Shown here piece by piece: positions 1-64,000 of a stretch of 64,000 bases of DNA. The stretch covers positions 96,859 to 160,858 of the forward strand of contig DATNPK010000108.1 in assembly GCA_036703275.1 (NCBI GenBank), read 5' to 3'. Position 1 is the first letter of the stretch. Every line of letters starts with the position of its first letter. The notes beneath the pieces are model-generated. The model saw nothing but the letters and a program-made list of their open reading frames with translations, was not told the DNA's origin and did not search any database. The position numbers were made by a program, and so were the translations under genes. The stretch is from Coleofasciculaceae cyanobacterium. GTDB taxonomy: Bacteria > Cyanobacteriota > Cyanobacteriia > Cyanobacteriales > Xenococcaceae.

Positions 1-504
1 TTTTTAGCTTCAGTTTTCCTCATGACGAGTCGCGCTACATCCGAAAAGATGCGTTCTCAGGCACAGCGTCAAGATGAAAGCCGATGGATTATTCTAATTG
101 TAGTTGTGGTAGCAGCCTGTACTAGTTTATTAGCCATTGTTTTTATGCTCAACGGTAGCAAAAACTCTCAACCATTATTAATTCTGCATATTATTCTAGC
201 GTTATTTACTATTTTTGCTTCTTGGTTGCTAATTCATACAATGTTTGCCTTACACTACGCACACTTATATTACCAAAATAACCATCAGCAGCTAGAACCT
301 TTAGAGTTTCCTGGCGAAAAACTACCCGACTATGCAGATTTCATTTATTTCTCTTTGGGCATTGGCATGACTTCCCAGGTAGCTGATGTTCAAATAGCCT
401 CTCGCATTTTAAGACGACTGGCTTTAGTGCATCAGGTGCTAAGCTTTTTTTTTAACACTTTGATTTTGGCTTTGGCAATCAATATTATGGCAAGTCTAAT
501 TTAG
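1..504 (+). CDS. DUF1345 family membrane protein (5' partial)
   Basis: The reading frame is open from the first base of the window, so the gene begins upstream; only the C-terminal 167 or so codons are present. The visible part matches the conserved half of DUF1345: an R-rich cytoplasmic stretch ending DESRW, two hydrophobic helices, the segment HTMFALHYAHLYY, then LEFPGEKLPDYADFIYFS and a last helix. The ATG at 22 lies inside the conserved domain and is unlikely to be the start. The function of the family is unknown; it is an inner-membrane protein. The stop codon TAG uses the first base of the MITE-like element that follows, but the C-terminus looks full length. Confidence 0.8.
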   Translation, partial: FLASVFLMTSRATSEKMRSQAQRQDESRWIILIVVVVAACTSLLAIVFMLNGSKNSQPLLILHIILALFTIFASWLLIHTMFALHYAHLYYQNNHQQLEPLEFPGEKLPDYADFIYFSLGIGMTSQVADVQIASRILRRLALVHQVLSFFFNTLILALAINIMASLI

Positions 505-607
505 GCGTTGCTAATTCAATGTACGAAACTTGTAATCATAATGTTTAAAGCAGCTTAAAGCTAGAAGCTGACAAATTTAATTTTTTAGATCTCGATTCAG
601 CAACGCC
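504..607. repeat. MITE-like element with GGCGTTGCT ends
   Basis: The left end GGCGTTGCTAATTCA and the right end GATTCAGCAACGCC are inverted copies, about 104 bp apart, with no coding capacity. The ends resemble those of the longer element at 59738-59920. No clean target duplication is visible, so this copy is probably old. The two ends could pair into a stem behind the DUF1345 gene. Confidence 0.6.
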
Positions 608-677
608 ATTATTTTTATAACTATAAAATATCAAGTGAGGCGAAAATTAGATAGTACATAATTCACTGTGACTTTCT

Positions 678-1814
678 ATGATTGCCAATACTGACTCGAT
701 CGCTCGAGGTAGTGACTCTTATCAGCAGATTTCCTTAAATTATCATTACAATCAGCCAGGTAGTATGCCAGGAACGATCTCGATTGCAGATCGGGCCAAA
801 CCGCCTGAAATTAATGTGATTGACTACAATCAAGATCAACATAAGTATGCGACCAATTTAACCCCAGAAGAATGTGTTGCTTATCTTGATACAGAATCAG
901 TTTCTTGGGTCGATGTTGGTGGTTTGGGCGACAAGCCGATCTTAGAACAACTGGCACAAGTATTTAATCTGCACCCTTTATTACTAGAAAATATAGTCAA
1001 TGTTCCCCAACGCCCAAAACTAGAAGACTATCAAAACCAGTTGGTCTTAATTACCCAAATGGTTAATTTTGAAGTCAAGGGTAGAAGAGTCTGGCTAGAA
1101 CAGGTTAGTTTTGTTTTAGGTGAAAATTATTTACTGACGGTACAGGAAGAACCCGAACAAGACTGTTTTACTTCAGTACGCGATCGCTTGAGCAAGAGTA
1201 AAGGAATCATTCGTCACCAAAAAGCTGATTATCTAACTTACGCTCTTTGGGACACCATTATTGATAGTTATTTTCCCGTATTGGAAGTCTATGGTGAAAG
1301 AATTGAGGAATTAGAAGAACTAGTCTTAGGACGGCCTACAAGAACAACTTTAGCCCAAATTCACCAGATTAAGCGAGAACTTCTGGCTTTACGGCGTGCT
1401 ATTTGGCCACAACGAGACGTGCTAAATATTTTAATTAGAGATGGTCATCCTCTGATCGAAGAACACGTATTGCGTTATTTTAAAGACTGCTACGACCACA
1501 CCGTACAAATCATCGATACTATCGAAATCTATCGAGAACTGTCATCGGGATTAATGGATGTCTACCTGTCGGCGGTTAGCAACAAAATGAACGAGGTGAT
1601 GAAACTGCTAGCGGTAATTTCCACCATATTTATCCCTCTAACCTTCGTAGCAGGAGTTTATGGCATGAACTTTAACACCGAAGTTTCTCCCTGGAATATG
1701 CCAGAGTTAGACTGGTATTGGGGGTATCCTCTGTGTTTGTCGGTTATGTTGGCGATCGCTCTTTTTTTAATTACTTACTTCTGGCGATTAGGCTGGTTTA
1801 AAAACAATTTTTGA
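678..1814 (+). CDS. corA: CorA-type magnesium/cobalt transport protein
   Basis: This is a CorA-family divalent cation channel of 378 residues, the normal length. It has a long cytoplasmic alpha/beta and helical funnel (about residues 1-300), then two closely spaced C-terminal transmembrane helices. The signature YGMNF sits at about residue 328 at the end of the first helix and is the ion-selectivity motif of the family. The protein ends in the basic tail WRLGWFKNNF, typical of CorA. It is expected to import Mg2+ as a homopentamer in the plasma membrane. It appears to be a single transcription unit, convergent with the small gene at 1835-2239. Confidence 0.93.
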   Translation: MIANTDSIARGSDSYQQISLNYHYNQPGSMPGTISIADRAKPPEINVIDYNQDQHKYATNLTPEECVAYLDTESVSWVDVGGLGDKPILEQLAQVFNLHPLLLENIVNVPQRPKLEDYQNQLVLITQMVNFEVKGRRVWLEQVSFVLGENYLLTVQEEPEQDCFTSVRDRLSKSKGIIRHQKADYLTYALWDTIIDSYFPVLEVYGERIEELEELVLGRPTRTTLAQIHQIKRELLALRRAIWPQRDVLNILIRDGHPLIEEHVLRYFKDCYDHTVQIIDTIEIYRELSSGLMDVYLSAVSNKMNEVMKLLAVISTIFIPLTFVAGVYGMNFNTEVSPWNMPELDWYWGYPLCLSVMLAIALFLITYFWRLGWFKNNF

Positions 1815-1834
1815 ATAAAAATATAGATCAATAG

Positions 1835-2239
1835 TTATTCGCAATGCCAAATTTCTGCATGACCCCGACGACGACCCATAATTGAACCAGCAGAATTAAC
1901 ATCTTGTTCATTTACTCGAACTAGTACCAAGTATTTTCCTCGGCTAAATAGTCGCTGGAAAAAGTTTTGAGCAACTTGATTAAAACTAAATATTTCTTGA
2001 TTAAAGTAGCTAATAGTAGTTACTTCAGGCAACCAAGAATAACGTTGGCAATTTCGAGCAATTAGGGTAACTAGGTTAGTAGGAAAACCTTCATCTCTCA
2101 ACTCTTCTAAGGCTACTTTGACATCTCGATGATGGGAGAAAACTCCCACTACATGAGTTGCATTCGGATCACTTTTCTCTATTTTTCCCAACTCTAAAAT
2201 GCTAGATAAAGATATATGTGAATCTAAAAATGTTTTCAT
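1835..2239 (-). CDS. General stress protein 17M-like (YflT-type) domain protein
   Basis: A 134-residue soluble protein. Residues 29-62 (VVGVFSHHRDVKVALEELRD and the following GFP...VTLIAR) fit the start of the heat-induced stress protein YflT/GSP17M fold, a beta strand followed by a helix in which regulators of this type differ. The remaining part carries a Phe/Gln-rich helix and a final strand YLVLVRV. There are no membrane segments. The function is unknown. It converges with corA, 20 bp apart, and has no operon partner. The assignment rests on the N-terminal motif only. Confidence 0.55.
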   Translation of the reverse strand: MKTFLDSHISLSSILELGKIEKSDPNATHVVGVFSHHRDVKVALEELRDEGFPTNLVTLIARNCQRYSWLPEVTTISYFNQEIFSFNQVAQNFFQRLFSRGKYLVLVRVNEQDVNSAGSIMGRRRGHAEIWHCE

Positions 2240-2541
2240 GAGTCAATAGTAAAAATCTCGATATGCTTTAGATTAGCAATCAGATATGTCAAGTCAATGG
2301 CAAAGTGATGACGATTTAGCGTAAAGCTTTTTGGCGCAAATTATTGTGGGGTAATTTAACTCTGGCGAGGATGATTCTAACTTTTTTTGGCTTCTAGTTT
2401 GGCTGTTATGGAAGTGCGATCGCTTGTTCATCTGACCTAGGCGATCGCTCCTTCATAGTTGGGAATTTAATTAAATTTAAGGTCTTTACCTCTATCGTAC
2501 CTATTTCATTGCGATTGGCAAGCTAGTATGCGGAGCGAAAT
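2240..2541. other. Intergenic region without a recognisable gene
   Basis: No supported ORF on either strand. It contains two HIP1-like GCGATCGC sites and T-rich runs. It may hold the promoter of the leftward stress-protein gene. Confidence 0.4.
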
Positions 2542-2895
2542 CACCAGTTATTTAGCTGACAATCGGTATTGCTCGATACTAAAGTAAATATACGACGATT
2601 CTCTAGCTGTAAACCTTTGATTTCGCTTTGCATTGTCTTAATGTCAGTTTGCATTGTACGCATCACACCCATTAAAGATTTCGGTAGCTCGATCTATATT
2701 TTGCGTAAGGCGATCTAGATTAATATCTTGAGTAGCGATCGCATCAGCGTTAGCTTCGACTTTTTGACTAATACGATCGACTGTTTAATTAGTGGCATCG
2801 TTTTTTGCCGTAGTACGATGGCTGAGTTTGATAGCTGATTCTAATAATTTTTCGCTCTGGGTTAATTTTTATGTCGGTGTAAGTTCTTGAGGCAT
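2542..2895 (-). pseudogene. Decayed small coiled-coil protein gene
   Basis: Reading leftward from an ATG at 2895 gives MPQELTPT, a stop, then KLTQSEKLLESAIKLSHRTT and further sequence to ATN, a second stop, then TVDRISQKVEANADAIATQD and LDRLTQNIDRATE. After one frame change the sense continues with MRTMQTDIKTMQSEIKGLQL and ENRRIFTLVSS, ending at 2542. The heptad-like spacing of the pieces is that of one coiled-coil protein of about 115 residues, now broken by two stops and one frameshift. The family is not identified; small proteins of this kind are common in cyanobacteria. Confidence 0.65.
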
Positions 2896-3063
2896 CTTAG
2901 ATTAAAAACTTGTTTAATTAAATTTATTATATGGCGATCGCCAAGCGTACTCTTTAAGTGTGGTTTTGGTAGAGAACTTTATGAACCAGATTATAATTTC
3001 ATCTAGACAGACTAGCCACAATATTCACTATTCACTTGCAAGATGTAACAGTTGAATAATAAT

Positions 3064-3846
3064 ATGCAGCGTCACTTTAAAATTTTACGTTTATTTTGGT
3101 CTACGGCGATCGCCGCAGAATTAGAGTATCGTCTCAATTTTGTCATAGCCACCGTTACGAGCATTGCGAATTTAGTCGGTAGTCTGTTTGGGCTATTTTT
3201 GTTTTACCGTACTGGCTATACTTTTGAGGGCTGGAGTTGGGAAGAAGCCACGATTGTTTTGGGTTTATTTACCCTATTACAAGGATTCTCCGCTACTTTT
3301 CTAGTGCCCAACCTTAACAGTATTGTCACGCAAGTCGAACAGGGAACATTAGACTTTGTGTTGCTCAAACCGATTAGCAGTCAGTTTTGGCTTTCGACTA
3401 AAACCATTTCCCCTTGGGGTTTACCCGATTTGCTATTTGGCACAATTTTAATAATCTATGCAGGCAATAGTTTAGGTTTGGCTTGGTATAACTATTTAGC
3501 TAGTTTAATTCCCTTGAGTTTTGGTATTGTTATTCTTTATAGCCTTTGGTTTATCTTGGGCGCAACCAGCATTTGGTTTGTCAAAGTTTATAACGTTACC
3601 GAAGTTTTGCGAGGATTTTTAGAAGCAGGGCGTTATCCCATGGTTGCTTATCCCGCTGTTTATCGCTTCTTTTTCACTTTCGTTGTACCTGTAGCTTTCT
3701 TAACTACCGTTCCCGCCCAGGCAATGCTTGACCGTAGTGAACTAACCTGGAGTATTGGTGCTGCTATCCTAGCAGGTATTTTATTTATTTTCTCCATCTT
3801 TTTCTGGCGGTTTGCTCTACGCTTCTATACCAGTGCCTCTAGTTAA
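3064..3846 (+). CDS. ABC-2 type transporter permease (ABC exporter subunit)
   Basis: A six-helix membrane protein of about 260 residues in the ABC-2 permease group, related to the uncharacterised COG3694-type permeases. Features include an early RLNFVIAT helix, FATFLVPNL-like and QVEQGTLDFVLLKPI (the conserved cytoplasmic segment of this family, about residues 90-110), and a final FWRFALRFY. The ATPase partner is not in the window, and neither is the second permease often found next to it. An in-frame TTG lies four codons upstream at 3052; the ATG at 3064 is preferred. The substrate is unknown. Confidence 0.82.
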   Translation: MQRHFKILRLFWSTAIAAELEYRLNFVIATVTSIANLVGSLFGLFLFYRTGYTFEGWSWEEATIVLGLFTLLQGFSATFLVPNLNSIVTQVEQGTLDFVLLKPISSQFWLSTKTISPWGLPDLLFGTILIIYAGNSLGLAWYNYLASLIPLSFGIVILYSLWFILGATSIWFVKVYNVTEVLRGFLEAGRYPMVAYPAVYRFFFTFVVPVAFLTTVPAQAMLDRSELTWSIGAAILAGILFIFSIFFWRFALRFYTSASS

Positions 3847-4306
3847 AGCCGCTCGAGTTGACAAAGTTATTAAGCTTTTAGCTTTTAGCTTTTAAATAAT
3901 ATAAGAGAGATGAATATCATAATACTACAATGTGTAGTTGGCAAGCCCATTAATCATCCATGTTCATCTGCGTTCATGTGTGCGAGGCGGAGGACGGACG
4001 AGAAGCTTATACTAAAGCATATGCGAAGCGGTATGCTAAAGCACTAGCTCCGCGTCGTCCTTTAGGACATCGTCCGAAGGTGTCTATCACGGACGAAAGG
4101 ATACCGCTTCGCGTCGCGAAGCTAGTCCTTTAGGGCATCGTCCGAAGGTGTCCTTTAGGATACACCTGCGGATATACCATGCACGGGAATCCTTTAGGGC
4201 TAGTCATAGACGGGGACTTTTTTTCTACAGCTAGATCTAAAACGGCTCAGTCCACCACTAAATCTTTAATTACTTTTACCCCATGGTATACAACTGCAAA
4301 TTCAGC
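3847..4306. repeat. Intergenic block of nested short palindromes
   Basis: No gene is visible. The region starts with AGCTTTTAGC-type repeats (3872-3895). From about 3975 to 4215 it is a mosaic of short palindromic modules: CCTTTAGG occurs five times, CATCGTCCGAAGGTG twice, and GCTTCGCGTCGCGAAGC forms a hairpin. The same modules recur at 30577-30633, 37309-37340 and 63480-63565. The base composition is clearly more GC-rich than the surroundings. This looks like a nesting site for a small mobile palindrome family. Confidence 0.7.
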
Positions 4307-4996
4307 TTAAATTGGTAATTTCTGAAGATTTTTATTACTGCCAATTACTACCATAATCAATCCTTTTTTAAGTACTTGTCCAGGACTAGGATTAGTAACA
4401 AACTTATCGCCATTACCAATCGCCAAAACGTTTAAACCAAACCGTTTACGTAGATCTAATTGAGACAGGGTTTGACCATGAAAAGAATCTGGTACTAAAA
4501 TTTCGACAATGCTGTTTTCCGTATCCAGTTCAAAACGCTCCAAAAATCCAGGCTGAGTTAGAGTACTAGCCAAAGCGCAACCAGCCTCATGTTCAGGAAA
4601 GACGACTCGGTCTGCCCCGACTCTTTTCAATACTTTGCCGTGAATCTCCGAAGAAGCTTTGGCTATTACCTGTTCAACTCCCGCCTCTTTAACATTAAGA
4701 GTAGTAATAATACTTTCTTGGAGATAGTTGCCAATAGCCACAATTACCGTATCCATTTCAAAGATACCTGCTTCTTTAAGCGCTCCAGGATCGGTTGAAT
4801 CTAATTGAATCGCATGGGAAGCTACTTTTTGAGATAAAACCTGAGTAACTAATTTTTCGTCAATATCTGTCCCTAAAACTTCATAGCCCATTTTGTGTAG
4901 GGAAGTGCAGACGGCTCTGCCAAAGCGTCCTAACCCAATCACTCCAAACTGGCGACTTGCGCCACGAGAGCTAGTCAAAAAATTGAGAGATTTCAA
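4307..4996 (-). CDS. ktrA: KtrA/TrkA-type RCK domain potassium uptake regulator
   Basis: A 229-residue cytoplasmic protein with an RCK_N Rossmann domain (about residues 16-135) carrying GLGRFG after the first strand and the acidic TDID at the end of the second strand, as needed for NAD(H)/ATP binding. The C-terminal RCK_C domain (about 145-225) includes VEILVPDSFHGQTLSQLDLR. It regulates the gating of a Ktr/Trk potassium channel from the cytoplasmic side. The membrane partner KtrB is not within the window. The length and domain order are normal. The gene is divergent from the M61 peptidase gene. Confidence 0.9.
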   Translation of the reverse strand: MKSLNFLTSSRGASRQFGVIGLGRFGRAVCTSLHKMGYEVLGTDIDEKLVTQVLSQKVASHAIQLDSTDPGALKEAGIFEMDTVIVAIGNYLQESIITTLNVKEAGVEQVIAKASSEIHGKVLKRVGADRVVFPEHEAGCALASTLTQPGFLERFELDTENSIVEILVPDSFHGQTLSQLDLRKRFGLNVLAIGNGDKFVTNPSPGQVLKKGLIMVVIGSNKNLQKLPI

Positions 4997-5182
4997 TGCC
5001 TCTTACCTGAATAATTCTAACTATATGGCATTTTAATCTATGGAGATTAATTACGAAAATTTTTAATAATTACCAACTAAAATTTCAGCCAACTTATATT
5101 TGAGGCAATCTGCTAGATATGGATAAAATATAAATTCGCGTCTAAAGTATTAATTTGATTTTGTTTACCCATTAAAAGTTTA

Positions 5183-6952
5183 ATGACTGAAGCCACTGCT
5201 ATTCGTCAGCCCAAACCCACCAACAAGACAGCGACTATATTCTACCAAGTTGCTATGTCTCAACCTGCTTCCCACCTGTTTGAAGTTACGCTACAGGTCA
5301 ATAATTGGCAGTCAGCAACTTTAGATTTAAAAATGCCAGTGTGGACTCCTGGTTCTTATTTAATTAGAGAATATGCTAGATATCTTCAAGATTTTTCGGC
5401 GCAGGATAATAATGGTGAGAATTTGTCGAGTAAAAAGCTCGGGAAAAATTACTGGCAAGTAACAACAGCAGGTGCTTCTAAAATAAAGGTTAGCTATCGA
5501 ATTTATGCTAATGACTTAACGGTACGCACCAATCATTTAGATACTACTCATGGTTATTTCAATGGTGCAGCACTATTTTTCTTTATTCCAGGATTAGAAC
5601 AGCAGCCAATTAAGGTGGAAGTCATTCCACCCGAGTCAGATTGGCACGTAACTACCGCCCTCCCTAAGGTACAAGGAGAAGCCAATACTTTTCTGGCTTC
5701 AGATTTTGATACTTTAGTTGATACTCCTGTAGAAGTCGGTACACAGCAGGTATACGATTTTGAGGTATTGGGTAAGCCTCATGCTCTAGCGGTTTGGAGT
5801 AAAGGTAATGCTAATCCCGAACAAATAATTGCCGATACGACCAAAGTAATTCAAGTAGAAGCCGAGATGTTTGGCGGCTTGCCCTATGAACGGTATCTAT
5901 TTCTGTTGCACCTGTCGGGTAGTGGTTATGGTGGTTTAGAACATAAGAACTGCTGTACTTTAAATTATCCCCGATTTGGTTTCGGCGATCGCGAAAAATA
6001 TGAACGCTTTATCCAGTTAGTAGCTCACGAATTCTTCCATCTATGGAACGTCAAACGTATTCGACCTAAAGCTTTAGAAACTTTTGATTACGAAGCTGAA
6101 AACTACACCACATCTTTGTGGTTTTGTGAAGGGACAACCAGCTATTACGATCTGATCATTCCGCTACGGGCAGGAATTTATAACCGCACAACCTGTCTGA
6201 GCAAGTTAAGCAAAGATATAACTAAATATCTTAATACTATTGGACGTACCGTACAGCCTTTGGGCGAATCTAGCTATGATGCCTGGATTAAACTCTATCG
6301 TCGTCATGCTAACAGCGATAACGATCAGATTTCCTATTATCTCAAAGGACAGTTAGTTTCCCTGCTGCTCGATCTTTTAATTAGAGCTAAACATAATAAT
6401 AAGCGATCGCTTGACGATGTAATGCGATTGATGTGGTCACGTTTTGGACAAAAAGAAATTGGCTTTAGCGAAACACAGTTAAGGAACGTCATTGCCGAGG
6501 TTGCCGAAGCAGATTTAAATGATTTCTTCGCTCGCTACATCGAAACTACCGAAGAATTACCCTTTAATGACTATTTGGACCCCTTTGGCTTATACTTGAA
6601 AACTGTTGCTGAATCAGATATTCCTTACTTAGGAATTAAAGTACAGTCACAAAATAATCGGGAAGTGATCCAATTTGTCGCTGCCGAATCTCCCGCAGCA
6701 TTAGGGGGAATTGATGCCCTCGATGAGCTACTAGCTATTGATGGTATCAAGGTTGATGCGAAGTCTTTAAACGAAAGGTTAAAAGACTATCAGGTAAAAG
6801 ATACTATTGAGGTTACGGTGTTTCATCAAGATGAATTAAAAACTTTACCTGTTATCCTAGCTAAATCTCAATCTAACCAGTACGAATTAACGGTTAAAGA
6901 TAATTTATCCCCAATTCAGCAACAGAATCTGACAGGATGGCTTGGGAAATAG
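5183..6952 (+). CDS. M61 family metallopeptidase with PDZ domain
   Basis: A 589-residue glycyl-aminopeptidase-like protein of family M61. The N-terminal beta-rich domain (about 20-190) contains the conserved WTPGSYLIREYAR. The catalytic domain has the zinc motif HEFFHLWNVKRIRP at about residue 282, and the third ligand Glu in WFCEGTTSYYD at about 314. A PDZ domain follows (about 490-565; LGIKVQSQNNREV through the carboxylate-binding loop). No signal peptide is seen, so a cytoplasmic location is likely. Substrates of cyanobacterial M61 enzymes are not established. IlvE follows 114 bp downstream. Confidence 0.9.
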   Translation: MTEATAIRQPKPTNKTATIFYQVAMSQPASHLFEVTLQVNNWQSATLDLKMPVWTPGSYLIREYARYLQDFSAQDNNGENLSSKKLGKNYWQVTTAGASKIKVSYRIYANDLTVRTNHLDTTHGYFNGAALFFFIPGLEQQPIKVEVIPPESDWHVTTALPKVQGEANTFLASDFDTLVDTPVEVGTQQVYDFEVLGKPHALAVWSKGNANPEQIIADTTKVIQVEAEMFGGLPYERYLFLLHLSGSGYGGLEHKNCCTLNYPRFGFGDREKYERFIQLVAHEFFHLWNVKRIRPKALETFDYEAENYTTSLWFCEGTTSYYDLIIPLRAGIYNRTTCLSKLSKDITKYLNTIGRTVQPLGESSYDAWIKLYRRHANSDNDQISYYLKGQLVSLLLDLLIRAKHNNKRSLDDVMRLMWSRFGQKEIGFSETQLRNVIAEVAEADLNDFFARYIETTEELPFNDYLDPFGLYLKTVAESDIPYLGIKVQSQNNREVIQFVAAESPAALGGIDALDELLAIDGIKVDAKSLNERLKDYQVKDTIEVTVFHQDELKTLPVILAKSQSNQYELTVKDNLSPIQQQNLTGWLGK

Positions 6953-7066
6953 CTTAAAGATAATAAACGTGAATTGGTTAGAGGCAAGGCAGTCTCTTGC
7001 CCAGACAAAAGTTAAATACAAAAGTTAAAAAGTAGTCAGCCCCGTCAAGTAGGATCGGGATAATCA

Positions 7067-7984
7067 ATGCTTATGCACAATTTTTTAGAAACAGCCTATT
7101 TTCAAAACAAATTTGTTCCTTTTGAACAGGCAAATATATCTATTGCCACTCATGCGCTACATTACGGAACTGGCGCTTTTGGTGGAATGAGAGGTATTCC
7201 CGATCCAGAAAACCCCGAGCGAGTCTTATTATTTAGATTGGATCGTCATTGTACTCGTTTAAGCGACAGTGCCAAGCTGCTTAATTACGATTTACCTGCG
7301 GACAAAATACAGCAAATAATTATTGATTTTGTTAAGAAAAATAAACCTGATAAATCTTTTTATATTCGACCTTTCGTCTATACTTCAGATTTAGGTATTG
7401 CTCCGCGACTGCATAAAATCGAAAAAGACTTTTTGATTTATGGTTTAGAGTTGGGCGATTACTTGCCCCCCGACGGTATTAGCTGTCGCATCAGTTCTTG
7501 GTATCGCCAAGAAGACCGCAGTTTGCCCCTACGCGGTAAAATTAGCGGGGCATATATTACCTCTTCTTTAGCTAAAACCGAAGCAGTTGAATCTGGTTTT
7601 GATGAAGCAATTCTGATGAATTCTCAAGGTAAAGTTTGTGAAGCTTCAGGCATGAATATTTTTATCGTCAGAAACAATCAATTAATTACGCCTGGGTTTA
7701 ATCAAGACATTTTAGAAGGAATTACTAGAGACAGCATCTTAACTATTGCTAAAGACTTGGGTATCGAAACTGTAGAAAGAGCGATCGATAAAACCGAATT
7801 ATTTATTGCTGAAGAAGTATTTTTAAGCGGAACAGCAGCCAAAGTAACTCCCGTTAAAAAAATAGAAAACTATGATTTATCTACCGATAGACCAATTACC
7901 GAAAAAATCAAGCATAAACTAACGGCAATTACTAAAAATCAAGAGCCAAAATACCAGAATTGGATTTATACAGTTGATTTTTAA
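7067..7984 (+). CDS. ilvE: Branched-chain amino acid aminotransferase
   Basis: A fold-type IV PLP enzyme of 305 residues, the usual size for IlvE. It carries the family start (VPFEQANISIATHALHYGTG), the PLP lysine in RGKISGAYI (about residue 158), the region EAILMNSQGKVCEASGMNIF and the segment EVFLSGTAAKVTPV. It catalyses the last transamination in Leu, Ile and Val synthesis. Dihydroxy-acid dehydratase (ilvD, 47947) is elsewhere in the window, so the pathway is not clustered. The ATG at 7067 is followed by a second Met two codons later; either could start translation. Confidence 0.92.
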   Translation: MLMHNFLETAYFQNKFVPFEQANISIATHALHYGTGAFGGMRGIPDPENPERVLLFRLDRHCTRLSDSAKLLNYDLPADKIQQIIIDFVKKNKPDKSFYIRPFVYTSDLGIAPRLHKIEKDFLIYGLELGDYLPPDGISCRISSWYRQEDRSLPLRGKISGAYITSSLAKTEAVESGFDEAILMNSQGKVCEASGMNIFIVRNNQLITPGFNQDILEGITRDSILTIAKDLGIETVERAIDKTELFIAEEVFLSGTAAKVTPVKKIENYDLSTDRPITEKIKHKLTAITKNQEPKYQNWIYTVDF

Positions 7985-8018
7985 GCAATTAAAAATATAA
8001 GTTTTTTCCAGTTGCTAA

Positions 8019-8177
8019 TTATTTGGTAAATGTCTCAAAGGTAGAGGTAAAATCTGTGATTTTATAGGTTGGATGAAAACGCGTTAACCATTCAAAAGCA
8101 TACTTATCGATCGGTTTAAATTCTTGTTCGATAGTTTGAGAAGTAGAGGAACGATTAACCGATTTTGAAGCTATATC
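8019..8177 (-). other. Open fragment without a start, possible gene remnant
   Basis: Leftward from 8177 a 52-residue open stretch without ATG reads through EQEFKPIDKYAFEWLTRFHP to a stop at 8019. It begins just after an in-frame TGA. It looks more protein-like than chance, but no family is recognised. It could be the surviving tail of a gene that followed the PH-like gene. Confidence 0.25.
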
Positions 8178-8219
8178 TCAACTGTTTTGAGCGTATTGAA
8201 GGTAGTCAATATTAGTTTC

Positions 8220-8627
8220 TTATATAGAGCTGATTTTAATTAAAGCTTTATACAAATCTTTTAATTCCTCGAGATATTTTTTATGAATATCAATAACATA
8301 TTGATAAGAGCCGATGGTAAACTTAATTTGAACGTCAAGATTGATAGTTTCTGCGGTTTGCAAAACTACATTTTGGATGGCATATTTACCGTAGTTTAAA
8401 CGTTTTAAAGTTTGCTTTTTACTCACGGCGGATGTTCCGTCAATATGAATTAAAGCCCTATTGGTAAAGCAGTACTCGTCTGTCTTAGATTTAATTAAAA
8501 AAAAGATTTTTTCTTTCTCTTCTTGCAAAATAAAATCGTCAGATTCTACCTTGTCAAAATCTTCTGGTTTGACAATAATTCCAATATCACTTAGACCAAG
8601 AACATCAGAAGCAATTCTTTTAAACAT
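8220..8627 (-). CDS. Bacterial PH-like domain protein (PF08000 type)
   Basis: A 135-residue soluble protein with the pattern of the bacterial pleckstrin-homology-like family bPH_1. The N-terminal LGLSDIGIIVKPEDFDKVES resembles the lead-in, and the strands FFLIKSKTDEYCFTNRALIHID (F..TNRAL) are diagnostic. The central AVSKKQTLKRLNYGKYAIQN segment and the final helix YLEELKDLYKALIKI complete the domain. Members form ring oligomers in other bacteria, with unknown role. It stands alone between ilvE and mbnP. The T/A-rich codon usage is similar to its neighbours. Confidence 0.7.
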   Translation of the reverse strand: MFKRIASDVLGLSDIGIIVKPEDFDKVESDDFILQEEKEKIFFLIKSKTDEYCFTNRALIHIDGTSAVSKKQTLKRLNYGKYAIQNVVLQTAETINLDVQIKFTIGSYQYVIDIHKKYLEELKDLYKALIKISSI

Positions 8628-8910
8628 ATAGCATTGCTCAATATTATGCTGATTATCCTGAAAAAATTAGAGTATAGCTTTTAACCTCATGGATTGGCAG
8701 TAAATCTTTAAGAATCTAAATCGCAGTAGCTTAAATTGCCTTAAAGATTGTCTTAAACTATGTGGCGATCGCCTTTCATTATGACATCGAATATAAATTA
8801 AATTAAGTTTTACAGTCTGTCTTTGGACAGGGGCAGAGGTTTTTCGATACTATAAAAAATTATTATTGTATTAGTTGCAAAACTAGTCACTATTAATTTT
8901 TTTTAAATCG

Positions 8911-9969
8911 ATGTTTTTAGCATTTAAGCGAAAATCTTTATTACTAGCCATAGGCATTGCCTTTAGTGCTTACGGTCATGTCCAGGCTCAAACTAATACT
9001 CAAGACGTGGCAATTAACTTTGAAGCCTGGGTGGGCGATCGCGAATTTTCCTGTGGCGAGAGCTATGAGAACATAGGTACTGCTGAGTCGACAATCACTC
9101 CCACTGACTTCCGCTTCTATGTATCCAATGTCGCTTTAATTGATGAAGATGGTAACGCTGTTCCCCTCGAACTAGAACAAGACGGCAAATGGCAACATGA
9201 AAAGGTGGCTCTACTAGACTTTGAAGATGGAACTAGTGCCTGTGATAACGGTACAGCAGAAATGAGAACGATGGTAGTCGGCACAGTACCCGAAGGTAAC
9301 TATCAAAGCCTCCAGTTTACTATGGGCGTACCAGAACAACTCAACCATGAAGATGCGGCGATCGCACCTTCTCCCCTCAACCTGACTTCGATGTGGTGGA
9401 ATTGGCAGGGGGGTTATAAGTTTTTGCGGGTAGACTTAGAAACCGAACAGGCGATTGCTAATGTATCACAAACCAGCCACAGTCAAACTACTCAAAGTCA
9501 AGCTGGTGAGGATAATGTGCAAATAAATGAGCAAACTACTAACACCAGCAGCGAACGGGGAAGCCAGACTACGACTCAAACTAGCAACCAAACTAGTATT
9601 TTCAAGAATGGACAGGGTACTCATCAACAAACCAGCAGTACTACTCATCAAGATGCAGGCAGTAATGCTTACTCAATTCATTTAGGTAGTACTGGATGTT
9701 CAGATTCAGCCCAAAGCGATTTGTTCGGCTGTGCTAATTCCAATCGCGTTAGCGTGGTGTTGGAAGATTTTAATCCTGAAGATAATGTGGTTATTGCCGA
9801 TTTAGCCGAGCTTTTAGCCCAAAGCGACTTGACTACTAACCAGGCTGATACGCCTACTGGCTGTATGTCTTCCCCTGAAGATAGTGATTGTATGCCAATC
9901 ATGCAAAATCTCAATCTGTCTTCTAACAACACAGCAGAATCAGGGCAATATTTCTTCTTTGTTGAGTAG
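8911..9969 (+). CDS. MbnP-family copper-binding protein, periplasmic
   Basis: A predicted exported protein of 352 residues with a signal peptide (about 1-26, ending VQAQ). Family signatures in order: FEAWVGDREFSCGESYENIG, TDFRFYVSNVALI, WQHEKVALLDFEDG...C.NGT, GVPEQLNHEDAAIA, SPLNLTSMWWNWQGGYKFLR, HLGSTGC and TGCMSSPEDSDC. These fit the MbnP family, whose methanotroph member carries a tryptophan-derived kynurenine made by the di-heme enzyme MbnH and binds Cu(I). The gene is followed 83 bp later by an MbnH-type enzyme. Unusually, about 75 residues rich in Gln, Thr and Ser (about 176-249) are inserted between GYKFLRVDLE and HLGSTGC. Confidence 0.85.
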   Translation: MFLAFKRKSLLLAIGIAFSAYGHVQAQTNTQDVAINFEAWVGDREFSCGESYENIGTAESTITPTDFRFYVSNVALIDEDGNAVPLELEQDGKWQHEKVALLDFEDGTSACDNGTAEMRTMVVGTVPEGNYQSLQFTMGVPEQLNHEDAAIAPSPLNLTSMWWNWQGGYKFLRVDLETEQAIANVSQTSHSQTTQSQAGEDNVQINEQTTNTSSERGSQTTTQTSNQTSIFKNGQGTHQQTSSTTHQDAGSNAYSIHLGSTGCSDSAQSDLFGCANSNRVSVVLEDFNPEDNVVIADLAELLAQSDLTTNQADTPTGCMSSPEDSDCMPIMQNLNLSSNNTAESGQYFFFVE

Positions 9970-9975
9970 TTTTCA

Positions 9976-10027
9976 GTTGAGTAGAACACACAAGTTTAAT
10001 CTCAAAAGCTAATAGCTAATAGCTAGT
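9976..10027. repeat. Dispersed GTTGAGTAGAACACAC + AGCTAATAGC repeat
   Basis: GTTGAGTAGAACACAC (9976-9991) is the reverse complement of a sequence found at 26104-26119 and 37354-37369. It is followed by AGCTAATAGCTAATAGCTAG. In all three places the two units sit together in an intergenic gap, so this is one composite dispersed repeat. Confidence 0.6.
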
Positions 10028-10052
10028 TAATCAACAACGTAGTCTATCAAGC

Positions 10053-11240
10053 ATGAAAACTGCTGAAAAATCCGTAATGAGCGATCGCATATCTTACCTG
10101 CTTGTTGCTTTTGTTGTGTCTATTTGTCTATCAATCGGCATGAGTCAAGCTATGGCAACAGACGGACATTTAGCTAGAGCAACTGAATATAACTGGAATT
10201 TACCAGAGTGGACACCAAAACCCATAGTCCCTAAAAACAATCCGATGACTGCGGAGAAAGTTGAATTAGGCAGACAACTTTTTTATGAACCACGTCTATC
10301 GATTACGGGGGAATATTCTTGTGCTTCTTGTCACAAGCAGTCTTTAGCCTTTACCGATGGTAAGCCAGTAGCATTGGGTTCAACTAACGAACAGCATTCT
10401 CGGAACTCGATGAGCTTGGCAAATGTCGCTTATAGCCCTGTGTTGACATGGGCTAATCCTCTAATCACTAGCTTAGAAAATCAGGCACTGATTCCAATTT
10501 TTGGCGAACATCCGCTGGAGATGGGCATGGTGGGTAAAGAACAGCAAATGATTCAATGGATAAAAAATGATCCTGAATATCGTCATATGTTTAGTGGAGC
10601 ATTCACCGAAGAACAGCCTGTTAATCTAAGTAATTTGACCAAAGCGATCGCCAGCTTTCAAAGAAGTCTCGTATCCTTTAATTCTCCTTACGATCGCTAT
10701 CGTTATCAGGGAGAAACCAACGCTATTTCGGCTGCTGCTAAACGAGGTGAAAAGCTATTTAATAGCGAACGCTTGGAATGTTTTCACTGTCATGGAGGAA
10801 TCAACTTTAGCGATTCAGTCAAGCATGAAAATCTAGCATTTACCGAGATCGCATTTCACAACACTGGTTTATATAATATCGATGGCGAGGGTAGTTATCC
10901 GCCACAAAATACGGGAATTAAGGAATTTACCCAAAAAGCCAAGGACATGGGGCGATTTAAAGCTCCTAGCCTGCGTAACATTGCTTTGACTGCACCCTAT
11001 ATGCACGATGGTAGCGTGGCTACTTTACAGAATGCGATCGCTCACTATCAGGCTGGAGGTAGAACTATCACCGCAGGAGAATGGACAGGAGTAGGTAGTG
11101 CCAATCCTTATAAAAGCGGGTTCGTTAAGGGGTTTAAAATTACCGATACAGAAATAGATGATTTAATTGCGTTTTTGCAGAGTCTAACGGATGAGGAATT
11201 TATTACCAATCCTGCCTACAGCGATCCTAATGAATTTTAA
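10053..11240 (+). CDS. MbnH/MauG-like di-heme enzyme (cytochrome c peroxidase family)
   Basis: A 395-residue exported di-heme protein of the bacterial cytochrome c peroxidase/MauG superfamily. A signal peptide covers about residues 1-35 (AMA cleavage). The first heme motif is CASCH (about 90-94), the second CFHCH (about 243-247), and the distal region contains the family motif APYMHDGS. Its position directly behind an MbnP gene supports the MbnH subgroup, which oxidises a Trp of MbnP to kynurenine. Both genes are probably cotranscribed. Plain peroxidase activity cannot be excluded from sequence alone. The 3' end overlaps the convergent DUF2993 gene by 14 bp. An in-frame Met at residue 9 is an alternative start. 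Confidence 0.85.
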   Translation: MKTAEKSVMSDRISYLLVAFVVSICLSIGMSQAMATDGHLARATEYNWNLPEWTPKPIVPKNNPMTAEKVELGRQLFYEPRLSITGEYSCASCHKQSLAFTDGKPVALGSTNEQHSRNSMSLANVAYSPVLTWANPLITSLENQALIPIFGEHPLEMGMVGKEQQMIQWIKNDPEYRHMFSGAFTEEQPVNLSNLTKAIASFQRSLVSFNSPYDRYRYQGETNAISAAAKRGEKLFNSERLECFHCHGGINFSDSVKHENLAFTEIAFHNTGLYNIDGEGSYPPQNTGIKEFTQKAKDMGRFKAPSLRNIALTAPYMHDGSVATLQNAIAHYQAGGRTITAGEWTGVGSANPYKSGFVKGFKITDTEIDDLIAFLQSLTDEEFITNPAYSDPNEF

Positions 11241-11901
11241 TTACTCCCGAACAGATTATTTGCTCAGATTCAATAATTAGTTGTGCGATCGCGACATCTA
11301 TTCCTAGATCGATTTTGAGTTCATTAGCAACAGATTGATGATTAATTTTCAATGGAGATAGGCACAGGGTATGACTGTCTGCCAAACTTATTCCTGTAGA
11401 CAAACAAAGTTCCCTAGTTTCTCCTGAAGCATCTTGATACGTACCTGTGAAGTTTAAACTTTGATTAGCGATCGCAATACTGCACCATTCAATTGCCAGA
11501 TCGCTTAATTCTGTTGAAGAATTATTAATTTGCTGTGGTGCTAAGAACATTTGCCATAAGTCATCCAACCCGCTTTGCAATAGCGGAGAATCTAAAGAAG
11601 CTGGTAAATCTTGAGCATCCAGTCTAAGCTGAATCTCGACCACAACTGGTTCAAGGAGTTTCAAAGGTTGCTTGATCATCACCTCTGACAAATTAAAGGC
11701 AATATCTGAACCATTGAGTTCAATTTGACGCATATAAAGCCCTTTATAGACAGCACGACTACAGCTAAGAAAAATTTGCGGAATATATCCCTGAAGAATT
11801 TGCTTATTTTTGCCTAGAATTTTCACCTGCAAATCTTCTACGCGCTCAACTTGCGATCGCAAATAAAGCTTGACTGCGGTAGACAATAATTTACTAATCA
11901 C
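11227..11901 (-). CDS. DUF2993 (LmeA-like phospholipid-binding) protein
   Basis: A 224-residue protein that fits DUF2993: SQVERVEDLQVKILGKNKQI followed by GYIPQIFLSCSRAVYKGLYM, then ELNGSDIAFNL, a pattern of short beta strands. The family is widespread in cyanobacteria; the mycobacterial relative LmeA binds phospholipid at the cell envelope. There is no clear signal peptide here beyond a weakly hydrophobic N-terminus (MISKLLSTAVKLYL). Its end overlaps mbnH, convergent. The function in cyanobacteria is unknown. Confidence 0.75.
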   Translation of the reverse strand: MISKLLSTAVKLYLRSQVERVEDLQVKILGKNKQILQGYIPQIFLSCSRAVYKGLYMRQIELNGSDIAFNLSEVMIKQPLKLLEPVVVEIQLRLDAQDLPASLDSPLLQSGLDDLWQMFLAPQQINNSSTELSDLAIEWCSIAIANQSLNFTGTYQDASGETRELCLSTGISLADSHTLCLSPLKINHQSVANELKIDLGIDVAIAQLIIESEQIICSGVIKIH

Positions 11902-12008
11902 TAAATAAACTTAAAATTTTTCCCAAAATAAATCAATCCAGAACTTTGGTCAATCAATTTAAGAGAGTGAAAGCAAAATTTCTGTCTGGGCAAAGCACTG
12001 ACTTGCGC

Positions 12009-13433
12009 CTAACTATTTGATGCTGTTTCAGATTCGAGAACTTCTCGCGCCGTAATTCCATCTCCCTGAAAGCCAAAATACCATAGTGAAGCCGCAGCTT
12101 CTGCTCTAGTTACGGGTTTTTTGGGTTGAAAAAGAGTAGTATAGCCAAAAATACGCCTGATATTTGAGCGATCGCCATTTTGAAAATCTGCATATAAGGC
12201 TCTAACGGCAGAAGAATCAATATTTTCTACATCTTGAAATCCCCAACTTTCTTCTACAGCTTCAATAGATGCCTTCGGAAGAGACTGGCGCGTATCTAAT
12301 GGTACTTTCCAGGTAACTAAATCTTCTCTAATTAAAGGTGCATCTGGTCTAAAAAGCAGGTTAGTATTGTCTTCGGTTAATCGAGAAGGGATCAATCCTG
12401 CCTCGGCTAAACTTTGGATTGCTGCAAAGTCTGGATCGTTTGCTTTGACATCTTGAAAGGCTGGCTGATTAGTTTTAGTCGCAACGTAAATTTTCTTACC
12501 TGGATTATCGCTATAGTACCGATTGTTAGCCGTAATTAGCCAACGCGCATATTCTCCGCGAGTAATTATTTCATTGGGAGCAAATTTCGACAGCTCAACG
12601 TTAGCCTCACCAGTATAAGGAGTCAAAATTCCCAAGGCGGCAACTGATTCTAAAGGTTGCTGCAATTGTTCTGAGACTTCATTTAAATCAGTAAAATCAG
12701 CAGCATTAGATGAATCAAAATAGTTATTATCATTCTGCTGAGTAGCTTTAGGTTGAGCTTTAGCCTGATTATTTTTAGGTTGCTCGCTATTTTCAGCAGC
12801 ATTGCTCGCCTGAGAGATAGCCGACTTAGGGATGTCTTGCGATTGGGGATGATAAATCACCTCCAGCTGTGTTTTGGTGCTGTCCGATTCAGAATCGGCA
12901 GTTGATTGCAAAAGAGTAAGTTCGGCTCTAAGATCGTCTTTAATGGCGATCGCTCTGGCTATTTTTTGCTGGGGATTAATCATAAACGGTTGAATTATTT
13001 TCCAGTCGTTGGCTAATAATTCTGTCTGATAATAATCCGCGACAGCCTTGCGGGTGTCAGTCGTGTTCCAAACTAGCATTCCTGAATTGTCGGCTTCTGA
13101 CTTCATCTCTTGTAACTCAGCTTGAGGATAAACGGGAAAAGAGTCAGGAAAATTGAATGGTAGATCGTCAGCTTGAGTTTCTTGAGCGACTATTTTTTGC
13201 TCTGATGCAATATCACTGCCGTTGGCATCATTTCCTACTGCTTTGTTAGCTGAATCTTGAGATCGTTGTGGTTTAGTCGTATTTATTTGTCCAATCTTGG
13301 CCTCTTTCAATAGAGGATCGGCACTGACTAAACTTTCAATGGCTGCACTATTACTACAGCTAGCTAATAAAGATAATAAACTGGTTAATATAACTGCTTT
13401 AATCGCAGAATGATTATGGTGTTTCAATAGCAT
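12009..13433 (-). CDS. SLH-domain lipoprotein
   Basis: A 474-residue exported protein. The N-terminus ends in a lipobox (LLASC, Cys at about residue 26). A linker rich in Gln, Asn and Ala occupies about 30-95 and 195-245. A small domain (FPDSFPVYPQAELQEM ... VADYYQTELLANDWKIIQ, about 93-190) resembles the pattern of cyanobacterial proteins with a DYYQxEL helix. The C-terminal half carries two or three SLH-like units (TRGEYARWLI, FQDVKANDPDFAAIQSLAEA, TRAEAAASLWYFG), which in cyanobacteria bind the peptidoglycan or its pyruvylated polymer. It probably links the outer membrane or plasma membrane to the wall. Single gene. Confidence 0.8.
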   Translation of the reverse strand: MLLKHHNHSAIKAVILTSLLSLLASCSNSAAIESLVSADPLLKEAKIGQINTTKPQRSQDSANKAVGNDANGSDIASEQKIVAQETQADDLPFNFPDSFPVYPQAELQEMKSEADNSGMLVWNTTDTRKAVADYYQTELLANDWKIIQPFMINPQQKIARAIAIKDDLRAELTLLQSTADSESDSTKTQLEVIYHPQSQDIPKSAISQASNAAENSEQPKNNQAKAQPKATQQNDNNYFDSSNAADFTDLNEVSEQLQQPLESVAALGILTPYTGEANVELSKFAPNEIITRGEYARWLITANNRYYSDNPGKKIYVATKTNQPAFQDVKANDPDFAAIQSLAEAGLIPSRLTEDNTNLLFRPDAPLIREDLVTWKVPLDTRQSLPKASIEAVEESWGFQDVENIDSSAVRALYADFQNGDRSNIRRIFGYTTLFQPKKPVTRAEAAASLWYFGFQGDGITAREVLESETASNS

Positions 13434-13659
13434 GGCTACTTGCCAAATTTATAATTATTTAATTTTAATACTTTGAGCTAAATAACAAAATTTTAGTTAC
13501 GTGGCGGATATTTTAATCAAGATGAGATTGTCCCAGGTATAAGCTTATTTTAACGTTCATTTTTTAACTCAAACCCTTATACAGCATTAAAACCAATCGT
13601 AATTACCCTACCTATTCAATCGGTAATTATATTGATTATCATAAAAATAGAATTACTAA

Positions 13660-13735
13660 ATCGTTCATCTTTTCTGTCGTTTAAGGAAAGACGGAAGTAA
13701 GGAATAATTCAAGCATCCTGAAGGAACGCACCTCA
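13660..13735 (+). promoter_or_regulatory. Glutamine riboswitch (glnA motif)
   Basis: The segment holds the conserved pieces of the glnA aptamer in order: ATCGTTCATCTTTT, GACGGAAGTA, and CCTGAAGGAACGCACC with the flanking stems. It ends about 30 bp before the ATG at 13764, whose AGAGG ribosome site follows directly. In cyanobacteria this aptamer is known to raise expression of the glutamine synthetase inactivating factor gifB when glutamine is high. Here it precedes a DUF4278-like gene. Confidence 0.88.
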
Positions 13736-13763
13736 TAACGGCACAGTAACAGAGGTGAAAGCA

Positions 13764-14132
13764 ATGAAGCTAACTTATCGAGGAGTCCAATATCAAGAAG
13801 AAAATCACAATTCTTCAAACTCAGTAGTAGCAATACAGAACCAAGAGATTATTTATCGGGGAAATTCTCTCAAAGTCAGAATTAAGCCTAAATTTCCTTG
13901 GTTAAACTACATCAAACAGCTATTTCGCCAGTCTGAATCAAAACCAGTTTTCGATCCAATTACATTTTGGTACGCTCATAAAAGGAAATTCATCGAAAGT
14001 TGTTGGTTTGCAGACGATGTAGAAAAACTAGATCGCGCTTGGGATTTGACTTTGGCAATGGAAAAAGCCAAGTCTTCAAAATCAAAGCAGAAAACTAAAC
14101 TAAAATATCGTGGTGTAACTTATTATAAATAA
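13764..14132 (+). CDS. DUF4278-like protein under a glutamine riboswitch
   Basis: A basic protein of 122 residues. It starts MKLTYRGVQYQ and ends KLKYRGVTYYK, with a third partial copy IIYRGNSLK at about residue 35; this L.YRG..Y signature is that of DUF4278. The middle has a helical basic stretch (FWYAHKRKFIESCWFADDVE). The ATG at 13764 is chosen over GTG at 13755 because of the AGAGG site at 13751. The riboswitch immediately upstream implies expression in response to glutamine. By position it could be a nitrogen-control inhibitor analogous to the small basic GS-inactivating factors; this is inference and the sequence match to those was not tested. Confidence 0.7.
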   Translation: MKLTYRGVQYQEENHNSSNSVVAIQNQEIIYRGNSLKVRIKPKFPWLNYIKQLFRQSESKPVFDPITFWYAHKRKFIESCWFADDVEKLDRAWDLTLAMEKAKSSKSKQKTKLKYRGVTYYK

Positions 14133-14346
14133 TGCCTGATGTGAATTACTTCGTTGAGATTCAACAATTTTTAGCTATCAGCTATTAGCTTATTAGCTAT
14201 TACGATTTGGGGGACGAATGGGTGTAAAATTTGGTTCAATAAGCGATCGCTTTTACTTATTTTGCTGCTTGACGATCGCGATCGCTTTTTAATTGATAAA
14301 ACATACTTAAAATTAGACCAATCCTCACTAATTTTGAGATTTAGCC
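14133..14346. repeat. Short intergenic AGCTATTAGC repeat stretch
   Basis: Contains AGCTATCAGCTATTAGC-type heptamer repeats (about 14172-14200) and, at about 14240-14285, several GCGATCGC/CGATCGCGATCGC sites. No gene is seen. Confidence 0.5.
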
Positions 14347-14847
14347 GTGAATAAAAAAAAGGCGATTGAATTACTTAATCATGAAGGTTGGACGAAAGCC
14401 GATGCTCAAAGAGCTTTAGAATCAATTAATTTTAAAACTAATATAGATATTGATGAATTGTTTGTTCGTCGTGCTGCATCGCAGTTTGCTGGCGCGGAAT
14501 TATCCAATCGTCAAAATCTTCAGCGCGCCCAAAAAGCTATGGTCACTAAGCGCAATAATCAAATTCAGTCATATATTGTGCAGATAGAAGAACTTACTCT
14601 AAAAATAGGCAGCAGCAATGGCGAAAATTCAGCAGAACTAGAAAAGCAAGTTAAGGAACTCAAAGGTAAAATAAGTAACCTAGTCGAAGCCAATGAAGTT
14701 CTAAAAAAAGACAATAAAAATCTTAAAAATATAGTTGATGAAATTAGATTTAAATTAACTGTACAAATTAAAGATATTTTTAAACTTAATAATATATTGG
14801 AAATTAGACAACGCTTGATGAACTTACTAAAATCTACTTTAGGTTAA
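14347..14847 (+). CDS. Coiled-coil protein of unknown function, GTG start
   Basis: 166 residues from GTG. The N-terminus (MNKKKAIELLNHEGWTKADA) looks like a small helical UBA-like unit. The segment IDELFVRRAASQFAGAELSN then resembles a motif in the next two genes. Residues about 70-140 form a strong coiled coil (IQSYIVQIEELTLKI, ELEKQVKELKGKISNLVEAN). No family is recognised. The gene is followed 6 bp later by 14854-15234 and then the HNH gene, so the three probably form one operon. Confidence 0.6.
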   Translation: MNKKKAIELLNHEGWTKADAQRALESINFKTNIDIDELFVRRAASQFAGAELSNRQNLQRAQKAMVTKRNNQIQSYIVQIEELTLKIGSSNGENSAELEKQVKELKGKISNLVEANEVLKKDNKNLKNIVDEIRFKLTVQIKDIFKLNNILEIRQRLMNLLKSTLG

Positions 14848-14853
14848 TCAATA

Positions 14854-15234
14854 ATGAGCAGTAAAACATCATCAGCAAAAACTTTTCGAGGCATGAATTA
14901 CCGCAAAGTTCAGCGTAAAAACTCTCGCGATCGCCAGCAATTAACTAAAGAAAATCAAACTTGGCTTAAGGCGCATAAGTATCGTAATCTTGGCTGGACT
15001 AATGTGATTAGGCTATTTAATAAAATTAGAGAATTTCAAGAACAAGAAATAATTAAAAGCTTGAGTCTGGAAGAATTATTTATCGAGGCTGACCGTATTG
15101 GTAATAAATATTTCAATAGCCAAGAAATTAACCAGCGTAATCAAAGAATTGCTCAAGAATTAGATGAAATTGCTGATATTATCGACAGTCAGTACCCCGA
15201 TCGAAAGCTAGAAATAATTGACTATAGTAAATGA
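14854..15234 (+). CDS. Small unknown protein with an FRGMNY motif
   Basis: A basic protein of 126 residues. The N-terminus reads KTFRGMNYRKVQ, close to the L.YRG..Y pattern of the DUF4278-like gene at 13764. Then follows a helical region, and the stretch LSLEELFIEADRIGNKYFNS (about residue 70) which resembles LSELFKLADTIGSRRYHR in the HNH protein. No enzymatic motif is visible. The gene sits 6 bp behind the coiled-coil gene and 17 bp before the HNH gene. The shared motif suggests the three proteins act together. Confidence 0.6.
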   Translation: MSSKTSSAKTFRGMNYRKVQRKNSRDRQQLTKENQTWLKAHKYRNLGWTNVIRLFNKIREFQEQEIIKSLSLEELFIEADRIGNKYFNSQEINQRNQRIAQELDEIADIIDSQYPDRKLEIIDYSK

Positions 15235-15251
15235 ATTTATATTAATTAATC

Positions 15252-15695
15252 ATGGATTTAGAAAATAAAGAATTAAGCGAACTTTTTAAATTAGCCGATA
15301 CAATTGGTAGTCGCAGATATCATCGACTAACAACCCAAGACTTAAATGATTATCTAAAATACGATCGCTGGCGATATATAAATGGCGATTTTGAATGTGG
15401 CACTACTGCCGAAAGCAGAGCTTGGGTAAAAGAACATTCTGACTGGTATTGCCCAATTTGTAGCGAAAAATATGGCGATCGCAAAGGTAAAACTATCGAT
15501 CATAAATTACCGCGATCGCAATATCCTTGGTTATCTTTAGAATGGTCAAATCTTTGGGTTATTTGTCGTGTCTGTAACCGCGAAAAAGGAGAAAGGCACT
15601 GGTACGAATACGAACAATATATGTATCAAAAATATCCCCAAGATTATCCTGTAATCAAGACTGCTCGTCCAATCGAGCTACTGAATCTAAAGTAA
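15252..15695 (+). CDS. HNH endonuclease family protein
   Basis: 147 residues. The C-terminal half is an HNH nuclease with a zinc site: CPICSEKYG, then TIDHKLPRSQYPWLSLEWSN, then CRVCNREKG. The catalytic histidine is in DHKLPR and the family Asn is in SNLWVICRVC. The N-terminal 40 residues (ELSELFKLADTIGSRRYHRL) resemble the motif shared with the preceding gene. HNH proteins of this size occur in phages, defence systems and homing elements; nothing here decides which. It is the last gene of the small operon that follows the glutamine-riboswitch gene. Confidence 0.82.
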   Translation: MDLENKELSELFKLADTIGSRRYHRLTTQDLNDYLKYDRWRYINGDFECGTTAESRAWVKEHSDWYCPICSEKYGDRKGKTIDHKLPRSQYPWLSLEWSNLWVICRVCNREKGERHWYEYEQYMYQKYPQDYPVIKTARPIELLNLK

Positions 15696-15762
15696 AAATT
15701 TATTTCCCTACCAAAGCGATCGCTCACCAGAGGTAAAATATTTAATCGGCGATTGCTAATTT

Positions 15763-17265
15763 TTAACGACGATATATTTGCGTTTTTCTCGCTTCAGAAC
15801 GCAAACGCTCTCTTGTCGCTTTGCTTCCTCCTGTCAGATTAGAAACAATAATAAATGCGGCTAATCCTACTAAAGGACTAATCAAAGTCGGGAAACCATC
15901 AAAATCCGCCGTAAAAATACCGTTAGGAATATACAGTAACGTATTGTCGATGCCAAATGTAATCGGCATTAACACAAATAATATTAGTCGCGTTAAAGAA
16001 CCAAAAATAATACAGGATAGCGCACCCTGCCAAGTCGCTTTTGACCAGAATAAACCTCCAGCTAGAGGCACTAAAAGACCAGCAAATCCCAAATCGAAAG
16101 CTAATAATAGCAAAACTCCAGTTTGCGGTATTTTCAAGGCAAAAAAGACTCCCAACGCCGTAATCGCAAAAGCCATAACGCGGGTAACCAATAATAGTCT
16201 GTCACCTGCTACATTATGGTCGTCGGAACGAATACCAATTATATTGTGGGCAATCACCGAAGAAGTACCCAGAATTGCACCATCGGCAGTAGAAAGAGAA
16301 GCGGAAAGAATTGCCACAATTACCAAAAACCCTAATAAAGGAGGAACAATACCGTCAAGTAAAGCATAAAGAATTGGCCCTTCAGGTGTAATTCCTGCAT
16401 CAGCCAGAATTTGGGGTGCAGAGAGGGCAATTAAAGAGAAAGGAATCCCAATAATTAACGTGCCAGCACAGCCGATTAAACAAGCTTTTTGGGCGGTTTC
16501 AGGACTCTCAGCCGCAAAAATACGCGCCATAAAATCGATCGCCACAATATCTCCCAATCCCAACGCTAGTAAAGTCGCCCAGTTAACCACTGCACCAGAA
16601 GCAGGATCGGTTAATTGTGCTAAAGCAAAAGGACCAGTATCGGCAGATATATCTAAACCAAAGTTAAAAGCCATAAAAGCTAATAACGCTAAAGAACCGA
16701 TAAAAGCAATACTCACCTGGATCGCATCGGTATAAGCCACGGCAAATAGCCCGCCACTAGCAGTATAGATAAAGACGACAATTGCCAATAGCATTACCCC
16801 AGCCGTATAGCTTGTGCCTAAAAAGGCTTCAAATAAGTATCCTCCCGCCACTAAGTTACCAGCCAGCAGAAAGGAAAAGCTTAACACCATTAAACAAGAT
16901 GCCACTACTTCGGTTTGGCGATTGTATTTAACTCGATAAAAATCTGGCAGGGTAATTAAACCCATGCGGTTCATCGGTTTAGCAAAAAATAGAGCGGTTA
17001 AAAATAAGCACAGTGCTAATCCAATTGGTAAAGATGCACCAGCCCAAAAACCGAACTCGGCTGCTAAATCTGTATTACCCAAAGTAGCGTTAGAGTCTAC
17101 CGACTGTGCCATTAAGGTTGCTGCTGCTAAAGGTAATACCAATCCTCGTCCAGCAATTAAATAGTTTTCGCTATCTCCCTTAACTTGTTTAGCTGCCCAC
17201 ATTCCAATCGCTAGAGTAGCGACTAAAAACAGGATAATTCCCCAGAACATTAATTTTTCTGTCAT
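15763..17265 (-). CDS. Sodium:solute symporter (SSS family)
   Basis: A 500-residue polytopic membrane protein with about 13 helices and the SSS core: DSENYLIAGRGLVLPLAAAT at the start of the transport domain, SGGLFAVAYTDAIQVSIAF (the family's conserved R/Q..TDxxQ region), and SASLSTADGAILGTSSV. It is the last gene in the leftward guanidine operon, 90 bp behind the HypB-like gene. Position suggests a substrate linked to guanidine or urea; sequence alone cannot give the substrate. A synthetic bias toward glutamate or proline symporters is also possible. Confidence 0.85.
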   Translation of the reverse strand: MTEKLMFWGIILFLVATLAIGMWAAKQVKGDSENYLIAGRGLVLPLAAATLMAQSVDSNATLGNTDLAAEFGFWAGASLPIGLALCLFLTALFFAKPMNRMGLITLPDFYRVKYNRQTEVVASCLMVLSFSFLLAGNLVAGGYLFEAFLGTSYTAGVMLLAIVVFIYTASGGLFAVAYTDAIQVSIAFIGSLALLAFMAFNFGLDISADTGPFALAQLTDPASGAVVNWATLLALGLGDIVAIDFMARIFAAESPETAQKACLIGCAGTLIIGIPFSLIALSAPQILADAGITPEGPILYALLDGIVPPLLGFLVIVAILSASLSTADGAILGTSSVIAHNIIGIRSDDHNVAGDRLLLVTRVMAFAITALGVFFALKIPQTGVLLLLAFDLGFAGLLVPLAGGLFWSKATWQGALSCIIFGSLTRLILFVLMPITFGIDNTLLYIPNGIFTADFDGFPTLISPLVGLAAFIIVSNLTGGSKATRERLRSEARKTQIYRR

Positions 17266-17355
17266 AATGACTCCTGGTCAATTTTGACCATATAACTTTT
17301 TTCAACTAGAGCGATAGGAGTCCTGCCAAGAATTACCAATCGCTCTTTTTTTGCT

Positions 17356-18057
17356 TTAATTTTGTCTGGTTAATTGTTTAGTTTGATGGCGTTGAACGAT
17401 ATTCTTTACCCAATCAAACCACTGTTCTAGACCTTCTCCTGTTTTCCCTGAGAGATAAATGATCGTTACCTTGGGATTGATTTGTCGTACATTAGCAGCA
17501 ATGCGATTCAGGTCAACATCTAAATATGGTGCTAAATCGGTTTTGGTAATCAATAAGCAATCTGCCTCTTGGAACATTACAGGATACTTCAAAGGTTTGT
17601 CTTCTCCTTCAGTGACGCTGAGTAGAGCAACCTTGGCATGTTCTCCTACTTCAAATTCGGCGGGACAAACTAAGTTACCGACGTTTTCCACCAAAGCTAA
17701 ATCGAAATCGCTTGGATTGTATTGATGTTCTAAAGTATGGATGCCTCCTGCAACCATCTTGGAATCCAAATGGCAAGAACGCCCCGTATTAATCGCAATT
17801 ACGGGAACGTCATATTGACGAAGGCGATCGGCATCTAGTTCGGTAGTCATATCTCCTTCAATTACGACCATTTTGAATTTAGCTTTTAAAGTTTTTAAAG
17901 TTTGTTCGAGAAGAACAGTTTTTCCCGCCCCAGGACTGCTCATAATATTGAGACAGGTAATCCCCCAGCGATCGAAATGCTGGCGATTATGGTCTGCGCC
18001 TGCTTGGTTGGCATGAAGTAGATTGAGTTCAATTGCAGCGTCGAATGTTTGGTGCAT
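17356..18057 (-). CDS. ghaB: HypB-like nickel-binding GTPase (guanidine hydrolase accessory, GhaB-like)
   Basis: A 233-residue SIMIBI GTPase of the HypB family with P-loop [15 protein letters not shown] (about residues 39-53), [15 protein letters not shown], the region [29 protein letters not shown] and the guanine site [10 protein letters not shown]. The usual N-terminal CxxC and His-rich stretch of hydrogenase HypB are missing. No hydrogenase gene is seen nearby. It sits in the operon of a Sll1077-type guanidine hydrolase; in Synechocystis such HypA/HypB-like proteins are needed to load nickel into that enzyme. That makes GhaB the better name than HypB here. Enzyme role inferred from this context. 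Confidence 0.85.
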
Positions 18058-18083
18058 TGTTTTTGGTTAATAGTATTTATTAA

Positions 18084-18479
18084 TCATTTATCCGTAAGGG
18101 CGGTGCGCGAACTGCCCTTGCAGGTATCTAGAGAAGAATATTCAATGCGATCGATTTTTAGTTCTCGACCAGAGCGAATATCTTCCATAGGTGAATTACA
18201 ATCAGGACAACTGTATTGCAGTCCAATTTGGGGTTTATATTCTTGTTGGCAACTATGACAAAAAGCAATCAAAGCAATATCACGAATAGTTAGTTCTACT
18301 CCTTCTAAAAAGGTATTGCGGGTTTGAACTTCAAAAGCAAACTGCAAACTAACTGGTTCGACACAGGTAAATTCGCCAACTATCAAAGAAATTTTTTCTA
18401 TTTTTGGTTGTTCTGGTTGAGAATAATACCAATCTTTAACCGTCAGGATTAAAGCCTTGGTCATATCAGTTTCGTGCAT
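18084..18479 (-). CDS. ghaA: HypA-like nickel chaperone (GhaA-like)
   Basis: A 131-residue HypA/HybF-type protein. It begins MHETDM, keeping His2, the nickel ligand. The zinc site comprises two CxxC pairs (CHSCQQEY ... CPDCNSP). The core ends near IRSGRELKIDRIEYSS, the usual HypA length of about 113-116. The last 15 residues (LDTCKGSSRTALTDK) appear to come from a small palindromic repeat. The gene is 26 bp from the HypB-like gene. In this operon it is expected to bring Ni2+ to the guanidine hydrolase. Confidence 0.85.
   Translation of the reverse strand: MHETDMTKALILTVKDWYYSQPEQPKIEKISLIVGEFTCVEPVSLQFAFEVQTRNTFLEGVELTIRDIALIAFCHSCQQEYKPQIGLQYSCPDCNSPMEDIRSGRELKIDRIEYSSLDTCKGSSRTALTDK
18094..18119. 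repeat. Palindrome GTAAGGGC...GCCCTT at hypA 3' end
   Basis: GTAAGGGC (18094) and GCCCTT (18114-18119) are inverted. The same ends occur at 47912-47932. It encodes the extra C-terminal residues of the HypA-like protein. Confidence 0.5.
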
Positions 18480-18544
18480 ATTTTTAGTTATTATTAAATA
18501 GGCATTCGCCCTGGCTCGATAATCATAAATAAACTACATTCGGT

Positions 18545-19162
18545 TTAATTACCTAACTGTGAATCTGTAATTAAAATATGTCTGGGTTGAGATTTAACTT
18601 TTTTAAACCAAGAATTAATAGCCAAAAAGTCACTTAAATCAAATCCGCCTTCTTCTGCAACATGGGTATAAGCATAAAGACCAATATCGGCAATAGTGTA
18701 TTTATTTGCTACAAAAAAATCATGTTTTTTTAAATGCTGTTCCATAACATTTAAAGCTTTGTAACCCAATTTTCGCTTTTGTTCGATCTGTTCTCGATAT
18801 TTATCGGCGTGCTTGAGTTCGGTAATCCAAAAACGAGGAGTAGCAATATTTGGTTCGTGACTATATTGCTCGAAAAATAGCCACTGCATTATTTGAGTTT
18901 GTTGATATTTATCTTTGGGGAAGTACTTCGTTCCTTGACTAAGATGATATAAAATTGCGTTCGATTCAGAAATAAATGTATCCGAGGCAATTTCTAGCAA
19001 GGGAATTTTACCATTAGGATTTTTAGCCAAAAATTCAGGGGTACGAGTTTCTTGCTTGAGAATATTGAGTTGAATTAACTCAAAAGGAATTTGTAATTGT
19101 GTTAATAACAAGCGAACTTTATAGCCATTGCCAGAAGGGAGAAAGTCATATAGTTTATACAT
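18545..19162 (-). CDS. Glutathione S-transferase
   Basis: A 205-residue GST. The N-terminal thioredoxin-like domain begins MYKLYDFLPSGNGYKVRLLL (Ser in the SGNGYKVRL loop is the likely catalytic residue) and has the cis-Pro region NPNGKIPLLEIASDTFISES with the glutathione-binding ES. The C-terminal helical domain includes FVANKYTIADIGLYAYTHVA, the conserved N-capping TIADIGLY. It overlaps the start of the preceding methyltransferase gene by 8 bp, so they are cotranscribed. It is an unexpected member of the guanidine operon. Confidence 0.9.
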   Translation of the reverse strand: MYKLYDFLPSGNGYKVRLLLTQLQIPFELIQLNILKQETRTPEFLAKNPNGKIPLLEIASDTFISESNAILYHLSQGTKYFPKDKYQQTQIMQWLFFEQYSHEPNIATPRFWITELKHADKYREQIEQKRKLGYKALNVMEQHLKKHDFFVANKYTIADIGLYAYTHVAEEGGFDLSDFLAINSWFKKVKSQPRHILITDSQLGN

Positions 19163-19907
19163 AATTAGTACTTATAGTTATTAAGCGCGAATTAAAATAA
19201 ACTAAACTTTGCCCATCGCGGTATTTATCGTATAGTTTGTATAGTTGACCGATAAATTGCTCCTTTGGTTTTCTTTTGGGTATGTATGATGTACTCATGG
19301 CACGCCCGACTAAACCAAGACGATCTAAGACTTGTCGAGCGGGAAAAGTTAGCAAAGTAACGGTTGAAAATAGAAAAGTTTCGCGGAGAAATCTTTTCGC
19401 GTAACGCAACTCGGACTGATTATTAGAAACTGTTTTGGTAAAATGACTATACTCGGCGGTAAATTCATCTTGACGAGCGCGATTATTGCAGACTGCTGCT
19501 AGTCTTCCCTTTGGCTTCAAAATACGAGCAAATTCTTTAAGTGTCGGTTCGCGATTAAACCAATGAAAAGCTTGAAAGCAGGTGACTAGGTCGACTGAAT
19601 TATTTTCTAGTTTAGTATTCTCAGCATTACCATCTTGAAATTTTACTAATGAATCAGGTTTTGCTGCTTGTCTCATAGCTGCATTTGGCTCGATCGCAAT
19701 TACTTTAATTCCCCTATCTGCTAATAAACGGGAAGAAATACCAGTTCTTGCCCCGATATCAGCAACTATTAACTGCGATGGTGCGCTTAATCCCTTTAAA
19801 ATCGCGTCAATAGCTTCTGATGGATAACTAGGTCGATATAAAGCGTAATCTATTGCGCGATCGCTAAATCGCTCTTGGGGATTCATATGATATAGATTGT
19901 CAGTCAT
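19155..19907 (-). CDS. Class I SAM-dependent methyltransferase
   Basis: A 250-residue SAM methyltransferase. Motif I is VADIGARTGISSRLLADRGI (about 45-65); IEPNAAMRQAAKPDS follows as the acidic end of strand 2, NSVDLVTCFQAFHWFN as motif III and RILKPKGRLAAVCNN as the next strand and hairpin. The start DRAIDYALYRPSYP matches small-molecule methyltransferases of the UbiE/Trans-aconitate group. The substrate is unknown. Located directly behind gdmH (51 bp) and overlapping the GST gene by 8 bp. Confidence 0.87.
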   Translation of the reverse strand: MTDNLYHMNPQERFSDRAIDYALYRPSYPSEAIDAILKGLSAPSQLIVADIGARTGISSRLLADRGIKVIAIEPNAAMRQAAKPDSLVKFQDGNAENTKLENNSVDLVTCFQAFHWFNREPTLKEFARILKPKGRLAAVCNNRARQDEFTAEYSHFTKTVSNNQSELRYAKRFLRETFLFSTVTLLTFPARQVLDRLGLVGRAMSTSYIPKRKPKEQFIGQLYKLYDKYRDGQSLVYFNSRLITISTNYV

Positions 19908-19958
19908 TTGTCTTATGCTTTATTAATCAAACTGCCTCTATTAGCTTCCTCTGCTTGA

Positions 19959-21152
19959 TTAACTCCAAGGTTCATCTACTACCTGGGCTTCATCGTGAAT
20001 ATAGGCGGGCTTTTCGGTGCGGGGTAACTGTCCCGATAAAACTAAATGTGCCATCGTGTCGCAAATGACGCGGGTTGCCATTAGTGCTGTCATATCACTT
20101 ACGTCATAGGGTGGAGAAACTTCAACCACTTCTATACCGCAAACCGTAGTGTTCTGCACTATTTTTTTGAGCAAATATAAAACTTCGCGGGGTAATAAAC
20201 CACCAGGTTCGGGCCAACCAGTACCAGGAACGAATCCTGCATCAATGCAGTCAATATCAAAGCTAATCCAAACGCAATCTGTACCGTCTGTAGCTTTCTC
20301 GATCGCAAAGTCGGCTGCTGCATCTAGACCCATTTCCATAATGTCGGTAACGGTTAAAATGTTAGTCGCTCTTTCCCGACAGACTTTTACTCCAGGACGG
20401 GGTACTTGCCAGCCACCAATGCCCATCTGAACTAAGTTTTTGGCTGGGGCATTTGCCATATTGGTAGCATGAAACCAAGGACAGGTGTGCATCCTTTCAT
20501 CTAAGTCTGTTTCTTGAGTATCCGCATGGCGATCGAAGTGAATAATTCCCACTTTTTTATCTCCCAAATGACGACAAACAGCCCTTACTGTGGGAAATCC
20601 AATGGAGTGATCGCCACCTAAGATAATTGGAAATGCACCAGAACTAAAAACATGAGCTACGCCTTTAGAAATCTGGTCGAAAGACTTTTCATTGTTGGCA
20701 GGAATAGTAAAAATATCTCCCACATCACAAAGCGTAATCTGTTCCCGCAAATCTACCCCAAACTCAAAGTTATATGGCGTATATAGAGCAGAAATTTTAC
20801 GAATACCTTGAGGCCCAAAACGAGTACCAGGGCGATAGGTAGTGCCAGAATCGTGGGGAACGCCGATAATTGCTACATCATAATTGCCTACTTGGTTAAC
20901 ATTCTCTAAATAAGGAGCTTTTAAGAAAGTATTAATCCCCGCATAGTGGGGCAATTCTCCCCGCGAAAACGTAGAAATAGTTCGATCTTTAATACTTCCT
21001 GCTGCTTCTAAACCATATTCGAGACCCTGTTCTACTTCTTGTTGCCAACCTGTCAAAGGTAGCTGGCGTTCTTTGTCTAACGCTTTTTGTGCTTCGCTTT
21101 TGGATTCGTTCTCATTATTACTCGGTGGTTGGAATGGGGATTGCTCGCTCAT
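19959..21152 (-). CDS. gdmH: Nickel-dependent guanidine hydrolase (ureohydrolase fold)
   Basis: A 397-residue arginase/agmatinase-fold enzyme. The metal ligands are in GGDH (about 179-182), HFDRHAD (about 205-211) and SFDIDCID (about 297-304), followed by PGTGWPEPGG. Tryptophan in that last loop, the longer N-terminus, the guanidine riboswitch upstream and the HypA/HypB-like genes downstream all fit GdmH (Synechocystis Sll1077), which splits guanidine to urea and ammonia in a Ni2+-dependent way, rather than agmatinase. The start is placed at MSEQSP (21152) after an AGAGGA site; the in-frame ATG at 21170 is less likely. Confidence 0.88.
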   Translation of the reverse strand: MSEQSPFQPPSNNENESKSEAQKALDKERQLPLTGWQQEVEQGLEYGLEAAGSIKDRTISTFSRGELPHYAGINTFLKAPYLENVNQVGNYDVAIIGVPHDSGTTYRPGTRFGPQGIRKISALYTPYNFEFGVDLREQITLCDVGDIFTIPANNEKSFDQISKGVAHVFSSGAFPIILGGDHSIGFPTVRAVCRHLGDKKVGIIHFDRHADTQETDLDERMHTCPWFHATNMANAPAKNLVQMGIGGWQVPRPGVKVCRERATNILTVTDIMEMGLDAAADFAIEKATDGTDCVWISFDIDCIDAGFVPGTGWPEPGGLLPREVLYLLKKIVQNTTVCGIEVVEVSPPYDVSDMTALMATRVICDTMAHLVLSGQLPRTEKPAYIHDEAQVVDEPWS

Positions 21153-21284
21153 AAAATTATTCCTCTGCAATTTATCTTAAAAGGTAAAACTCAGTCCGCT
21201 ATTATATTCGTTTCTGTTATCATTTGCTGACTAAAAAGGTAAGATGTTCGCTCATAAAATTATTCTTTGGCAATTTATCTCAAA
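21145..21284 (-). repeat. Duplicated start region upstream of gdmH
   Basis: About 37 bp around the gdmH start (21145-21181) is repeated with few changes at 21248-21284. The second copy keeps the ATG and AGC GAA codons but not the downstream frame. Confidence 0.7.
21220..21255 (-). other. Leader mini-ORF (11 codons) between riboswitch and gdmH
   Basis: The duplicated start gives a short frame MSEHLTFLVSK followed by TGA. It begins 103 bp upstream of the gdmH start. A ribosome site like that of gdmH (AAGAATAATTTTATG versus AGGAATAATTTTATG) precedes it. It could be a neutral duplication or a translated leader. Confidence 0.45.
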
Positions 21285-21287
21285 CGC

Positions 21288-21336
21288 AAAAAACCCAGGA
21301 AGAACGACACTATATTTCAAGCATCGAATCCTCCCG
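21288..21336 (-). terminator. Riboswitch-controlled terminator
   Basis: In RNA sense, CCCGGGAGGA near 21336-21327 can pair with TCTTCCTGGG (21303-21294), followed by six T (21293-21288). The 5' arm overlaps the end of the aptamer, so ligand binding should block the terminator. Confidence 0.6.
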
Positions 21337-21450
21337 GGCTTTTTTCCCGCCGTGGAGCTACCTAGTAATTAGCAATTGCTTTCTTAAGTAGCCTGCTTCT
21401 CTCGGACCAGTCATTAATTAGCACTGCTATAAATCGGAACCCTAGAAGCC
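21328..21450 (-). promoter_or_regulatory. Guanidine-I (ykkC) riboswitch aptamer
   Basis: In RNA sense the block reads CTAGGGTTCCGATTTATAGC, ACTGGTCCGAGAGAAGCAGG, TAGCTCCACGGCGGGAAAAA and AGCCCGGGAGG. These are the conserved blocks of ykkC subtype 1, in the right order and spacing. A guanidine hydrolase as the first gene downstream is the expected partner. Confidence 0.93.
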
Positions 21451-21638
21451 TTCTAAAATTTTTTTCTACTTTCAACTTATCTGCTTATTACGAGGAAAAA
21501 TGTATCTATTGTTACTTAATCTTGTAGAGAAATGTTATTTGATATTATTGTTTATTAACAAAAAATAAGCTGGAAAAAATGGCGATCGCCATTCTGGTTA
21601 AAAAAAGTGAAAATAAACTTCAACTTTTGAGCGGTAAA

Positions 21639-24600
21639 TTATTTACTGCTGACGGTTAATTCGCTACTAGATTCTTTAGCCCGAGTTAAGCCGAAGAACT
21701 GGCTCATACTTTTAATCAAGCTATCGATATAGGTAAACAGAACTGGGACAATCACTAAAGTCAAAAGAGTAGAGGTAGTAAAACCGCCAATAACGGCGAT
21801 CGCCATCGGACTGCGCACTTCGCCATCCGCACCAAACTCTAGCGCAATGGGCAACATCCCCGCAATAGTTGAGATCGAGGTCATCAAAATCGGACGCAAG
21901 CGAGATACTCCCGCAGCAATTACGGCATTACGCCGAGTTTTTCCTTCTTTTAACCCTGCCAGAGCAAAATCTACCAGCAAAATTGCATTTTTAGTTACCA
22001 ATCCCATCAGTAAGACAATACCGATCAGAGCAAATAGCCCGAGTTCTTTTTGAGTAATTAATAAACCTAATAATGCGCCACCGACAGATAAAGGCAAAGC
22101 GGCTAAGATTGCCACAGGATAGAAAAAGTTGTTATAGAGCAGCACCAAAATAGCGTAGATGCAAAGAATCGCTAAACCCAACGCCCCCGCAAAACGAGAA
22201 AAGACATCTCGCATAATTTCCGCATCCCCTGATGGCTCTTCTTTTACTTCTGGCGGTAAAGACTGCATCGCAGGCAAAGCCCTGATTTTGGCGATCGCAT
22301 CTCCTAAAGCCAACCCCTGCAAGTTACCTTCAACCGTTACCTGACGGTTGCGGTTGAATCTTTCAATCGTGGCTGGGCTACTGCCTAAACGAATTGTCGC
22401 CACGGCTTCGATCGGCACTAATGAGCCATTACGCGCGGGAATACGCAGGTTTTTAAGAGTTTCGAGATCTAGGCGTTTTTTGGGGTCAATTTGGATGCGG
22501 ATCGGGATCTGACGATCTGGCAGATTAAACTTAGCCAGGTTGAATTCGCTATTACCAATAGATGCTAAAGAAGCGGTATTGGCGATCGCCTGGACGGAAA
22601 CTCCCAAATCCGCTGCCCTTTGGGGGTCTGGTTCAATGATCACTTCTGGCTTGATTAAGCTGGCACTGGTGTTTACATCAACTAATCCAGGGATTTCGCG
22701 GATTTGTTTTTCGAGGTTATTTGCCGTCTGGGCTAATATTTGCGGATTATTGCTGCGCAGAATCAAAGAAACATCTTTATCGCTACCCCCTGCGCCACGG
22801 CTTTGAAAGCTAATTCTGGCTCCAGGAATTTCATTAAATACCTGACGCATCCGATCTTGAAACTCTTGCTGAGATATGTCCCGTTCGTTTTTAGGCAATA
22901 GATTTATAGATAGCGAGCCAGTGTTAATGTTTTCTTCTGCCCCTACCTGAGCAAGTATGCTGGCAACTGCGGGCTGTTGGCGGATTGTTTTGTCTAACTG
23001 TTTGATTACCGCCTCAGTCTCATCAAGCTGTGAACCAGGGGGCAACTCGACCTGAACTATGCTTAATCCAGTATCTCCAGCGTCAAATAAGCCTTTGGGA
23101 ATGTAGGGAATTAGCTGTAAACTACCAAAGAAAAAACTTGCTGCCAGAATTAAAACGGCAACACGATTTTTTAAAGCAAAAGTTAGTAAGAAACGGTAGG
23201 GTTGGCGTTTTGCCCCAGCATTAGGATCGAAGTTTTGAGAAGAAAAGGAATCGGCAGAATAGGTTCGGATCTCGCTTGCTTCTTTTCTCTGTGGGGTAAG
23301 ATCATAATTTACAGCATTGAAGGCGCGAAAGCGAGGATACTGAAAAGCCTGCTTTTTGGGCTTGAGTAAATAGGCACTCAGCATTGGCGTAACGGTACAG
23401 GCTACTAGAGTAGAGAACATAGTTGATACTGCCACTGTTACCCCGAAAGGCTGAAAGTACTGACCAGGAATACCTCCCATAAACGCTACAGGAATAAATA
23501 CCGCCACAATCGTTGCCGTGGTTGCCACAACCGCTAAGCCAATTTCTCGCGCTGCATCTAAAGCTGCCTGAAACGGCTTTTTTTTCATTTGCAAATGGCG
23601 ATCGATGTTTTCGATCATACAAATCGCATCATCTACCAAGTTACCTACTGCCAAGGCTAGGGCTAACAGGCTCATGCTGTTGAGGGTATAGTCTAAAGTT
23701 TTCATTACCCAAAAGGTAGGAATAATAGACAGGGGCAGGGCAGTAGCGGTAATGAAGGTAACGCGCCAGTCACGCAGAAACAGGCCCACAGTCAGCACAG
23801 TCAGTAAACAACCTAAAATTAAAGAATCGATTGTTCCCTGATAGGAATCGCGAATTTCATCAGCCAGGGTAAAGATCAGCTCGACATTGACATCTTCAGG
23901 AAGAATAGTTTTTAATTGGGCAATCGCCTCGGTTACAGCTTCTTCAACAGATACCGAACTACTGCCCAAGCTACGTTTTATGGCAAAGCTAACTACTGGC
24001 TGCCCATCTAAAAAGGCTTTTTGTCGTGATTCTTCAAAGTCATCGGCTACTTCGCCAAAGTTCGATAGGGGAACAGTCGTCCCGTTTTCTAGTCCAATCG
24101 GATAAGCCTGTAAATCCCTAACGGTTTTAGCACTACCCAAGGTACGTACGCTTTGTTCTCTGCCTCCAACTTCGGAACGTCCTCCTGACAAATTAAGATT
24201 AAACTGAGCAATTTGATTGTCAATTTCGCTGGCGGTAATGCCGTAAGCCTGTAGACGTTCTGGATCTAAATTTACCCTCACCTCGCGGTCTAATCCCCCT
24301 AGCCGCTCAACCTGACCCACTCCCTTGATATTCAACAGTTCGGGGATAATCGTGCGATCTACTAAGTCACTCAATTCTTCTACAGATCGTCGCTCGGAAA
24401 CAACTGCATAAGTAACCACCGTCCCACCGGTAAACTCTAGCTTGGTTACGCTGGGTTCATCGATATCTTGAGGCAGTTCGGGGCGAATTTGAGCAATAGC
24501 GTTGCGGACTTCATTGAGCGCGCGATCGCTGTCTACTCCTAAGTCAAAGTTAATTACTGTATTAGAATTACCATCAGTAACTGTAGAACTGAGTTCATCG

Positions 24601-24836
24601 ATTCCATCTAAATTAGCTACCGCATCCTCAATCTTCTTGGTTACTTGGGTTTCTAATTCCGTCGGACTAACCCCTCTTTGAGTCGCACGCACAATCACAA
24701 TCGGCACGTCGATATTAGGCGACTCATCGATTCCTAAGCTTAAAAATGAGCCAATACCAATAATTCCCAAAATAAGAAAAGTGACAATGGTGGGAACGGG
24801 ATTTTTAATCGACCAGGAGGAAAAATGGAAAGACAT
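21639..24836 (-). CDS. RND efflux transporter, HAE1/AcrB-like
   Basis: A 1065-residue inner-membrane RND pump subunit with twelve helices expected. N-terminus FHFSSWSIKNPVPTIVTFLI gives TM1. Conserved features include GVSPTELETQVTKKIEDAVA, the proton-relay region VGNLVDDAICMIENIDRHL (TM4 Asp pair) and FMGGIPGQYFQPFGVTVAVS, and the second half with LMGLVTKNAILLVDFAL. Large periplasmic loops lie between TM1-2 and TM7-8. The membrane fusion partner and outer-membrane channel are not adjacent. The substrate cannot be deduced; HAE1 proteins export lipophilic compounds or metabolites. Confidence 0.92.
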   Translation of the reverse strand: MSFHFSSWSIKNPVPTIVTFLILGIIGIGSFLSLGIDESPNIDVPIVIVRATQRGVSPTELETQVTKKIEDAVANLDGIDELSSTVTDGNSNTVINFDLGVDSDRALNEVRNAIAQIRPELPQDIDEPSVTKLEFTGGTVVTYAVVSERRSVEELSDLVDRTIIPELLNIKGVGQVERLGGLDREVRVNLDPERLQAYGITASEIDNQIAQFNLNLSGGRSEVGGREQSVRTLGSAKTVRDLQAYPIGLENGTTVPLSNFGEVADDFEESRQKAFLDGQPVVSFAIKRSLGSSSVSVEEAVTEAIAQLKTILPEDVNVELIFTLADEIRDSYQGTIDSLILGCLLTVLTVGLFLRDWRVTFITATALPLSIIPTFWVMKTLDYTLNSMSLLALALAVGNLVDDAICMIENIDRHLQMKKKPFQAALDAAREIGLAVVATTATIVAVFIPVAFMGGIPGQYFQPFGVTVAVSTMFSTLVACTVTPMLSAYLLKPKKQAFQYPRFRAFNAVNYDLTPQRKEASEIRTYSADSFSSQNFDPNAGAKRQPYRFLLTFALKNRVAVLILAASFFFGSLQLIPYIPKGLFDAGDTGLSIVQVELPPGSQLDETEAVIKQLDKTIRQQPAVASILAQVGAEENINTGSLSINLLPKNERDISQQEFQDRMRQVFNEIPGARISFQSRGAGGSDKDVSLILRSNNPQILAQTANNLEKQIREIPGLVDVNTSASLIKPEVIIEPDPQRAADLGVSVQAIANTASLASIGNSEFNLAKFNLPDRQIPIRIQIDPKKRLDLETLKNLRIPARNGSLVPIEAVATIRLGSSPATIERFNRNRQVTVEGNLQGLALGDAIAKIRALPAMQSLPPEVKEEPSGDAEIMRDVFSRFAGALGLAILCIYAILVLLYNNFFYPVAILAALPLSVGGALLGLLITQKELGLFALIGIVLLMGLVTKNAILLVDFALAGLKEGKTRRNAVIAAGVSRLRPILMTSISTIAGMLPIALEFGADGEVRSPMAIAVIGGFTTSTLLTLVIVPVLFTYIDSLIKSMSQFFGLTRAKESSSELTVSSK

Positions 24837-24990
24837 ACTTGGAGAGGAATTAGGGATAAAAGATGAGGTATCGAGAAAAATAGTTCACTCTATTTTAATC
24901 TCGCAAAAGTTTTAGTGTTCTGGCCGTATTTGCTTCGGCCTCTATTGACAAAGGCTCTGCAAGTTTTGGTGAAATAAACTACAATGTATT

Positions 24991-25009
24991 TATAGTAAAA
25001 ACTACTATA
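24991..25009. promoter_or_regulatory. Inverted repeat TATAGTA-N5-TACTATA upstream of nadA
   Basis: A perfect 7-bp inverted repeat with a 5-bp spacer, 46 bp before the nadA start. It has the layout of an operator, but no regulator is identified. Confidence 0.35.
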
Positions 25010-25054
25010 ATTGCCGCTCAAACTAAATTTTTAAACTAAAGGCTATTTATTACC

Positions 25055-26017
25055 ATGTTTACCGCAGTTAAACCCAAAGCTAATCTTGACGAAATTCCCA
25101 GCGATCTGTTTGGAGCAATAAACAAGCTAAAAAAAGAGCTTAACGCCGTAGTTTTGGCTCATTACTACCAAGAGGCGGATATTCAAGATATTGCTGATTA
25201 TTTAGGCGATTCATTGGGTTTATCTCAACAGGCTGCCAGCACTGATGCGGAAGTTATTGTCTTTGCAGGAGTGCATTTTATGGCAGAGACGGCGAAGATT
25301 CTTAATCCTAAAAAGCTAGTCCTCTTACCAGATTTGGAGGCTGGCTGTTCCCTAGCCGATAGTTGTCCTCCTGAAGATTTTCGGGCTTTCAAGGCTGCTC
25401 ATCCCGATCACCTAGTTATTTCTTACATCAACTGTACAGCCGAAATCAAGGCACTCAGCGATATTATTTGTACAAGTTCTAATGCAGTTAAAATAGTTAA
25501 TCAGATTCCTGCCGAACAGCCGATTATTTTTGCTCCAGATCGCAATTTAGGTCGTTATGTTAGTGAGCAAACAGGTAGAGATTTGGTTTTATGGCAAGGG
25601 AGCTGTATTGTTCACGAAACTTTCTCAGAAAAAAGCCTGATCGAACTCAAAGTTGAAAATCCATCTGCCGAAATTATTGCTCACCCTGAATGTGAGCCTC
25701 CTGTGTTGCGTCATGCAGACTATATTGGTTCAACCACCGCTTTGTTGAACTATTGCCAGCAAAGCCAGAGTGATAAATTTATTGTTGCTACCGAACCTGG
25801 TATCATTCATCAGATGGAAAAAGCTGCACCCAACAAACAGTTTATTCCCGCACCAGCCACGAACAATTGTGCCTGTAATGAATGCCCTTATATGCGCTTA
25901 AATACTCTCGAAAAGTTGTATCTGGCAATGAAAAACAAAACTCCAGAAATTACCTTACCTGAAGATATTCGCCTGAATGCGTTAAAACCAATTCAAAGAA
26001 TGTTAGCAATGTCATAA
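25055..26017 (+). CDS. nadA: Quinolinate synthase
   Basis: A 320-residue [4Fe-4S] enzyme condensing iminoaspartate with dihydroxyacetone phosphate in NAD synthesis. The three conserved cysteines are visible: [11 protein letters not shown] (about 128), HPECEPPVL (about 214) and [11 protein letters not shown] (about 275-280). Other family motifs are [20 protein letters not shown] and [16 protein letters not shown]. The length is usual for the short, cyanobacterial/thermophilic type. NadB and NadC are not in the window. An inverted repeat lies in its promoter and a stem-loop follows the stop. Confidence 0.95.
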
Positions 26018-26018
26018 A

Positions 26019-26057
26019 CAACAGCGCAGTTTTCATGCTTGATAGACTGCGCTGTTG
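26019..26057 (+). terminator. Stem-loop behind nadA
   Basis: CAACAGCGCAGT (26019-26030) is perfectly inverted as ACTGCGCTGTTG (26046-26057). No T-run follows, so it may be a 3'-end stabiliser rather than a classical terminator. Confidence 0.5.
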
Positions 26058-26062
26058 ATTAA

Positions 26063-26127
26063 TTAGCTATTAGCTATTAGCTATTAGCTATTAGATTAAA
26101 CTGGTGTGTTCTACTCAACCAAAAAGC
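26063..26127. repeat. TTAGCTA heptamer array plus GTGTGTTCTACTCAACC repeat
   Basis: Four tandem TTAGCTA units (26063-26090), a partial fifth, then the dispersed unit GTGTGTTCTACTCAACC (26104-26120) continuing as AAAAAGC. The same pair of units recurs at 37260-37377 and, inverted, at 9976-10027. Confidence 0.65.
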
Positions 26128-26139
26128 GCAGCAACTTGC

Positions 26140-27705
26140 CTATTTAGCAAAATTAGCCGCAGGACAACCTACTGCACCCTGTTTAGTAAGTTCCTGAAGA
26201 TAAAATTTAGTTTCTTTCCCCCAGCCAGCCGAGCTGTACCAACGTTCCAGCCAAATTTGAGCATCAATATACATTTCAGAATCAGCAGGTATTTTACAAA
26301 GATGTCTGATTGCTTCGAGAACTCTGCTTTGTTTACCCAATTGCGGAGTCGCTAAAACTCTTAGCTGATTCAAAGCAGCTTCGCAATTATCGGGAAAGTA
26401 TATTGGTAGCTCTTGCTTATTTTTTTCTAATTGAGATATGAGATTTAATGAAGAACCCGCGTTGGCAACACTTAGTTCATCACAAAACTGTCTGAGTTCA
26501 CCTGTTTCTACTAAAGAGCCAGAAGATGACTGTTGTTCTTGTTTTGATAGCGATGAATAATAATTATTAATCGTTAAAAATAGAGGTATTAATAAAGCGA
26601 TCGCAGCTAAAGTTATTATTGAACTTATCTTAGTTAATGGTTCAGGAGTATTGGTATTTTGTTCGCTCTTAAAGTCATTGGTGCTATTACTGGGGTTAAA
26701 TTCTATCTTCAAACTATCAGGACTTAAAGCTAATTTTTGAGCTGAAGTACCAGACTCATACTCAGTGATTGTAGATATTTTATACTCAGGATTTACATTA
26801 GTTATGATAGTGTTGTTTGTCTCAAGTTTACTTATTTCTTGAGAGATAAATTTATGATTGAAAATTTGCTGATAAATTAAATTAGCAACTTTTAGATGGT
26901 TATTTTTTTTGACGACTAAACCCAAACTCAACAGTTCGTTTTGCTCTTTAGTTTGTTGATATTGTTTATTACCTGCAAGTAATATTTTGCGATATTCTTT
27001 TAATAACCAAATAGAGTCGCATCTTGAATTTTTGAGAAAATTCCCTTTGACTACTCTAATATATGCTGCTGCTTTGCTAATTTGCCAGTTCTTAATCAAC
27101 GATTCTTTAATAAAGCGATCGACTGTATTAATTTCTAATCCAGTAGGAATATTAAAATTAGAGTTGGCAAATACATAAGAAATAGTTTTAGTCAGCCCAA
27201 AATTTCCCCCAGTCCAGGCTAAAATTCTACTTAAAATTAAAGAATAATTAGCGTATTTTTCTTCCAAATGTAGAGTATCTTGATTATATTGCTCCAGGGA
27301 CATGAAGGACATTAGCTGAGGTGCTTGAGAGAAACTAGCTAAAAAAAAATTAATTGTATTTTGCTGAATCCAGCCTTTTTTTACGGCTAAAACTCCAAAT
27401 TTTTGTTGATTATTTTTCTGCTCTTCAAGTATGGTTTTAATTTGCTGTTCATTTAGCAAACAGGCTTGGTTTAAATAATATCCTATGGGAAACTGTTGAC
27501 CTTGAGCAAGAAATATATGCCATTTATTGACAAAAAACTCAATAGTTTTAGCTGTTATTCCCTCTTGTAAAACCAGAATTTCTCCTAGCTTCATTTGAGA
27601 GTATTTTACTTGAATATCTAAGGCATTTTGCAACTGTTCTTGAGAAATTAAACCAGCATTTTGTAACAATATTCCCAAAAGCGGTTTGTGATTCTGATTC
27701 GACAT
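26140..27705 (-). CDS. Membrane protein with GspE/MshEN-like N-terminal repeats
   Basis: 521 residues. The N-terminus (LLGILLQNAGLISQEQLQNA through MKLGEILVLQEGITAKTIEF) is a MshEN/GspE-N-like helical unit, with a second, weaker copy at about 75-125. A transmembrane helix lies at about 367-385 (ISSIITLAAIALLIPLFLTI), and the C-terminal domain has two conserved stretches with Cys (FCDELSVANAGSSL, HLCKIPADSEMY). In GspE-type ATPases the N-terminal unit binds partners or nucleotide; there is no ATPase domain here. This architecture is seen in cyanobacterial proteins of unknown role. Single gene, convergent with nadA. Confidence 0.6.
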   Translation of the reverse strand: MSNQNHKPLLGILLQNAGLISQEQLQNALDIQVKYSQMKLGEILVLQEGITAKTIEFFVNKWHIFLAQGQQFPIGYYLNQACLLNEQQIKTILEEQKNNQQKFGVLAVKKGWIQQNTINFFLASFSQAPQLMSFMSLEQYNQDTLHLEEKYANYSLILSRILAWTGGNFGLTKTISYVFANSNFNIPTGLEINTVDRFIKESLIKNWQISKAAAYIRVVKGNFLKNSRCDSIWLLKEYRKILLAGNKQYQQTKEQNELLSLGLVVKKNNHLKVANLIYQQIFNHKFISQEISKLETNNTIITNVNPEYKISTITEYESGTSAQKLALSPDSLKIEFNPSNSTNDFKSEQNTNTPEPLTKISSIITLAAIALLIPLFLTINNYYSSLSKQEQQSSSGSLVETGELRQFCDELSVANAGSSLNLISQLEKNKQELPIYFPDNCEAALNQLRVLATPQLGKQSRVLEAIRHLCKIPADSEMYIDAQIWLERWYSSAGWGKETKFYLQELTKQGAVGCPAANFAK

Positions 27706-27792
27706 TTTGGATAATACTTTGAAAAAACAAATAATTTTATCGATTAATTAATCGTTAACTGTTAACTGCCTAAATCTTGTTAACATATTGAG

Positions 27793-28404
27793 TTATTTAA
27801 CAGCTACTCCTTGATACATATAGCCGATAACCTTAGGCAATTTAGGAGCATAAAACTGTTCAGTAATTACATTAGGAAATTTTTTTTGCACTATGTCATT
27901 GATTTTGCGATTAAGATGACAACCATCAGCAAGAACCTTTTGAATTGGCGTTAGCCGATTTTGCCAAACTTGAATCTGAGTTTCACTACTCAAGCCATGT
28001 TCAATAAAGTAAAACTTACCTCCTGGCTTTAATACACGATGAATTTCAACGATCGCCCGATCGACTAGAGGAATACTACATAGCGTCCAGGTACAGACCA
28101 CTGAATCAAATGTACTATCTGTCATTGGTAAGCTTTCGCTATTTAAAACTTTGTAGTCTACGGTAATCTGGGACTGGTTAATGCGCGATCGCGCCAGCTT
28201 CTGCATCCCAGGATTAGGATCGATGGTAGTAATTTTGTTTACCTCCTCGGGATAATGAGGTAAATTTAAGCCTGTACCAAAGCCAATCTCTAAGATCTCT
28301 CCCGATACATTTGCCAGCAGTTTTTGACGATATTCCCGCAGATTTGCGCCAGACATGGAAAAATCGATGCAGTAAGGAACAATTAAATTAGAATAAAAAC
28401 CCAT
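27793..28404 (-). CDS. Class I SAM-dependent methyltransferase
   Basis: 203 residues with motif I GEILEIGFGTGLNLPHYP, ITTIDPNPGMQKLA (strand 2), DSTFDSVVCTWTLCSIP (motif II/III) and VLKPGGKFYFIEHG. The pattern matches the UbiE-like group and, in particular, phospholipid or thiopurine-type small methyltransferases that start with GFYSNLIVPYCIDFSM. Substrate not predictable. It is divergent from lpxD, 116 bp apart. Confidence 0.85.
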   Translation of the reverse strand: MGFYSNLIVPYCIDFSMSGANLREYRQKLLANVSGEILEIGFGTGLNLPHYPEEVNKITTIDPNPGMQKLARSRINQSQITVDYKVLNSESLPMTDSTFDSVVCTWTLCSIPLVDRAIVEIHRVLKPGGKFYFIEHGLSSETQIQVWQNRLTPIQKVLADGCHLNRKINDIVQKKFPNVITEQFYAPKLPKVIGYMYQGVAVK

Positions 28405-28520
28405 TGTTAAAACTTGTTAATAAATTGATTTAATTAGAATGCTGTAAATTTTTACCTGCAACTGACAACTGTTTTTAACTTAAAATAAATCTTGCCTGTG
28501 TTAGTAAATTACCTTCGGCT

Positions 28521-29558
28521 ATGCAGTTTCAAGAAATCATTACCCAGCTCGGCAAGACAGCTAAATTAAATAGTCTGAGCCAAAATCAAAGTTTAAATCC
28601 TCAAATTGAGGGAGTTGCAGCCATAGACAAAGCAGACCGTAACTCATTAAGCTATGTAGAAGGAGGAAAGTTTGCCGCTGCGATCGCCACAACCCAAGCT
28701 GGTGCTTTAATATTACCTCCAGATGAAACTTTGCAAGCACAGGCTTTAGCTAGAGATATTGCTTGGATTGCTACCTCCAACCCCAGGCTGTTGTTTGCCA
28801 GTGTAATTAGCTTATTTTATCAACCCTTTAAACCCTCACCAAGTATCCATGCCAGCGCAATTATTCATTCTAATACTAGTTTAGGAAAAGATATTTATCT
28901 TGGTGCAAATGTAGTAATTCAGCAGGGTGTAACTATTGGCGATCGCGTGCAGATTCATCCTAATGTGGTAATTTATCCTGATGTTACTATCGGTAGCGAT
29001 ACTGTTCTTCATGCTAACTGTACGATCCACGAACGAACCCAAATTGGCTCTGAGTGCGTAATTCATAGTGGTGCTGCTATTGGCTCAGAAGGCTTTGGCT
29101 TTGTGCCGACGGCAACAGGCTGGTACAAAATGGAACAGTCTGGCTATACCGTCTTGGAAGATGGGGTAGAAGTTGGCTGTAATAGTGCCGTAGATCGCCC
29201 TGCGGTAGGAGAAACTAGAATTGGACGCAACACCAAACTAGATAACTTAGTCCAAATCGGCCATGGCTGTCAGATTGGACGCAACTGCGCTATGGCAGCT
29301 CAAGTAGGCTTAGCTGGAGGCGCAATAATTGGTAATGGGGTAATGTTGGGGGGACAAGTCGGGGTGGCGAATCAGGTAACGGTTGGCGATCGCGTAATTG
29401 CTACAGGACAAACTGGCATTACTGGCAACGTGGCATCAGGAGAGATGGTTTCGGGAATGCCTCATATCCCCAGCCAGCTATATCGTAAATTATTTGTGAT
29501 CTATAAGCGATTACCCGAAATATATCAGATGTATAAAGAATTGAAGAAACAAAAATAG
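28521..29558 (+). CDS. lpxD: UDP-3-O-acylglucosamine N-acyltransferase
   Basis: A 345-residue trimeric left-handed beta-helix acyltransferase of lipid A synthesis. The N-terminal uridine-binding region (about 1-100) precedes hexapeptide repeats (about 108-290; IHASAIIHSNTSLGKDIYLG, VTIGDRVQIHPNVVI, NCTIHERTQIGSE). The catalytic histidine is in LVQIGHGCQIG. The C-terminal helix VIYKRLPEIYQMYKELKKQK is typical. It transfers a 3-hydroxyacyl chain from ACP. Other lpx genes are not in the window. Confidence 0.93.
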   Translation: MQFQEIITQLGKTAKLNSLSQNQSLNPQIEGVAAIDKADRNSLSYVEGGKFAAAIATTQAGALILPPDETLQAQALARDIAWIATSNPRLLFASVISLFYQPFKPSPSIHASAIIHSNTSLGKDIYLGANVVIQQGVTIGDRVQIHPNVVIYPDVTIGSDTVLHANCTIHERTQIGSECVIHSGAAIGSEGFGFVPTATGWYKMEQSGYTVLEDGVEVGCNSAVDRPAVGETRIGRNTKLDNLVQIGHGCQIGRNCAMAAQVGLAGGAIIGNGVMLGGQVGVANQVTVGDRVIATGQTGITGNVASGEMVSGMPHIPSQLYRKLFVIYKRLPEIYQMYKELKKQK

Positions 29559-29580
29559 CACCATAATATGCTAAGTATTG

Positions 29581-30411
29581 CTAATTATTTTGTTCATAAC
29601 GTAGGTGAGTGCGATACTCTTGAAAAATGCTATGAAGGTAAACGGGTTGTGTTGCAAAAACTTTGTTAAAACAGAGCTTTCCCATCCAACCAGCTCTCGT
29701 TAAGCCACCACTCCAAAAATTTAGATACACGAATCCTACTTGAGCCTGGATATCTACTTTGGCTACTCCCTGAATTTGACCTTTGCGGATCATGTTCATC
29801 ACTTCATAACCTTTCAAAGTTCGTCGGACTGTATTGAATGAGCCAAACGCCATCCCTGGGTTGACCAGTCGTTTGATGAACCGGTGATCCTGTTCCACGA
29901 TATTATTGAGGTACTTAACTCTTCGTAGTTCAGTAGTTTTAGCAAAAGTTTTGTTTTCCGTAAGTTCGTCAATCGCTAAGGGATAAGCCGCATTCTTATC
30001 CACATTTATCACCCGCGGCTCCTGGTTATGATCTGCCTTCAGAGCTTTAAAAAAGAAGCGTTTTGCTGCCGGCGCATCTCTTTTGGCGCTCAACATAAAG
30101 TCCAGAGTGTTACCCTCTGAATCCACTGCCCGATACAGATACTTCCATTCACCCTTAACTTTTATATAGGTTTCATCCACTCGCCATGAGTCATTGGTTG
30201 GTTTCAAGTGTGATCTGCATCGCTTATCCAGTTCTGAAGCATAAACCTGCACCCAGCGGTACACCGTCGAATGATCCATTGTGAGTCCCCTCTCGATCAT
30301 CATCTCTTCTAGATTGCGGTACGAAAGCGGATATCGTAAGTACAACCGAACACACAGCAAGATGATTTGTGATTGAAAGTGACGCCACTTAAAGGGGTAG
30401 TTAGGGTTCAT
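29581..30411 (-). CDS. IS6-family DDE transposase
   Basis: The core has the IS6 pattern: YPLSYRNLEEMMIERGL, a helix-turn-helix at DHSTVYRWVQVYASEL, the first Asp in WRVDETYIKVKGEWKYLYRA, the second in VINVDKNAAYP and the Glu in NNIVEQDHRFIKRLV. The natural start is taken as MNPNYPF (30411); an upstream ATG at 30447 would add 12 residues. The stop lies at 29581, 63 bp beyond the left inverted repeat, so the last 21 residues come from flanking DNA. The catalytic residues are all present, so the enzyme may be active. Confidence 0.9.
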   Translation of the reverse strand: MNPNYPFKWRHFQSQIILLCVRLYLRYPLSYRNLEEMMIERGLTMDHSTVYRWVQVYASELDKRCRSHLKPTNDSWRVDETYIKVKGEWKYLYRAVDSEGNTLDFMLSAKRDAPAAKRFFFKALKADHNQEPRVINVDKNAAYPLAIDELTENKTFAKTTELRRVKYLNNIVEQDHRFIKRLVNPGMAFGSFNTVRRTLKGYEVMNMIRKGQIQGVAKVDIQAQVGFVYLNFWSGGLTRAGWMGKLCFNKVFATQPVYLHSIFQEYRTHLRYEQNN

Positions 30412-30490
30412 GAACGAGGTGGATTGGGCAAGCAACAGTAAGTACAATTGCTCTTTTACCAGACTTTCACTAGTTTTTGCAACACAACCC
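29644..30490 (-). mobile_element. IS6-family insertion sequence
   Basis: The ends GGGTTGTGTTGCAAAAACT (29644-29662) and its inverted copy AGTTTTTGCAACACAACCC (30472-30490) bound an 847-bp element. They resemble IS6/IS26-family ends. A single transposase gene fills it. The flanking bases AGGTAAAC and GATTAAAC do not match as an 8-bp duplication; they share only TAAAC, so one flank may have been rearranged. Confidence 0.85.
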
Positions 30491-30576
30491 GATTAAACGT
30501 TTCATATTGGCTACGCCTATAAATTATTTTGTTAAGGGAGAAAAGGAGGAGGCTAAACAAAACTTCTCCCAGTCTC

Positions 30577-30633
30577 CCAGTGATGCGAAGCCCTAAAAGA
30601 TTCGCTTCGCATCACGGTATCCTTTAGGACTCC
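30577..30633. repeat. Palindromic module with TTCGCTTCGCATCAC and CCTTTAGG
   Basis: GTGATGCGAAGCC and GCTTCGCATCAC are inverted, followed by CCTTTAGG, as in the mosaic at 3975-4215. It lies just behind the vWA gene. Confidence 0.5.
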
Positions 30634-30640
30634 TAGTCTT

Positions 30641-33600
30641 CTAGTTATTTCCTGGTAGCTGCTGTGGTTGTGCGGGCGGAATGCGATTACCCTCTGGGCG
30701 AAGGGGGACGCCTTCGCGAACCATAGTTGCTGTCATAGGTGTAAAACGACTGGGTTGAACGCAGGGGGCATTATCTAGTTCGTCTCTTAGCTTGCCTGCA
30801 AAAGTTTCAAACATATCCGATAAAGTTTGGCGATCGCTCAAGCATCCCTGTAACGCAGTCAGTTGTTCTAGCGTCCAGTTGTAAAGCTGAGTGTCTCCCT
30901 GTTCGATGCGTAAATATAGCTGAGTTTCAAACTGTCCCAAGCGAGAGTAGAAGTTGTTTACCTCTGCCTTAATAGTCTGCATATCCATAAAGAACTGTTG
31001 TTTCTTGATATCGGATAGGACAGTGGTTTTAATCGAGTCGGTGTAGTTTTGGTTTAACTCATTTTTAACGATAGAAGTGACATCATCGCGGAAGTTGAGG
31101 ATTTTGTTTTCCAGTTTGACATCAATGCGATCGTCTACGTTATTTATGACGTTATTGACGACTACTTGGACGCTATTGTCAGTTTTGTTTTCTACTGCTG
31201 TATTAATACGTCTGTCGATGTCAGTTTGTAATTGATTGACCACCAGGTTTTTGATGTTCTGGGTTTGAACTTCTAGCTTGGAGTCAACCGTAGAATTAAC
31301 CCGCTTCTCTAGATCTCCCTGTAACTTTTTAGTTACGGAGTTATCGATTTCTAAAGTTTGATCTGTTAGTTTGAGATTGACTACAGAATCGATCCGTTTG
31401 TCTACATCCGCCTGTAGCTGTTGAATTACCAGATTTTTAATATTCGGCGTTTGGTCGGCAACCTTAAGATTGACTACAGAATCGATCCGCTTATCCATAT
31501 CTGCCTGTAGCTGTTTGATTACCTGGCTATTAATCTCTTGTGCCTGGTTTTCTACTTTGACATTAACGACTGTATTAATACGTTGATCGATGTCACTCTG
31601 TAACCGTTGGACGACGAGGTTATTGATTTCTTCGGCTTGGTTATCGACCTTGAGGTTAACTACTGTATTGATACGATTATCGATATCGCCCTGTATTTGT
31701 TCGACAACCTGGTTTTTGATTTGAGTAGAGCGATCGCTGATCTTTAAATTAACTACTGACTCTACACGCTTATCAATATCACTCTGTAGCTGTTGAATAA
31801 CTTGGTTTTTAATTTCCGTAGAGCGATCTCTCAGTTTTAGATTTACTTGTTCTTCAACCATCGAAGTCATTCTGGTATCGATTAGTTCGTTCAACCGACT
31901 ATCAAAATAACTAGACCAACCCTGAAAGTTTTGGTTAAAGCTGACTTCCATCTGTTGTGTGATGGACTTCATCATAAACTCTAACCGCGCTACTTGAATG
32001 GCTAAGTCTTTAGCCTGGGTTTGATAGCCTTTGAGAATCCACTTCTCTAAATTGTCCCAGTAATAAGCTTCTTTCTTCTCATCTTGTTCGTCAGTTACCG
32101 TAACCGAAGTCTCGATTTTGGCTGCCATTTGCTGCCACATCCGTTCCATTTCGGCTTCATCAAAGCGGAAGCTAAAGCTATTCCCGCTACCAACTTTTAT
32201 CTGCTGAGATGTTTTACCACCGTTTCCACCATTGCCACCACTTGCGCTGGTAACTGTGGTTTGAGTGGTACTGCTTTTAGAAGTAGCAACGCCAACTTTC
32301 TCTGTACTTTGTCCACTACTGGATGCGCTGACACTCTCTCTCTCGGTACTTTTATTAGTTCCACCACTGGATGCAGTAACGTTAACCTTATCAGTACTGT
32401 TAGTTGTTCCAGCAGTAACCGTAACCTGCTGTTGATATTGCTTGGCTATCTCTTCTGCACTCACAGATTCAACTGCAACAATAATTTGTCCTTCGTTATC
32501 TTCTTTGTAGGTATCGAAGAACAAGCCCGATAAAGTAGTTTTAGTTTTTACTTCTAAAACAAACTCGTCTTTTAGACCGTTTAAAGAACACCAGGTTTCA
32601 CTAGTTTCCACTCCTGAAAGCTGAGTGACAAACTTACCCGCCTTAATCTGGATTAATGCCCAAGGTTCTAGCTTGAATTTTTTCTCATCCGACCAATAGC
32701 TAGCATTGCCTTCTCGGATCTTGACCCGATAGTTACCAGGGGCGAGTTCGATAAAGTTTTGTGACCACTGTTTGAGAGTGGATAAATATTGTTCGTTGAG
32801 GATATAAGTATTGCTTTTACTGTTAACAGTTAGTTCTTGAGTTTGAGAATTATCGTTGTTTTTAACCGTCAATTTAACCGAACCGCTATGTTGGCGGTTA
32901 TTTAGATTAAAAAATAAAGCACACAAAACAGCCTGTCCTTTTATTTCTAGCTGTAGCTTCTGATTGTATCCATTTAAAGTCGTCCAGGTAGCACCCGTTT
33001 CTACTCCCGTATTTTGGTTAACAAAGGTACTGCCTTCAGTGCCATAGATCCACAGTAAGACAAAAGGTTCTCCCTCTGATTCATTACTATAGCTGTAGCG
33101 TCCATCGGTAATCTGAATCTCAAAATTACCTCGATCTAACGTTAGCTTACTGGCAATATTTTCTTGCAGGGTATTCATCCCTTCAGGATCGATTACGTAA
33201 CAGTTGTCTTTAGTATCGATAGTTAATAGCTGCATATTTTCCTCCACTGTTTGCTGAGATTGATTAGAATTAGTTTCTGAAACGGTTGCTGTCTTGGCTA
33301 GTACTGGTTGATATACGGTCATACCCGCCCAACGATTAGCAGGATTGGTTTTGGTGACTACCTTGCCTTTACCCGTCTTGATATCGATGCGAATTAGCTG
33401 CCCGTCTTTACCTAAATTAAAGAAGTTACCCGTTACGCCATAAAGAACATCATCGATAAATTCCATGCTGGCAAGATCGGGGAAATCAATATCACCAATA
33501 ACTTGAACTTTGCCACTATCTAGATCGCAGGTAGCTAATTGTTTCTTATTGTCAGTACCGATTAAAGTAATATAGGCTTTACCAGAACTATTAAACGCAA

Positions 33601-34693
33601 CTTCTCCACAACCCCGCTTGTCTTTACTTACCGTTACCGCAGGCTTACCTTTACCCGTTTTGAGATCGATCGCAATTAATTGTTTGGCAGCAGAAGCATA
33701 TAAAGTATCGCGCTGGCTATTATACGCCAACCCTACCACATCAAAGCTAATATTCCCTACTGCGACTGCTTTTCCAGCGCGATCGATCTGTACCAACTCA
33801 GTTGTTTTGTTACCCCGACGTAATCCATATAGTTGCGAACCGACAAACGCTAGATCGTAAACCTCTGTAGTAATTGAACCTATTAAATCTGCTTTTCCTG
33901 TCTGAAGATCTAGGGTATAAAGCTGACTAGCTTTTCCAGCCACACAATCCTGAATATATACCGTACCAGATTCAAAATTCATGCTATCTGTTTTCATAGT
34001 ACGACTGCCACAGATAACCTTTTCTAAAACAGCACCAAATCCTTCAAGGCAATCGCGATTTGTAAAAGCTTGTCCTCCCGTTTTGGTAGCTAGTCTGGCG
34101 TATTCTGAAGCAATACCCTGTCGATGTTTGCTCTTGGATGTTCCGAAATAAGTATGAACGATAACTCCTGCTGCTTGAGCTTTCGTAATAGCAGCATTTG
34201 CCGATTCAATATCCGTCCGTTCGGTTTTAGAACCTCCACCATCGAAGGCTTCGTCACCCAGATAGAATATGACTTTGCTGGCATTTTCTCGCCAGTTGAA
34301 GTGTTCGATTAAATCCTCGATCGCTCGCGCGCCATCTTCTTGCGCCCCTGCTGATTTTAACTCCCCCCGCTTTCTGCTTCTTAGGGAAGATTCACTAACC
34401 TTACATTCATTAGTTAAATAGTTCCTGACCGTTCGAGCAAACTGTGTTTCTTTCCACGTTCCTTCGATTCCCAGCCAAATGACTCTTAAGTTCGACGGAC
34501 AGCTAACTTTAGCTGCATCAATTGCTGTTTGAGCTGCTTTATTTAAAGCTTGAGCTTCGTCTTTCATTGAAGGACTAGTATCGATAACGATTACTAAATC
34601 CGTATTGGGGATGTTGTTTAAAGATCGATCGTTCATTTTATTGGGCTTTCTTGGTTTAAGCAAAGAAAAAATACTTCTAAGCATAGAAAACAT
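30641..34693 (-). CDS. Large vWA / beta-propeller / coiled-coil repeat protein
   Basis: A 1350-residue protein in five parts. (1) von Willebrand A domain, about 31-228, with the metal motif DTSPS (38-42) and a later GDEAFDGGGS. (2) A beta-propeller-like region, about 240-470, with repeated TGKAxLIG / YGL / DLKTGKGK units. (3) Two related beta domains, about 495-620 and 625-750, each with a GVETxxTW.xLNG stretch. (4) A Ser/Thr/Gly-rich linker, about 755-835. (5) A coiled coil to about 1290 with seven 31-residue repeats. There is no signal peptide, so it is probably cytoplasmic. The family is not recognised. The last residues (VREGVPLRPEGN) are encoded by a palindromic repeat-like stretch at about 30680-30725. 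Confidence 0.75.
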   Translation of the reverse strand: MFSMLRSIFSLLKPRKPNKMNDRSLNNIPNTDLVIVIDTSPSMKDEAQALNKAAQTAIDAAKVSCPSNLRVIWLGIEGTWKETQFARTVRNYLTNECKVSESSLRSRKRGELKSAGAQEDGARAIEDLIEHFNWRENASKVIFYLGDEAFDGGGSKTERTDIESANAAITKAQAAGVIVHTYFGTSKSKHRQGIASEYARLATKTGGQAFTNRDCLEGFGAVLEKVICGSRTMKTDSMNFESGTVYIQDCVAGKASQLYTLDLQTGKADLIGSITTEVYDLAFVGSQLYGLRRGNKTTELVQIDRAGKAVAVGNISFDVVGLAYNSQRDTLYASAAKQLIAIDLKTGKGKPAVTVSKDKRGCGEVAFNSSGKAYITLIGTDNKKQLATCDLDSGKVQVIGDIDFPDLASMEFIDDVLYGVTGNFFNLGKDGQLIRIDIKTGKGKVVTKTNPANRWAGMTVYQPVLAKTATVSETNSNQSQQTVEENMQLLTIDTKDNCYVIDPEGMNTLQENIASKLTLDRGNFEIQITDGRYSYSNESEGEPFVLLWIYGTEGSTFVNQNTGVETGATWTTLNGYNQKLQLEIKGQAVLCALFFNLNNRQHSGSVKLTVKNNDNSQTQELTVNSKSNTYILNEQYLSTLKQWSQNFIELAPGNYRVKIREGNASYWSDEKKFKLEPWALIQIKAGKFVTQLSGVETSETWCSLNGLKDEFVLEVKTKTTLSGLFFDTYKEDNEGQIIVAVESVSAEEIAKQYQQQVTVTAGTTNSTDKVNVTASSGGTNKSTERESVSASSSGQSTEKVGVATSKSSTTQTTVTSASGGNGGNGGKTSQQIKVGSGNSFSFRFDEAEMERMWQQMAAKIETSVTVTDEQDEKKEAYYWDNLEKWILKGYQTQAKDLAIQVARLEFMMKSITQQMEVSFNQNFQGWSSYFDSRLNELIDTRMTSMVEEQVNLKLRDRSTEIKNQVIQQLQSDIDKRVESVVNLKISDRSTQIKNQVVEQIQGDIDNRINTVVNLKVDNQAEEINNLVVQRLQSDIDQRINTVVNVKVENQAQEINSQVIKQLQADMDKRIDSVVNLKVADQTPNIKNLVIQQLQADVDKRIDSVVNLKLTDQTLEIDNSVTKKLQGDLEKRVNSTVDSKLEVQTQNIKNLVVNQLQTDIDRRINTAVENKTDNSVQVVVNNVINNVDDRIDVKLENKILNFRDDVTSIVKNELNQNYTDSIKTTVLSDIKKQQFFMDMQTIKAEVNNFYSRLGQFETQLYLRIEQGDTQLYNWTLEQLTALQGCLSDRQTLSDMFETFAGKLRDELDNAPCVQPSRFTPMTATMVREGVPLRPEGNRIPPAQPQQLPGNN
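31172..31822 (-). repeat. Seven in-frame 93-bp repeats in the vWA gene
   Basis: The pattern [I/V]KNxVxQQLQxDIDxRI then NTVVNLKVxxQ recurs every 31 residues; CTACAGAATCGATCCG appears at 31381 and 31474, 93 bp apart. The period keeps frame, so copy number could vary without breaking the gene. Confidence 0.8.
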
Positions 34694-35444
34694 ACCTATC
34701 CTCAGATAAGCTAGCTTGACATTTAGCTGACAATTAAAAACTACTTCAGGTATTTGGTAGTAATATCGTTAGTTAATTTCATCAGTAGAATTTATGATTT
34801 ATGGCATTGAAAAGCATACCAAATATCTAAAATCTAGAAAATTTCGAATATTTTGTAGATTTGTATAGCTACTTGAAATTAAACCAATTATAAGTACAAT
34901 CTAAGCCAGAAAAACTAAAATTTTAAATTGTACTTAGCAAATTGCGAAAAATAATTTTAATTACTTAAATTTGTAATCTTATAGATTAGTTAGTTTCAAT
35001 CTACAGTTAATATAGCCTATTTTGAATGCTATTTTATATTTATTAATAAACTAGAACCAGGCGTAACTTTTGCCAAGTTGCACTACGACGAGACTGTTCG
35101 TGGAAAGAACGTAAAAACGGTAGAAAGTCTACAGCAGTCTGGGGATACTCGAAGATACGATTGACCAACGGTCACAGATTACTCCGTCGTTTTACGGCGG
35201 AGTAATCTGTGACTTCATTAATAGTCAAAACTAAAAGACGATCTGTATACTAGAGAACATAACTTTCAAAAAAGATTTTGCAACTCAACCGGTCAACGCG
35301 AATACATGTATCATAATCTTGCTTTTCCAAGCCATTTTCTTGACTCCAATTCTGGATCATAAACAAAGATAAGGAAGCATTAAGCACTCGATTTAAATCC
35401 CAATATTGTTATCTTCAATAGCTGAAATTTAAAAATTATAAGTT
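34694..35444. other. AT-rich intergenic region with a long hairpin
   Basis: No gene is seen in about 750 bp. It should hold the promoters of the vWA gene and of the thioredoxin-fold gene. At 35171-35213, GTCACAGATTACTCCG is perfectly inverted as CGGAGTAATCTGTGAC across an 11-base loop. Confidence 0.5.
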
Positions 35445-35711
35445 ATGCAATTAATTCTTTACAGCAAGCCAGGCTGCCATTTGTGCGAAGGGCTGCAAGA
35501 AAAATTAGAGCGGGTGAGCAATATTGATTTTGAGCTAGAAATACGCGATATCAACGCTCGCGAAGATTGGTTTTCTGCTTATCAATATGAAATCCCCGTA
35601 TTATGTCAAAAATTGCCAAATACCGAAAAACCCTTGCCCCGTATATCTCCTAGAGCTACAGTAGCTAAATTAGAGCAAATGTTACAGAAAAACTTAAGGA
35701 CATTAGAGTAA
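35445..35711 (+). CDS. Glutaredoxin-like (DUF836/thioredoxin-fold) protein
   Basis: An 88-residue single-domain protein. The motif KPGCHLCEG (about residues 8-16) is the CxxC of the family, followed by the helix LQEKLERVSNIDFELEIRDI and NAREDWFSAYQYEIPVLCQK with the cis-proline. It is probably a disulfide reductase or related redox protein of the cytoplasm. MurE follows 49 bp downstream. Confidence 0.85.
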   Translation: MQLILYSKPGCHLCEGLQEKLERVSNIDFELEIRDINAREDWFSAYQYEIPVLCQKLPNTEKPLPRISPRATVAKLEQMLQKNLRTLE

Positions 35712-35760
35712 AAAAATGTGCAAAATATAGTACCGTTAACCGCATTTGCCCAAAATAAAT

Positions 35761-37245
35761 ATGATGAAGCTGCGCGAATTATTAGCTAAGGTAAATCTCC
35801 AGCAACCAGAACATAGTGCTTTGGATTTAGAAGTGAATCGAGTTTGCACCAATTCCCATGCCTGCAAACAAGGAGATTTATTTATTGGAATGCCTGGAAC
35901 TAGGGTAGACGGAGGAGAATTTTGGCGCAGTGCTATGGGACAAGGAGCGATCGCTGCCGTAGTAACTCCCCAGGCTGCAAATAAACAACCCCCCAGTCAA
36001 GATGTCTGTGTAATTCAAACCCAAGATATGATCGCTACCTGTAGTGCGATCGCAGCAGCCTTTTATGACTATCCAACAAATAAGCTGGGTATGGTTGGAG
36101 TTACGGGAACAAATGGCAAAACTACTACCAGCCATCTAATTGAATATTTCTTGCTTCAGGCACAACATCCCACGGCAATGCTAGGTACTCTTTATACTCG
36201 CTGGCCGGGGTATAGTCAAATTGCTACCCATACTACTCCTTTTGCTCTAGAATTGCAGTCTCAGTTAGCTGAAGCAGTAAAAGCTGGTAATAAGTATGCG
36301 GTTATGGAAGTTAGTTCTCATGCACTAGCTCAAGGAAGAGTTAAGGGCTGTGGTTTTGAGGTGGGAGTATTTACCAACCTGACTCAAGATCATTTGGATT
36401 ACCATCAGGATATGGAAGACTATTTTCAGGCCAAATCTCAGTTATTTAGTCCAGAATATTTGCAGGGTAAAGCAATTATCAATCTCGACGATTCTTATGG
36501 TCAGCGTTTGATCGAACAACTCGATCGCAGCCAGGTTTGGACTTACAGCGTCGATAACCAGGATGCTGACTTGCATACCAGCAATTTAGACTATCAGTCG
36601 ACAAAAGTTAGCGGTATCTTGCATACTCCCGCAGGAGAAGTGGCATTTAATTCTCCTTTAGTTGGTCAGTTTAATTTAGCGAATCTTTTGGCAGCAGTTG
36701 GTGCAGCACTGCATTTAGGAGTAGATTTAAAACTATTAGCAAATAGCTTACCTCAATTTGCTGGTGTTCCTGGCAGAATGGAACGAGTGCAGGTAAGTCC
36801 AGAGCAAGATCTCAACGTAATTGTCGACTATGCTCATACTCCTGATAGCTTAGAAAACTTGCTCAAAGCTGCGCGTCCTTTTATCAGTGGCAAAATGATC
36901 TGTGTCTTTGGCTGTGGTGGCGATCGCGATCGCACTAAGCGCCCTTTAATGGGCAAAATTGCCGCAGAACTTGCAGACATTGCCGTGGTAACTTCTGATA
37001 ACCCCCGTACCGAAAACCCCGAACAGATCCTTAAAGATGTGGTGGCAGGAATTCCCGATTCGGTTGAACCGCTGGTAATTAGCGATCGCGCCAAGGCGAT
37101 CGCCACTGCGATTAAAAATGCCCAACCTGGAGACGGAGTATTAATTGCGGGGAAAGGACACGAAGATTATCAAATCTTGGGTACAGAAAAAATTCACTTT
37201 GACGATCGCGAACAGGCCAGAATTGCTTTGAGCGATCGCAATTAA
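35761..37245 (+). CDS. murE: UDP-MurNAc-tripeptide synthetase, meso-DAP type
   Basis: A 494-residue Mur ligase. The ATP motif GVTGTNGKTTTSHL, the carbamoyl-lysine region YFQAKSQLFSPEYL, and the C-terminal DNPRTENPEQI are visible. The DNPR motif selects meso-diaminopimelate, expected for a Gram-negative-type wall. It adds the third residue to UDP-MurNAc-L-Ala-D-Glu. The ATG at 35761 is preferred over a TTG at 35746 that would add five residues. Confidence 0.95.
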   Translation: MMKLRELLAKVNLQQPEHSALDLEVNRVCTNSHACKQGDLFIGMPGTRVDGGEFWRSAMGQGAIAAVVTPQAANKQPPSQDVCVIQTQDMIATCSAIAAAFYDYPTNKLGMVGVTGTNGKTTTSHLIEYFLLQAQHPTAMLGTLYTRWPGYSQIATHTTPFALELQSQLAEAVKAGNKYAVMEVSSHALAQGRVKGCGFEVGVFTNLTQDHLDYHQDMEDYFQAKSQLFSPEYLQGKAIINLDDSYGQRLIEQLDRSQVWTYSVDNQDADLHTSNLDYQSTKVSGILHTPAGEVAFNSPLVGQFNLANLLAAVGAALHLGVDLKLLANSLPQFAGVPGRMERVQVSPEQDLNVIVDYAHTPDSLENLLKAARPFISGKMICVFGCGGDRDRTKRPLMGKIAAELADIAVVTSDNPRTENPEQILKDVVAGIPDSVEPLVISDRAKAIATAIKNAQPGDGVLIAGKGHEDYQILGTEKIHFDDREQARIALSDRN

Positions 37246-37259
37246 TCAGTTTTTAGTTT

Positions 37260-37295
37260 AAAGCTAGTAGCTAATAGCTATTAGCTACTAGCTTT
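37260..37295. terminator. Perfect 36-bp AGCT palindrome behind murE
   Basis: AAAGCTAGTAGCTAA and TTAGCTACTAGCTTT are perfectly inverted around TAGCTA, with a T-run beginning at the end. It is both a member of the AGCT heptamer repeats and a plausible terminator. Confidence 0.6.
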
Positions 37296-37933
37296 TGAAG
37301 TTTCCTCTTCCCGCAGGATATCCGAAGGTGTATGCTTTAGCACAATGTGACTTGTGTGTTCTACTCAACCAAAAAGCTCAGTAACACAAGCTTACTTAGC
37401 TAATTTTCACATTTTTTAACAAATAATGATAAACTCTAAAACATAAACTTGCTTAAATAATCAGAGTAGATGAGTATTAGATAGGTTTTTGTTTGCACAG
37501 CTCTAAGGTTAACTTCAATTACCTACAAACAAATTTCTTACTTATGACTATTTATAGATACTCATAAGTAAGAATTGTGTTAAACATATTATGTGGGTAG
37601 GATCGGGTAAGTTAGTTTATAGCTATCCAAAAAAAAACTTACCAATTAAAACGTTGGTTTAGAGTTTAACCTTGCCATCTTATCTATTACTTAAAAAAAT
37701 TAAACTTACTGAATTTGAACTGCAAGCAATAAATATAAAGGTACACTTAACAATAAAGCTAAGCTACTGTCCTCAGTAACTGGAACTAATTTAGAGCGGC
37801 CAATATATTTGCTAGCTAGAGCTAAAAATTAGCTCTGGATGTTTGTGTTGTTCAGAAATAAATAGGCAGTTCATTAATTAATATGCGAATCATTTTTCGT
37901 AGATATTTTAATTGTATTTAGGCAAATCAAAGA
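37296..37933. other. Intergenic region upstream of the MysB/MysC-like cluster
   Basis: About 640 bp without a supported gene. It carries a CCGAAGGTG palindrome fragment (about 37321), GTGTGTTCTACTCAACC (37354-37370, continuing as AAAAAGC) and a perfect 13-bp inverted repeat TTCTTACTTATGA (37535-37547) / TCATAAGTAAGAA (37562-37574), well placed for an operator. Confidence 0.5.
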
Positions 37934-38221
37934 ATGAGCCAAATTGAAGCAAAATTCGTAGCTACCGACACCACATTTAGAGTAAAGGGTTACGAAAAGA
38001 TTGAATACGAGCTTTTATTTAAAGAAGGTGTATTTAATCCCCAAACTAGAGATGAGCTGCTGAAAGCAGCAGTATATAAGCTAATGGGGACTTGCTACTT
38101 GGTCAACGATTCAGACCAAGAAGCAAGTGCCAAGGCATTGGCAAAACATAGGCGGATTTGTGCCGAGTATCCCGATGCAGAATTAAGAACGCAAGTATGC
38201 ATAATAAATAATGACAAGTAA
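37934..38221 (+). CDS. Small unknown protein at the head of the mycosporine-like cluster
   Basis: 95 residues: an acidic and basic soluble protein (FVATDTTFRVKGYEKIEYEL, LLKAAVYKLMGTCYLVNDSD), with a helix-rich C-terminus and no signal peptide. I recognise no family. It lies 40 bp before the MysB-like gene, in the same direction, so it is likely cotranscribed. A regulator or accessory role cannot be assigned. Confidence 0.6.
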   Translation: MSQIEAKFVATDTTFRVKGYEKIEYELLFKEGVFNPQTRDELLKAAVYKLMGTCYLVNDSDQEASAKALAKHRRICAEYPDAELRTQVCIINNDK

Positions 38222-38261
38222 ATCAGAACCAGAATTATTAGTAGGGAGCATTTAATTTATC

Positions 38262-39137
38262 GTGGTAAGCACAGCAAATACGTCCGACATCAACGCTAGG
38301 AACAATTCCCAGCAACACGAACCAAAAAAAACCGCCAGACCAGTAACTCCATTGGGTATTCTCGTCCAGCAGCTAGAACATATTTCCAACGCAGCTAAAA
38401 CCGAATCAGTTTCGCCTGAATTTAAATTATCTTTGGACAAAGCATATCACTTAGCTGCGGGTCTTGACCCCTATCTCGAAGCCTGCACTACTTCTGAATC
38501 AGAGGCTCTAGCTAACTTGACGGCTAAAACACAAAAAGAAGACTGGGGTAAGCATTTCGACGACGGAGCAACAGTACGCGCCTTAGAACAAGAAATGCTC
38601 TCAGGGCATATTGAAGGACAACTGCTAAAAATGCTGGTGTCGATTAGTAAATCTAAGCGTGTTTTAGAAGTGGGAATGTTTACAGGCTATTCGGCTTTGG
38701 CGATCGCTGAAGCTTTGCCCGATGACGGTTATCTGATCGCTTGTGAGGTAGATGAATATGTCTCTCAATTTGCGCTCGACTGCTTTGCTGCTTCTGCTCA
38801 CGGTAAAAAAATTGAGGTCAAAGTTGCTCCTGCGATCAAAACCATGCAGCAATTACTAGAAGCTGGCGAATCTTTTGATTTAGCGTTTATTGATGCCGAT
38901 AAAGGAGGGTATATCGATTATCTTAATCTCTTGTTAGATACCGATTTATTAGCTCCCGATGGCTTTATCTGTGTAGATAACACGCTGATGCAGGGACAAC
39001 CTTATCTACCAGAAAATCAGCGTCAGGAAAATGGTCAGGCGATCGCCCGTTTTAACCGTTTTGTAGCCGACGATCCTCGTGTCGAACAGGTTTTAATTCC
39101 GATCCGCGACGGTTTAACCATCATTAAACGCAAGTAA
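38262..39137 (+). CDS. mysB: MysB-like O-methyltransferase (mycosporine pathway)
   Basis: 291 residues from GTG. A class I O-methyltransferase of the caffeoyl-CoA OMT group (VLEVGMFTGYSALAIAEALP as motif I; LAFIDADKGGYIDYL; DGFICVDNTLMQGQ), very close to the mycosporine enzyme of Anabaena (Ava_3857 type): LILSGHIEGQ-type lead, AAGLDPYLEACTTSESEAL and VDDPRVEQVLIPIRDGLTII-like end. In that pathway it methylates demethyl-4-deoxygadusol to 4-deoxygadusol. A MysC homologue follows 46 bp later. Confidence 0.85.
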   Translation: MVSTANTSDINARNNSQQHEPKKTARPVTPLGILVQQLEHISNAAKTESVSPEFKLSLDKAYHLAAGLDPYLEACTTSESEALANLTAKTQKEDWGKHFDDGATVRALEQEMLSGHIEGQLLKMLVSISKSKRVLEVGMFTGYSALAIAEALPDDGYLIACEVDEYVSQFALDCFAASAHGKKIEVKVAPAIKTMQQLLEAGESFDLAFIDADKGGYIDYLNLLLDTDLLAPDGFICVDNTLMQGQPYLPENQRQENGQAIARFNRFVADDPRVEQVLIPIRDGLTIIKRK

Positions 39138-39183
39138 TTTTCACAGGGACGTTTGCGAGAACGTTCATCCTAATATTTAAAAC

Positions 39184-40566
39184 ATGGCACAAAGATTATT
39201 TATTTCCCGTAGTGGTTCGGCAATTGCTAAAAATTTAGGTACTCTAATTTTGTTATTGCTACTGCTTCCATTTAACCTGGGAATGATCGTAGCGTCTTTA
39301 ATTGGCAGCGTCATTTCTGGTAAAGGTATTTCGCGATCGCCTTTAGAGACGCCAGGCGATCGCGCCCTCAATCCAGTAGAACCCAAGAAAATTCTAATTA
39401 CTGGAGCGAAGATGACCAAAGCTTTGCAGCTAGCCAGATCTTTTCATCGAGATGGGCATGACGTATATTTAGTTGAAACACATAAGTATTGGCTATCGGG
39501 TCATCGTTTTTCCCGTGCTGTAAAAGGCTTTTATACCGTACCCGTACCCGAAAAAGAACCAGAAGCTTACTGTCAAGCTTTGATTGATATAGCCAAGCAA
39601 CAAAACATCGATCTCTTTATTCCCGTATCTAGCCCCATTGCTAGTTATTATGATTCCTTAGCGAAAAAGGCTTTAGAACCCTATTGTGAATCAATTCATT
39701 TAGATCCAGGAGAAACGGCAATTCTCGACGATAAACACGCCTTTTGCTCTAAAGCAAGAGAATTAGGCTTGTCTGCACCTAAAGTATTTCGCATTAGCGA
39801 TCCGCAACAAATATTAGATTTTGATTTTGAGCGTGACGGCAGCAAATATATAGTTAAAAGTATTCCCTACGATTCGGTATTGCGGTTAGATTTAACCAGA
39901 TTACCCTTTCTGGGGATGGAAGAATATGTGCGTAACTTACCTATCAGCCCCGAAAAACCTTGGGTAATGCAGGAATTTATTCGCGGACAAGAATATTGCT
40001 TCCATGCCACAGCACGTAACGGCAAAATTAGACTACACTGTTGTTCCAAGTCTTCGCCTTTCCAGGTTAACTATGAACAGGTTAATAATCCCGCCATTTA
40101 TCAGTGGGTAGAAACCTTGGTGCAGAAAATGAATCTAACAGGACAAATTTGTTTTGACATGATTCAAGTCGAAGACGGAACGGTATACCCCATTGAATGT
40201 AATCCCCGTCTCCATTCGGCTATTACTATGTTTCACGATCATCCAGGAGTAGCAAATGCCTATCTAACCGATGGTGAACCAGGAGAAGCACCTATTACTC
40301 CTTTGCCCGATAGCAAACCAACTTACTGGACGTATCACGAACTTTGGAGATTACTAAGTATTCGCTCTTTAAAAGAACTGAATGCCTGGTGGCAAAAGAT
40401 GAGTCAAGGAACTGACGCTATTTTAAGCCCAGATGATCCTTTACCCTTTTTGATGCTCCATAATTGGCAAATTCCTTTGCTGCTACTCGATAATCTACGT
40501 CGTCTCAAAGGCTGGGTCAAAATAGATTTTAATATCGGCAAATTAGTCGAAATCGGCGGTGACTAG
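39184..40566 (+). CDS. mysC: MysC-like ATP-grasp ligase (mycosporine pathway)
   Basis: 460 residues. An N-terminal hydrophobic segment (LGTLILLLLLLPFNLGMIVA) precedes an ATP-grasp domain. The start MTKALQLARSFHRDGHDVYL, the lid KYIVKSIPYDSVLRLDLTRL, the metal-binding region YPIECNPRLHSAITMF and the tail RLKGWVKIDFNIGKLVEIGG match MysC (Ava_3856 type), which joins glycine to 4-deoxygadusol to make mycosporine-glycine. It lies between the two methyltransferases. Confidence 0.88.
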   Translation: MAQRLFISRSGSAIAKNLGTLILLLLLLPFNLGMIVASLIGSVISGKGISRSPLETPGDRALNPVEPKKILITGAKMTKALQLARSFHRDGHDVYLVETHKYWLSGHRFSRAVKGFYTVPVPEKEPEAYCQALIDIAKQQNIDLFIPVSSPIASYYDSLAKKALEPYCESIHLDPGETAILDDKHAFCSKARELGLSAPKVFRISDPQQILDFDFERDGSKYIVKSIPYDSVLRLDLTRLPFLGMEEYVRNLPISPEKPWVMQEFIRGQEYCFHATARNGKIRLHCCSKSSPFQVNYEQVNNPAIYQWVETLVQKMNLTGQICFDMIQVEDGTVYPIECNPRLHSAITMFHDHPGVANAYLTDGEPGEAPITPLPDSKPTYWTYHELWRLLSIRSLKELNAWWQKMSQGTDAILSPDDPLPFLMLHNWQIPLLLLDNLRRLKGWVKIDFNIGKLVEIGGD

Positions 40567-40628
40567 TAGCGGAAAAGCATTACCTTTTTCCTACTACTAC
40601 AATACAAAATTAATTATTCAATCAAACA

Positions 40629-41684
40629 ATGGTCTCAACTAGCGCAAATCCGAATACAGAAGCTAAAAAAAGAGCTTTCAATTTAATGTTGACCTTTGTT
40701 AAAAGTCAATGTGTTTATGTGGCAACCCGCTTGGGCATCTTCGATCTATTGAACGATCGCGGAGAACAAACGGTAGAAAGTTTAGCTCAAGCAACTAATA
40801 CTGATACCGAACGACTCTATTTTATTCTGCGTGCATTGGCTCATGTGGAAGTATTAGCCGAAAAAGCAGGACGAGTATTTGCCCCAACCGAAACCTCTAC
40901 TTTACTAGTCACCAATCAAGAACCATCCGCAGGACATTTGTTAATGCACCTGATCGAACCCGCGCAATGGGATGCCTGGAAAGTATTACCAGAAGCTTTG
41001 GCTAAAGGAGTAGTTCCTTTTGAACTAGCCAACAATCAAGGTGTTTATCAATATTGCTACGATAACAAGTGGAGTAAAAACACTTTTGTCAAAGCGATGA
41101 GTTTTTTGACCAACTCTCAGGTAGAAGGATTACTCGATGCCTATGATTTTGGTCAGTATGAAACCGTAATGGATGTCGGCGGTGGACAAGGTGGTTTAAT
41201 TGCCAATATTGTTAAGCGTTATGGCTGCAAGGGAATTTTGTTTGATGTGCCAGATGTGGCAGAAACCGCCAGAGAATATATCAGTAGTTTGGGTGTCGAT
41301 CCAAATGCTATAGAGATTAAAACGGGAGATGTTTTTCAGTCAGTGCCAACAGGGGCGAAGGCGATCGTCATGAAGCACTTTATCTCCGCCTGGAGTGATG
41401 AAGATGCGATGAAAATTCTCGCCAATTGCAAAGCAGCACTTCCTGATGATGGCAAACTGATTTTATTACAGTCTTTTGTCCCCGATCTCGACGAACCAAA
41501 AACCGCAGCCGATGGTATTATGCCTGGTATCTTTGCGGTACAAATTAATGTAGCAACTGCTGGTGGTGGCTGGCGGACCAAAAAACAGTTTCAGGAATTG
41601 TTTGAAAAAAGCGGCTTTAAACTAGAACGAATTATCAAAACCGATAATAGCCTATCGGGAATGGAATTCAGCATATTAACTTGA
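40629..41684 (+). CDS. Second O-methyltransferase (dimerisation-domain type)
   Basis: 351 residues. It has an N-terminal winged-helix dimerisation domain (YVATRLGIFDLLNDRGEQTV, about 25-105) and a C-terminal SAM domain (TVMDVGGGQGGLIANIVKRY; ILFDVPDVAETAREYI; DDGKLILLQSFVPD). It is like plant-type OMTs and hydroxyneurosporene methyltransferase, unrelated in type to MysB. It lies 62 bp behind MysC and 10 bp before the symporter, so it probably acts on a mycosporine product or precursor. That substrate is inference. Confidence 0.8.
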   Translation: MVSTSANPNTEAKKRAFNLMLTFVKSQCVYVATRLGIFDLLNDRGEQTVESLAQATNTDTERLYFILRALAHVEVLAEKAGRVFAPTETSTLLVTNQEPSAGHLLMHLIEPAQWDAWKVLPEALAKGVVPFELANNQGVYQYCYDNKWSKNTFVKAMSFLTNSQVEGLLDAYDFGQYETVMDVGGGQGGLIANIVKRYGCKGILFDVPDVAETAREYISSLGVDPNAIEIKTGDVFQSVPTGAKAIVMKHFISAWSDEDAMKILANCKAALPDDGKLILLQSFVPDLDEPKTAADGIMPGIFAVQINVATAGGGWRTKKQFQELFEKSGFKLERIIKTDNSLSGMEFSILT

Positions 41685-41694
41685 AATAATAATC

Positions 41695-43089
41695 ATGTCG
41701 ATCGCTCTGTCTTTCATTTTCTTTTTGATCTTATTTACCGTAGTCGGGATTTATGCTGCAACGCAACAACAGGATACGACTACCGATTATTTGTTAGCAG
41801 GAAGAAAGGTTAACCCTTGGGCGATCGCTTTATCTGCTTTGTCTACTGGGCAAAGCGGATTTTTATTTACTGGGCAAGTGGGATATTCCTATACGCAAGG
41901 TTTATCATCGATTTGGTTGGCAATTGGCTGGGCGATCGGTGATTATTTGGCTTGGCTATTAGTATTTAAAAAATTACGTCTAGTTTCAGAAGCTTCAGAT
42001 TCGGAAACTGTACCTGCATTTTTGGCACAAAAACAACCAGGTTATCGTTGGATTACGGTTATTGCCGCACTGATTACGATTTTATTTCTGGGTGCTTATG
42101 CTGCTGCACAACTGCTAGCAGGAAGCAAAGCACTCAACAGCCTGTTTGGTTGGGATTATGCCTGGGGCAATGTTATTGGGGCAGTTGTTGTCGTAATTTA
42201 CTGCTTTTCCGGGGGAATTAGGGCATCAATTTGGACAGATTCAGTCCAAACCATCGTGATGATTGGTGCATTGTTGATGTTGCTGGGAGTAACGCTCTCG
42301 GTTGGTGGTGGAGTTGGTGACATATATAATAATTTAAGCGAGATAGATACCAACTTAGTAAGCTTGTTTCCCTCAAATTTAGCCTGGGGATTCTTCCCGT
42401 TTTTGCTCGGCTGGTTAGCGGCGGGATTTGGTGCTGTAGGGCAGCCTCATATTGTAGTGCGGGCAATGGCAATTGATTCGGCAGATAATATGGGAAAAGC
42501 GCGAGATATTAGAACTATTGGCGGTTTTATTACAGCTTTTAGCGCGATATTTATCGGGTTAGCAGCTAGAGTATTATTACCCGACTTAAACGATCCAGAA
42601 TTAGCACTATTGAACTTATCACAAAATCTCTTACCAGGAATTTTGGTTGGAGTAATCTTGGCTGGCTTGTTCGCAGCGACGATTTCTACGGCGGATTCTC
42701 AGATTTTATCTTGCTCTGCGGCTCTGACTCAAGACTTATTTCCTGGGTTAGCTAAGTCGTATCGATTCGCCAAAATCGGTACTTTAATCGTCACCGCAAT
42801 TGTCTTGGTAATTGCTTTAGCTAATAACGATAGTGTGTTTAGCTTGATTACCTTTGCCTGGTCAATTTTAGCTTCTGGTTTGGGAGTTTTACTAATTTTG
42901 CGGTGCTTTGAAAAACCTGTCTCTACTCCTGTTGCGATCGCCATTATGCTATCGGGAATTGCCGTTTCTCTGTTTTGGAAATTAAGTTTACAGTTATCAG
43001 ATGCGGTATATGAAGTTTTTCCAGGTATGGCTGCGGGATTGATAGTTTACTTAATCGCTTGTTTGTTGATAAGACCAAAAAAAGTTTAG
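41695..43089 (+). CDS. Sodium:solute symporter (SSS family), cluster-linked
   Basis: 464 residues and about 13 helices: TTDYLLAGRKVNPWAIALSALSTGQSGF, SGGIRASIWTDSVQTIVMIG (the core R..TDSVQ segment) and AGLFAATISTADSQILSCSA. It resembles the proline/Na+ symporter group. It is 10 bp behind the second methyltransferase. A link to the cluster product, or uptake of an amino acid precursor such as glycine or serine, is possible. Confidence 0.85.
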   Translation: MSIALSFIFFLILFTVVGIYAATQQQDTTTDYLLAGRKVNPWAIALSALSTGQSGFLFTGQVGYSYTQGLSSIWLAIGWAIGDYLAWLLVFKKLRLVSEASDSETVPAFLAQKQPGYRWITVIAALITILFLGAYAAAQLLAGSKALNSLFGWDYAWGNVIGAVVVVIYCFSGGIRASIWTDSVQTIVMIGALLMLLGVTLSVGGGVGDIYNNLSEIDTNLVSLFPSNLAWGFFPFLLGWLAAGFGAVGQPHIVVRAMAIDSADNMGKARDIRTIGGFITAFSAIFIGLAARVLLPDLNDPELALLNLSQNLLPGILVGVILAGLFAATISTADSQILSCSAALTQDLFPGLAKSYRFAKIGTLIVTAIVLVIALANNDSVFSLITFAWSILASGLGVLLILRCFEKPVSTPVAIAIMLSGIAVSLFWKLSLQLSDAVYEVFPGMAAGLIVYLIACLLIRPKKV

Positions 43090-43125
43090 GTTTTCTTAGC
43101 GATTCGCTTCTATTTTGGCGATCGC

Positions 43126-43986
43126 TTATTCAAACGCAATAGTACCGCGATCGAATACTTTCCCATTCTGACCAATGCCTTGAATTTCTAGCCGTTTTGG
43201 ATAAACATCAATGGTAGCAAAGCTCAATTTTGCTGCTGAATGAGCAGTCCAATCAGAACTTCCTACTGGACGGGTTTTTGCTCCCGCACCACAGGTTAAG
43301 TAAGTCGTTCCTTCAATTGATTCGGTACGTTCGTAATTATGATCGTGACCATTAAGATAAAACTGAACTCCATAACGAGCAAACAGCGGTGAAAGCTTGG
43401 CAATTAGTTCGGGACTACTGCCGTGAACTCCTGAAGAATATAGCGGGTGATGTCCAAAAACGATTTTCCAAGTGGCGGTGGATTTGGCTAGGTTTTTTTC
43501 TAGCCAGTCAAGCTGTGCTGACCAGTCAGCATTAAAATTAGTATCGAGAGCAAAAAACTGCACGATACTTTGAGTAAAAGTATAGTAGCGTCCCTGCATA
43601 TTAAATGCTGAATAGTTAATCTGATCGATACCATTGTTGGTTTGCACGTCATGATTGCCCAAAACCGCATAGAAAGGTACTTCTTGTTTTCTCAGGAAAC
43701 GATAGGGTCGTCCGAATGTCGCTCCAACCCTTTCAATCTCGCCATTCTCATAAATATTATCCCCAGTCATGAGAACTAGCTTATAGGAATGCTGTAGATA
43801 ATAGTCGTTCATCACATCAGCGATCGCTAATTGTCCTTCATTTCCTGTCCCCACATCTCCCAAAGCAACAAAGCCAAACAAGGGCAAATCATTAGAAGTA
43901 GCTGCCTGAATTGACCAATAGTGATTACCTAAAGCTAATCCGAGTCCGCTTATTCCTCCCCAATACAACAATTTACGACGTTTCAA
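43126..43986 (-). CDS. Exported calcineurin-like metallophosphatase
   Basis: 286 residues with a leader KRRKLLYWGGISGLGLALG that has the two arginines of a Tat-type signal. Metal motifs: GDVGTGNEGQ, TGDNIYENG, LGNHDVQ, FGHHPLYSSGVHG and GHDHNYER, all present. This fits the purple acid phosphatase-like group (residues about 35-280) acting in the periplasm. Single gene, tail to tail with the SSS symporter. Confidence 0.9.
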   Translation of the reverse strand: MKRRKLLYWGGISGLGLALGNHYWSIQAATSNDLPLFGFVALGDVGTGNEGQLAIADVMNDYYLQHSYKLVLMTGDNIYENGEIERVGATFGRPYRFLRKQEVPFYAVLGNHDVQTNNGIDQINYSAFNMQGRYYTFTQSIVQFFALDTNFNADWSAQLDWLEKNLAKSTATWKIVFGHHPLYSSGVHGSSPELIAKLSPLFARYGVQFYLNGHDHNYERTESIEGTTYLTCGAGAKTRPVGSSDWTAHSAAKLSFATIDVYPKRLEIQGIGQNGKVFDRGTIAFE

Positions 43987-44151
43987 TAGTTTAATTTCTC
44001 CTCTTTGACAATTTGAAAATCAATTGATATACTTCGGTTTCTTTGGCTGTTATGCTATATCTACTAAAAATCACTATAGATATTTAAATTGATTAGAATT
44101 AGTCAAACATAAAGTAAGTAATATAGCGATAATGTTTGACAATGTTTTATT

Positions 44152-44841
44152 ATGCAAACTTTTTTACAAAAACTAGTTAAATTTTGGCGCAGCCATATTC
44201 ATCTTAGAATTACTTCTCTAATCGCTACGGTAGGGACAGTAGGAATAGTTAGCTGCTTATTAATCATCTATGTGGTTGCTCAAATTTCTGATGAAGTTTT
44301 AGAGCAAGAAGCTTTTGCTTTCGATCGCGTAATTCTGCTGTGGGTTCACTCCTTTGCTAATCCAACTCTTGATCGCATAATGCAGCTCATCACTCGCCTC
44401 AACGATCCAGATGTGGTTAGTATAATTGCTGGCTTTGCCCTAATACTGTTGCTTTGGAAACGTTGTTATCCAGAAGCCAAAATATTTGTTATTAACTGTG
44501 CCGGAGGTGTAATTCTAAGTTATGGACTGAAGTCTATATTTGGTAAAACCCGTCCCGATCTGTGGCAATCAGCCATTAAAGAAGTTTCTTTTAGCTATCC
44601 CAGTGGTCATGCTTTAGGTTCAATAGTGTTATACGGATTTTTAGCTTATCTTTTTGCAACTCGATTTCCTCAATTCTCCTGGCTTATTTATTTGCTGGCA
44701 GTTACTTTTATAGGTGCAATTGGTCTAAGTCGTTTATATTTAGGAGTACATTGGCCGACTGATATCGTTGGTGGTTATGGCATTGGCTTTTTGTGGCTGA
44801 CATTCTGTATCACGATGTTGAAGTTACAGAAGCTAGAGTAG
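44152..44841 (+). CDS. PAP2 family membrane phosphatase
   Basis: 229 residues and six membrane helices. Phosphatase motifs: KTRPDLW, YPSGHALGS and SRLYLGVHWPTDIVGGYG (catalytic histidines in PSGH and GVHWPTD). The enzymes act on phosphatidic acid or undecaprenyl diphosphate. The product is not specified by sequence; undecaprenyl recycling is common for genes of this length. Likely a monocistronic gene. Confidence 0.9.
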   Translation: MQTFLQKLVKFWRSHIHLRITSLIATVGTVGIVSCLLIIYVVAQISDEVLEQEAFAFDRVILLWVHSFANPTLDRIMQLITRLNDPDVVSIIAGFALILLLWKRCYPEAKIFVINCAGGVILSYGLKSIFGKTRPDLWQSAIKEVSFSYPSGHALGSIVLYGFLAYLFATRFPQFSWLIYLLAVTFIGAIGLSRLYLGVHWPTDIVGGYGIGFLWLTFCITMLKLQKLE

Positions 44842-44894
44842 ACGGCTACACAGTTTGCTACCATATTCTTTTAAGCTCGACGCCTTATTTAGCT

Positions 44895-46133
44895 TTATTT
44901 AAACGATGTCTTGATTTTTTTGCCAATATTTAGCAGATTACCACCAAAAAGATGGCGATCGAGACGTTTGATTTGCCCCGAGAAATCTTGTTCGTGATAT
45001 CTTCTAGAAATCTTAATAATACCATCAACTAAATCATCACGACCAAGCTGAGATAAAGGTTGAATTAGCTCAAGATAGCAGTTTTCTCCATAAGCATCGC
45101 TGAGATAACAATTTTCAACTAATAATTCGTAAGAAACATCTTTTTCAACAAAGGTATCTACTCGATCTAACAATCCTAATGCCAGTAATGCAGTCTTGGT
45201 TTTGAGGCACTTATAACACTTTCCGCAGTTATAGTTACCTTGACTGTAGCTGCTTTTTTCGTTGCATACCCTAAGATTTTTTAAAGCTACATCCCATTTG
45301 GCTATCAATTTAATTTTTTCTAGCCTAGACAAAGCAGCATTTTCATGACGAATTTGCAGCCCAAAATTGCTATATAAACCGTCTAATAGAGGATGAGAAC
45401 CCCAAGGCTCTAAACTGGCATAATCATAAGTAGAGGCAATTGAAGCGATAGTTAATCTGGGTGCAAAAGCATGAGCAATCGCCGCTAAAAACGAGCCAAG
45501 ATACTCAAGTCGCCAAAAACTAAAGTTGGGATCTAAATCTCTAAAATGAGCATAAGCGTTTGTAGAAACCTGAATCAAATTTATACCTGCATCATCAGCG
45601 ATCGCCGAAACAGCATTGATTACATTTTTAAAATTAGGATCGGATTCGTTTTCGCCTTGCAGAATTCCGTACACTAAAATTCCGTCTTTAATATGACGCG
45701 GATGTTCGGCAGAGAAATTAAGCCGATTATCTTGCAGCATTGCTAAAGCATCAATGCCTCCGGAAAAGAATGCACCTGCACGCGGTTGATTTTTGGGAAA
45801 TAACACCGTCGATTGGATCGCTGCTTCGATGGGAATTACTTTGCGGTCGCCTCCATGCCAATTTATCAGACATTTCATCGCGCTATATAAGCCATCTTTA
45901 ATTTCGGGACAGATTGGCGCATCTATGGCGATTCGTTCTTCTCCGTAGCGCATGGCAGGAAGTGCGCTGGCCAGTAAAAAAGAGTTGGGATTTGGGAAAA
46001 GATCATCTTGAAATTTAGCAGTAGTTTCAAAATAAACATCTTGGCACTTGCGATCGCAATTTTCCCAAATAAGCCTTGCAGTTATCCTGGCTCGATCTGC
46101 TACAATCTCTTTTCTGAAATTTTCTATTTTCAC
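44895..46133 (-). CDS. PP-loop (ExsB/QueC-like) ATPase-domain protein
   Basis: 412 residues. Residues about 112-125 (AGAFFSGGIDALAML) give the SGGxD ATP pyrophosphatase loop with Ala instead of Ser after Asp. A zinc-type cluster (YNCGKCYKCLKTKTALLALG, about 310-330) is the PP-loop C-terminal cysteine pattern. The N-terminus (about 1-100) is a beta-rich domain not found in QueC. Proteins of this type appear in cell-surface and natural-product loci and their reactions are unknown. Single gene. Confidence 0.65.
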   Translation of the reverse strand: MKIENFRKEIVADRARITARLIWENCDRKCQDVYFETTAKFQDDLFPNPNSFLLASALPAMRYGEERIAIDAPICPEIKDGLYSAMKCLINWHGGDRKVIPIEAAIQSTVLFPKNQPRAGAFFSGGIDALAMLQDNRLNFSAEHPRHIKDGILVYGILQGENESDPNFKNVINAVSAIADDAGINLIQVSTNAYAHFRDLDPNFSFWRLEYLGSFLAAIAHAFAPRLTIASIASTYDYASLEPWGSHPLLDGLYSNFGLQIRHENAALSRLEKIKLIAKWDVALKNLRVCNEKSSYSQGNYNCGKCYKCLKTKTALLALGLLDRVDTFVEKDVSYELLVENCYLSDAYGENCYLELIQPLSQLGRDDLVDGIIKISRRYHEQDFSGQIKRLDRHLFGGNLLNIGKKIKTSFK

Positions 46134-46530
46134 AAATTGTATGTTTTTCAGCGAATACTTATGTTTAACCTTGTGTCATCTTCCAAAGCCAGCTTTTCTA
46201 TTTCAGATCGCATCGTTTGAAGAATATAAAAATAGTAGTCCTATATAGTTTAAAACTTAATAAGAACCGTGTGACCAGAAAGTGTCAATCAACTTACAAA
46301 CTTTACCAAAAATTGTTGATTATGAATTATAAATGAAGTAATTTTATGTAGTTATTCAGTAATCTTAGGCTACACTATAAGTCATATAGTTAGATGCTTA
46401 ATTTATATTATTAAAATTAAAAGTAAGAATCTGATCTGTTTACGGCTTACTTTTTTTCATTGCTTGCATTATCTCCAAATACTTCTGCAAGATAAAGATA
46501 AGCACAATACTGGTCGGAGGATAAAGTTGG
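46134..46530. other. AT-rich intergenic region with a possible terminator
   Basis: No gene is seen. AGTAAG (46422) and CTTACT (46446) are inverted and followed by seven T; this could end a transcript or lead the FAD gene. The rest has no distinct signal. Confidence 0.4.
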
Positions 46531-47877
46531 GTGAGACAGATAAATAAAAATTTACTTAAAAGTAGAGGCGATCGCGCGATTATCATTGGTGGCAGTATTG
46601 CTGGATTACTAAGTGCCAAAGTATTGTCAGATTATTTCGAGCAGGTAATTATAATCGATCGCGATAAGCTACCCGAAACTCCTCAGGCGCGTCGTGGTGT
46701 GCCTCAATCAGTGCAGCCTCATGTTTTGTTTACCAAAGGCTATCGGATCTTAGCCGAGTTTTTTCCTGGTATTGAAGAACAGTTAGACAATAACGGAGCT
46801 TTAAGTATCGATTGGGCAAGGGAGTTTAAGCATTTTGTTGAGGAACAATGGGGAATAGAGGCAAAAGAAGCTTCCGATATTGTTTCTGTTACCTGTAGTC
46901 GCTATCTTTTGGAGTGGACAATTCGCCAAGAGTTACTCAAGCTGTCTGGAATTAAAATTTTGGAGCAAAGCAAGGTAGCAGGTTTGATTTACGATGCCCA
47001 AACAAATCAGGTAAGAGGAGTCAAGCTAGATTCAACCCAAAAAACCGAGCTAATAGCCGATCTAATAATAGATGCTAGCGGTAGAAGCTCTCAAGCTGCT
47101 CAATGGTTAGAACAAATTGGTCAAACTGCTGCACCTGAAACCGTAGTGAATCCTTTTTTGGGTTATGCTACTCGCCGTTACAAATTACCAGATAATCGCT
47201 CGCCAGACTGGAAGGTATTATTAATCTCTCAGTCTCCGCCCAAAAATACTCGTTTGGGATATTTAGCCAGAATCGAAAACAGTGAGTTGATTGCCACGCT
47301 GGGCGGTTATGGCAAGGACTTTCCCCCTTTAGACGATCGCGGATTTCGAGAATTCGCTCAAAGCCTAGCACAGCCTGATTTTTATCAGGCGATCGCCGAT
47401 GCCATCCCCACATCACCTATTTATGCTCATCGGGCAACAGCAAACCGAATGAGAAACTACCACAAAGTTAAACTACCAACTGGCTTTATTGCTTTGGGAG
47501 ATGCAGTATGTGCCTTGTGTCCCGTATATGGACAAGGAATGACCGTAAGTGCTTTAGGGGCAAAAACTCTACAGGTTTGGTTAGATAAATCTTCCAGAGG
47601 CAAACTAGATAATAATCGCTTCCAGAAACAACTAGCCAAAAACAACTCTTTTCACTGGATGTTAGCTACTAGCCAAGATTCCCGCTTTCCTACTACAGTA
47701 GGCAGTAAAAGCAAAAGCGGAACAGTAGATAAATTGATGACGGGCTACATGAATAAGCTGGTTAGTAAATCTGCGTCTGAACCTAATTTACAGCTGATGT
47801 TTTTAGAAGTTGCTCATTTATTGCGATCGCCTTTATATCTCTATCATCCTGCTGTTATCTGGCAAGTTTTGACTTAA
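46531..47877 (+). CDS. FAD-dependent monooxygenase/reductase-like protein
   Basis: 448 residues from GTG. The FAD fold begins with RAIIIGGSIAGLLSAKVLSDY, an aromatic hydroxylase-type GxxxxG variation. Other motifs are RRGVPQSVQPHVL, DLIIDASGRSSQAAQWLEQIG (DG/DASGR) and LGDAVCALCPVYGQGMTVSA (GD motif of the hydroxylase family). The C-terminal helices resemble geranylgeranyl reductase and polyketide hydroxylases. The substrate is unknown. Isolated gene, convergent with ilvD. Confidence 0.8.
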   Translation: MRQINKNLLKSRGDRAIIIGGSIAGLLSAKVLSDYFEQVIIIDRDKLPETPQARRGVPQSVQPHVLFTKGYRILAEFFPGIEEQLDNNGALSIDWAREFKHFVEEQWGIEAKEASDIVSVTCSRYLLEWTIRQELLKLSGIKILEQSKVAGLIYDAQTNQVRGVKLDSTQKTELIADLIIDASGRSSQAAQWLEQIGQTAAPETVVNPFLGYATRRYKLPDNRSPDWKVLLISQSPPKNTRLGYLARIENSELIATLGGYGKDFPPLDDRGFREFAQSLAQPDFYQAIADAIPTSPIYAHRATANRMRNYHKVKLPTGFIALGDAVCALCPVYGQGMTVSALGAKTLQVWLDKSSRGKLDNNRFQKQLAKNNSFHWMLATSQDSRFPTTVGSKSKSGTVDKLMTGYMNKLVSKSASEPNLQLMFLEVAHLLRSPLYLYHPAVIWQVLT

Positions 47878-47911
47878 AAAAAACTAGCAAATTGATGCTT
47901 GCAGCGTTTGT

Positions 47912-47932
47912 GTAAGGGCAAATCGCCCTTAC
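47912..47932. terminator. Bidirectional hairpin between the FAD gene and ilvD
   Basis: GTAAGGGC-AAATC-GCCCTTAC is a perfect 8-bp stem with a 5-base loop between two convergent genes. It is also a copy of the GTAAGGGC palindrome near the HypA-like gene. Confidence 0.6.
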
Positions 47933-47946
47933 ATTAAACTACAGAT

Positions 47947-49635
47947 TCAACTATGCAAATTTAAGTCTGTTACTGCACCCAAACTACTAGAAGAAACTAG
48001 TTTGGCATATTTACCCAAAACACCTCTGGGATATTTAGTCTGGCGTTGCTTCCATTGGCTATAGCGTTGAGCTAATTCTGCTTCATCAACATTGAGCTGC
48101 AACAATTTTTGGCGAGCATCAATAGTAATACTATCTCCTTCATGAACTAAAGCAATTGTTCCGCCTACGGCAGCTTCGGGGGCAACATGACCGACAACCA
48201 TGCCGTAAGTCCCGCCAGAGAAACGACCATCGGTAATCAAGCCTACAGAATCCCCTAGTCCAGCACCAATAATAGCGGAGGTGGGAGCTAGCATTTCTCG
48301 CATTCCTGGGCCACCTTTAGGACCTTCGTAACGGATTACAATTACATCACCAGCTTTGATTGTGCCGTCTAAGATTGCCGATAGACATTGTTCCTCTGAT
48401 TCAAATACTCTAGCAGGACCGGTAATTACAGGGTTTTTTACGCCACTGATTTTAGCTACCGAGCCTTCACTAGCCAAATTACCTTTAAGAATTGCCAAGT
48501 GTCCTTCTTGGTATACAGGATTATCCCACTGACGAATCACATCCTGATCTGTAGGAGGATTTTCAGGAATATCTGCCAAAACTTCGGCAATGGTTTTACC
48601 AGTGACGGTTAAAGCATCTCCATGCAATAAGTCATGTGCCAGCAGCATCTTCATTACTTGAGGAATACCACCCGCATTATGCAAATCTACAGTCACATAT
48701 CGCCCAGATGGCTTGAGGTTGCAGATTACAGGGACTCGCTTACGAATAGTTTCAAAATCGTCTAAAGTCAGTTCAACCCCGATAGTATTAGCGATCGCCA
48801 ACAGATGCAAAACAGAGTTGGTCGATCCGCCTACGGCCATAATCACCGCAATGGCATTCTCAAAGGCTTTACGAGTTAGAATTTGACTGGGTAATATTTG
48901 TTGTTTAATCGCTTCTACCAGAGCAAAAGCAGACTTTTCAGTACTTTCGGCTTTCTCTTCGTCTTCTGCCGCCATCGTGGAAGAATAAGGTAAGCTGATT
49001 CCCATGACTTCAAATGCCGAGGACATGGTATTAGCGGTAAACATTCCGCCACATGAACCCGCACCAGGACAAGCTTTATGCTCGATCGCGTCTAACTCAG
49101 CTAGATCGATTTTACCCGCGCTAAATTTTCCTACCGCTTCAAAGGCACTGACGACGGTTAAATCTTCGCCGTTGTGTTTCCCTGGCTTAATTGTGCCACC
49201 GTAGACAAAAATAGCGGGAATATTCATTCTGGCGATCGCCAGGACTGCCCCAGGCATATTTTTGTCGCAACCACCAATAGCCAGCACCGCATCCATACTT
49301 TGTCCGTTGCAGGCGGTTTCAATCGAGTCGGCAATTACATCACGGGATACCAGGGAGTACTTCATTCCTTCTGTACCCATCGAGATCCCATCACTAATGG
49401 TAATTGTGCCGAACATTTGAGGCATCGCCCCTGCGTCTTTTAATGCCGTTTCTGCTCGTAAGGCTAAAGTATTGATTCCCATGTTGCAGGGAGTAATGGT
49501 ACTATATCCGTTAGCCAAACCGACAATAGGCTTATTAAAATCATTGTCGCCAAAACCCACTGCCCGTAACATAGCACGATTGGGCGATCGCTGGTGACCT
49601 TGGGTTACTTCTTTGCTTCTTCGATTGTCAGACAT
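47947..49635 (-). CDS. ilvD: Dihydroxy-acid dehydratase
   Basis: A 562-residue iron-sulfur dehydratase of branched-chain amino acid synthesis (start MSDNRRS; an upstream ATG at 49662 would add nine codons). Motifs: [38 protein letters not shown] with the cluster cysteine, [22 protein letters not shown] with the second cysteine pair, and [20 protein letters not shown]. The family length is normal. It produces the 2-oxo acids used by IlvE. Monocistronic. Confidence 0.96.
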
Positions 49636-49662
49636 TAAATTACATCTCCTATGGAATGGCAA

Positions 49663-50109
49663 TCACCTTTAAGCAGCTATAAGCTTTAAGCTGTAAGCTA
49701 TAAGCTAAGTAAGACCGAATTTTAAGTCATTTAACCTAAAGCCTCAACCCAAAGACTATCAGCCTCGGTTGAAAATCTATCTAAACGTACCTTACCTAAA
49801 TTTTTGCTTTGCTGGCGATCGAATTTACCAATTCTTGTTATAGATAGAAGCTATTGACATCAAGATTGCACTAGGTTGAGAGTCAGCCGGTTTTAAGATA
49901 ACTGTTTGGAGTACTGGGATTAGAAATTAAAGAGCAGTTTATATTTGATTATTGAAATTTGATGCTTTCTTTTGAGAAAACTGAAAAAACTTGGATTTTC
50001 TAATTTAGAACCAGCGTCAAGCAAGCTTTTGTGGGAAAATTCAACCAAAAAAATGGACATCCGCAGCTAAAACGAACATCCACTGAATTAGTAGTTATCA
50101 AAAATAAAC
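49663..50109. other. Intergenic region with AGCT-type repeats
   Basis: Starts with GCAGCTATAAGC, TTTAAGCTGTAAGC and TATAAGCTAAG repeats (49673-49710). No coding region is seen in the remaining 400 bp. It should include the ilvD promoter. Confidence 0.4.
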
Positions 50110-50592
50110 CTATATGTCTGCGCCAGATTTTGGTTCTGCACCAGCTTCAACTACTGCATCTCTAAGAAAAGTAATTTGCTGGTTAAATTCCATTGACTCA
50201 ACTTGCGATAGCAACTCAGTCACACCACCACTTGGTTGATAGTTGTCAGGCATAGGAATAATTGTTCCAGCTTCCATTCCCTGCGCCAAACGATACCAGA
50301 AATATAGCTTACTGTTTTCGCTGAAAGAACCATACTCACGAGAAATTAAACTATCTTGCGATTCAACAATTTTGCGTTGCACATCTAATTGCTCTTCGTG
50401 AGATAATTCTTTTACCTGGTTAAACAATCCTTCTACGATTTCATCTGCTGCTGCTCCTGGTGCTGCGGGAGTTACAGATGTTCCCATTTTGGTATAAACA
50501 TACCAAAGCAAAGCTAGTTTTTCATCTGTTGATAGGTTACCGTAAGCAGTAAGCGCGCTCGATACATTTTGCTCTGAAGTGCCTGTAGCCAT
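50110..50592 (-). CDS. Helical carotenoid protein (OCP N-terminal domain homologue)
   Basis: 160 residues from MATGTSEQN. It is homologous to the N-terminal domain of orange carotenoid protein alone: STDEKLALLWYVYTKMGTSV, the APGAA turn, SKLYFWYRLAQGMEAGTIIP and QQITFLRDAVVEAGAEP all align with OCP helices. The C-terminal sensory domain is missing, as in HCP proteins, which bind one ketocarotenoid and quench singlet oxygen or phycobilisome energy depending on clade. The clade was not assigned. Preceded by a possible regulator gene at 50759-51148. Confidence 0.9.
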   Translation of the reverse strand: MATGTSEQNVSSALTAYGNLSTDEKLALLWYVYTKMGTSVTPAAPGAAADEIVEGLFNQVKELSHEEQLDVQRKIVESQDSLISREYGSFSENSKLYFWYRLAQGMEAGTIIPMPDNYQPSGGVTELLSQVESMEFNQQITFLRDAVVEAGAEPKSGADI

Positions 50593-50758
50593 ATTATTTT
50601 TCAATCTCCAATTTGTTTTTTTAAGCTTTCTATTGTCAAAGCCGTTAGTTACCAAACTATTGATTTTTGGAATGACAGGAAACTATAACAAGATAGATAA
50701 CCATCCGAGTGAGCCTTGGACTAAAGATAGATATTTAAGATCTTTATGGCTAATTTTG

Positions 50759-51148
50759 CTAAGCATTGATTACTCGCTCATATTTTTTATGAATCCATAA
50801 TTTCCCTTTTTGGGTAATAATTTTACTTTGCTGAAACCACTTTAGTTCTTCTATAACAATGCCGATCTCTATGTTTAGTTTTTGAGCAATTTCTCGGTCG
50901 GACAAGCCTTCTACATGGGATTTAATTAAGTCCATTATCGAATTTACTTGATTGACAAAATTTCTAATTGCCGAAATTCTAATTGTAGTGTCATCTAATT
51001 CGCAACTTTTGGCCGCTATTTCTACCACGCTCCAGCCACTACGATAATATTCAAGTATACTTACACCACTTTTGATAATATTTTCTCGATCTTTTTTGGC
51101 TAAAAGTGCTGCTTTTTTAGCCCGATTACTTTCTGAGGTTATTTCCAT
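50759..51148 (-). CDS. Small HTH-like protein next to HCP
   Basis: 129 residues with two helix-turn-helix-like stretches, SGWSVVEIAAKSCELDDTTI (about 37-56) and GLSDREIAQKLNIEIGIVIE (about 82-101), in an otherwise helical protein with a basic N-terminus. No family name can be given. It lies 166 bp upstream of the HCP gene in the same direction; a regulatory role is only a guess. Confidence 0.6.
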   Translation of the reverse strand: MEITSESNRAKKAALLAKKDRENIIKSGVSILEYYRSGWSVVEIAAKSCELDDTTIRISAIRNFVNQVNSIMDLIKSHVEGLSDREIAQKLNIEIGIVIEELKWFQQSKIITQKGKLWIHKKYERVINA

Positions 51149-51598
51149 AACGAAACAACTAGTAATAATTAGTATTAGACGATATAAATAACTCCAGTTA
51201 TAACCTTGTCTTGGTTATTTTGGTATAAGTTTTTAATTTACAATGAGCATTTGCTCTCAAACAATTATTGATTATTTCTGAAACTAAATCCATGCTCAAT
51301 AAGTTAATTTCTTAAAATGTTTGTATCATATACAACTTATCGAGCAAATATGTTTTAACTGTGACAAACGTTTAACGATTTAGCGATCGCTATGTATCAT
51401 TGAATTAGCTCTACAGATAAAAATTTAGAAGTCGCAGAGTATAGTTGTCTACTGATGTCCATACCCAATACAAAAGCTAAGCCACTAACAATGCCAATTG
51501 CAACTGTTTGAGATTCCGAATCTATCTTGGTACTTTTGGGTCTTTATCTTTGCACCTCTGCGCTTCTGCTCAAAATCCTACCTTAAATCAGCAACAGT
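51149..51598. other. Intergenic region with a possible relic peptide
   Basis: No supported gene in 450 bp. A leftward open stretch at about 51400-51530 reads through VAIGIVSGLAFVLGMDISRQ, like one membrane helix, but it has no start and its family is unknown. Confidence 0.3.
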
Positions 51599-52456
51599 TT
51601 ACTTTGCTGCACTTGGAATAGCCGAGGGATAAACTCGATCGACAACCAAAACAGGTCTGTTGCTATATTCGGCTTCTATTTCTTGCTGCACATCCAAATC
51701 CCAAGTGAGATCGTAGTCTCGTTCTAAATCGGCGACTACAAAAGAGCGTAATTCACCAGTTACCGCCACAGCTTCATCTTCGCTTACCGTTTCGCTGGGA
51801 TTGGTTACTAATACCAAAAGATCGTTTGCTCCGAATAATTCGTCTTCATCGAGAGTAAAAGTGTTTGCACCATAAATTTCTTCTACTTCTCCTGTAACAG
51901 CAAGAGTCTGTCCATAATACTGAGTGGGATTTTTGGTAATTTCCCCAGGATCGGGTGCGGGAGCTAATGTTTCTGCGATGATAGCGGGCCGGTCCGTATA
52001 ATCTACATAGAGGTCAGGATCTAAATCTAAGTCGTAAGCTGATTCTATATCAGCCGAGACAAATCTAGTTACTTCTCCAGTTACCTGTACTTCGGTACCA
52101 CCTTCAGGAAGTACAAAAGGTTCACCACTAGCATTAACTACTACAATATCTTCTCCCCCAAAGAATTCCTCGTCACTTACGGTGAAGGTAGATGGTTCAA
52201 TTGTTTTTAAAGCATCGCTTCTGATAGTTACGGTTTGACCGATCAGATCTTCTGGATTTTCGCTTAGCTCCTCTGTCGTAACATTTTCTTCTGCCTCAGT
52301 TTGAGCGAGTGTATCATCTTCTACCGCACCATTAGAATCTGTTCGATCGCTAGCATCAACTCCTGTGTTAGCGTTTGCTTTAGTATCGCCAACAGCTAAA
52401 GATACTGTTAACAAAAGTAAAAATGCTGATTTGGTAAATAGTTTATTGAAATTCAT
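51599..52456 (-). CDS. Exported protein with two OB-like repeats
   Basis: 285 residues with a signal peptide (about 1-30: FTKSAFLLLLTVSLAVGDTK). Two copies of an approximately 85-residue unit follow an acidic linker. Each unit starts (D/S)LIGQTVTI or QYYGQTLAVTG and contains FTVSDEEFFGGEDIVVVNAS or FTLDEDELFGANDLLVLVTN. It ends GEV/GEL-R-FV-ADIE.DYDL. The beta pattern resembles OB folds of exported proteins (YgiW type). Function unknown. Start set at MNFNKL, where an AGG site precedes; an ATG at 52489 is less likely. Confidence 0.65.
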   Translation of the reverse strand: MNFNKLFTKSAFLLLLTVSLAVGDTKANANTGVDASDRTDSNGAVEDDTLAQTEAEENVTTEELSENPEDLIGQTVTIRSDALKTIEPSTFTVSDEEFFGGEDIVVVNASGEPFVLPEGGTEVQVTGEVTRFVSADIESAYDLDLDPDLYVDYTDRPAIIAETLAPAPDPGEITKNPTQYYGQTLAVTGEVEEIYGANTFTLDEDELFGANDLLVLVTNPSETVSEDEAVAVTGELRSFVVADLERDYDLTWDLDVQQEIEAEYSNRPVLVVDRVYPSAIPSAAK

Positions 52457-52672
52457 GTTCTTACCTATTTTATTTTGGATAATTACCAATAACGTTTTTA
52501 ACTTAAATCTTTGGTTAACCTTGGTAATTAATAATTTAAGTTAGTTCAAGACTAGATAATTTGCTGTTTTAAATACATCTATCTGTAGAAATAAATTAAA
52601 AATTGATTAAAAATTTTTTCGATTTATATACATATAAACAAAGTTAAATAAAGTGGCAAATCATCCCTGAAA

Positions 52673-52846
52673 TTAGTTTTGTTCAGAAACATTCTGAGGA
52701 GTAAATAGCTGTGATTCGTAGTCTTCTTCTATCTCTATTTCAGGCGGTGCAATTACTCTAAAAAACATTCGGCTCAAGGCATAAGCTACAAAAACACTAG
52801 CGATCGCTAAAATAAATGCAATGATTAGATTACTAGGGCGTTTCAT
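52673..52846 (-). CDS. 57-residue single-pass membrane protein
   Basis: Reads MKRPSNLIIAFILAIASVFV then AYALSRMFFRVIAPPEIEIE with an acidic tail to SEQN. One N-terminal membrane helix with basic residues before it and acidic residues after. It is not in the family lists I know. It sits between two exported-protein genes with the same orientation. Confidence 0.6.
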   Translation of the reverse strand: MKRPSNLIIAFILAIASVFVAYALSRMFFRVIAPPEIEIEEDYESQLFTPQNVSEQN

Positions 52847-53021
52847 GATTGTTGTTCATAAAATTTGAGAGTCAAAAATATTAATCAAACGATCAAAGGG
52901 GATTAGCAATTAGTAGTAAAAGCGATCTCCTATATAGTAAACCTAAAACCTACTGCTATTTAGTCGGCATAAACACTACCGCCTGATTCGATGTCCTGAA
53001 CATATCGTCTTTGGACATAGA

Positions 53022-53534
53022 TTACTTTTGCATATTATCCATCTCCATTTCTGAGTCCATGTTTTCCATTTGTTGGGTAGACATAGAGTCATCTTCTTCA
53101 ATTCTAACCACACCGATATTACGCTCTCCAGCTTCGTCGAGGGCTACTTCCAAAACTCCATCTTCGTTCACCATTGGCTCAGTCGTCACAAAACCATCAT
53201 CCTGACGTGCGGCTCTAATGACTACAGGTACAGGTAATCCTTGCAGTGTATGCTCCTCACCCCCCCCAAGAGTTTGGTTTTCGGTAAAGCCAATCGCTTG
53301 ATAATCGATAGCTGCATTAGTATTGTTTTTAACAATGACATTGATAGTTCCTTCAGCTTCAGGAATAGTAGTTACTGGTTCGCCATCGTAACCTTCATCA
53401 ATACTGTCATAAGCACCTGATTCTGGTTCTACATTATCATTACCTTGTTCCATTTCCAGATCGCCTTGAGACGTATCTTCGTGCATATCTGCCTTTGCTT
53501 CCACAGTTGTCAAAACTGGTAGTCCGAGCGACAA
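53022..53534 (-). CDS. Exported acidic protein, start uncertain
   Basis: At least 170 residues and very acidic (EGYDGEPVTTIPEAEGTINV, EEDDSMSTQQMENMDSEMEM). The middle is a beta domain with VIVKNNTNAAIDYQAIGFTE. From TTG (53534) the leader is short, but the frame is open upstream through KSKLIKLFLVTLSLGLPVLT, an ideal signal peptide, with no ATG before it. Either a rare start codon is used or a frameshift removed the original start. Function unknown; similar acidic exported proteins are often metal binding. Confidence 0.55.
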   Translation of the reverse strand: MSLGLPVLTTVEAKADMHEDTSQGDLEMEQGNDNVEPESGAYDSIDEGYDGEPVTTIPEAEGTINVIVKNNTNAAIDYQAIGFTENQTLGGGEEHTLQGLPVPVVIRAARQDDGFVTTEPMVNEDGVLEVALDEAGERNIGVVRIEEDDSMSTQQMENMDSEMEMDNMQK

Positions 53535-53912
53535 AGTAACTAGGAAAAGTTTGATTAACTTAGATTTTAAAGGATGTAGCTTGGCAAATTTATTGCTTAT
53601 TATTTTTACTCTTATTTTATATTCATTTCTGAACCTATACTAATAACCGTCTACCAATAACTTATCTATCATAAGTTATTCTTTTTAGATGATTAACTTC
53701 AGAAAATATTGCTCTTTATCTCTTTATCTAAACATATATAAAGAGACAACATTCTTCATTTAAAACTTTTGGTAGAGTCGAAAAAAAGTCAATATCCAAT
53801 AACCTAAGATCAAACAGCTAATCCAAAAACATTTAAGGTGTATTCGTCATATAATCGTTCGCGAGCTGATGACACCTAAATATTAGTATTTAAAACTTAA
53901 GAAATAGTTACA
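53535..53912. other. Intergenic AT-rich region
   Basis: Except for the signal-peptide extension of the leftward gene (to about 53590), no gene or repeat is recognised. It should contain the promoters of the divergent DUF3611 gene and the exported-protein gene. Confidence 0.4.
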
Positions 53913-54482
53913 ATGCAAAATCAATTAAACAATCCTTCCATACCTCCAAAAAATAAGTTTGCCAATGTTTTTCGCCTTTTTGCGCGAATTAGCTATTGGA
54001 TTCATTTAATTTTGGGTGCTACTTCGGGAATAATTTTGGGACTAATTGTTTTTAGCCGTAGATTAGGCGAGTCTACTAATAATTCGGCGATCCAACTTAG
54101 TATTATTTTTACAGTTGCTAGCTTAATTGTCCTAGCTTTTAGAATCTTTTGGGCTTGGCGCTATAGTCGGATAGCGAGGCAATTGCAGACCACTAATTCT
54201 GCTATGGAACTAAATAGAGCAGAAATAATTAAAGTTTTGCGTGTTGGTCTATCGGTCAGCTTATTAGGCTTAATCTTAGCCTTTATCGCTTCTGAGACGA
54301 CGGTAGTGACGATAATAGCAGAGGCAATATCTCAACCACAAGGATCGAGGTTATATGAACCAGAACAGGCGATTCAAACAGCTGATTTATTTTTGGATTT
54401 TGTCAATGTAACTATCTTGGGCGCACACGCTCTAGGAGCGATTAATTCATTGGGGTTACTCAACTGGATCACTAGAGAATAG
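53913..54482 (+). CDS. DUF3611 family membrane protein
   Basis: 189 residues, four membrane helices. Family motifs include KFANVFRLFARISYWIHLIL, the SxR-xE region AWRYSRIARQLQTT and FLDFVNVTILGAHALGAIN. The family is confined to photosynthetic organisms (also plant chloroplast homologues), so a thylakoid or envelope location is likely. The function is unknown. Psb34 follows 110 bp downstream. Confidence 0.85.
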   Translation: MQNQLNNPSIPPKNKFANVFRLFARISYWIHLILGATSGIILGLIVFSRRLGESTNNSAIQLSIIFTVASLIVLAFRIFWAWRYSRIARQLQTTNSAMELNRAEIIKVLRVGLSVSLLGLILAFIASETTVVTIIAEAISQPQGSRLYEPEQAIQTADLFLDFVNVTILGAHALGAINSLGLLNWITRE

Positions 54483-54592
54483 ATGTTTGTTGGTAAATAT
54501 TAAATAAAGCTTAAATATGTCAAGTTTAGTTAATATTTAGTTACATACTTTGCTAACATAGTTTACATAAGTTAACAAAAAAGTAAAAATTT

Positions 54593-54763
54593 ATGACTAC
54601 TATCTCTGACGAAAACGGCATTATCAACAACTTCGCCAAAGAACCAACGATGTATTATGCAGAAGCTCCTTCTTCTCAAGACCAACGTAGCTATTTGCTT
54701 TGGGGTGCGCTCGCCTCAGTATTAGTTGTAGTCTCAGTATTCACTGCTGTTGTAGTCAGCTAG
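54593..54763 (+). CDS. psb34: Psb34-like photosystem II assembly protein
   Basis: 56 residues: MTTISDENGIINNFAKEPTM then YYAEAPSSQDQRSYLLWGAL and a single C-terminal helix ASVLVVVSVFTAVVVS. A long N-terminal arm with the NxFAxEPxxYxAExP pattern and one HliP-like helix is typical of Psb34 (Ssl1498/Tsl0063), which binds CP47 during late photosystem II assembly. The length matches. A terminator follows. Confidence 0.78.
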   Translation: MTTISDENGIINNFAKEPTMYYAEAPSSQDQRSYLLWGALASVLVVVSVFTAVVVS

Positions 54764-54798
54764 ATTTTAGTTTTCAGCACAACTTCATTTTGTTTAAT

Positions 54799-54824
54799 AC
54801 CTCGGTTAGTTCCGAGGTTTTTTT
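54799..54824 (+). terminator. Rho-independent terminator behind psb34
   Basis: ACCTCGG (54799) and CCGAGGT (54812-54818) pair around a 6-base loop and are followed by a T-run. Confidence 0.8.
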
Positions 54825-55003
54825 ATAGACATTTTGAGATCGACACAGAAAATCTTACTGAGGCTTTTTTCTTAGATAAGATAAAAAATAATTAAGCGAT
54901 TTTGCAGCTCTTGTATAGCCTGCTTGTCTTAGCAGTGAAGCTAATTATGCAAAGATTTAGCTTAGGTGATCCAATTGAATAAATTAAGATTTTTTACTTA
55001 AAA

Positions 55004-55252
55004 ATGCTTCCTGCACCAGATCAATACCTATCTTCCGAAGAATCAGCAGATGTCGAGGCTGCTTTACTTTCCTCAAGCGAAAAATTTCTGACTCGCTTAA
55101 CTATATCGTCCCAAAGACTGCTGCAAGTGATTGCTAGGGACAATCAAGTGGCGATTGAAGAACTAACCCATCGACAAATCATTGAGTGGTTTGAAAATGA
55201 TAGTAAGGTCAAACGGGAACAGGGAAACGACGCAGGTACTCTAAAGTGGTAG
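55004..55252 (+). CDS. Conserved small cyanobacterial protein
   Basis: 82 residues: acidic N-terminus (PDQYLSSEESADVEAALLSS), then a helical region FLTRLTISSQRLLQVIARDN and HRQIIEWFENDSKVK. No membrane segment. It is 118 bp before ispG. I do not recognise its family. Confidence 0.6.
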   Translation: MLPAPDQYLSSEESADVEAALLSSSEKFLTRLTISSQRLLQVIARDNQVAIEELTHRQIIEWFENDSKVKREQGNDAGTLKW

Positions 55253-55370
55253 TGGGGAGAGATTTTATATTTAAACTAAATAAGTCATTAAACCAGTCAT
55301 AACCCCTAAGCTTTACAATAAAACGTAAATTAAATACAAAATTTTTGTTCTGAGCAATAGAGCAGTCGTT

Positions 55371-56588
55371 ATGCAAACTCTGGATAATCCTAACCTTACT
55401 AATTCAACAGCCTTTGATACCACCATCCATAGACGGAAAACACGGGCGGTAAAAGTTGGCAATATCACTATTGGCGGTGGAAATCCAGTGGTGGTGCAGT
55501 CGATGATCAACGAAGATACATTAGATATTGATGGCTCGGTGGCAGCAATCCGCCGATTACACGAGATTGGCTGCGAAATTGTGCGGGTAACAGTTCCTAG
55601 TATGGCTCATGCCAAAGCTTTAGCTGAAATCAAGCAAAAGCTGGCGCAAACATACCAAACAGTTCCTTTGGTCGCCGATGTTCACCATAACGGCATGAAA
55701 ATTGCCTTAGAGGTTGCCAAGCACGTCGATAAGGTGCGAGTTAATCCAGGGTTATATGTGTTTGAAAAACCCAAAGGCGATCGCACTGAATATACTCCCG
55801 CCGAATTTGCCGAAATTGGCAATAAAATCCGTGAAACTTTAGAACCACTGATTGTTTCATTACGCGATCGCGGTAAGGCGATCCGGATTGGGGTTAATCA
55901 TGGGTCTCTTTCGGAAAGGATGCTGTTTACTTACGGTGATACACCCGAAGGAATGGTAGAGTCGGCATTGGAGTTTATCAAAATTTGTGAATCTCTAGAC
56001 TTTTACAACATAGTGCTTTCTCTCAAGGCTTCTCGCGTCCCCGTAATGTTGGCAGCCTATCGCTTAATGGTGCAGAGAATGAACGAGTTAGGCATGGAAT
56101 ACCCTTTACATCTGGGTGTTACCGAAGCTGGAGACGGAGAATATGGAAGAATTAAATCTACTGCGGGTATTGGTACTCTTTTAGCCCAAGGTATCGGCGA
56201 TACAATTCGTGTTTCTTTAACCGAGTCTCCTGAAAAAGAAATTCCTGTTTGTTATAGTATTCTGCAAGCATTGGGACTGCGGAAGACTATGGTGGAGTAT
56301 GTTGCCTGTCCTTCTTGTGGACGTACTTTGTTCAACCTTGAAGAAGTGCTGCATAAGGTTCGTGAAGCAACAAAACATCTAACGGGTTTAGACATTGCCG
56401 TGATGGGCTGTATTGTTAATGGCCCTGGAGAAATGGCAGATGCCGACTATGGTTATGTGGGCAAACAACCAGGCTATATATCTCTGTATCGTGGTCGAGA
56501 AGAAATTAAGAAAGTACCTGAAGAACAAGGTGTTGAAGAATTAATCAATCTAATTAAGGCTGATGATCGCTGGGTAGAACCAGAATAG
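55371..56588 (+). CDS. ispG: 4-hydroxy-3-methylbut-2-enyl diphosphate synthase
   Basis: 405 residues. The MEP-pathway [4Fe-4S] enzyme. Motifs: [30 protein letters not shown] at the start of the TIM barrel, [28 protein letters not shown], and the iron-sulfur cysteines in [15 protein letters not shown] and [15 protein letters not shown]. Cyanobacterial forms are reduced by ferredoxin. It supplies precursors of carotenoids, phytol and quinones. Confidence 0.96.
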
Positions 56589-56708
56589 AAAAGTCACAAG
56601 TCAAAGTCACAAGTCAGGAGTTTTAAATCACCGACATTACTGATTTATTTTTCCATACTAGAACTAGAGAATTTAACCAGGGTCAATTTACAAGCCTTTT
56701 AGTTATTT

Positions 56709-57581
56709 ATGATCAGTTTAGTTTTAGTATGTACCTTAACTTTTACGGCGGGCTGTATCTTTGGTAAAAAGCTGGCTGCAAAGGGAATTACCTCTGACAA
56801 TGCGTTAAATAATTATCAAAAACCTTTGGTGTGGTTGTTAATAGCGATCGCACCTTTTTTGAGTATTTTAATTATCTTAGATAAGTTTCATCTTGCCCCC
56901 CTGCTACCAAAAATCTTGCCGCCGCTATTTTTAATTTACTTAGCGGGTTACTTTAATGAAATTATTGTCTGGTTGGGCTGTTTCTTTCTGGGCTTATTAA
57001 TATTTTTAGAGCTATCGGGTAAGCGTTATCGACAGCGGATCGTCCAGCTACTAGTGGCTATAGGGGCAATTTCATGCGCCCTTAGCATCCTGCTTTGTTT
57101 TCTCCAGCCAGTACAGGCTTTAGTTGCCCAACCAAAAATCAGCAATGGGATTGTTATGCAAACCACTCCCTATACCTGCGCCCCCGCTAGTATTGCTACT
57201 CTCGCTCACTATACTAAAAAACATCCTCACTTAACTGAACAAGAGGTAGTAAGACTAACTAAAACCAATCACTTCGGCACAACTACCCTATCAGAAATTA
57301 GAGCGATGAAACAGCTAGATCTTAACCCCCAATATCGCCACAACTTAACTATTGATGATTTAATTGCCGCAAATAAACCCGCTTTGATGCACGTCAAAGA
57401 AAAAAGAAAAAAAGGCAAGGGAGTAAGGTTTTCTCATGCAGTTGCCTATTTAGCGATCGCTCCTGCCAAAGAGTTAATTTTAATTGGCAATCCACTGTAT
57501 GGGATGCAGATTAAAACTTTTAATGACCTTGAAGAGTATTGGTTTGGTGAAGCAATATTGATTGGAGAAGTTAAGCAGTAA
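56709..57581 (+). CDS. Membrane-anchored C39-like cysteine peptidase
   Basis: 290 residues. Four or five hydrophobic helices form the N-terminal half (MISLVLVCTLTFTAGCIFGK, VWLLIAIAPFLSILIIL, FLIYLAGYFNEIIVW, QLLVAIGAISCALSILL). The C-terminal 140 residues are a C39-like papain domain: QTTPYTCAPASIATLAHYTK with the catalytic Cys, and SHAVAYLAIAP with the His. A GNP motif follows for the Asp/Asn. C39 domains process leader peptides; no ABC transporter is adjacent. The gene is followed closely by the convergent thrB. Confidence 0.8.
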   Translation: MISLVLVCTLTFTAGCIFGKKLAAKGITSDNALNNYQKPLVWLLIAIAPFLSILIILDKFHLAPLLPKILPPLFLIYLAGYFNEIIVWLGCFFLGLLIFLELSGKRYRQRIVQLLVAIGAISCALSILLCFLQPVQALVAQPKISNGIVMQTTPYTCAPASIATLAHYTKKHPHLTEQEVVRLTKTNHFGTTTLSEIRAMKQLDLNPQYRHNLTIDDLIAANKPALMHVKEKRKKGKGVRFSHAVAYLAIAPAKELILIGNPLYGMQIKTFNDLEEYWFGEAILIGEVKQ

Positions 57582-57593
57582 ATTTTAGACTAT

Positions 57594-58505
57594 CTAAATA
57601 ACTTTTGCCCCTACCGTATCTATAGCAAGCGATCGCACCATCGCATTTATACCGATACCTGCCCAGGTTTGGGCCATTGACTTTACCACTCGATCTACGT
57701 GATCGGGATTAGTTAATGCCAATAAAGTAGGCCCTGCACCACTAATCACCATGCCATAAGCACCTGCTTCCATTGCAGCTTGCCGAATTTGTTGATAGCC
57801 AGTAATTAGCTTTTGACGGTAAGGTTGGTGTAGGCGATCGTTCAAAGCTGTTTTGAGCCATTCACCATTGTTAGTTTCTAAGGCTCTCAATAATAAACCC
57901 AGACGAGAAATATTAAAAATAGCATCACTACGGCTATATTCGGTGGGCAATACTGAACGTGCTTCTCGAGTAGATAGTTCAAAATTAGGAATTGCCACTA
58001 CGGGAATGATATCCTGATGCCAGGGAATAGAGCAAATCTGCCACTTACCCGCATCTTCTACCGACAGCAGGCAGTTACCCAATAAAGCAGGAACAACATT
58101 ATCGGGATGACCTTCAATGGCGATCGCCATGGCGATAATTTCCGATTGACTCAGAGGATTTCCCGCCAGATTATTTGCTCCTAATAAACCACCAATAATA
58201 GCTGTTGCTGAACTACCCAACCCACGCGACAAAGGAACACCCAGCTCGATCGTAATCTCTAGATTTGGCGGAGTTTGTCCAATCCGCTGATATAACTGAA
58301 GTAAAGAGCGATAGATTAAATTATTTTCCCCTATACTTACCTTGCCAGCCTCTTCCCCTAAAACGGTAATTTTTAACTTAGTATCACTATTAACTACGGC
58401 AAATTGGAACTCATTCGCCAGCGTCAAGGCTGCGCCAAGACAATCGAAACCAACACCTAAATTAGCTGTGGTGGCGGGAACACTAACGGTAACCTTGTTC
58501 ATCAT
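57594..58505 (-). CDS. thrB: Homoserine kinase
   Basis: 303 residues, GHMP kinase. Motif I is VPATTANLGVGFDCLGAALT, motif II GVPLSRGLGSSATAIIGGLL and motif III AYGMVISGAGPTLLAL. It converts homoserine to O-phosphohomoserine in threonine synthesis. Start at one of two adjacent Met codons (58505 or 58502). Convergent with the C39-like gene, 12 bp apart. Confidence 0.95.
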   Translation of the reverse strand: MMNKVTVSVPATTANLGVGFDCLGAALTLANEFQFAVVNSDTKLKITVLGEEAGKVSIGENNLIYRSLLQLYQRIGQTPPNLEITIELGVPLSRGLGSSATAIIGGLLGANNLAGNPLSQSEIIAMAIAIEGHPDNVVPALLGNCLLSVEDAGKWQICSIPWHQDIIPVVAIPNFELSTREARSVLPTEYSRSDAIFNISRLGLLLRALETNNGEWLKTALNDRLHQPYRQKLITGYQQIRQAAMEAGAYGMVISGAGPTLLALTNPDHVDRVVKSMAQTWAGIGINAMVRSLAIDTVGAKVI

Positions 58506-58567
58506 AAATGTTCAATATAATTTACTGATTATAAATTAGAATTATTCCCTGGCTAAATTCCAGCTAA

Positions 58568-59719
58568 ATGAAATTTAATTACACGAGAATCAAACGTAAT
58601 TGCCAAATATCATTAATGGATCGCTACATAGTTCGGCAATTAAGCCTATTATTCCTATTTAGCACCAGCTTGCTATCCTCATTAGGAGTAGCCATTGGCA
58701 CAGTCTCCGATTTAGCCTATAAAATTACTGAATACCAGCTACCTATCCCCGTCGCCGTACTTATTTTCTGCTATAAGATACCAGAGTATGCTGCTTATGC
58801 CTTACCTATTTCCATCTTGTTAACTGGTTTAATTATTTATGGTCGTTTAAATAGCGATCGCGAATTAACCGCATTATTTAGTTTTGGCATTAGCTTCTAT
58901 CGAATTGTCTTACCGGCTTTGATATTTAGTTTAGTAGTAACGGGAATCACTTTTCTACTCAATGAATTAATTGTTCCTGCTGCCAATTATCAGGCAAATT
59001 TGCTGCAAAATCCTTTTATTGCCGAAACTGAACTGAACCTGCAAAAGCAAGACATTTTCTATGCTGAATATGAATTAATGGGTAATAATACAGCTAAAAA
59101 GCTCAAGCATATTTATTTTGCCGAACAATACGATCGGCAAAGATTACTCAAAGTAACGATTATTGATTTTCGTAGCGATCGCGTCTGGCAAATTATTACA
59201 GCGCGATCGGCACAATGGAATCAGCAGCAGCAAGTCTGGGATTTAGTAGCAGGAGAAATTAAGCGATTTAATCGTCGTGCAAAAGAAAACATCTCAGAAG
59301 AATTTACGACTAAACAATTACCATTCCCCAAAACTATCTTCGAGATTGTTAATAAAGAACGTAGCCCTGAAGATATGAACATCCATCAGGCTAAAGAATA
59401 TCTCAATTTAATTAAAGATAGCGGCAACCCAACAGATATAGGTAAATTTGCGGTACGGATTCAACAAAAATACGCCTTTCCCTTTATTTGCGTGGTGTTT
59501 GCCTTAGTTGGTTCGGCTTTAGGTGCGAAGTATTCACAAATTAACCGTTCCAAAAGCTTTGGTCTATGTGTAGGAATTGTCTTTACTTATTATTGCTTAG
59601 GTTTTGCGATCGGCTCACTAGGAATTACAGGTGTAATCTCACCTTTTTGGGCAGCATGGTTGCCTAATCTTATTGGTCTGATTGTGGGTGTTTACTTACT
59701 GGCGACAGCAAATAATTGA
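58568..59719 (+). CDS. LptF/LptG family permease
   Basis: 383 residues (or 367 if translation begins at MDRYIVRQL, 58616). The six-helix YjgP/YjgQ fold: LSLLFLFSTSLLSSLGVAIG, ALPISILLTGLIIYGRLNSD, a large periplasmic loop and KYAFPFICVVFALVGSALGA. One such gene in cyanobacteria probably serves both LptF and LptG roles in lipopolysaccharide export. Divergent from thrB, so the promoters lie in the 62-bp gap. Confidence 0.85.
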   Translation: MKFNYTRIKRNCQISLMDRYIVRQLSLLFLFSTSLLSSLGVAIGTVSDLAYKITEYQLPIPVAVLIFCYKIPEYAAYALPISILLTGLIIYGRLNSDRELTALFSFGISFYRIVLPALIFSLVVTGITFLLNELIVPAANYQANLLQNPFIAETELNLQKQDIFYAEYELMGNNTAKKLKHIYFAEQYDRQRLLKVTIIDFRSDRVWQIITARSAQWNQQQQVWDLVAGEIKRFNRRAKENISEEFTTKQLPFPKTIFEIVNKERSPEDMNIHQAKEYLNLIKDSGNPTDIGKFAVRIQQKYAFPFICVVFALVGSALGAKYSQINRSKSFGLCVGIVFTYYCLGFAIGSLGITGVISPFWAAWLPNLIGLIVGVYLLATANN

Positions 59720-59737
59720 ATAGGTATAAGTTAAATT

Positions 59738-59920
59738 GGCGTTGGTGAATCGGGGTATGATTTTTGAGATTTGAAAATCTTAATTGAATTTAAGAAGCTA
59801 ATAGCCCTTCGGGTTCAGCACTTCTTGAAACAGTTTCTCTAACGGGGGTTCCCCCCGCAACGAAAGTGCTTCACTACGAGCCGAAACATTTGGTACGTCA
59901 TACGTTAAATCACCAACGCC
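59738..59920. mobile_element. MITE with GGCGTTGGTGA ends and 8-bp duplication
   Basis: The ends GGCGTTGGTGAAT (59738) and ATCACCAACGCC (to 59920) are inverted, and GTTAAATT flanks both sides (59730-59737 and 59921-59928). No coding region lies inside; it contains a GGGGGTTCCCCCC palindrome. The perfect target duplication shows a recent insertion, mobilised in trans. Confidence 0.88.
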
Positions 59921-60058
59921 GTTAAATTGATGATGATTTATTTTGCAAGCAGAGTTTAACAAGATGATAAAAGTTCAAACTGCGATCGCCTATTAGTACT
60001 GTTAAAGGTAAGAGAATTTTTGCATAATTAATTAAATCAGCAATTTATAAGACCAGCG

Positions 60059-60484
60059 ATGGAAGAACTAATTAAGCTGCGACAAAGCATAACAGTAGGA
60101 AATTACAACGAAGCTTTGAAAATTATTGATGAATTAGAAGAAATGTCTGTTGAAGACAAGCTGAATAAAATTTACAGCTACATGGTTATCTTGTTGCTGC
60201 ATTTAATTAAACAACAAGCAGAAAAAAAAACTACTAGATCGTGGAAAAATTCTATTCTCAACTCAGTAGAGCAAATTAATCGGGTTAATCTGAGACGAAA
60301 ATCTGGTGGATGTTATGCCCCAGATGAAGTTCTGCAAGAAATAATTGATGATGCTTTCCCTCGCGCTTTAAGAGACGCTGCCATGGAAGCTTTTGGAGGG
60401 GCGTACGAGGAAGCCGATTTACAAAACATGATTGACATAACCAGCATTAAAGAGAAAGCAATGAATTTGTTGAAAGGAAGATAA
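60059..60484 (+). CDS. DUF29 family protein
   Basis: 141 residues: MEELIKLRQSITVGNYNEAL, then DKLNKIYSYMVILLLHLIKQ with TTRSWKNSILNSVEQINRVN. This fits DUF29, a small helical family common in cyanobacteria, often several copies per genome. The full family length is about 140. The function is unknown. A group II intron sits directly behind its stop codon. Confidence 0.8.
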   Translation: MEELIKLRQSITVGNYNEALKIIDELEEMSVEDKLNKIYSYMVILLLHLIKQQAEKKTTRSWKNSILNSVEQINRVNLRRKSGGCYAPDEVLQEIIDDAFPRALRDAAMEAFGGAYEEADLQNMIDITSIKEKAMNLLKGR

Positions 60485-60598
60485 TTTACCGAAAATAATG
60501 GGTCTGGGTAGAGTCGAGGGAGAGTATTACCTCTCGCCCCTCTCTATGAAATCTGGACGTACCCGTTTCCGTGTATCCAGCTTCCGAAAATCTCAGCG

Positions 60599-62137
60599 TT
60601 AGCTTTTGCTCATGTGGATGTAGTGGTGACAACTTCTGTGGATTGCCAAGAGGTTCTTGTATTCCCAGTTGTTGTGGTTACAGTCAATATGATGTAGTTC
60701 TACTTTTTCTTCATTAAGAAGTTTTAGTCCACAATGTCCACATGAATGATTTTGTTTCCTGAGTGTTGTCGCTACAATCCCGTCGTACAGTACGCTGTTT
60801 CTTTTTGACCAATAGACTAAATCACCGTCAAAGGGAGATTTATCACCTTTGACACTGACGAATTTGTTCTCCGAGAAACTAACTTTGGGGAAGGCTGTTC
60901 TAACCATTTTTACTGCTTGATGTCTCCCGATGGTTTTCTGTTTCAAGAACACTTTGCGGGTTCTGTCTTCTAACCCGAATAAGTTAAACCGAGAGCCGTC
61001 CATCTTGCAATATCTGTGGTAGTATCTCCATCCTCTGATGATGGGTGCTAGCTTATACACCTTTGTTTCTGCACCATAGTTAGAGTTATTGACGATGTTT
61101 TTAACTTTGGAACGAAAAGCTTTGAAGTTTTCCGTTGAAGGGATACTTCTAAATTTTTCGTTATTCTTCTGGACATGAAAGTGCCATCCGAGAAAGTTGA
61201 ATCCATCTGTCGAGGCTGTCACTTTTGTTTTCTTCTGGCTCACGTTCATTCCTCTGACTGTAAGAAATTCTTCAACTTGGGCAAGTAGTTCTTCAGCACT
61301 GTCTTCTGGTTTTAAGACAAAAACCATATCATCCGCATATCTTATACATTTAGAAATTATCTTTCCGTTCTTGATTTTGACTTCCCCTATCTTTTCGATA
61401 CCATTCAGCGCAATATTAGCGAGTAGTGGTGAAACGACCCCACCTTGAGGTGTTCCTTGTTCGGGAAATTCTGGGTTAATACCTGATTTTAGGCATATTA
61501 TTAAACCCGTTTTGACAAATTCAGGAGAGATAATTTTGTCTAAGATTGCCTTATGGCTTATACGGTCGAAGCATTTTTCGATGTCTATTTCTAAGACTCG
61601 TTTATTAATTCCGTTGACTGAGCTTCTGAGATTGTTGAACAAGACTTTTTGAGCATCATGTGTGCTTCGTCCTGGTCGAAATCCGTAGCTTTTGGCGTGG
61701 AAAGTTGCTTCGTGTGCTGGTTCTAGAGCGTATTTGACAAGACACTGCCATGCTCTATCCGCAATAGTTGGGACTTTTAATAGTCTTTTAGAGCCGTCCT
61801 TTTTAGGTATGGGTATTTCTCTTAGACCTTGATGTTGCCATGTTTTGTAACTTTTCTTGAGCGTGGTTTCTAAGTCGAAACGTTGCTTGAAGGTTAGTGA
61901 TTTGACCCCATCAACCCCTGCGGTTTTCTTGCCAGTGTTCAACTGGCTTACTTGCCTGATTGCTAGCATTCTTGCTGCATAAGACGAAAGAACGAGTTTT
62001 TGAAGTCTTCTAGCTTTTGCCTTGTCTCCTTCTCTGACTGCTTTGAATATTCTCTTTTGTAGTCGGAATAATACTTTCTGGAGTTTCTTCCAGTCGGTAA
62101 ATTCCCAATCATCGCTATAACTTGCGCTATGCGTCAT
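60599..62137 (-). CDS. Group II intron maturase / reverse transcriptase with HNH
   Basis: 512 residues from MTHSASYSDDW. RT motifs: KKDGSKRLLKVPTIADR, AKSYGFRPGRSTHDAQKVLF, RVLEIDIEKCFDRISHKAIL, PQGGVVSPLLANIAL and CIRYADDMVFV (YADD active site). The domain X maturase region (about 300-420) and the C-terminal HNH nuclease (CGHCGLKLLNEEKVELHHID and HRSCHHYIHM) follow. The frame extends 33 codons upstream to 62236, but that part is read from a palindromic repeat and is not homologous to maturases, so the ATG at 62137 is chosen. All catalytic residues appear intact. Confidence 0.93.
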   Translation of the reverse strand: MTHSASYSDDWEFTDWKKLQKVLFRLQKRIFKAVREGDKAKARRLQKLVLSSYAARMLAIRQVSQLNTGKKTAGVDGVKSLTFKQRFDLETTLKKSYKTWQHQGLREIPIPKKDGSKRLLKVPTIADRAWQCLVKYALEPAHEATFHAKSYGFRPGRSTHDAQKVLFNNLRSSVNGINKRVLEIDIEKCFDRISHKAILDKIISPEFVKTGLIICLKSGINPEFPEQGTPQGGVVSPLLANIALNGIEKIGEVKIKNGKIISKCIRYADDMVFVLKPEDSAEELLAQVEEFLTVRGMNVSQKKTKVTASTDGFNFLGWHFHVQKNNEKFRSIPSTENFKAFRSKVKNIVNNSNYGAETKVYKLAPIIRGWRYYHRYCKMDGSRFNLFGLEDRTRKVFLKQKTIGRHQAVKMVRTAFPKVSFSENKFVSVKGDKSPFDGDLVYWSKRNSVLYDGIVATTLRKQNHSCGHCGLKLLNEEKVELHHIDCNHNNWEYKNLLAIHRSCHHYIHMSKS

Positions 62138-62184
62138 AATTCCTATCCTACTTAATTGAACATTTTCTGATTTCCTTTTGGCGC

Positions 62185-62245
62185 GGAAAGCAAAGCTTTC
62201 CCAGTCGTCGCAGACGACGATCAGAGTGCTTCGCACTCTGCACGC
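62185..62245. repeat. Palindromic module inside the intron
   Basis: CAGTCGTCG and GACGACGATC (62202-62222), then AGAGTGCTTCGCACTCT, and GAAAGC...GCTTTC before it. The central 21 bp matches, inverted, the module at 63525-63545 within tnpB with one mismatch. It lies in the loop region (domain IV) where it does not damage the ribozyme. Confidence 0.7.
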
Positions 62246-62809
62246 CTCATCCTACCCGTAGCTAGGGTTTCCGATACTCGTCTATCCTACTGAGGTTTCG
62301 ACCCCTCAGACCTAGTGCTACGTTTTTATTCGTTCCAATGGTTAGATTGGCTGATGTTTTAGGGCGGTTCATTTTGCCTGTTACCTTCTCACAGATGCAG
62401 CTATTAGGTTTAAGACGCTGCGAGAATGGGCGGTAACGAAGTCCACATTTTGTTATTCAGATTGTGGCTTACGGCTGAGACACTTTCCTAGAACCTATTT
62501 ACCCTTGACATCTCCCTGTTAACGCCAGTGTGGTTAATCTGTTTTACCTCTGGTTGCGTCCTGCTGCACGCTTTACCCTGTAAGATTCCGAGCCTACTCA
62601 GTAGTGCCAGGTAAGGAGTCATCTATCTCTTAGATGGTGGGACTTTAACCCACATCTATCCATTAGTTCAAGCTACATACGGTTTTCTCTCCGTCATCAC
62701 TTGGAAGCCTCTACCTCTCTAATCTCTAGAGCTTCGCAGCTTCAACGAATCGCACAAGCCTCGCCGTTTAGGGCGACTTTTGATGTAGTATTTATGTTAC
62801 AATTGCTCT

Positions 62810-63920
62810 ATGAAAACGTATAAATTCAAGTTGTATCAATCTAAGCAAAATAAGCGTATTCCCTGCCAAATCAATGCTAGCGCAAATGTTTATAATCATT
62901 GTATTGCTTTGCATCTACCATACTACAAGATGTTTAGAAAGCACTTGAATATGTACAAATTAATGAAGCATATCGCCAAACTGCGTAAGCGGATAAAATA
63001 CTGGCAACAAGTTGGTAGTCAAGCGGTACAAGAGATTTGTCAGCGAATAGACAAAGCCTACAAGCTTTTTTTCAAGCAGTTTAACAGAGGTACTAGACCG
63101 CCTGGTTTTAAAAAGACTAGAAAATACAAATCTTTCACTCTTAAACAATCTGGATATAAGTTTTTATCTGGCAATAAAGTACGCATTGGCAACAGGGTTT
63201 ATAAGTTTTCAAAAAGCACAGAGATACTTGGGAAGGTTAAGACACTAACTGTTAAAAGAAACAATCTAGGTAAACTATTCATTTTGGTTGTGACGGACTA
63301 TGTTGGAGAATTAATCGCACCAGTGACGGGTAAAATCGCCGGGTGGGATTTTGGCTTAAAAACATTTTTAACAGGCAGTGACAATACATCTATTAAATCT
63401 CCTTTGTTTTTCAATCAGTCTAGGAATAGGCTAAAAGCAGCTAGCAGGAATTTATCTAGTAAAAAGAAAGGCTCTAATGCAGCGCGTACGCGGACGTGCC
63501 TCCAGGCACTAATCCTTTAGGGCAGATCGTCGTCTTCGACGACTGCACAGCTTTGCTGTGTGCGGTATAAAGCTAAAGACAATCTCAATCGAGTTTATCA
63601 AGACATATCTAACCAGAGAAAAGATTGGTTTTGGAACTTAGCACATAAGTTAACCAATGAATATGATGTGCTGATATTTGAAGACTTAAACCTAGACGGC
63701 CTGAAAAAGTTGTGGGGCAAGAAAATTAGCGATTTAAGCTTCGCTAGTTTTCTTGAAATACTTAAAACTGTTGCGCTCAATAAGGGTAAATTGATTCATT
63801 TCGTAGATCGTTTTTATCCAAGCTCTAAAACCTGTTCCAATTGTGGATATATCAATCAGGAATTAGTGCGACCCGTTTCAGCCTAACTACAATTGTAGGA
63901 ACGCTGAGGGTATTCTCTAG
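62810..63920 (+). pseudogene. tnpB: Disrupted IS605-type tnpB
   Basis: Starts MKTYKFKLYQSKQNKRIPCQ with the usual OrfB N-terminus; the helical domain (about 25-110) and GKIAGWDFGLKTFLTGSDNT (RuvC I Asp) follow. After LSSKKKGSN the frame meets an inserted module with a TAG at 63518. Sense resumes as AKDNLNRVYQDISNQRKDWF, then YDVLIFEDLNLDGLKKLWGK with the RuvC II Glu. The zinc finger keeps CSNCG but then shifts frame after QELV; NCRNAEGIL is the probable decayed end at 63920. So this TnpB cannot be made intact. No tnpA is seen. Confidence 0.88.
63480..63565. repeat. Palindromic module inserted in tnpB
   Basis: About 86-90 bp interrupt tnpB in frame: GTACGCGGACGTGCC region, CCTTTAGGG (63514), GATCGTCGTC-TTC-GACGACTG (63525-63545) and CACAGCTTTGCTGTG. 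It shares CCTTTAGGG with the mosaic at 3975-4215 and the GTCGTC core with the intron copy at 62202. Confidence 0.7.
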
Positions 63921-64000
63921 AACCTAGAAAATACAATAACTCTAAACTCATGTAGGTTTAATTCCTACCGATGAATGAGACGTTTGAATCCATATCCTAT
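63921..64000. other. Right edge behind tnpB
   Basis: AGAACCTAGAAAATACAATA and TGTAGGTTTAATTCCTACCG (a GTAGG/CCTAC hairpin) may be the 3' end of the IS605-like element. The window ends before the boundary can be set. Confidence 0.3.

What the first reader, a model, noticed from the sequence alone, without database searches (positions are those of the whole stretch)
37934..43089. Mycosporine cluster with MysB and MysC but no cyclase, and with an extra methyltransferase and symporter
The genes at 38262 and 39184 follow the known MysB and MysC proteins across their length. The usual partners MysA (dehydroquinate-synthase-like cyclase) and MysD/MysE are not in the flanking genes. In their place are a 95-residue unknown protein, a second O-methyltransferase of a different type, and a sodium symporter, all in one direction and closely spaced. 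The cluster may make a further-methylated mycosporine, or use a 4-deoxygadusol precursor made elsewhere (the pentose or shikimate route, or a distant mysA). The symporter may handle product or amino-acid substrate.
Basis: partly seen in the sequence, partly recalled or inferred. Interest (0 to 1): 0.72.

Follow-up and report, generated by a model that had tools for sequence, protein, structure and literature searches.

The report
Sunscreen operon whose cyclase was replaced
In this cyanobacterium the first gene of a UV-sunscreen (mycosporine) operon has been deleted down to a 95-codon scar, and a second kind of cyclase gene elsewhere in the genome likely does its job, which would explain how bacteria lacking the textbook gene could still make these sunscreens.

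Summary
The window holds intact mysB and mysC, an extra methyltransferase gene (OMT2) and a Na+/solute symporter. The "95-residue unknown protein" is mysA with about 310 internal codons deleted. No other mysA was found in the genome, but it encodes a divergent 586-aa sugar-phosphate cyclase ("long MysA2") on another contig. Among 64 mysC-bearing genomes in two overlapping samples (60 genomes, the own one included; 386 across the phylum), 36 have mysA, 14 short MysA2, 11 long MysA2, 3 none; none has two types. In two Leptolyngbya-like genomes that likely received the cluster from Pleurocapsales, long MysA2 sits in the mysA position. mysB, mysC and OMT2 remain under purifying selection without mysA. 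Best reading: long MysA2 supplies the mysB/mysC substrate in trans and made mysA dispensable. All 18 long-MysA2 genomes found have mysC, an adjacent DUF6492 gene, or both; here only a short DUF6492 remnant is left. Missing mysA, mysD and mysE in most Pleurocapsales is already in print (PMC8472315). I saw the scar, exclusion, slot swap and DUF6492 link in no search listing or passage. No chemistry was tested.

The parts
37899..37919 (+). Upstream block (GTAGATATTT..ATTGTATTT), imperfectly shared with intact and deleted mysA loci; probable promoter or leader element kept after mysA was lost (function inferred)
   Evidence: Alignment of 7 loci, 4 intact and 3 remnant
37934..38221 (+). 95-codon mysA scar: internally deleted mysA, reading frame open across the join
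   Evidence: tblastn matches both ends of intact MysA about 1 kb apart; DNA alignment
37934..38044 (+). part of the scar matching MysA codons 1-37
   Evidence: 83% nucleotide identity to Pleurocapsa MO_192.B19 mysA nt 1-112
38045..38197 (+). part of the scar matching MysA from about codon 347 to near its end
38222..38255 (+). old mysA tail, now out of frame, directly before the mysB start
   Evidence: DNA alignment
38262..39137 (+). mysB, class-3 O-methyltransferase (291 aa, GTG start)
   Evidence: PF01596 E 1.5e-51; synteny; dN/dS 0.10 against G012
39184..40566 (+). mysC, ATP-grasp ligase (460 aa)
   Evidence: PF02655, NF005315; synteny; dN/dS 0.10 against G012
40629..41684 (+). OMT2, second methyltransferase of the dimeric Methyltransf_2 type (351 aa)
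   Evidence: PF00891 and PF08100; best solved relative CalO6 4z2y; dN/dS 0.09 against G012
41695..43089 (+). sodium:solute symporter (464 aa), common neighbour of mys genes
   Evidence: PF00474 E 4.7e-60; 17 of 24 fetched mysC loci

Best explanation
The 95-codon ORF is an internally deleted mysA, and the 586-aa cyclase encoded on another contig of the same genome (long MysA2, G000:C28:3349-5109) likely makes the cyclitol that MysB would methylate and MysC would join to an amino acid. Shown by sequence: the scar; no other mysA found; the presence of long MysA2; the mutual exclusion of cyclase types in the genomes examined; long MysA2 in the mysA position of two other clusters; purifying selection on mysB, mysC, OMT2 and long MysA2. 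Inferred: that long MysA2 turns sedoheptulose 7-phosphate into desmethyl-4-deoxygadusol or a close relative, that this made mysA dispensable, and that the operon is still active from its old upstream region. Also inferred: with no MysD found and no close MysE relative, the product would be a mycosporine with one amino acid (mycosporine-glycine type), likely methylated further by OMT2. Long MysA2 appears to have been shared with, or taken over from, a pathway using a DUF6492 protein.
For: Scar: both ends of intact MysA match within 95 codons. G011 has a different 99-codon in-frame deletion; G012 and G004 hold more decayed pieces.

No other mysA found in the own genome: three DHQ-synthase hits; the scar query, which finds mysA in 14 other genomes of the same sample, finds only itself there.

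Exclusion: of 64 mysC-bearing genomes, 36 have mysA, 14 short MysA2, 11 long MysA2, 3 none, 0 have two types (tallied in 104). Within the family, 9 long against 7 mysA with no overlap (Fisher 9e-5, not corrected for kinship).

Slot position: in L030 and L031 long MysA2 is directly upstream of mysB-mysC-OMT2. Their MysB+MysC nest inside a group of the window's genus plus G019 (100/97), and their cyclase within a group of the genus's long MysA2 (85/100).

Selection: dN/dS 0.05-0.14 for mysB, mysC, OMT2, SSS and long MysA2 between mysA-less genomes at dS 0.34-2.0; controls: mysB and mysC of two mysA-bearing genomes 0.087 and 0.075, MurE 0.116.

Repeat: the mysA-less label needs 3 changes on the MysB+MysC tree (10 of the 11 such genomes were in it).

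Fold: model of long MysA2 (pLDDT 89.5) matches 5tpr with TM 0.93 by target length, 0.64 by model length.

Partner: 18 of 18 long-MysA2 genomes have mysC (11) and/or DUF6492 (11, each adjacent); DUF6492 in 0 of 7 mysA genomes. Only short DUF6492 remnants lie beside long MysA2 in the window genome and G012.
Against: No chemistry or expression data. Long MysA2 is only about 38% identical to MysA, lies in a separate clade, and its substrate-loop segment differs (DAGPSPRTCCDG in place of DASVAIKVAVNH), so its product may differ. In 7 of 18 genomes it occurs without mysC, so it has another role as well. In the window genome it is unlinked to mysB. Three mysC-bearing genomes have none of the three cyclase types: G028 (a lone mysC), G030 (36% match only) and G043 (a different cyclase). 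Cyclase classes were assigned by identity, not by inspecting every gene. Two of the 64 mysC copies (G010, G036) carry stops. Short-MysA2 rows list a stop inside the matched stretch in 11 of 11 cases and 5 of 6, as do two MysA-class genomes (G027 in one of two copies, G395); most of these open frames are still 440-508 aa, so the stops probably lie at the upstream edge of the match, but I did not examine them. Counts are not corrected for kinship, and several genomes are incomplete drafts. G010's mysA slot is off its contig. Three label changes may also be one gain and two losses.
Confidence: 0.7

Rival explanations
1. The precursor comes from the shikimate route: 3-dehydroquinate made by AroB is turned into 4-deoxygadusol, with MysB as the shared methyltransferase, so mysA is simply dispensable.
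For: An intact aroB is present. PMC9918943 (passages) cites work in which an A. variabilis mutant without the cyclase still made shinorine, and Synechocystis making MAAs without mysA. An eboD-like cyclase is present too.
Against: If AroB alone sufficed, mysA-less mysB-mysC operons should also occur in genomes without long MysA2. Of 64 mysC-bearing genomes the only ones lacking all three cyclase types are G028 (lone mysC), G030 (weak match) and G043 (own different cyclase).
Confidence: 0.13
2. The operon is decaying: mysA was lost first and mysB/mysC are leftovers, or they now act on another substrate.
For: mysA is pseudogenised; G010 shows stops in mysC and OMT2.
Against: dN/dS of 0.05-0.14 on mysB, mysC and OMT2 between mysA-less genomes, like MurE at 0.116. 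The cluster also stands in two Leptolyngbya-like genomes with long MysA2 in front.
Confidence: 0.1
3. Long MysA2 makes a different cyclitol for a DUF6492 pathway and its exclusion of mysA is a lineage accident; mysB and mysC are fed by uptake of a precursor through the symporter.
For: Long MysA2 occurs without mysC in 7 of 18 genomes, in each of them beside DUF6492; a symporter is in the operon.
Against: Seven long-MysA2 genomes keep mysC and lack an intact DUF6492. The slot position in L030 and L031. The symporter is also present where mysA is intact, as in L027, L034, L042 and L044.
Confidence: 0.07
4. The 95-residue ORF is a selected mini-protein rather than a scar.
For: Open frames survive in two genomes (window, G011). 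The N-terminal 36 codons of the window scar show low dN/dS (0.05-0.11; dN 0.07-0.13) against intact genes.
Against: The two joins differ. G012 has a stop, G004 is fragmented, and G002, G003, G006, G167 and G409 show no trace. The C-terminal part has dN 0.26-0.29 against 0.04-0.09 between intact genes, and the tail is frameshifted.
Confidence: 0.04

Closest known systems
Canonical cyanobacterial mysABC(D/E) cluster (Anabaena variabilis, Nostoc punctiforme)
   Same: mysB-mysC order and families; intact relatives carry mysA directly upstream
   Different: mysA is a 95-codon scar, no mysD found and no close mysE relative, extra OMT2, cyclase encoded elsewhere
mysA-less Pleurocapsales mys clusters (PMC8472315, passages read)
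   Same: That paper already reports mysA deleted in most Pleurocapsales, mysA-like homologues elsewhere of unknown role, and no mysD/mysE in most
   Different: In the passages I read it does not identify a remnant, a distinct cyclase clade, mutual exclusion, the slot position or DUF6492
DDGS, Anabaena variabilis Ava_3858 (PDB 5tpr)
   Same: Fold; long MysA2 model matches with TM 0.93 by target length
   Different: 35% identity in the structural alignment, a clade apart from MysA, altered substrate-loop segment, and a helical N-terminal domain of about 150 residues
'DDGS?' clade of sugar phosphate cyclases (PMC5133447, figure legend passage) and the second MysA clade (PMC10510106, passage)
   Same: Both papers note uncharacterised relatives distinct from DDGS/MysA
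   Different: Whether these are the same sequences as MysA2 was not checked
Extra methyltransferases in MAA clusters: MysF (PMC10510106); Brasilonema mysABC plus methyltransferase, transporter, mysH, mysE (PMC9918943); passages only
   Same: A second methyltransferase and, in Brasilonema, a transporter beside mys genes
   Different: Not compared by sequence; MysF is reported beside MysI and a Gly-specific MysE, neither of which is in this operon

Membership tests
mys (mycosporine) cluster | mysB and mysC orthologues adjacent and co-directional | tested here: met
mys (mycosporine) cluster | intact mysA cyclase in the cluster | tested here: not met
   only a 95-codon scar
mys (mycosporine) cluster | mysD or mysE for a second amino acid | tested here: inconclusive
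   neither is in the operon; no MysD hit in own genome at E <= 1e-15; 10 NRPS hits at 33-53% identity to one MysE, so a divergent MysE elsewhere is not excluded
mys (mycosporine) cluster | production of a mycosporine | not testable with these tools
   needs LC-MS
DDGS / MysA (for long MysA2) | sugar phosphate cyclase fold | tested here: met
   model against 5tpr, TM 0.93 by target length; PF01761 and PF24621
DDGS / MysA (for long MysA2) | Zn-ligand positions Glu, His, His and the GGG NAD motif (which residues these are is recalled) | tested here: met
   conserved in the alignments
DDGS / MysA (for long MysA2) | belongs to the MysA clade | tested here: not met
   separate clade with short MysA2, 100/99
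[quoted passage not shown]
   needs enzyme assay
N-terminal domain of long MysA2 in a known fold family | match to a known domain or fold | tested here: inconclusive

The most novel reading that the evidence does not exclude
Long MysA2 is a second entry enzyme to mycosporines, with a new helical domain, shared between a DUF6492 pathway and the mys pathway. It acts in trans, has displaced mysA more than once, and in the window's lineage has been captured by the mys pathway while both its old partner DUF6492 and mysA decay. Hidden cyclases of this kind would explain at least some mysA-less mycosporine producers without a shikimate route, and OMT2 would stand in for MysD/MysE to give a new methylated one-amino-acid mycosporine.
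Probability: 0.4. Interest if true: 0.72.

Novelty: new variant of a known kind. Interest (0 to 1): 0.57.

Why it matters
Whether mycosporines need the pentose-phosphate cyclase or can arise from the shikimate pathway has been argued since a mysA knockout still made shinorine (as told in PMC9918943, passage). Mys clusters without mysA can be read as incomplete or as evidence for the other route. Here the missing gene has a visible scar and a specific, testable substitute that genome mining for co-linear clusters would miss. It also points to a cyclase with an extra domain, a partner gene of unknown function (DUF6492), and an untested methyltransferase for sunscreen engineering.

Tried and rejected
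OMT2 goes with long MysA2: suggested by the first 24 loci, then rejected. OMT2 also sits next to mysC in G007, G009 and G016, which have intact mysA, and no close OMT2 was found in G011 and G019, which have long MysA2.

OMT2 replaces MysD/MysE: kept only as a lead. MysD or linked MysE is found in 5 of 6 mysC-bearing family genomes without OMT2 and 2 of 10 with it (divergent MysD, 39-43%, in G003 and G007); Fisher 0.035, not corrected for kinship. An earlier script used 0 of 10, leaving out those two divergent hits, and another table in it, with 43 in one cell, was a guess before the recount; neither is used.

EboD-like gene (L002) as the missing cyclase: it lies beside eboE, so it was filed with the ebo genes and not pursued; its activity was not tested.

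Selected mini-protein: see rivals.

N-terminal domain of long MysA2: no Pfam, Foldseek or convincing VIA match.

The MysB tally on relatives did not complete.

Dropped rows: G167_long and G254_long fell out of the cyclase tree because my trimming left one residue each; not all long genomes were put in. The MysB+MysC tree left out G010 (broken genes) and most of the phylum sample. In that tree two long branches meet (L045, L047), outside the part used. Short MysA2 as a group has only 79/80 support.

The paper searches cover open-licence PubMed Central only, and I saw listings and passages of seven papers, none whole; PMC9394291 and PMC11888242 gave nothing on this question and PMC13308351 only an intact mysABC in another genus.
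Full report
OBSERVATION. The nearest named relative of the cluster is a Myxosarcina metagenome genome (L024, same contig as G012; MysC 89%, OMT2 94%), and other close ones are named Pleurocapsales, Pleurocapsa and Hyella, so the host is most likely a pleurocapsalean cyanobacterium.

THE 95-RESIDUE ORF. Searched against 60 genomes (the own one included) it matched 18; 14 of these twice or more: about residues 1-62 at the start and 23-90 near the end of ORFs of 410-450 aa, about 1 kb apart. An intact gene of this type (G007) matches the solved Anabaena variabilis desmethyl-4-deoxygadusol synthase 5tpr at 646 bits over nearly its length. The DNA alignment shows homology to mysA nt 1 to about 115 joined to homology from about nt 1040 on; the last codons are frameshifted, while the stretch before mysB, with its start, is kept. 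So mysA was deleted in place. G012 leaves mysA homology at about the same left point but has a stop and further losses, compatible with one ancestral deletion. G011 has a different, 99-codon join. G004 (L025) has scattered pieces. G002, G003, G006, G167 and G409 show no trace, and G019 only very short matches (E 0.04). A similar upstream block is seen in the 7 loci aligned, though not letter for letter.

WHERE IS THE CYCLASE? The own genome (5.6 Mb, 116 contigs, completeness 100) gave three DHQ-synthase-family hits: aroB (360 aa), an eboD-like gene beside eboE, and L003, 586 aa, G000:C28:3349-5109 minus. L003 ("long MysA2") has about 150 extra N-terminal residues, predicted helical with confidence about 90, with no convincing fold match. 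Its catalytic part is modelled like 5tpr. A shorter 440-480-aa type, 44-51% identical, occupies the mysA position in Crocosphaera, Moorena, Calothrix, Roseofilum and others. In a tree of 36 rows MysA (100/99) stands apart from MysA2 (100/99), and long MysA2 is one group (100/99); short MysA2 has only 79/80.

DISTRIBUTION. Two overlapping samples were scanned: 60 genomes, own and relatives, and 386 genomes of the phylum. Classes were assigned by identity to L003: 70% or more long, 44-51% short, 35-39% MysA. Union of mysC-bearing genomes: 64. Of these 36 have mysA, 14 short MysA2, 11 long MysA2, 3 none of them, and 0 two types. In these samples no mysA or short MysA2 occurs without mysC; long MysA2 does in 7 genomes (two of them only 78-81% complete). 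In the family, 9 mysC genomes have long MysA2 and 7 have mysA, without overlap. The mysA-less label needs 3 changes on the MysB+MysC tree, which are three losses only if mysA was not regained; G167 and G409, from another family, are a clear separate case with mysB-mysC-mysD and no mysA.

SLOT POSITION. In L030 (Leptolyngbya foveolarum) and L031 (cf. Phormidesmis LEGE 11477) the order is long MysA2-mysB-mysC-OMT2. Their MysB+MysC fall inside a group of the window's genus plus G019 (100/97) and their cyclase among that genus's long MysA2 (85/100). The simplest reading is transfer of the pathway with this cyclase put in front.

SELECTION. Between mysA-less genomes dN/dS is 0.05-0.14 for mysB, mysC, OMT2, SSS and long MysA2; mysB and mysC of two mysA-bearing genomes give 0.087 and 0.075, and MurE 0.116. 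The scar's C-terminal part has dN 0.26-0.29 against 0.04-0.09 between intact genes; its N-terminal part is not faster than intact ones by much (0.07-0.13 against 0.01-0.11).

SECOND PARTNER. In 11 of 18 long-MysA2 genomes the next gene is a DUF6492 protein (PF20102); it was found in 0 of 7 mysA genomes searched. All 18 have mysC only (7), DUF6492 only (7) or both (4) (Fisher 0.013 for absence of DUF6492 going with mysC, not corrected for kinship). The window genome and G012 hold only short remnants of DUF6492 beside long MysA2 (about 32 matched residues here). This fits one cyclase with two users and a handover to the mys pathway in this lineage; it is inference.

ACCESSORY GENES. OMT2 adjoins mysC in 10 of 16 mysC genomes of the family. 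The symporter is in 17 of 24 fetched loci. No MysD was found in the own genome; its MysE-query hits are 33-53% identical.

LITERATURE. PMC8472315 (passages) already states that mysA is deleted in most Pleurocapsales, that mysA-like homologues of unknown role exist elsewhere, and that mysD and mysE are mostly absent. PMC10510106 (passages) notes two distant MysA clades, discontiguous pathways and MysF. PMC5133447 (passages) marks an uncharacterised "DDGS?" clade. PMC9918943 (passages) recounts the mysA-knockout result and an extra methyltransferase and transporter in Brasilonema. In the listings of searches (titles and starts of abstracts) I saw no paper on the scar, the exclusion or DUF6492; the listed papers were not read whole.

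VERDICT. A real, mostly orthodox mycosporine operon with an unorthodox supply of its first intermediate: a deleted mysA and, most likely, a trans-encoded substitute cyclase.

Noticed in passing
L155 (G043:C70) 6545-11117: A mys-like cluster with a different 423-aa cyclase (36% to MysA), a short 219-aa methyltransferase (34% to MysB), MysC (59%) and OMT2 (58%); a possible fourth kind of entry cyclase.
   Followed up: partly
L048 3147-3242 (beside long MysA2, own genome): A short remnant of a DUF6492 gene lies between long MysA2 and an ABC permease gene; broken pieces also in G012 (L107).
   Followed up: yes
L140 (G000:C28, about 112.7-113.3 kb): A 642-aa ORF that seems to join a methyltransferase-like part to a D-Ala-D-Ala-ligase-like ATP-grasp part, on the same contig as long MysA2.
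   Followed up: no
window 30641-34693: A 1350-aa ORF that looks von Willebrand-like at its start and has many near-repeats in its C-terminal half (judged by eye).
   Followed up: no
window 44895-46133: A 412-aa ORF with no Pfam or NCBIfam match at E <= 0.01.
   Followed up: no
L169 (G028:C143): A lone mysC-like gene with no mysB or cyclase on its short contig.
   Followed up: partly
L117 (G010): mysC and OMT2 carry stops, so this relative may be losing the pathway.
   Followed up: no
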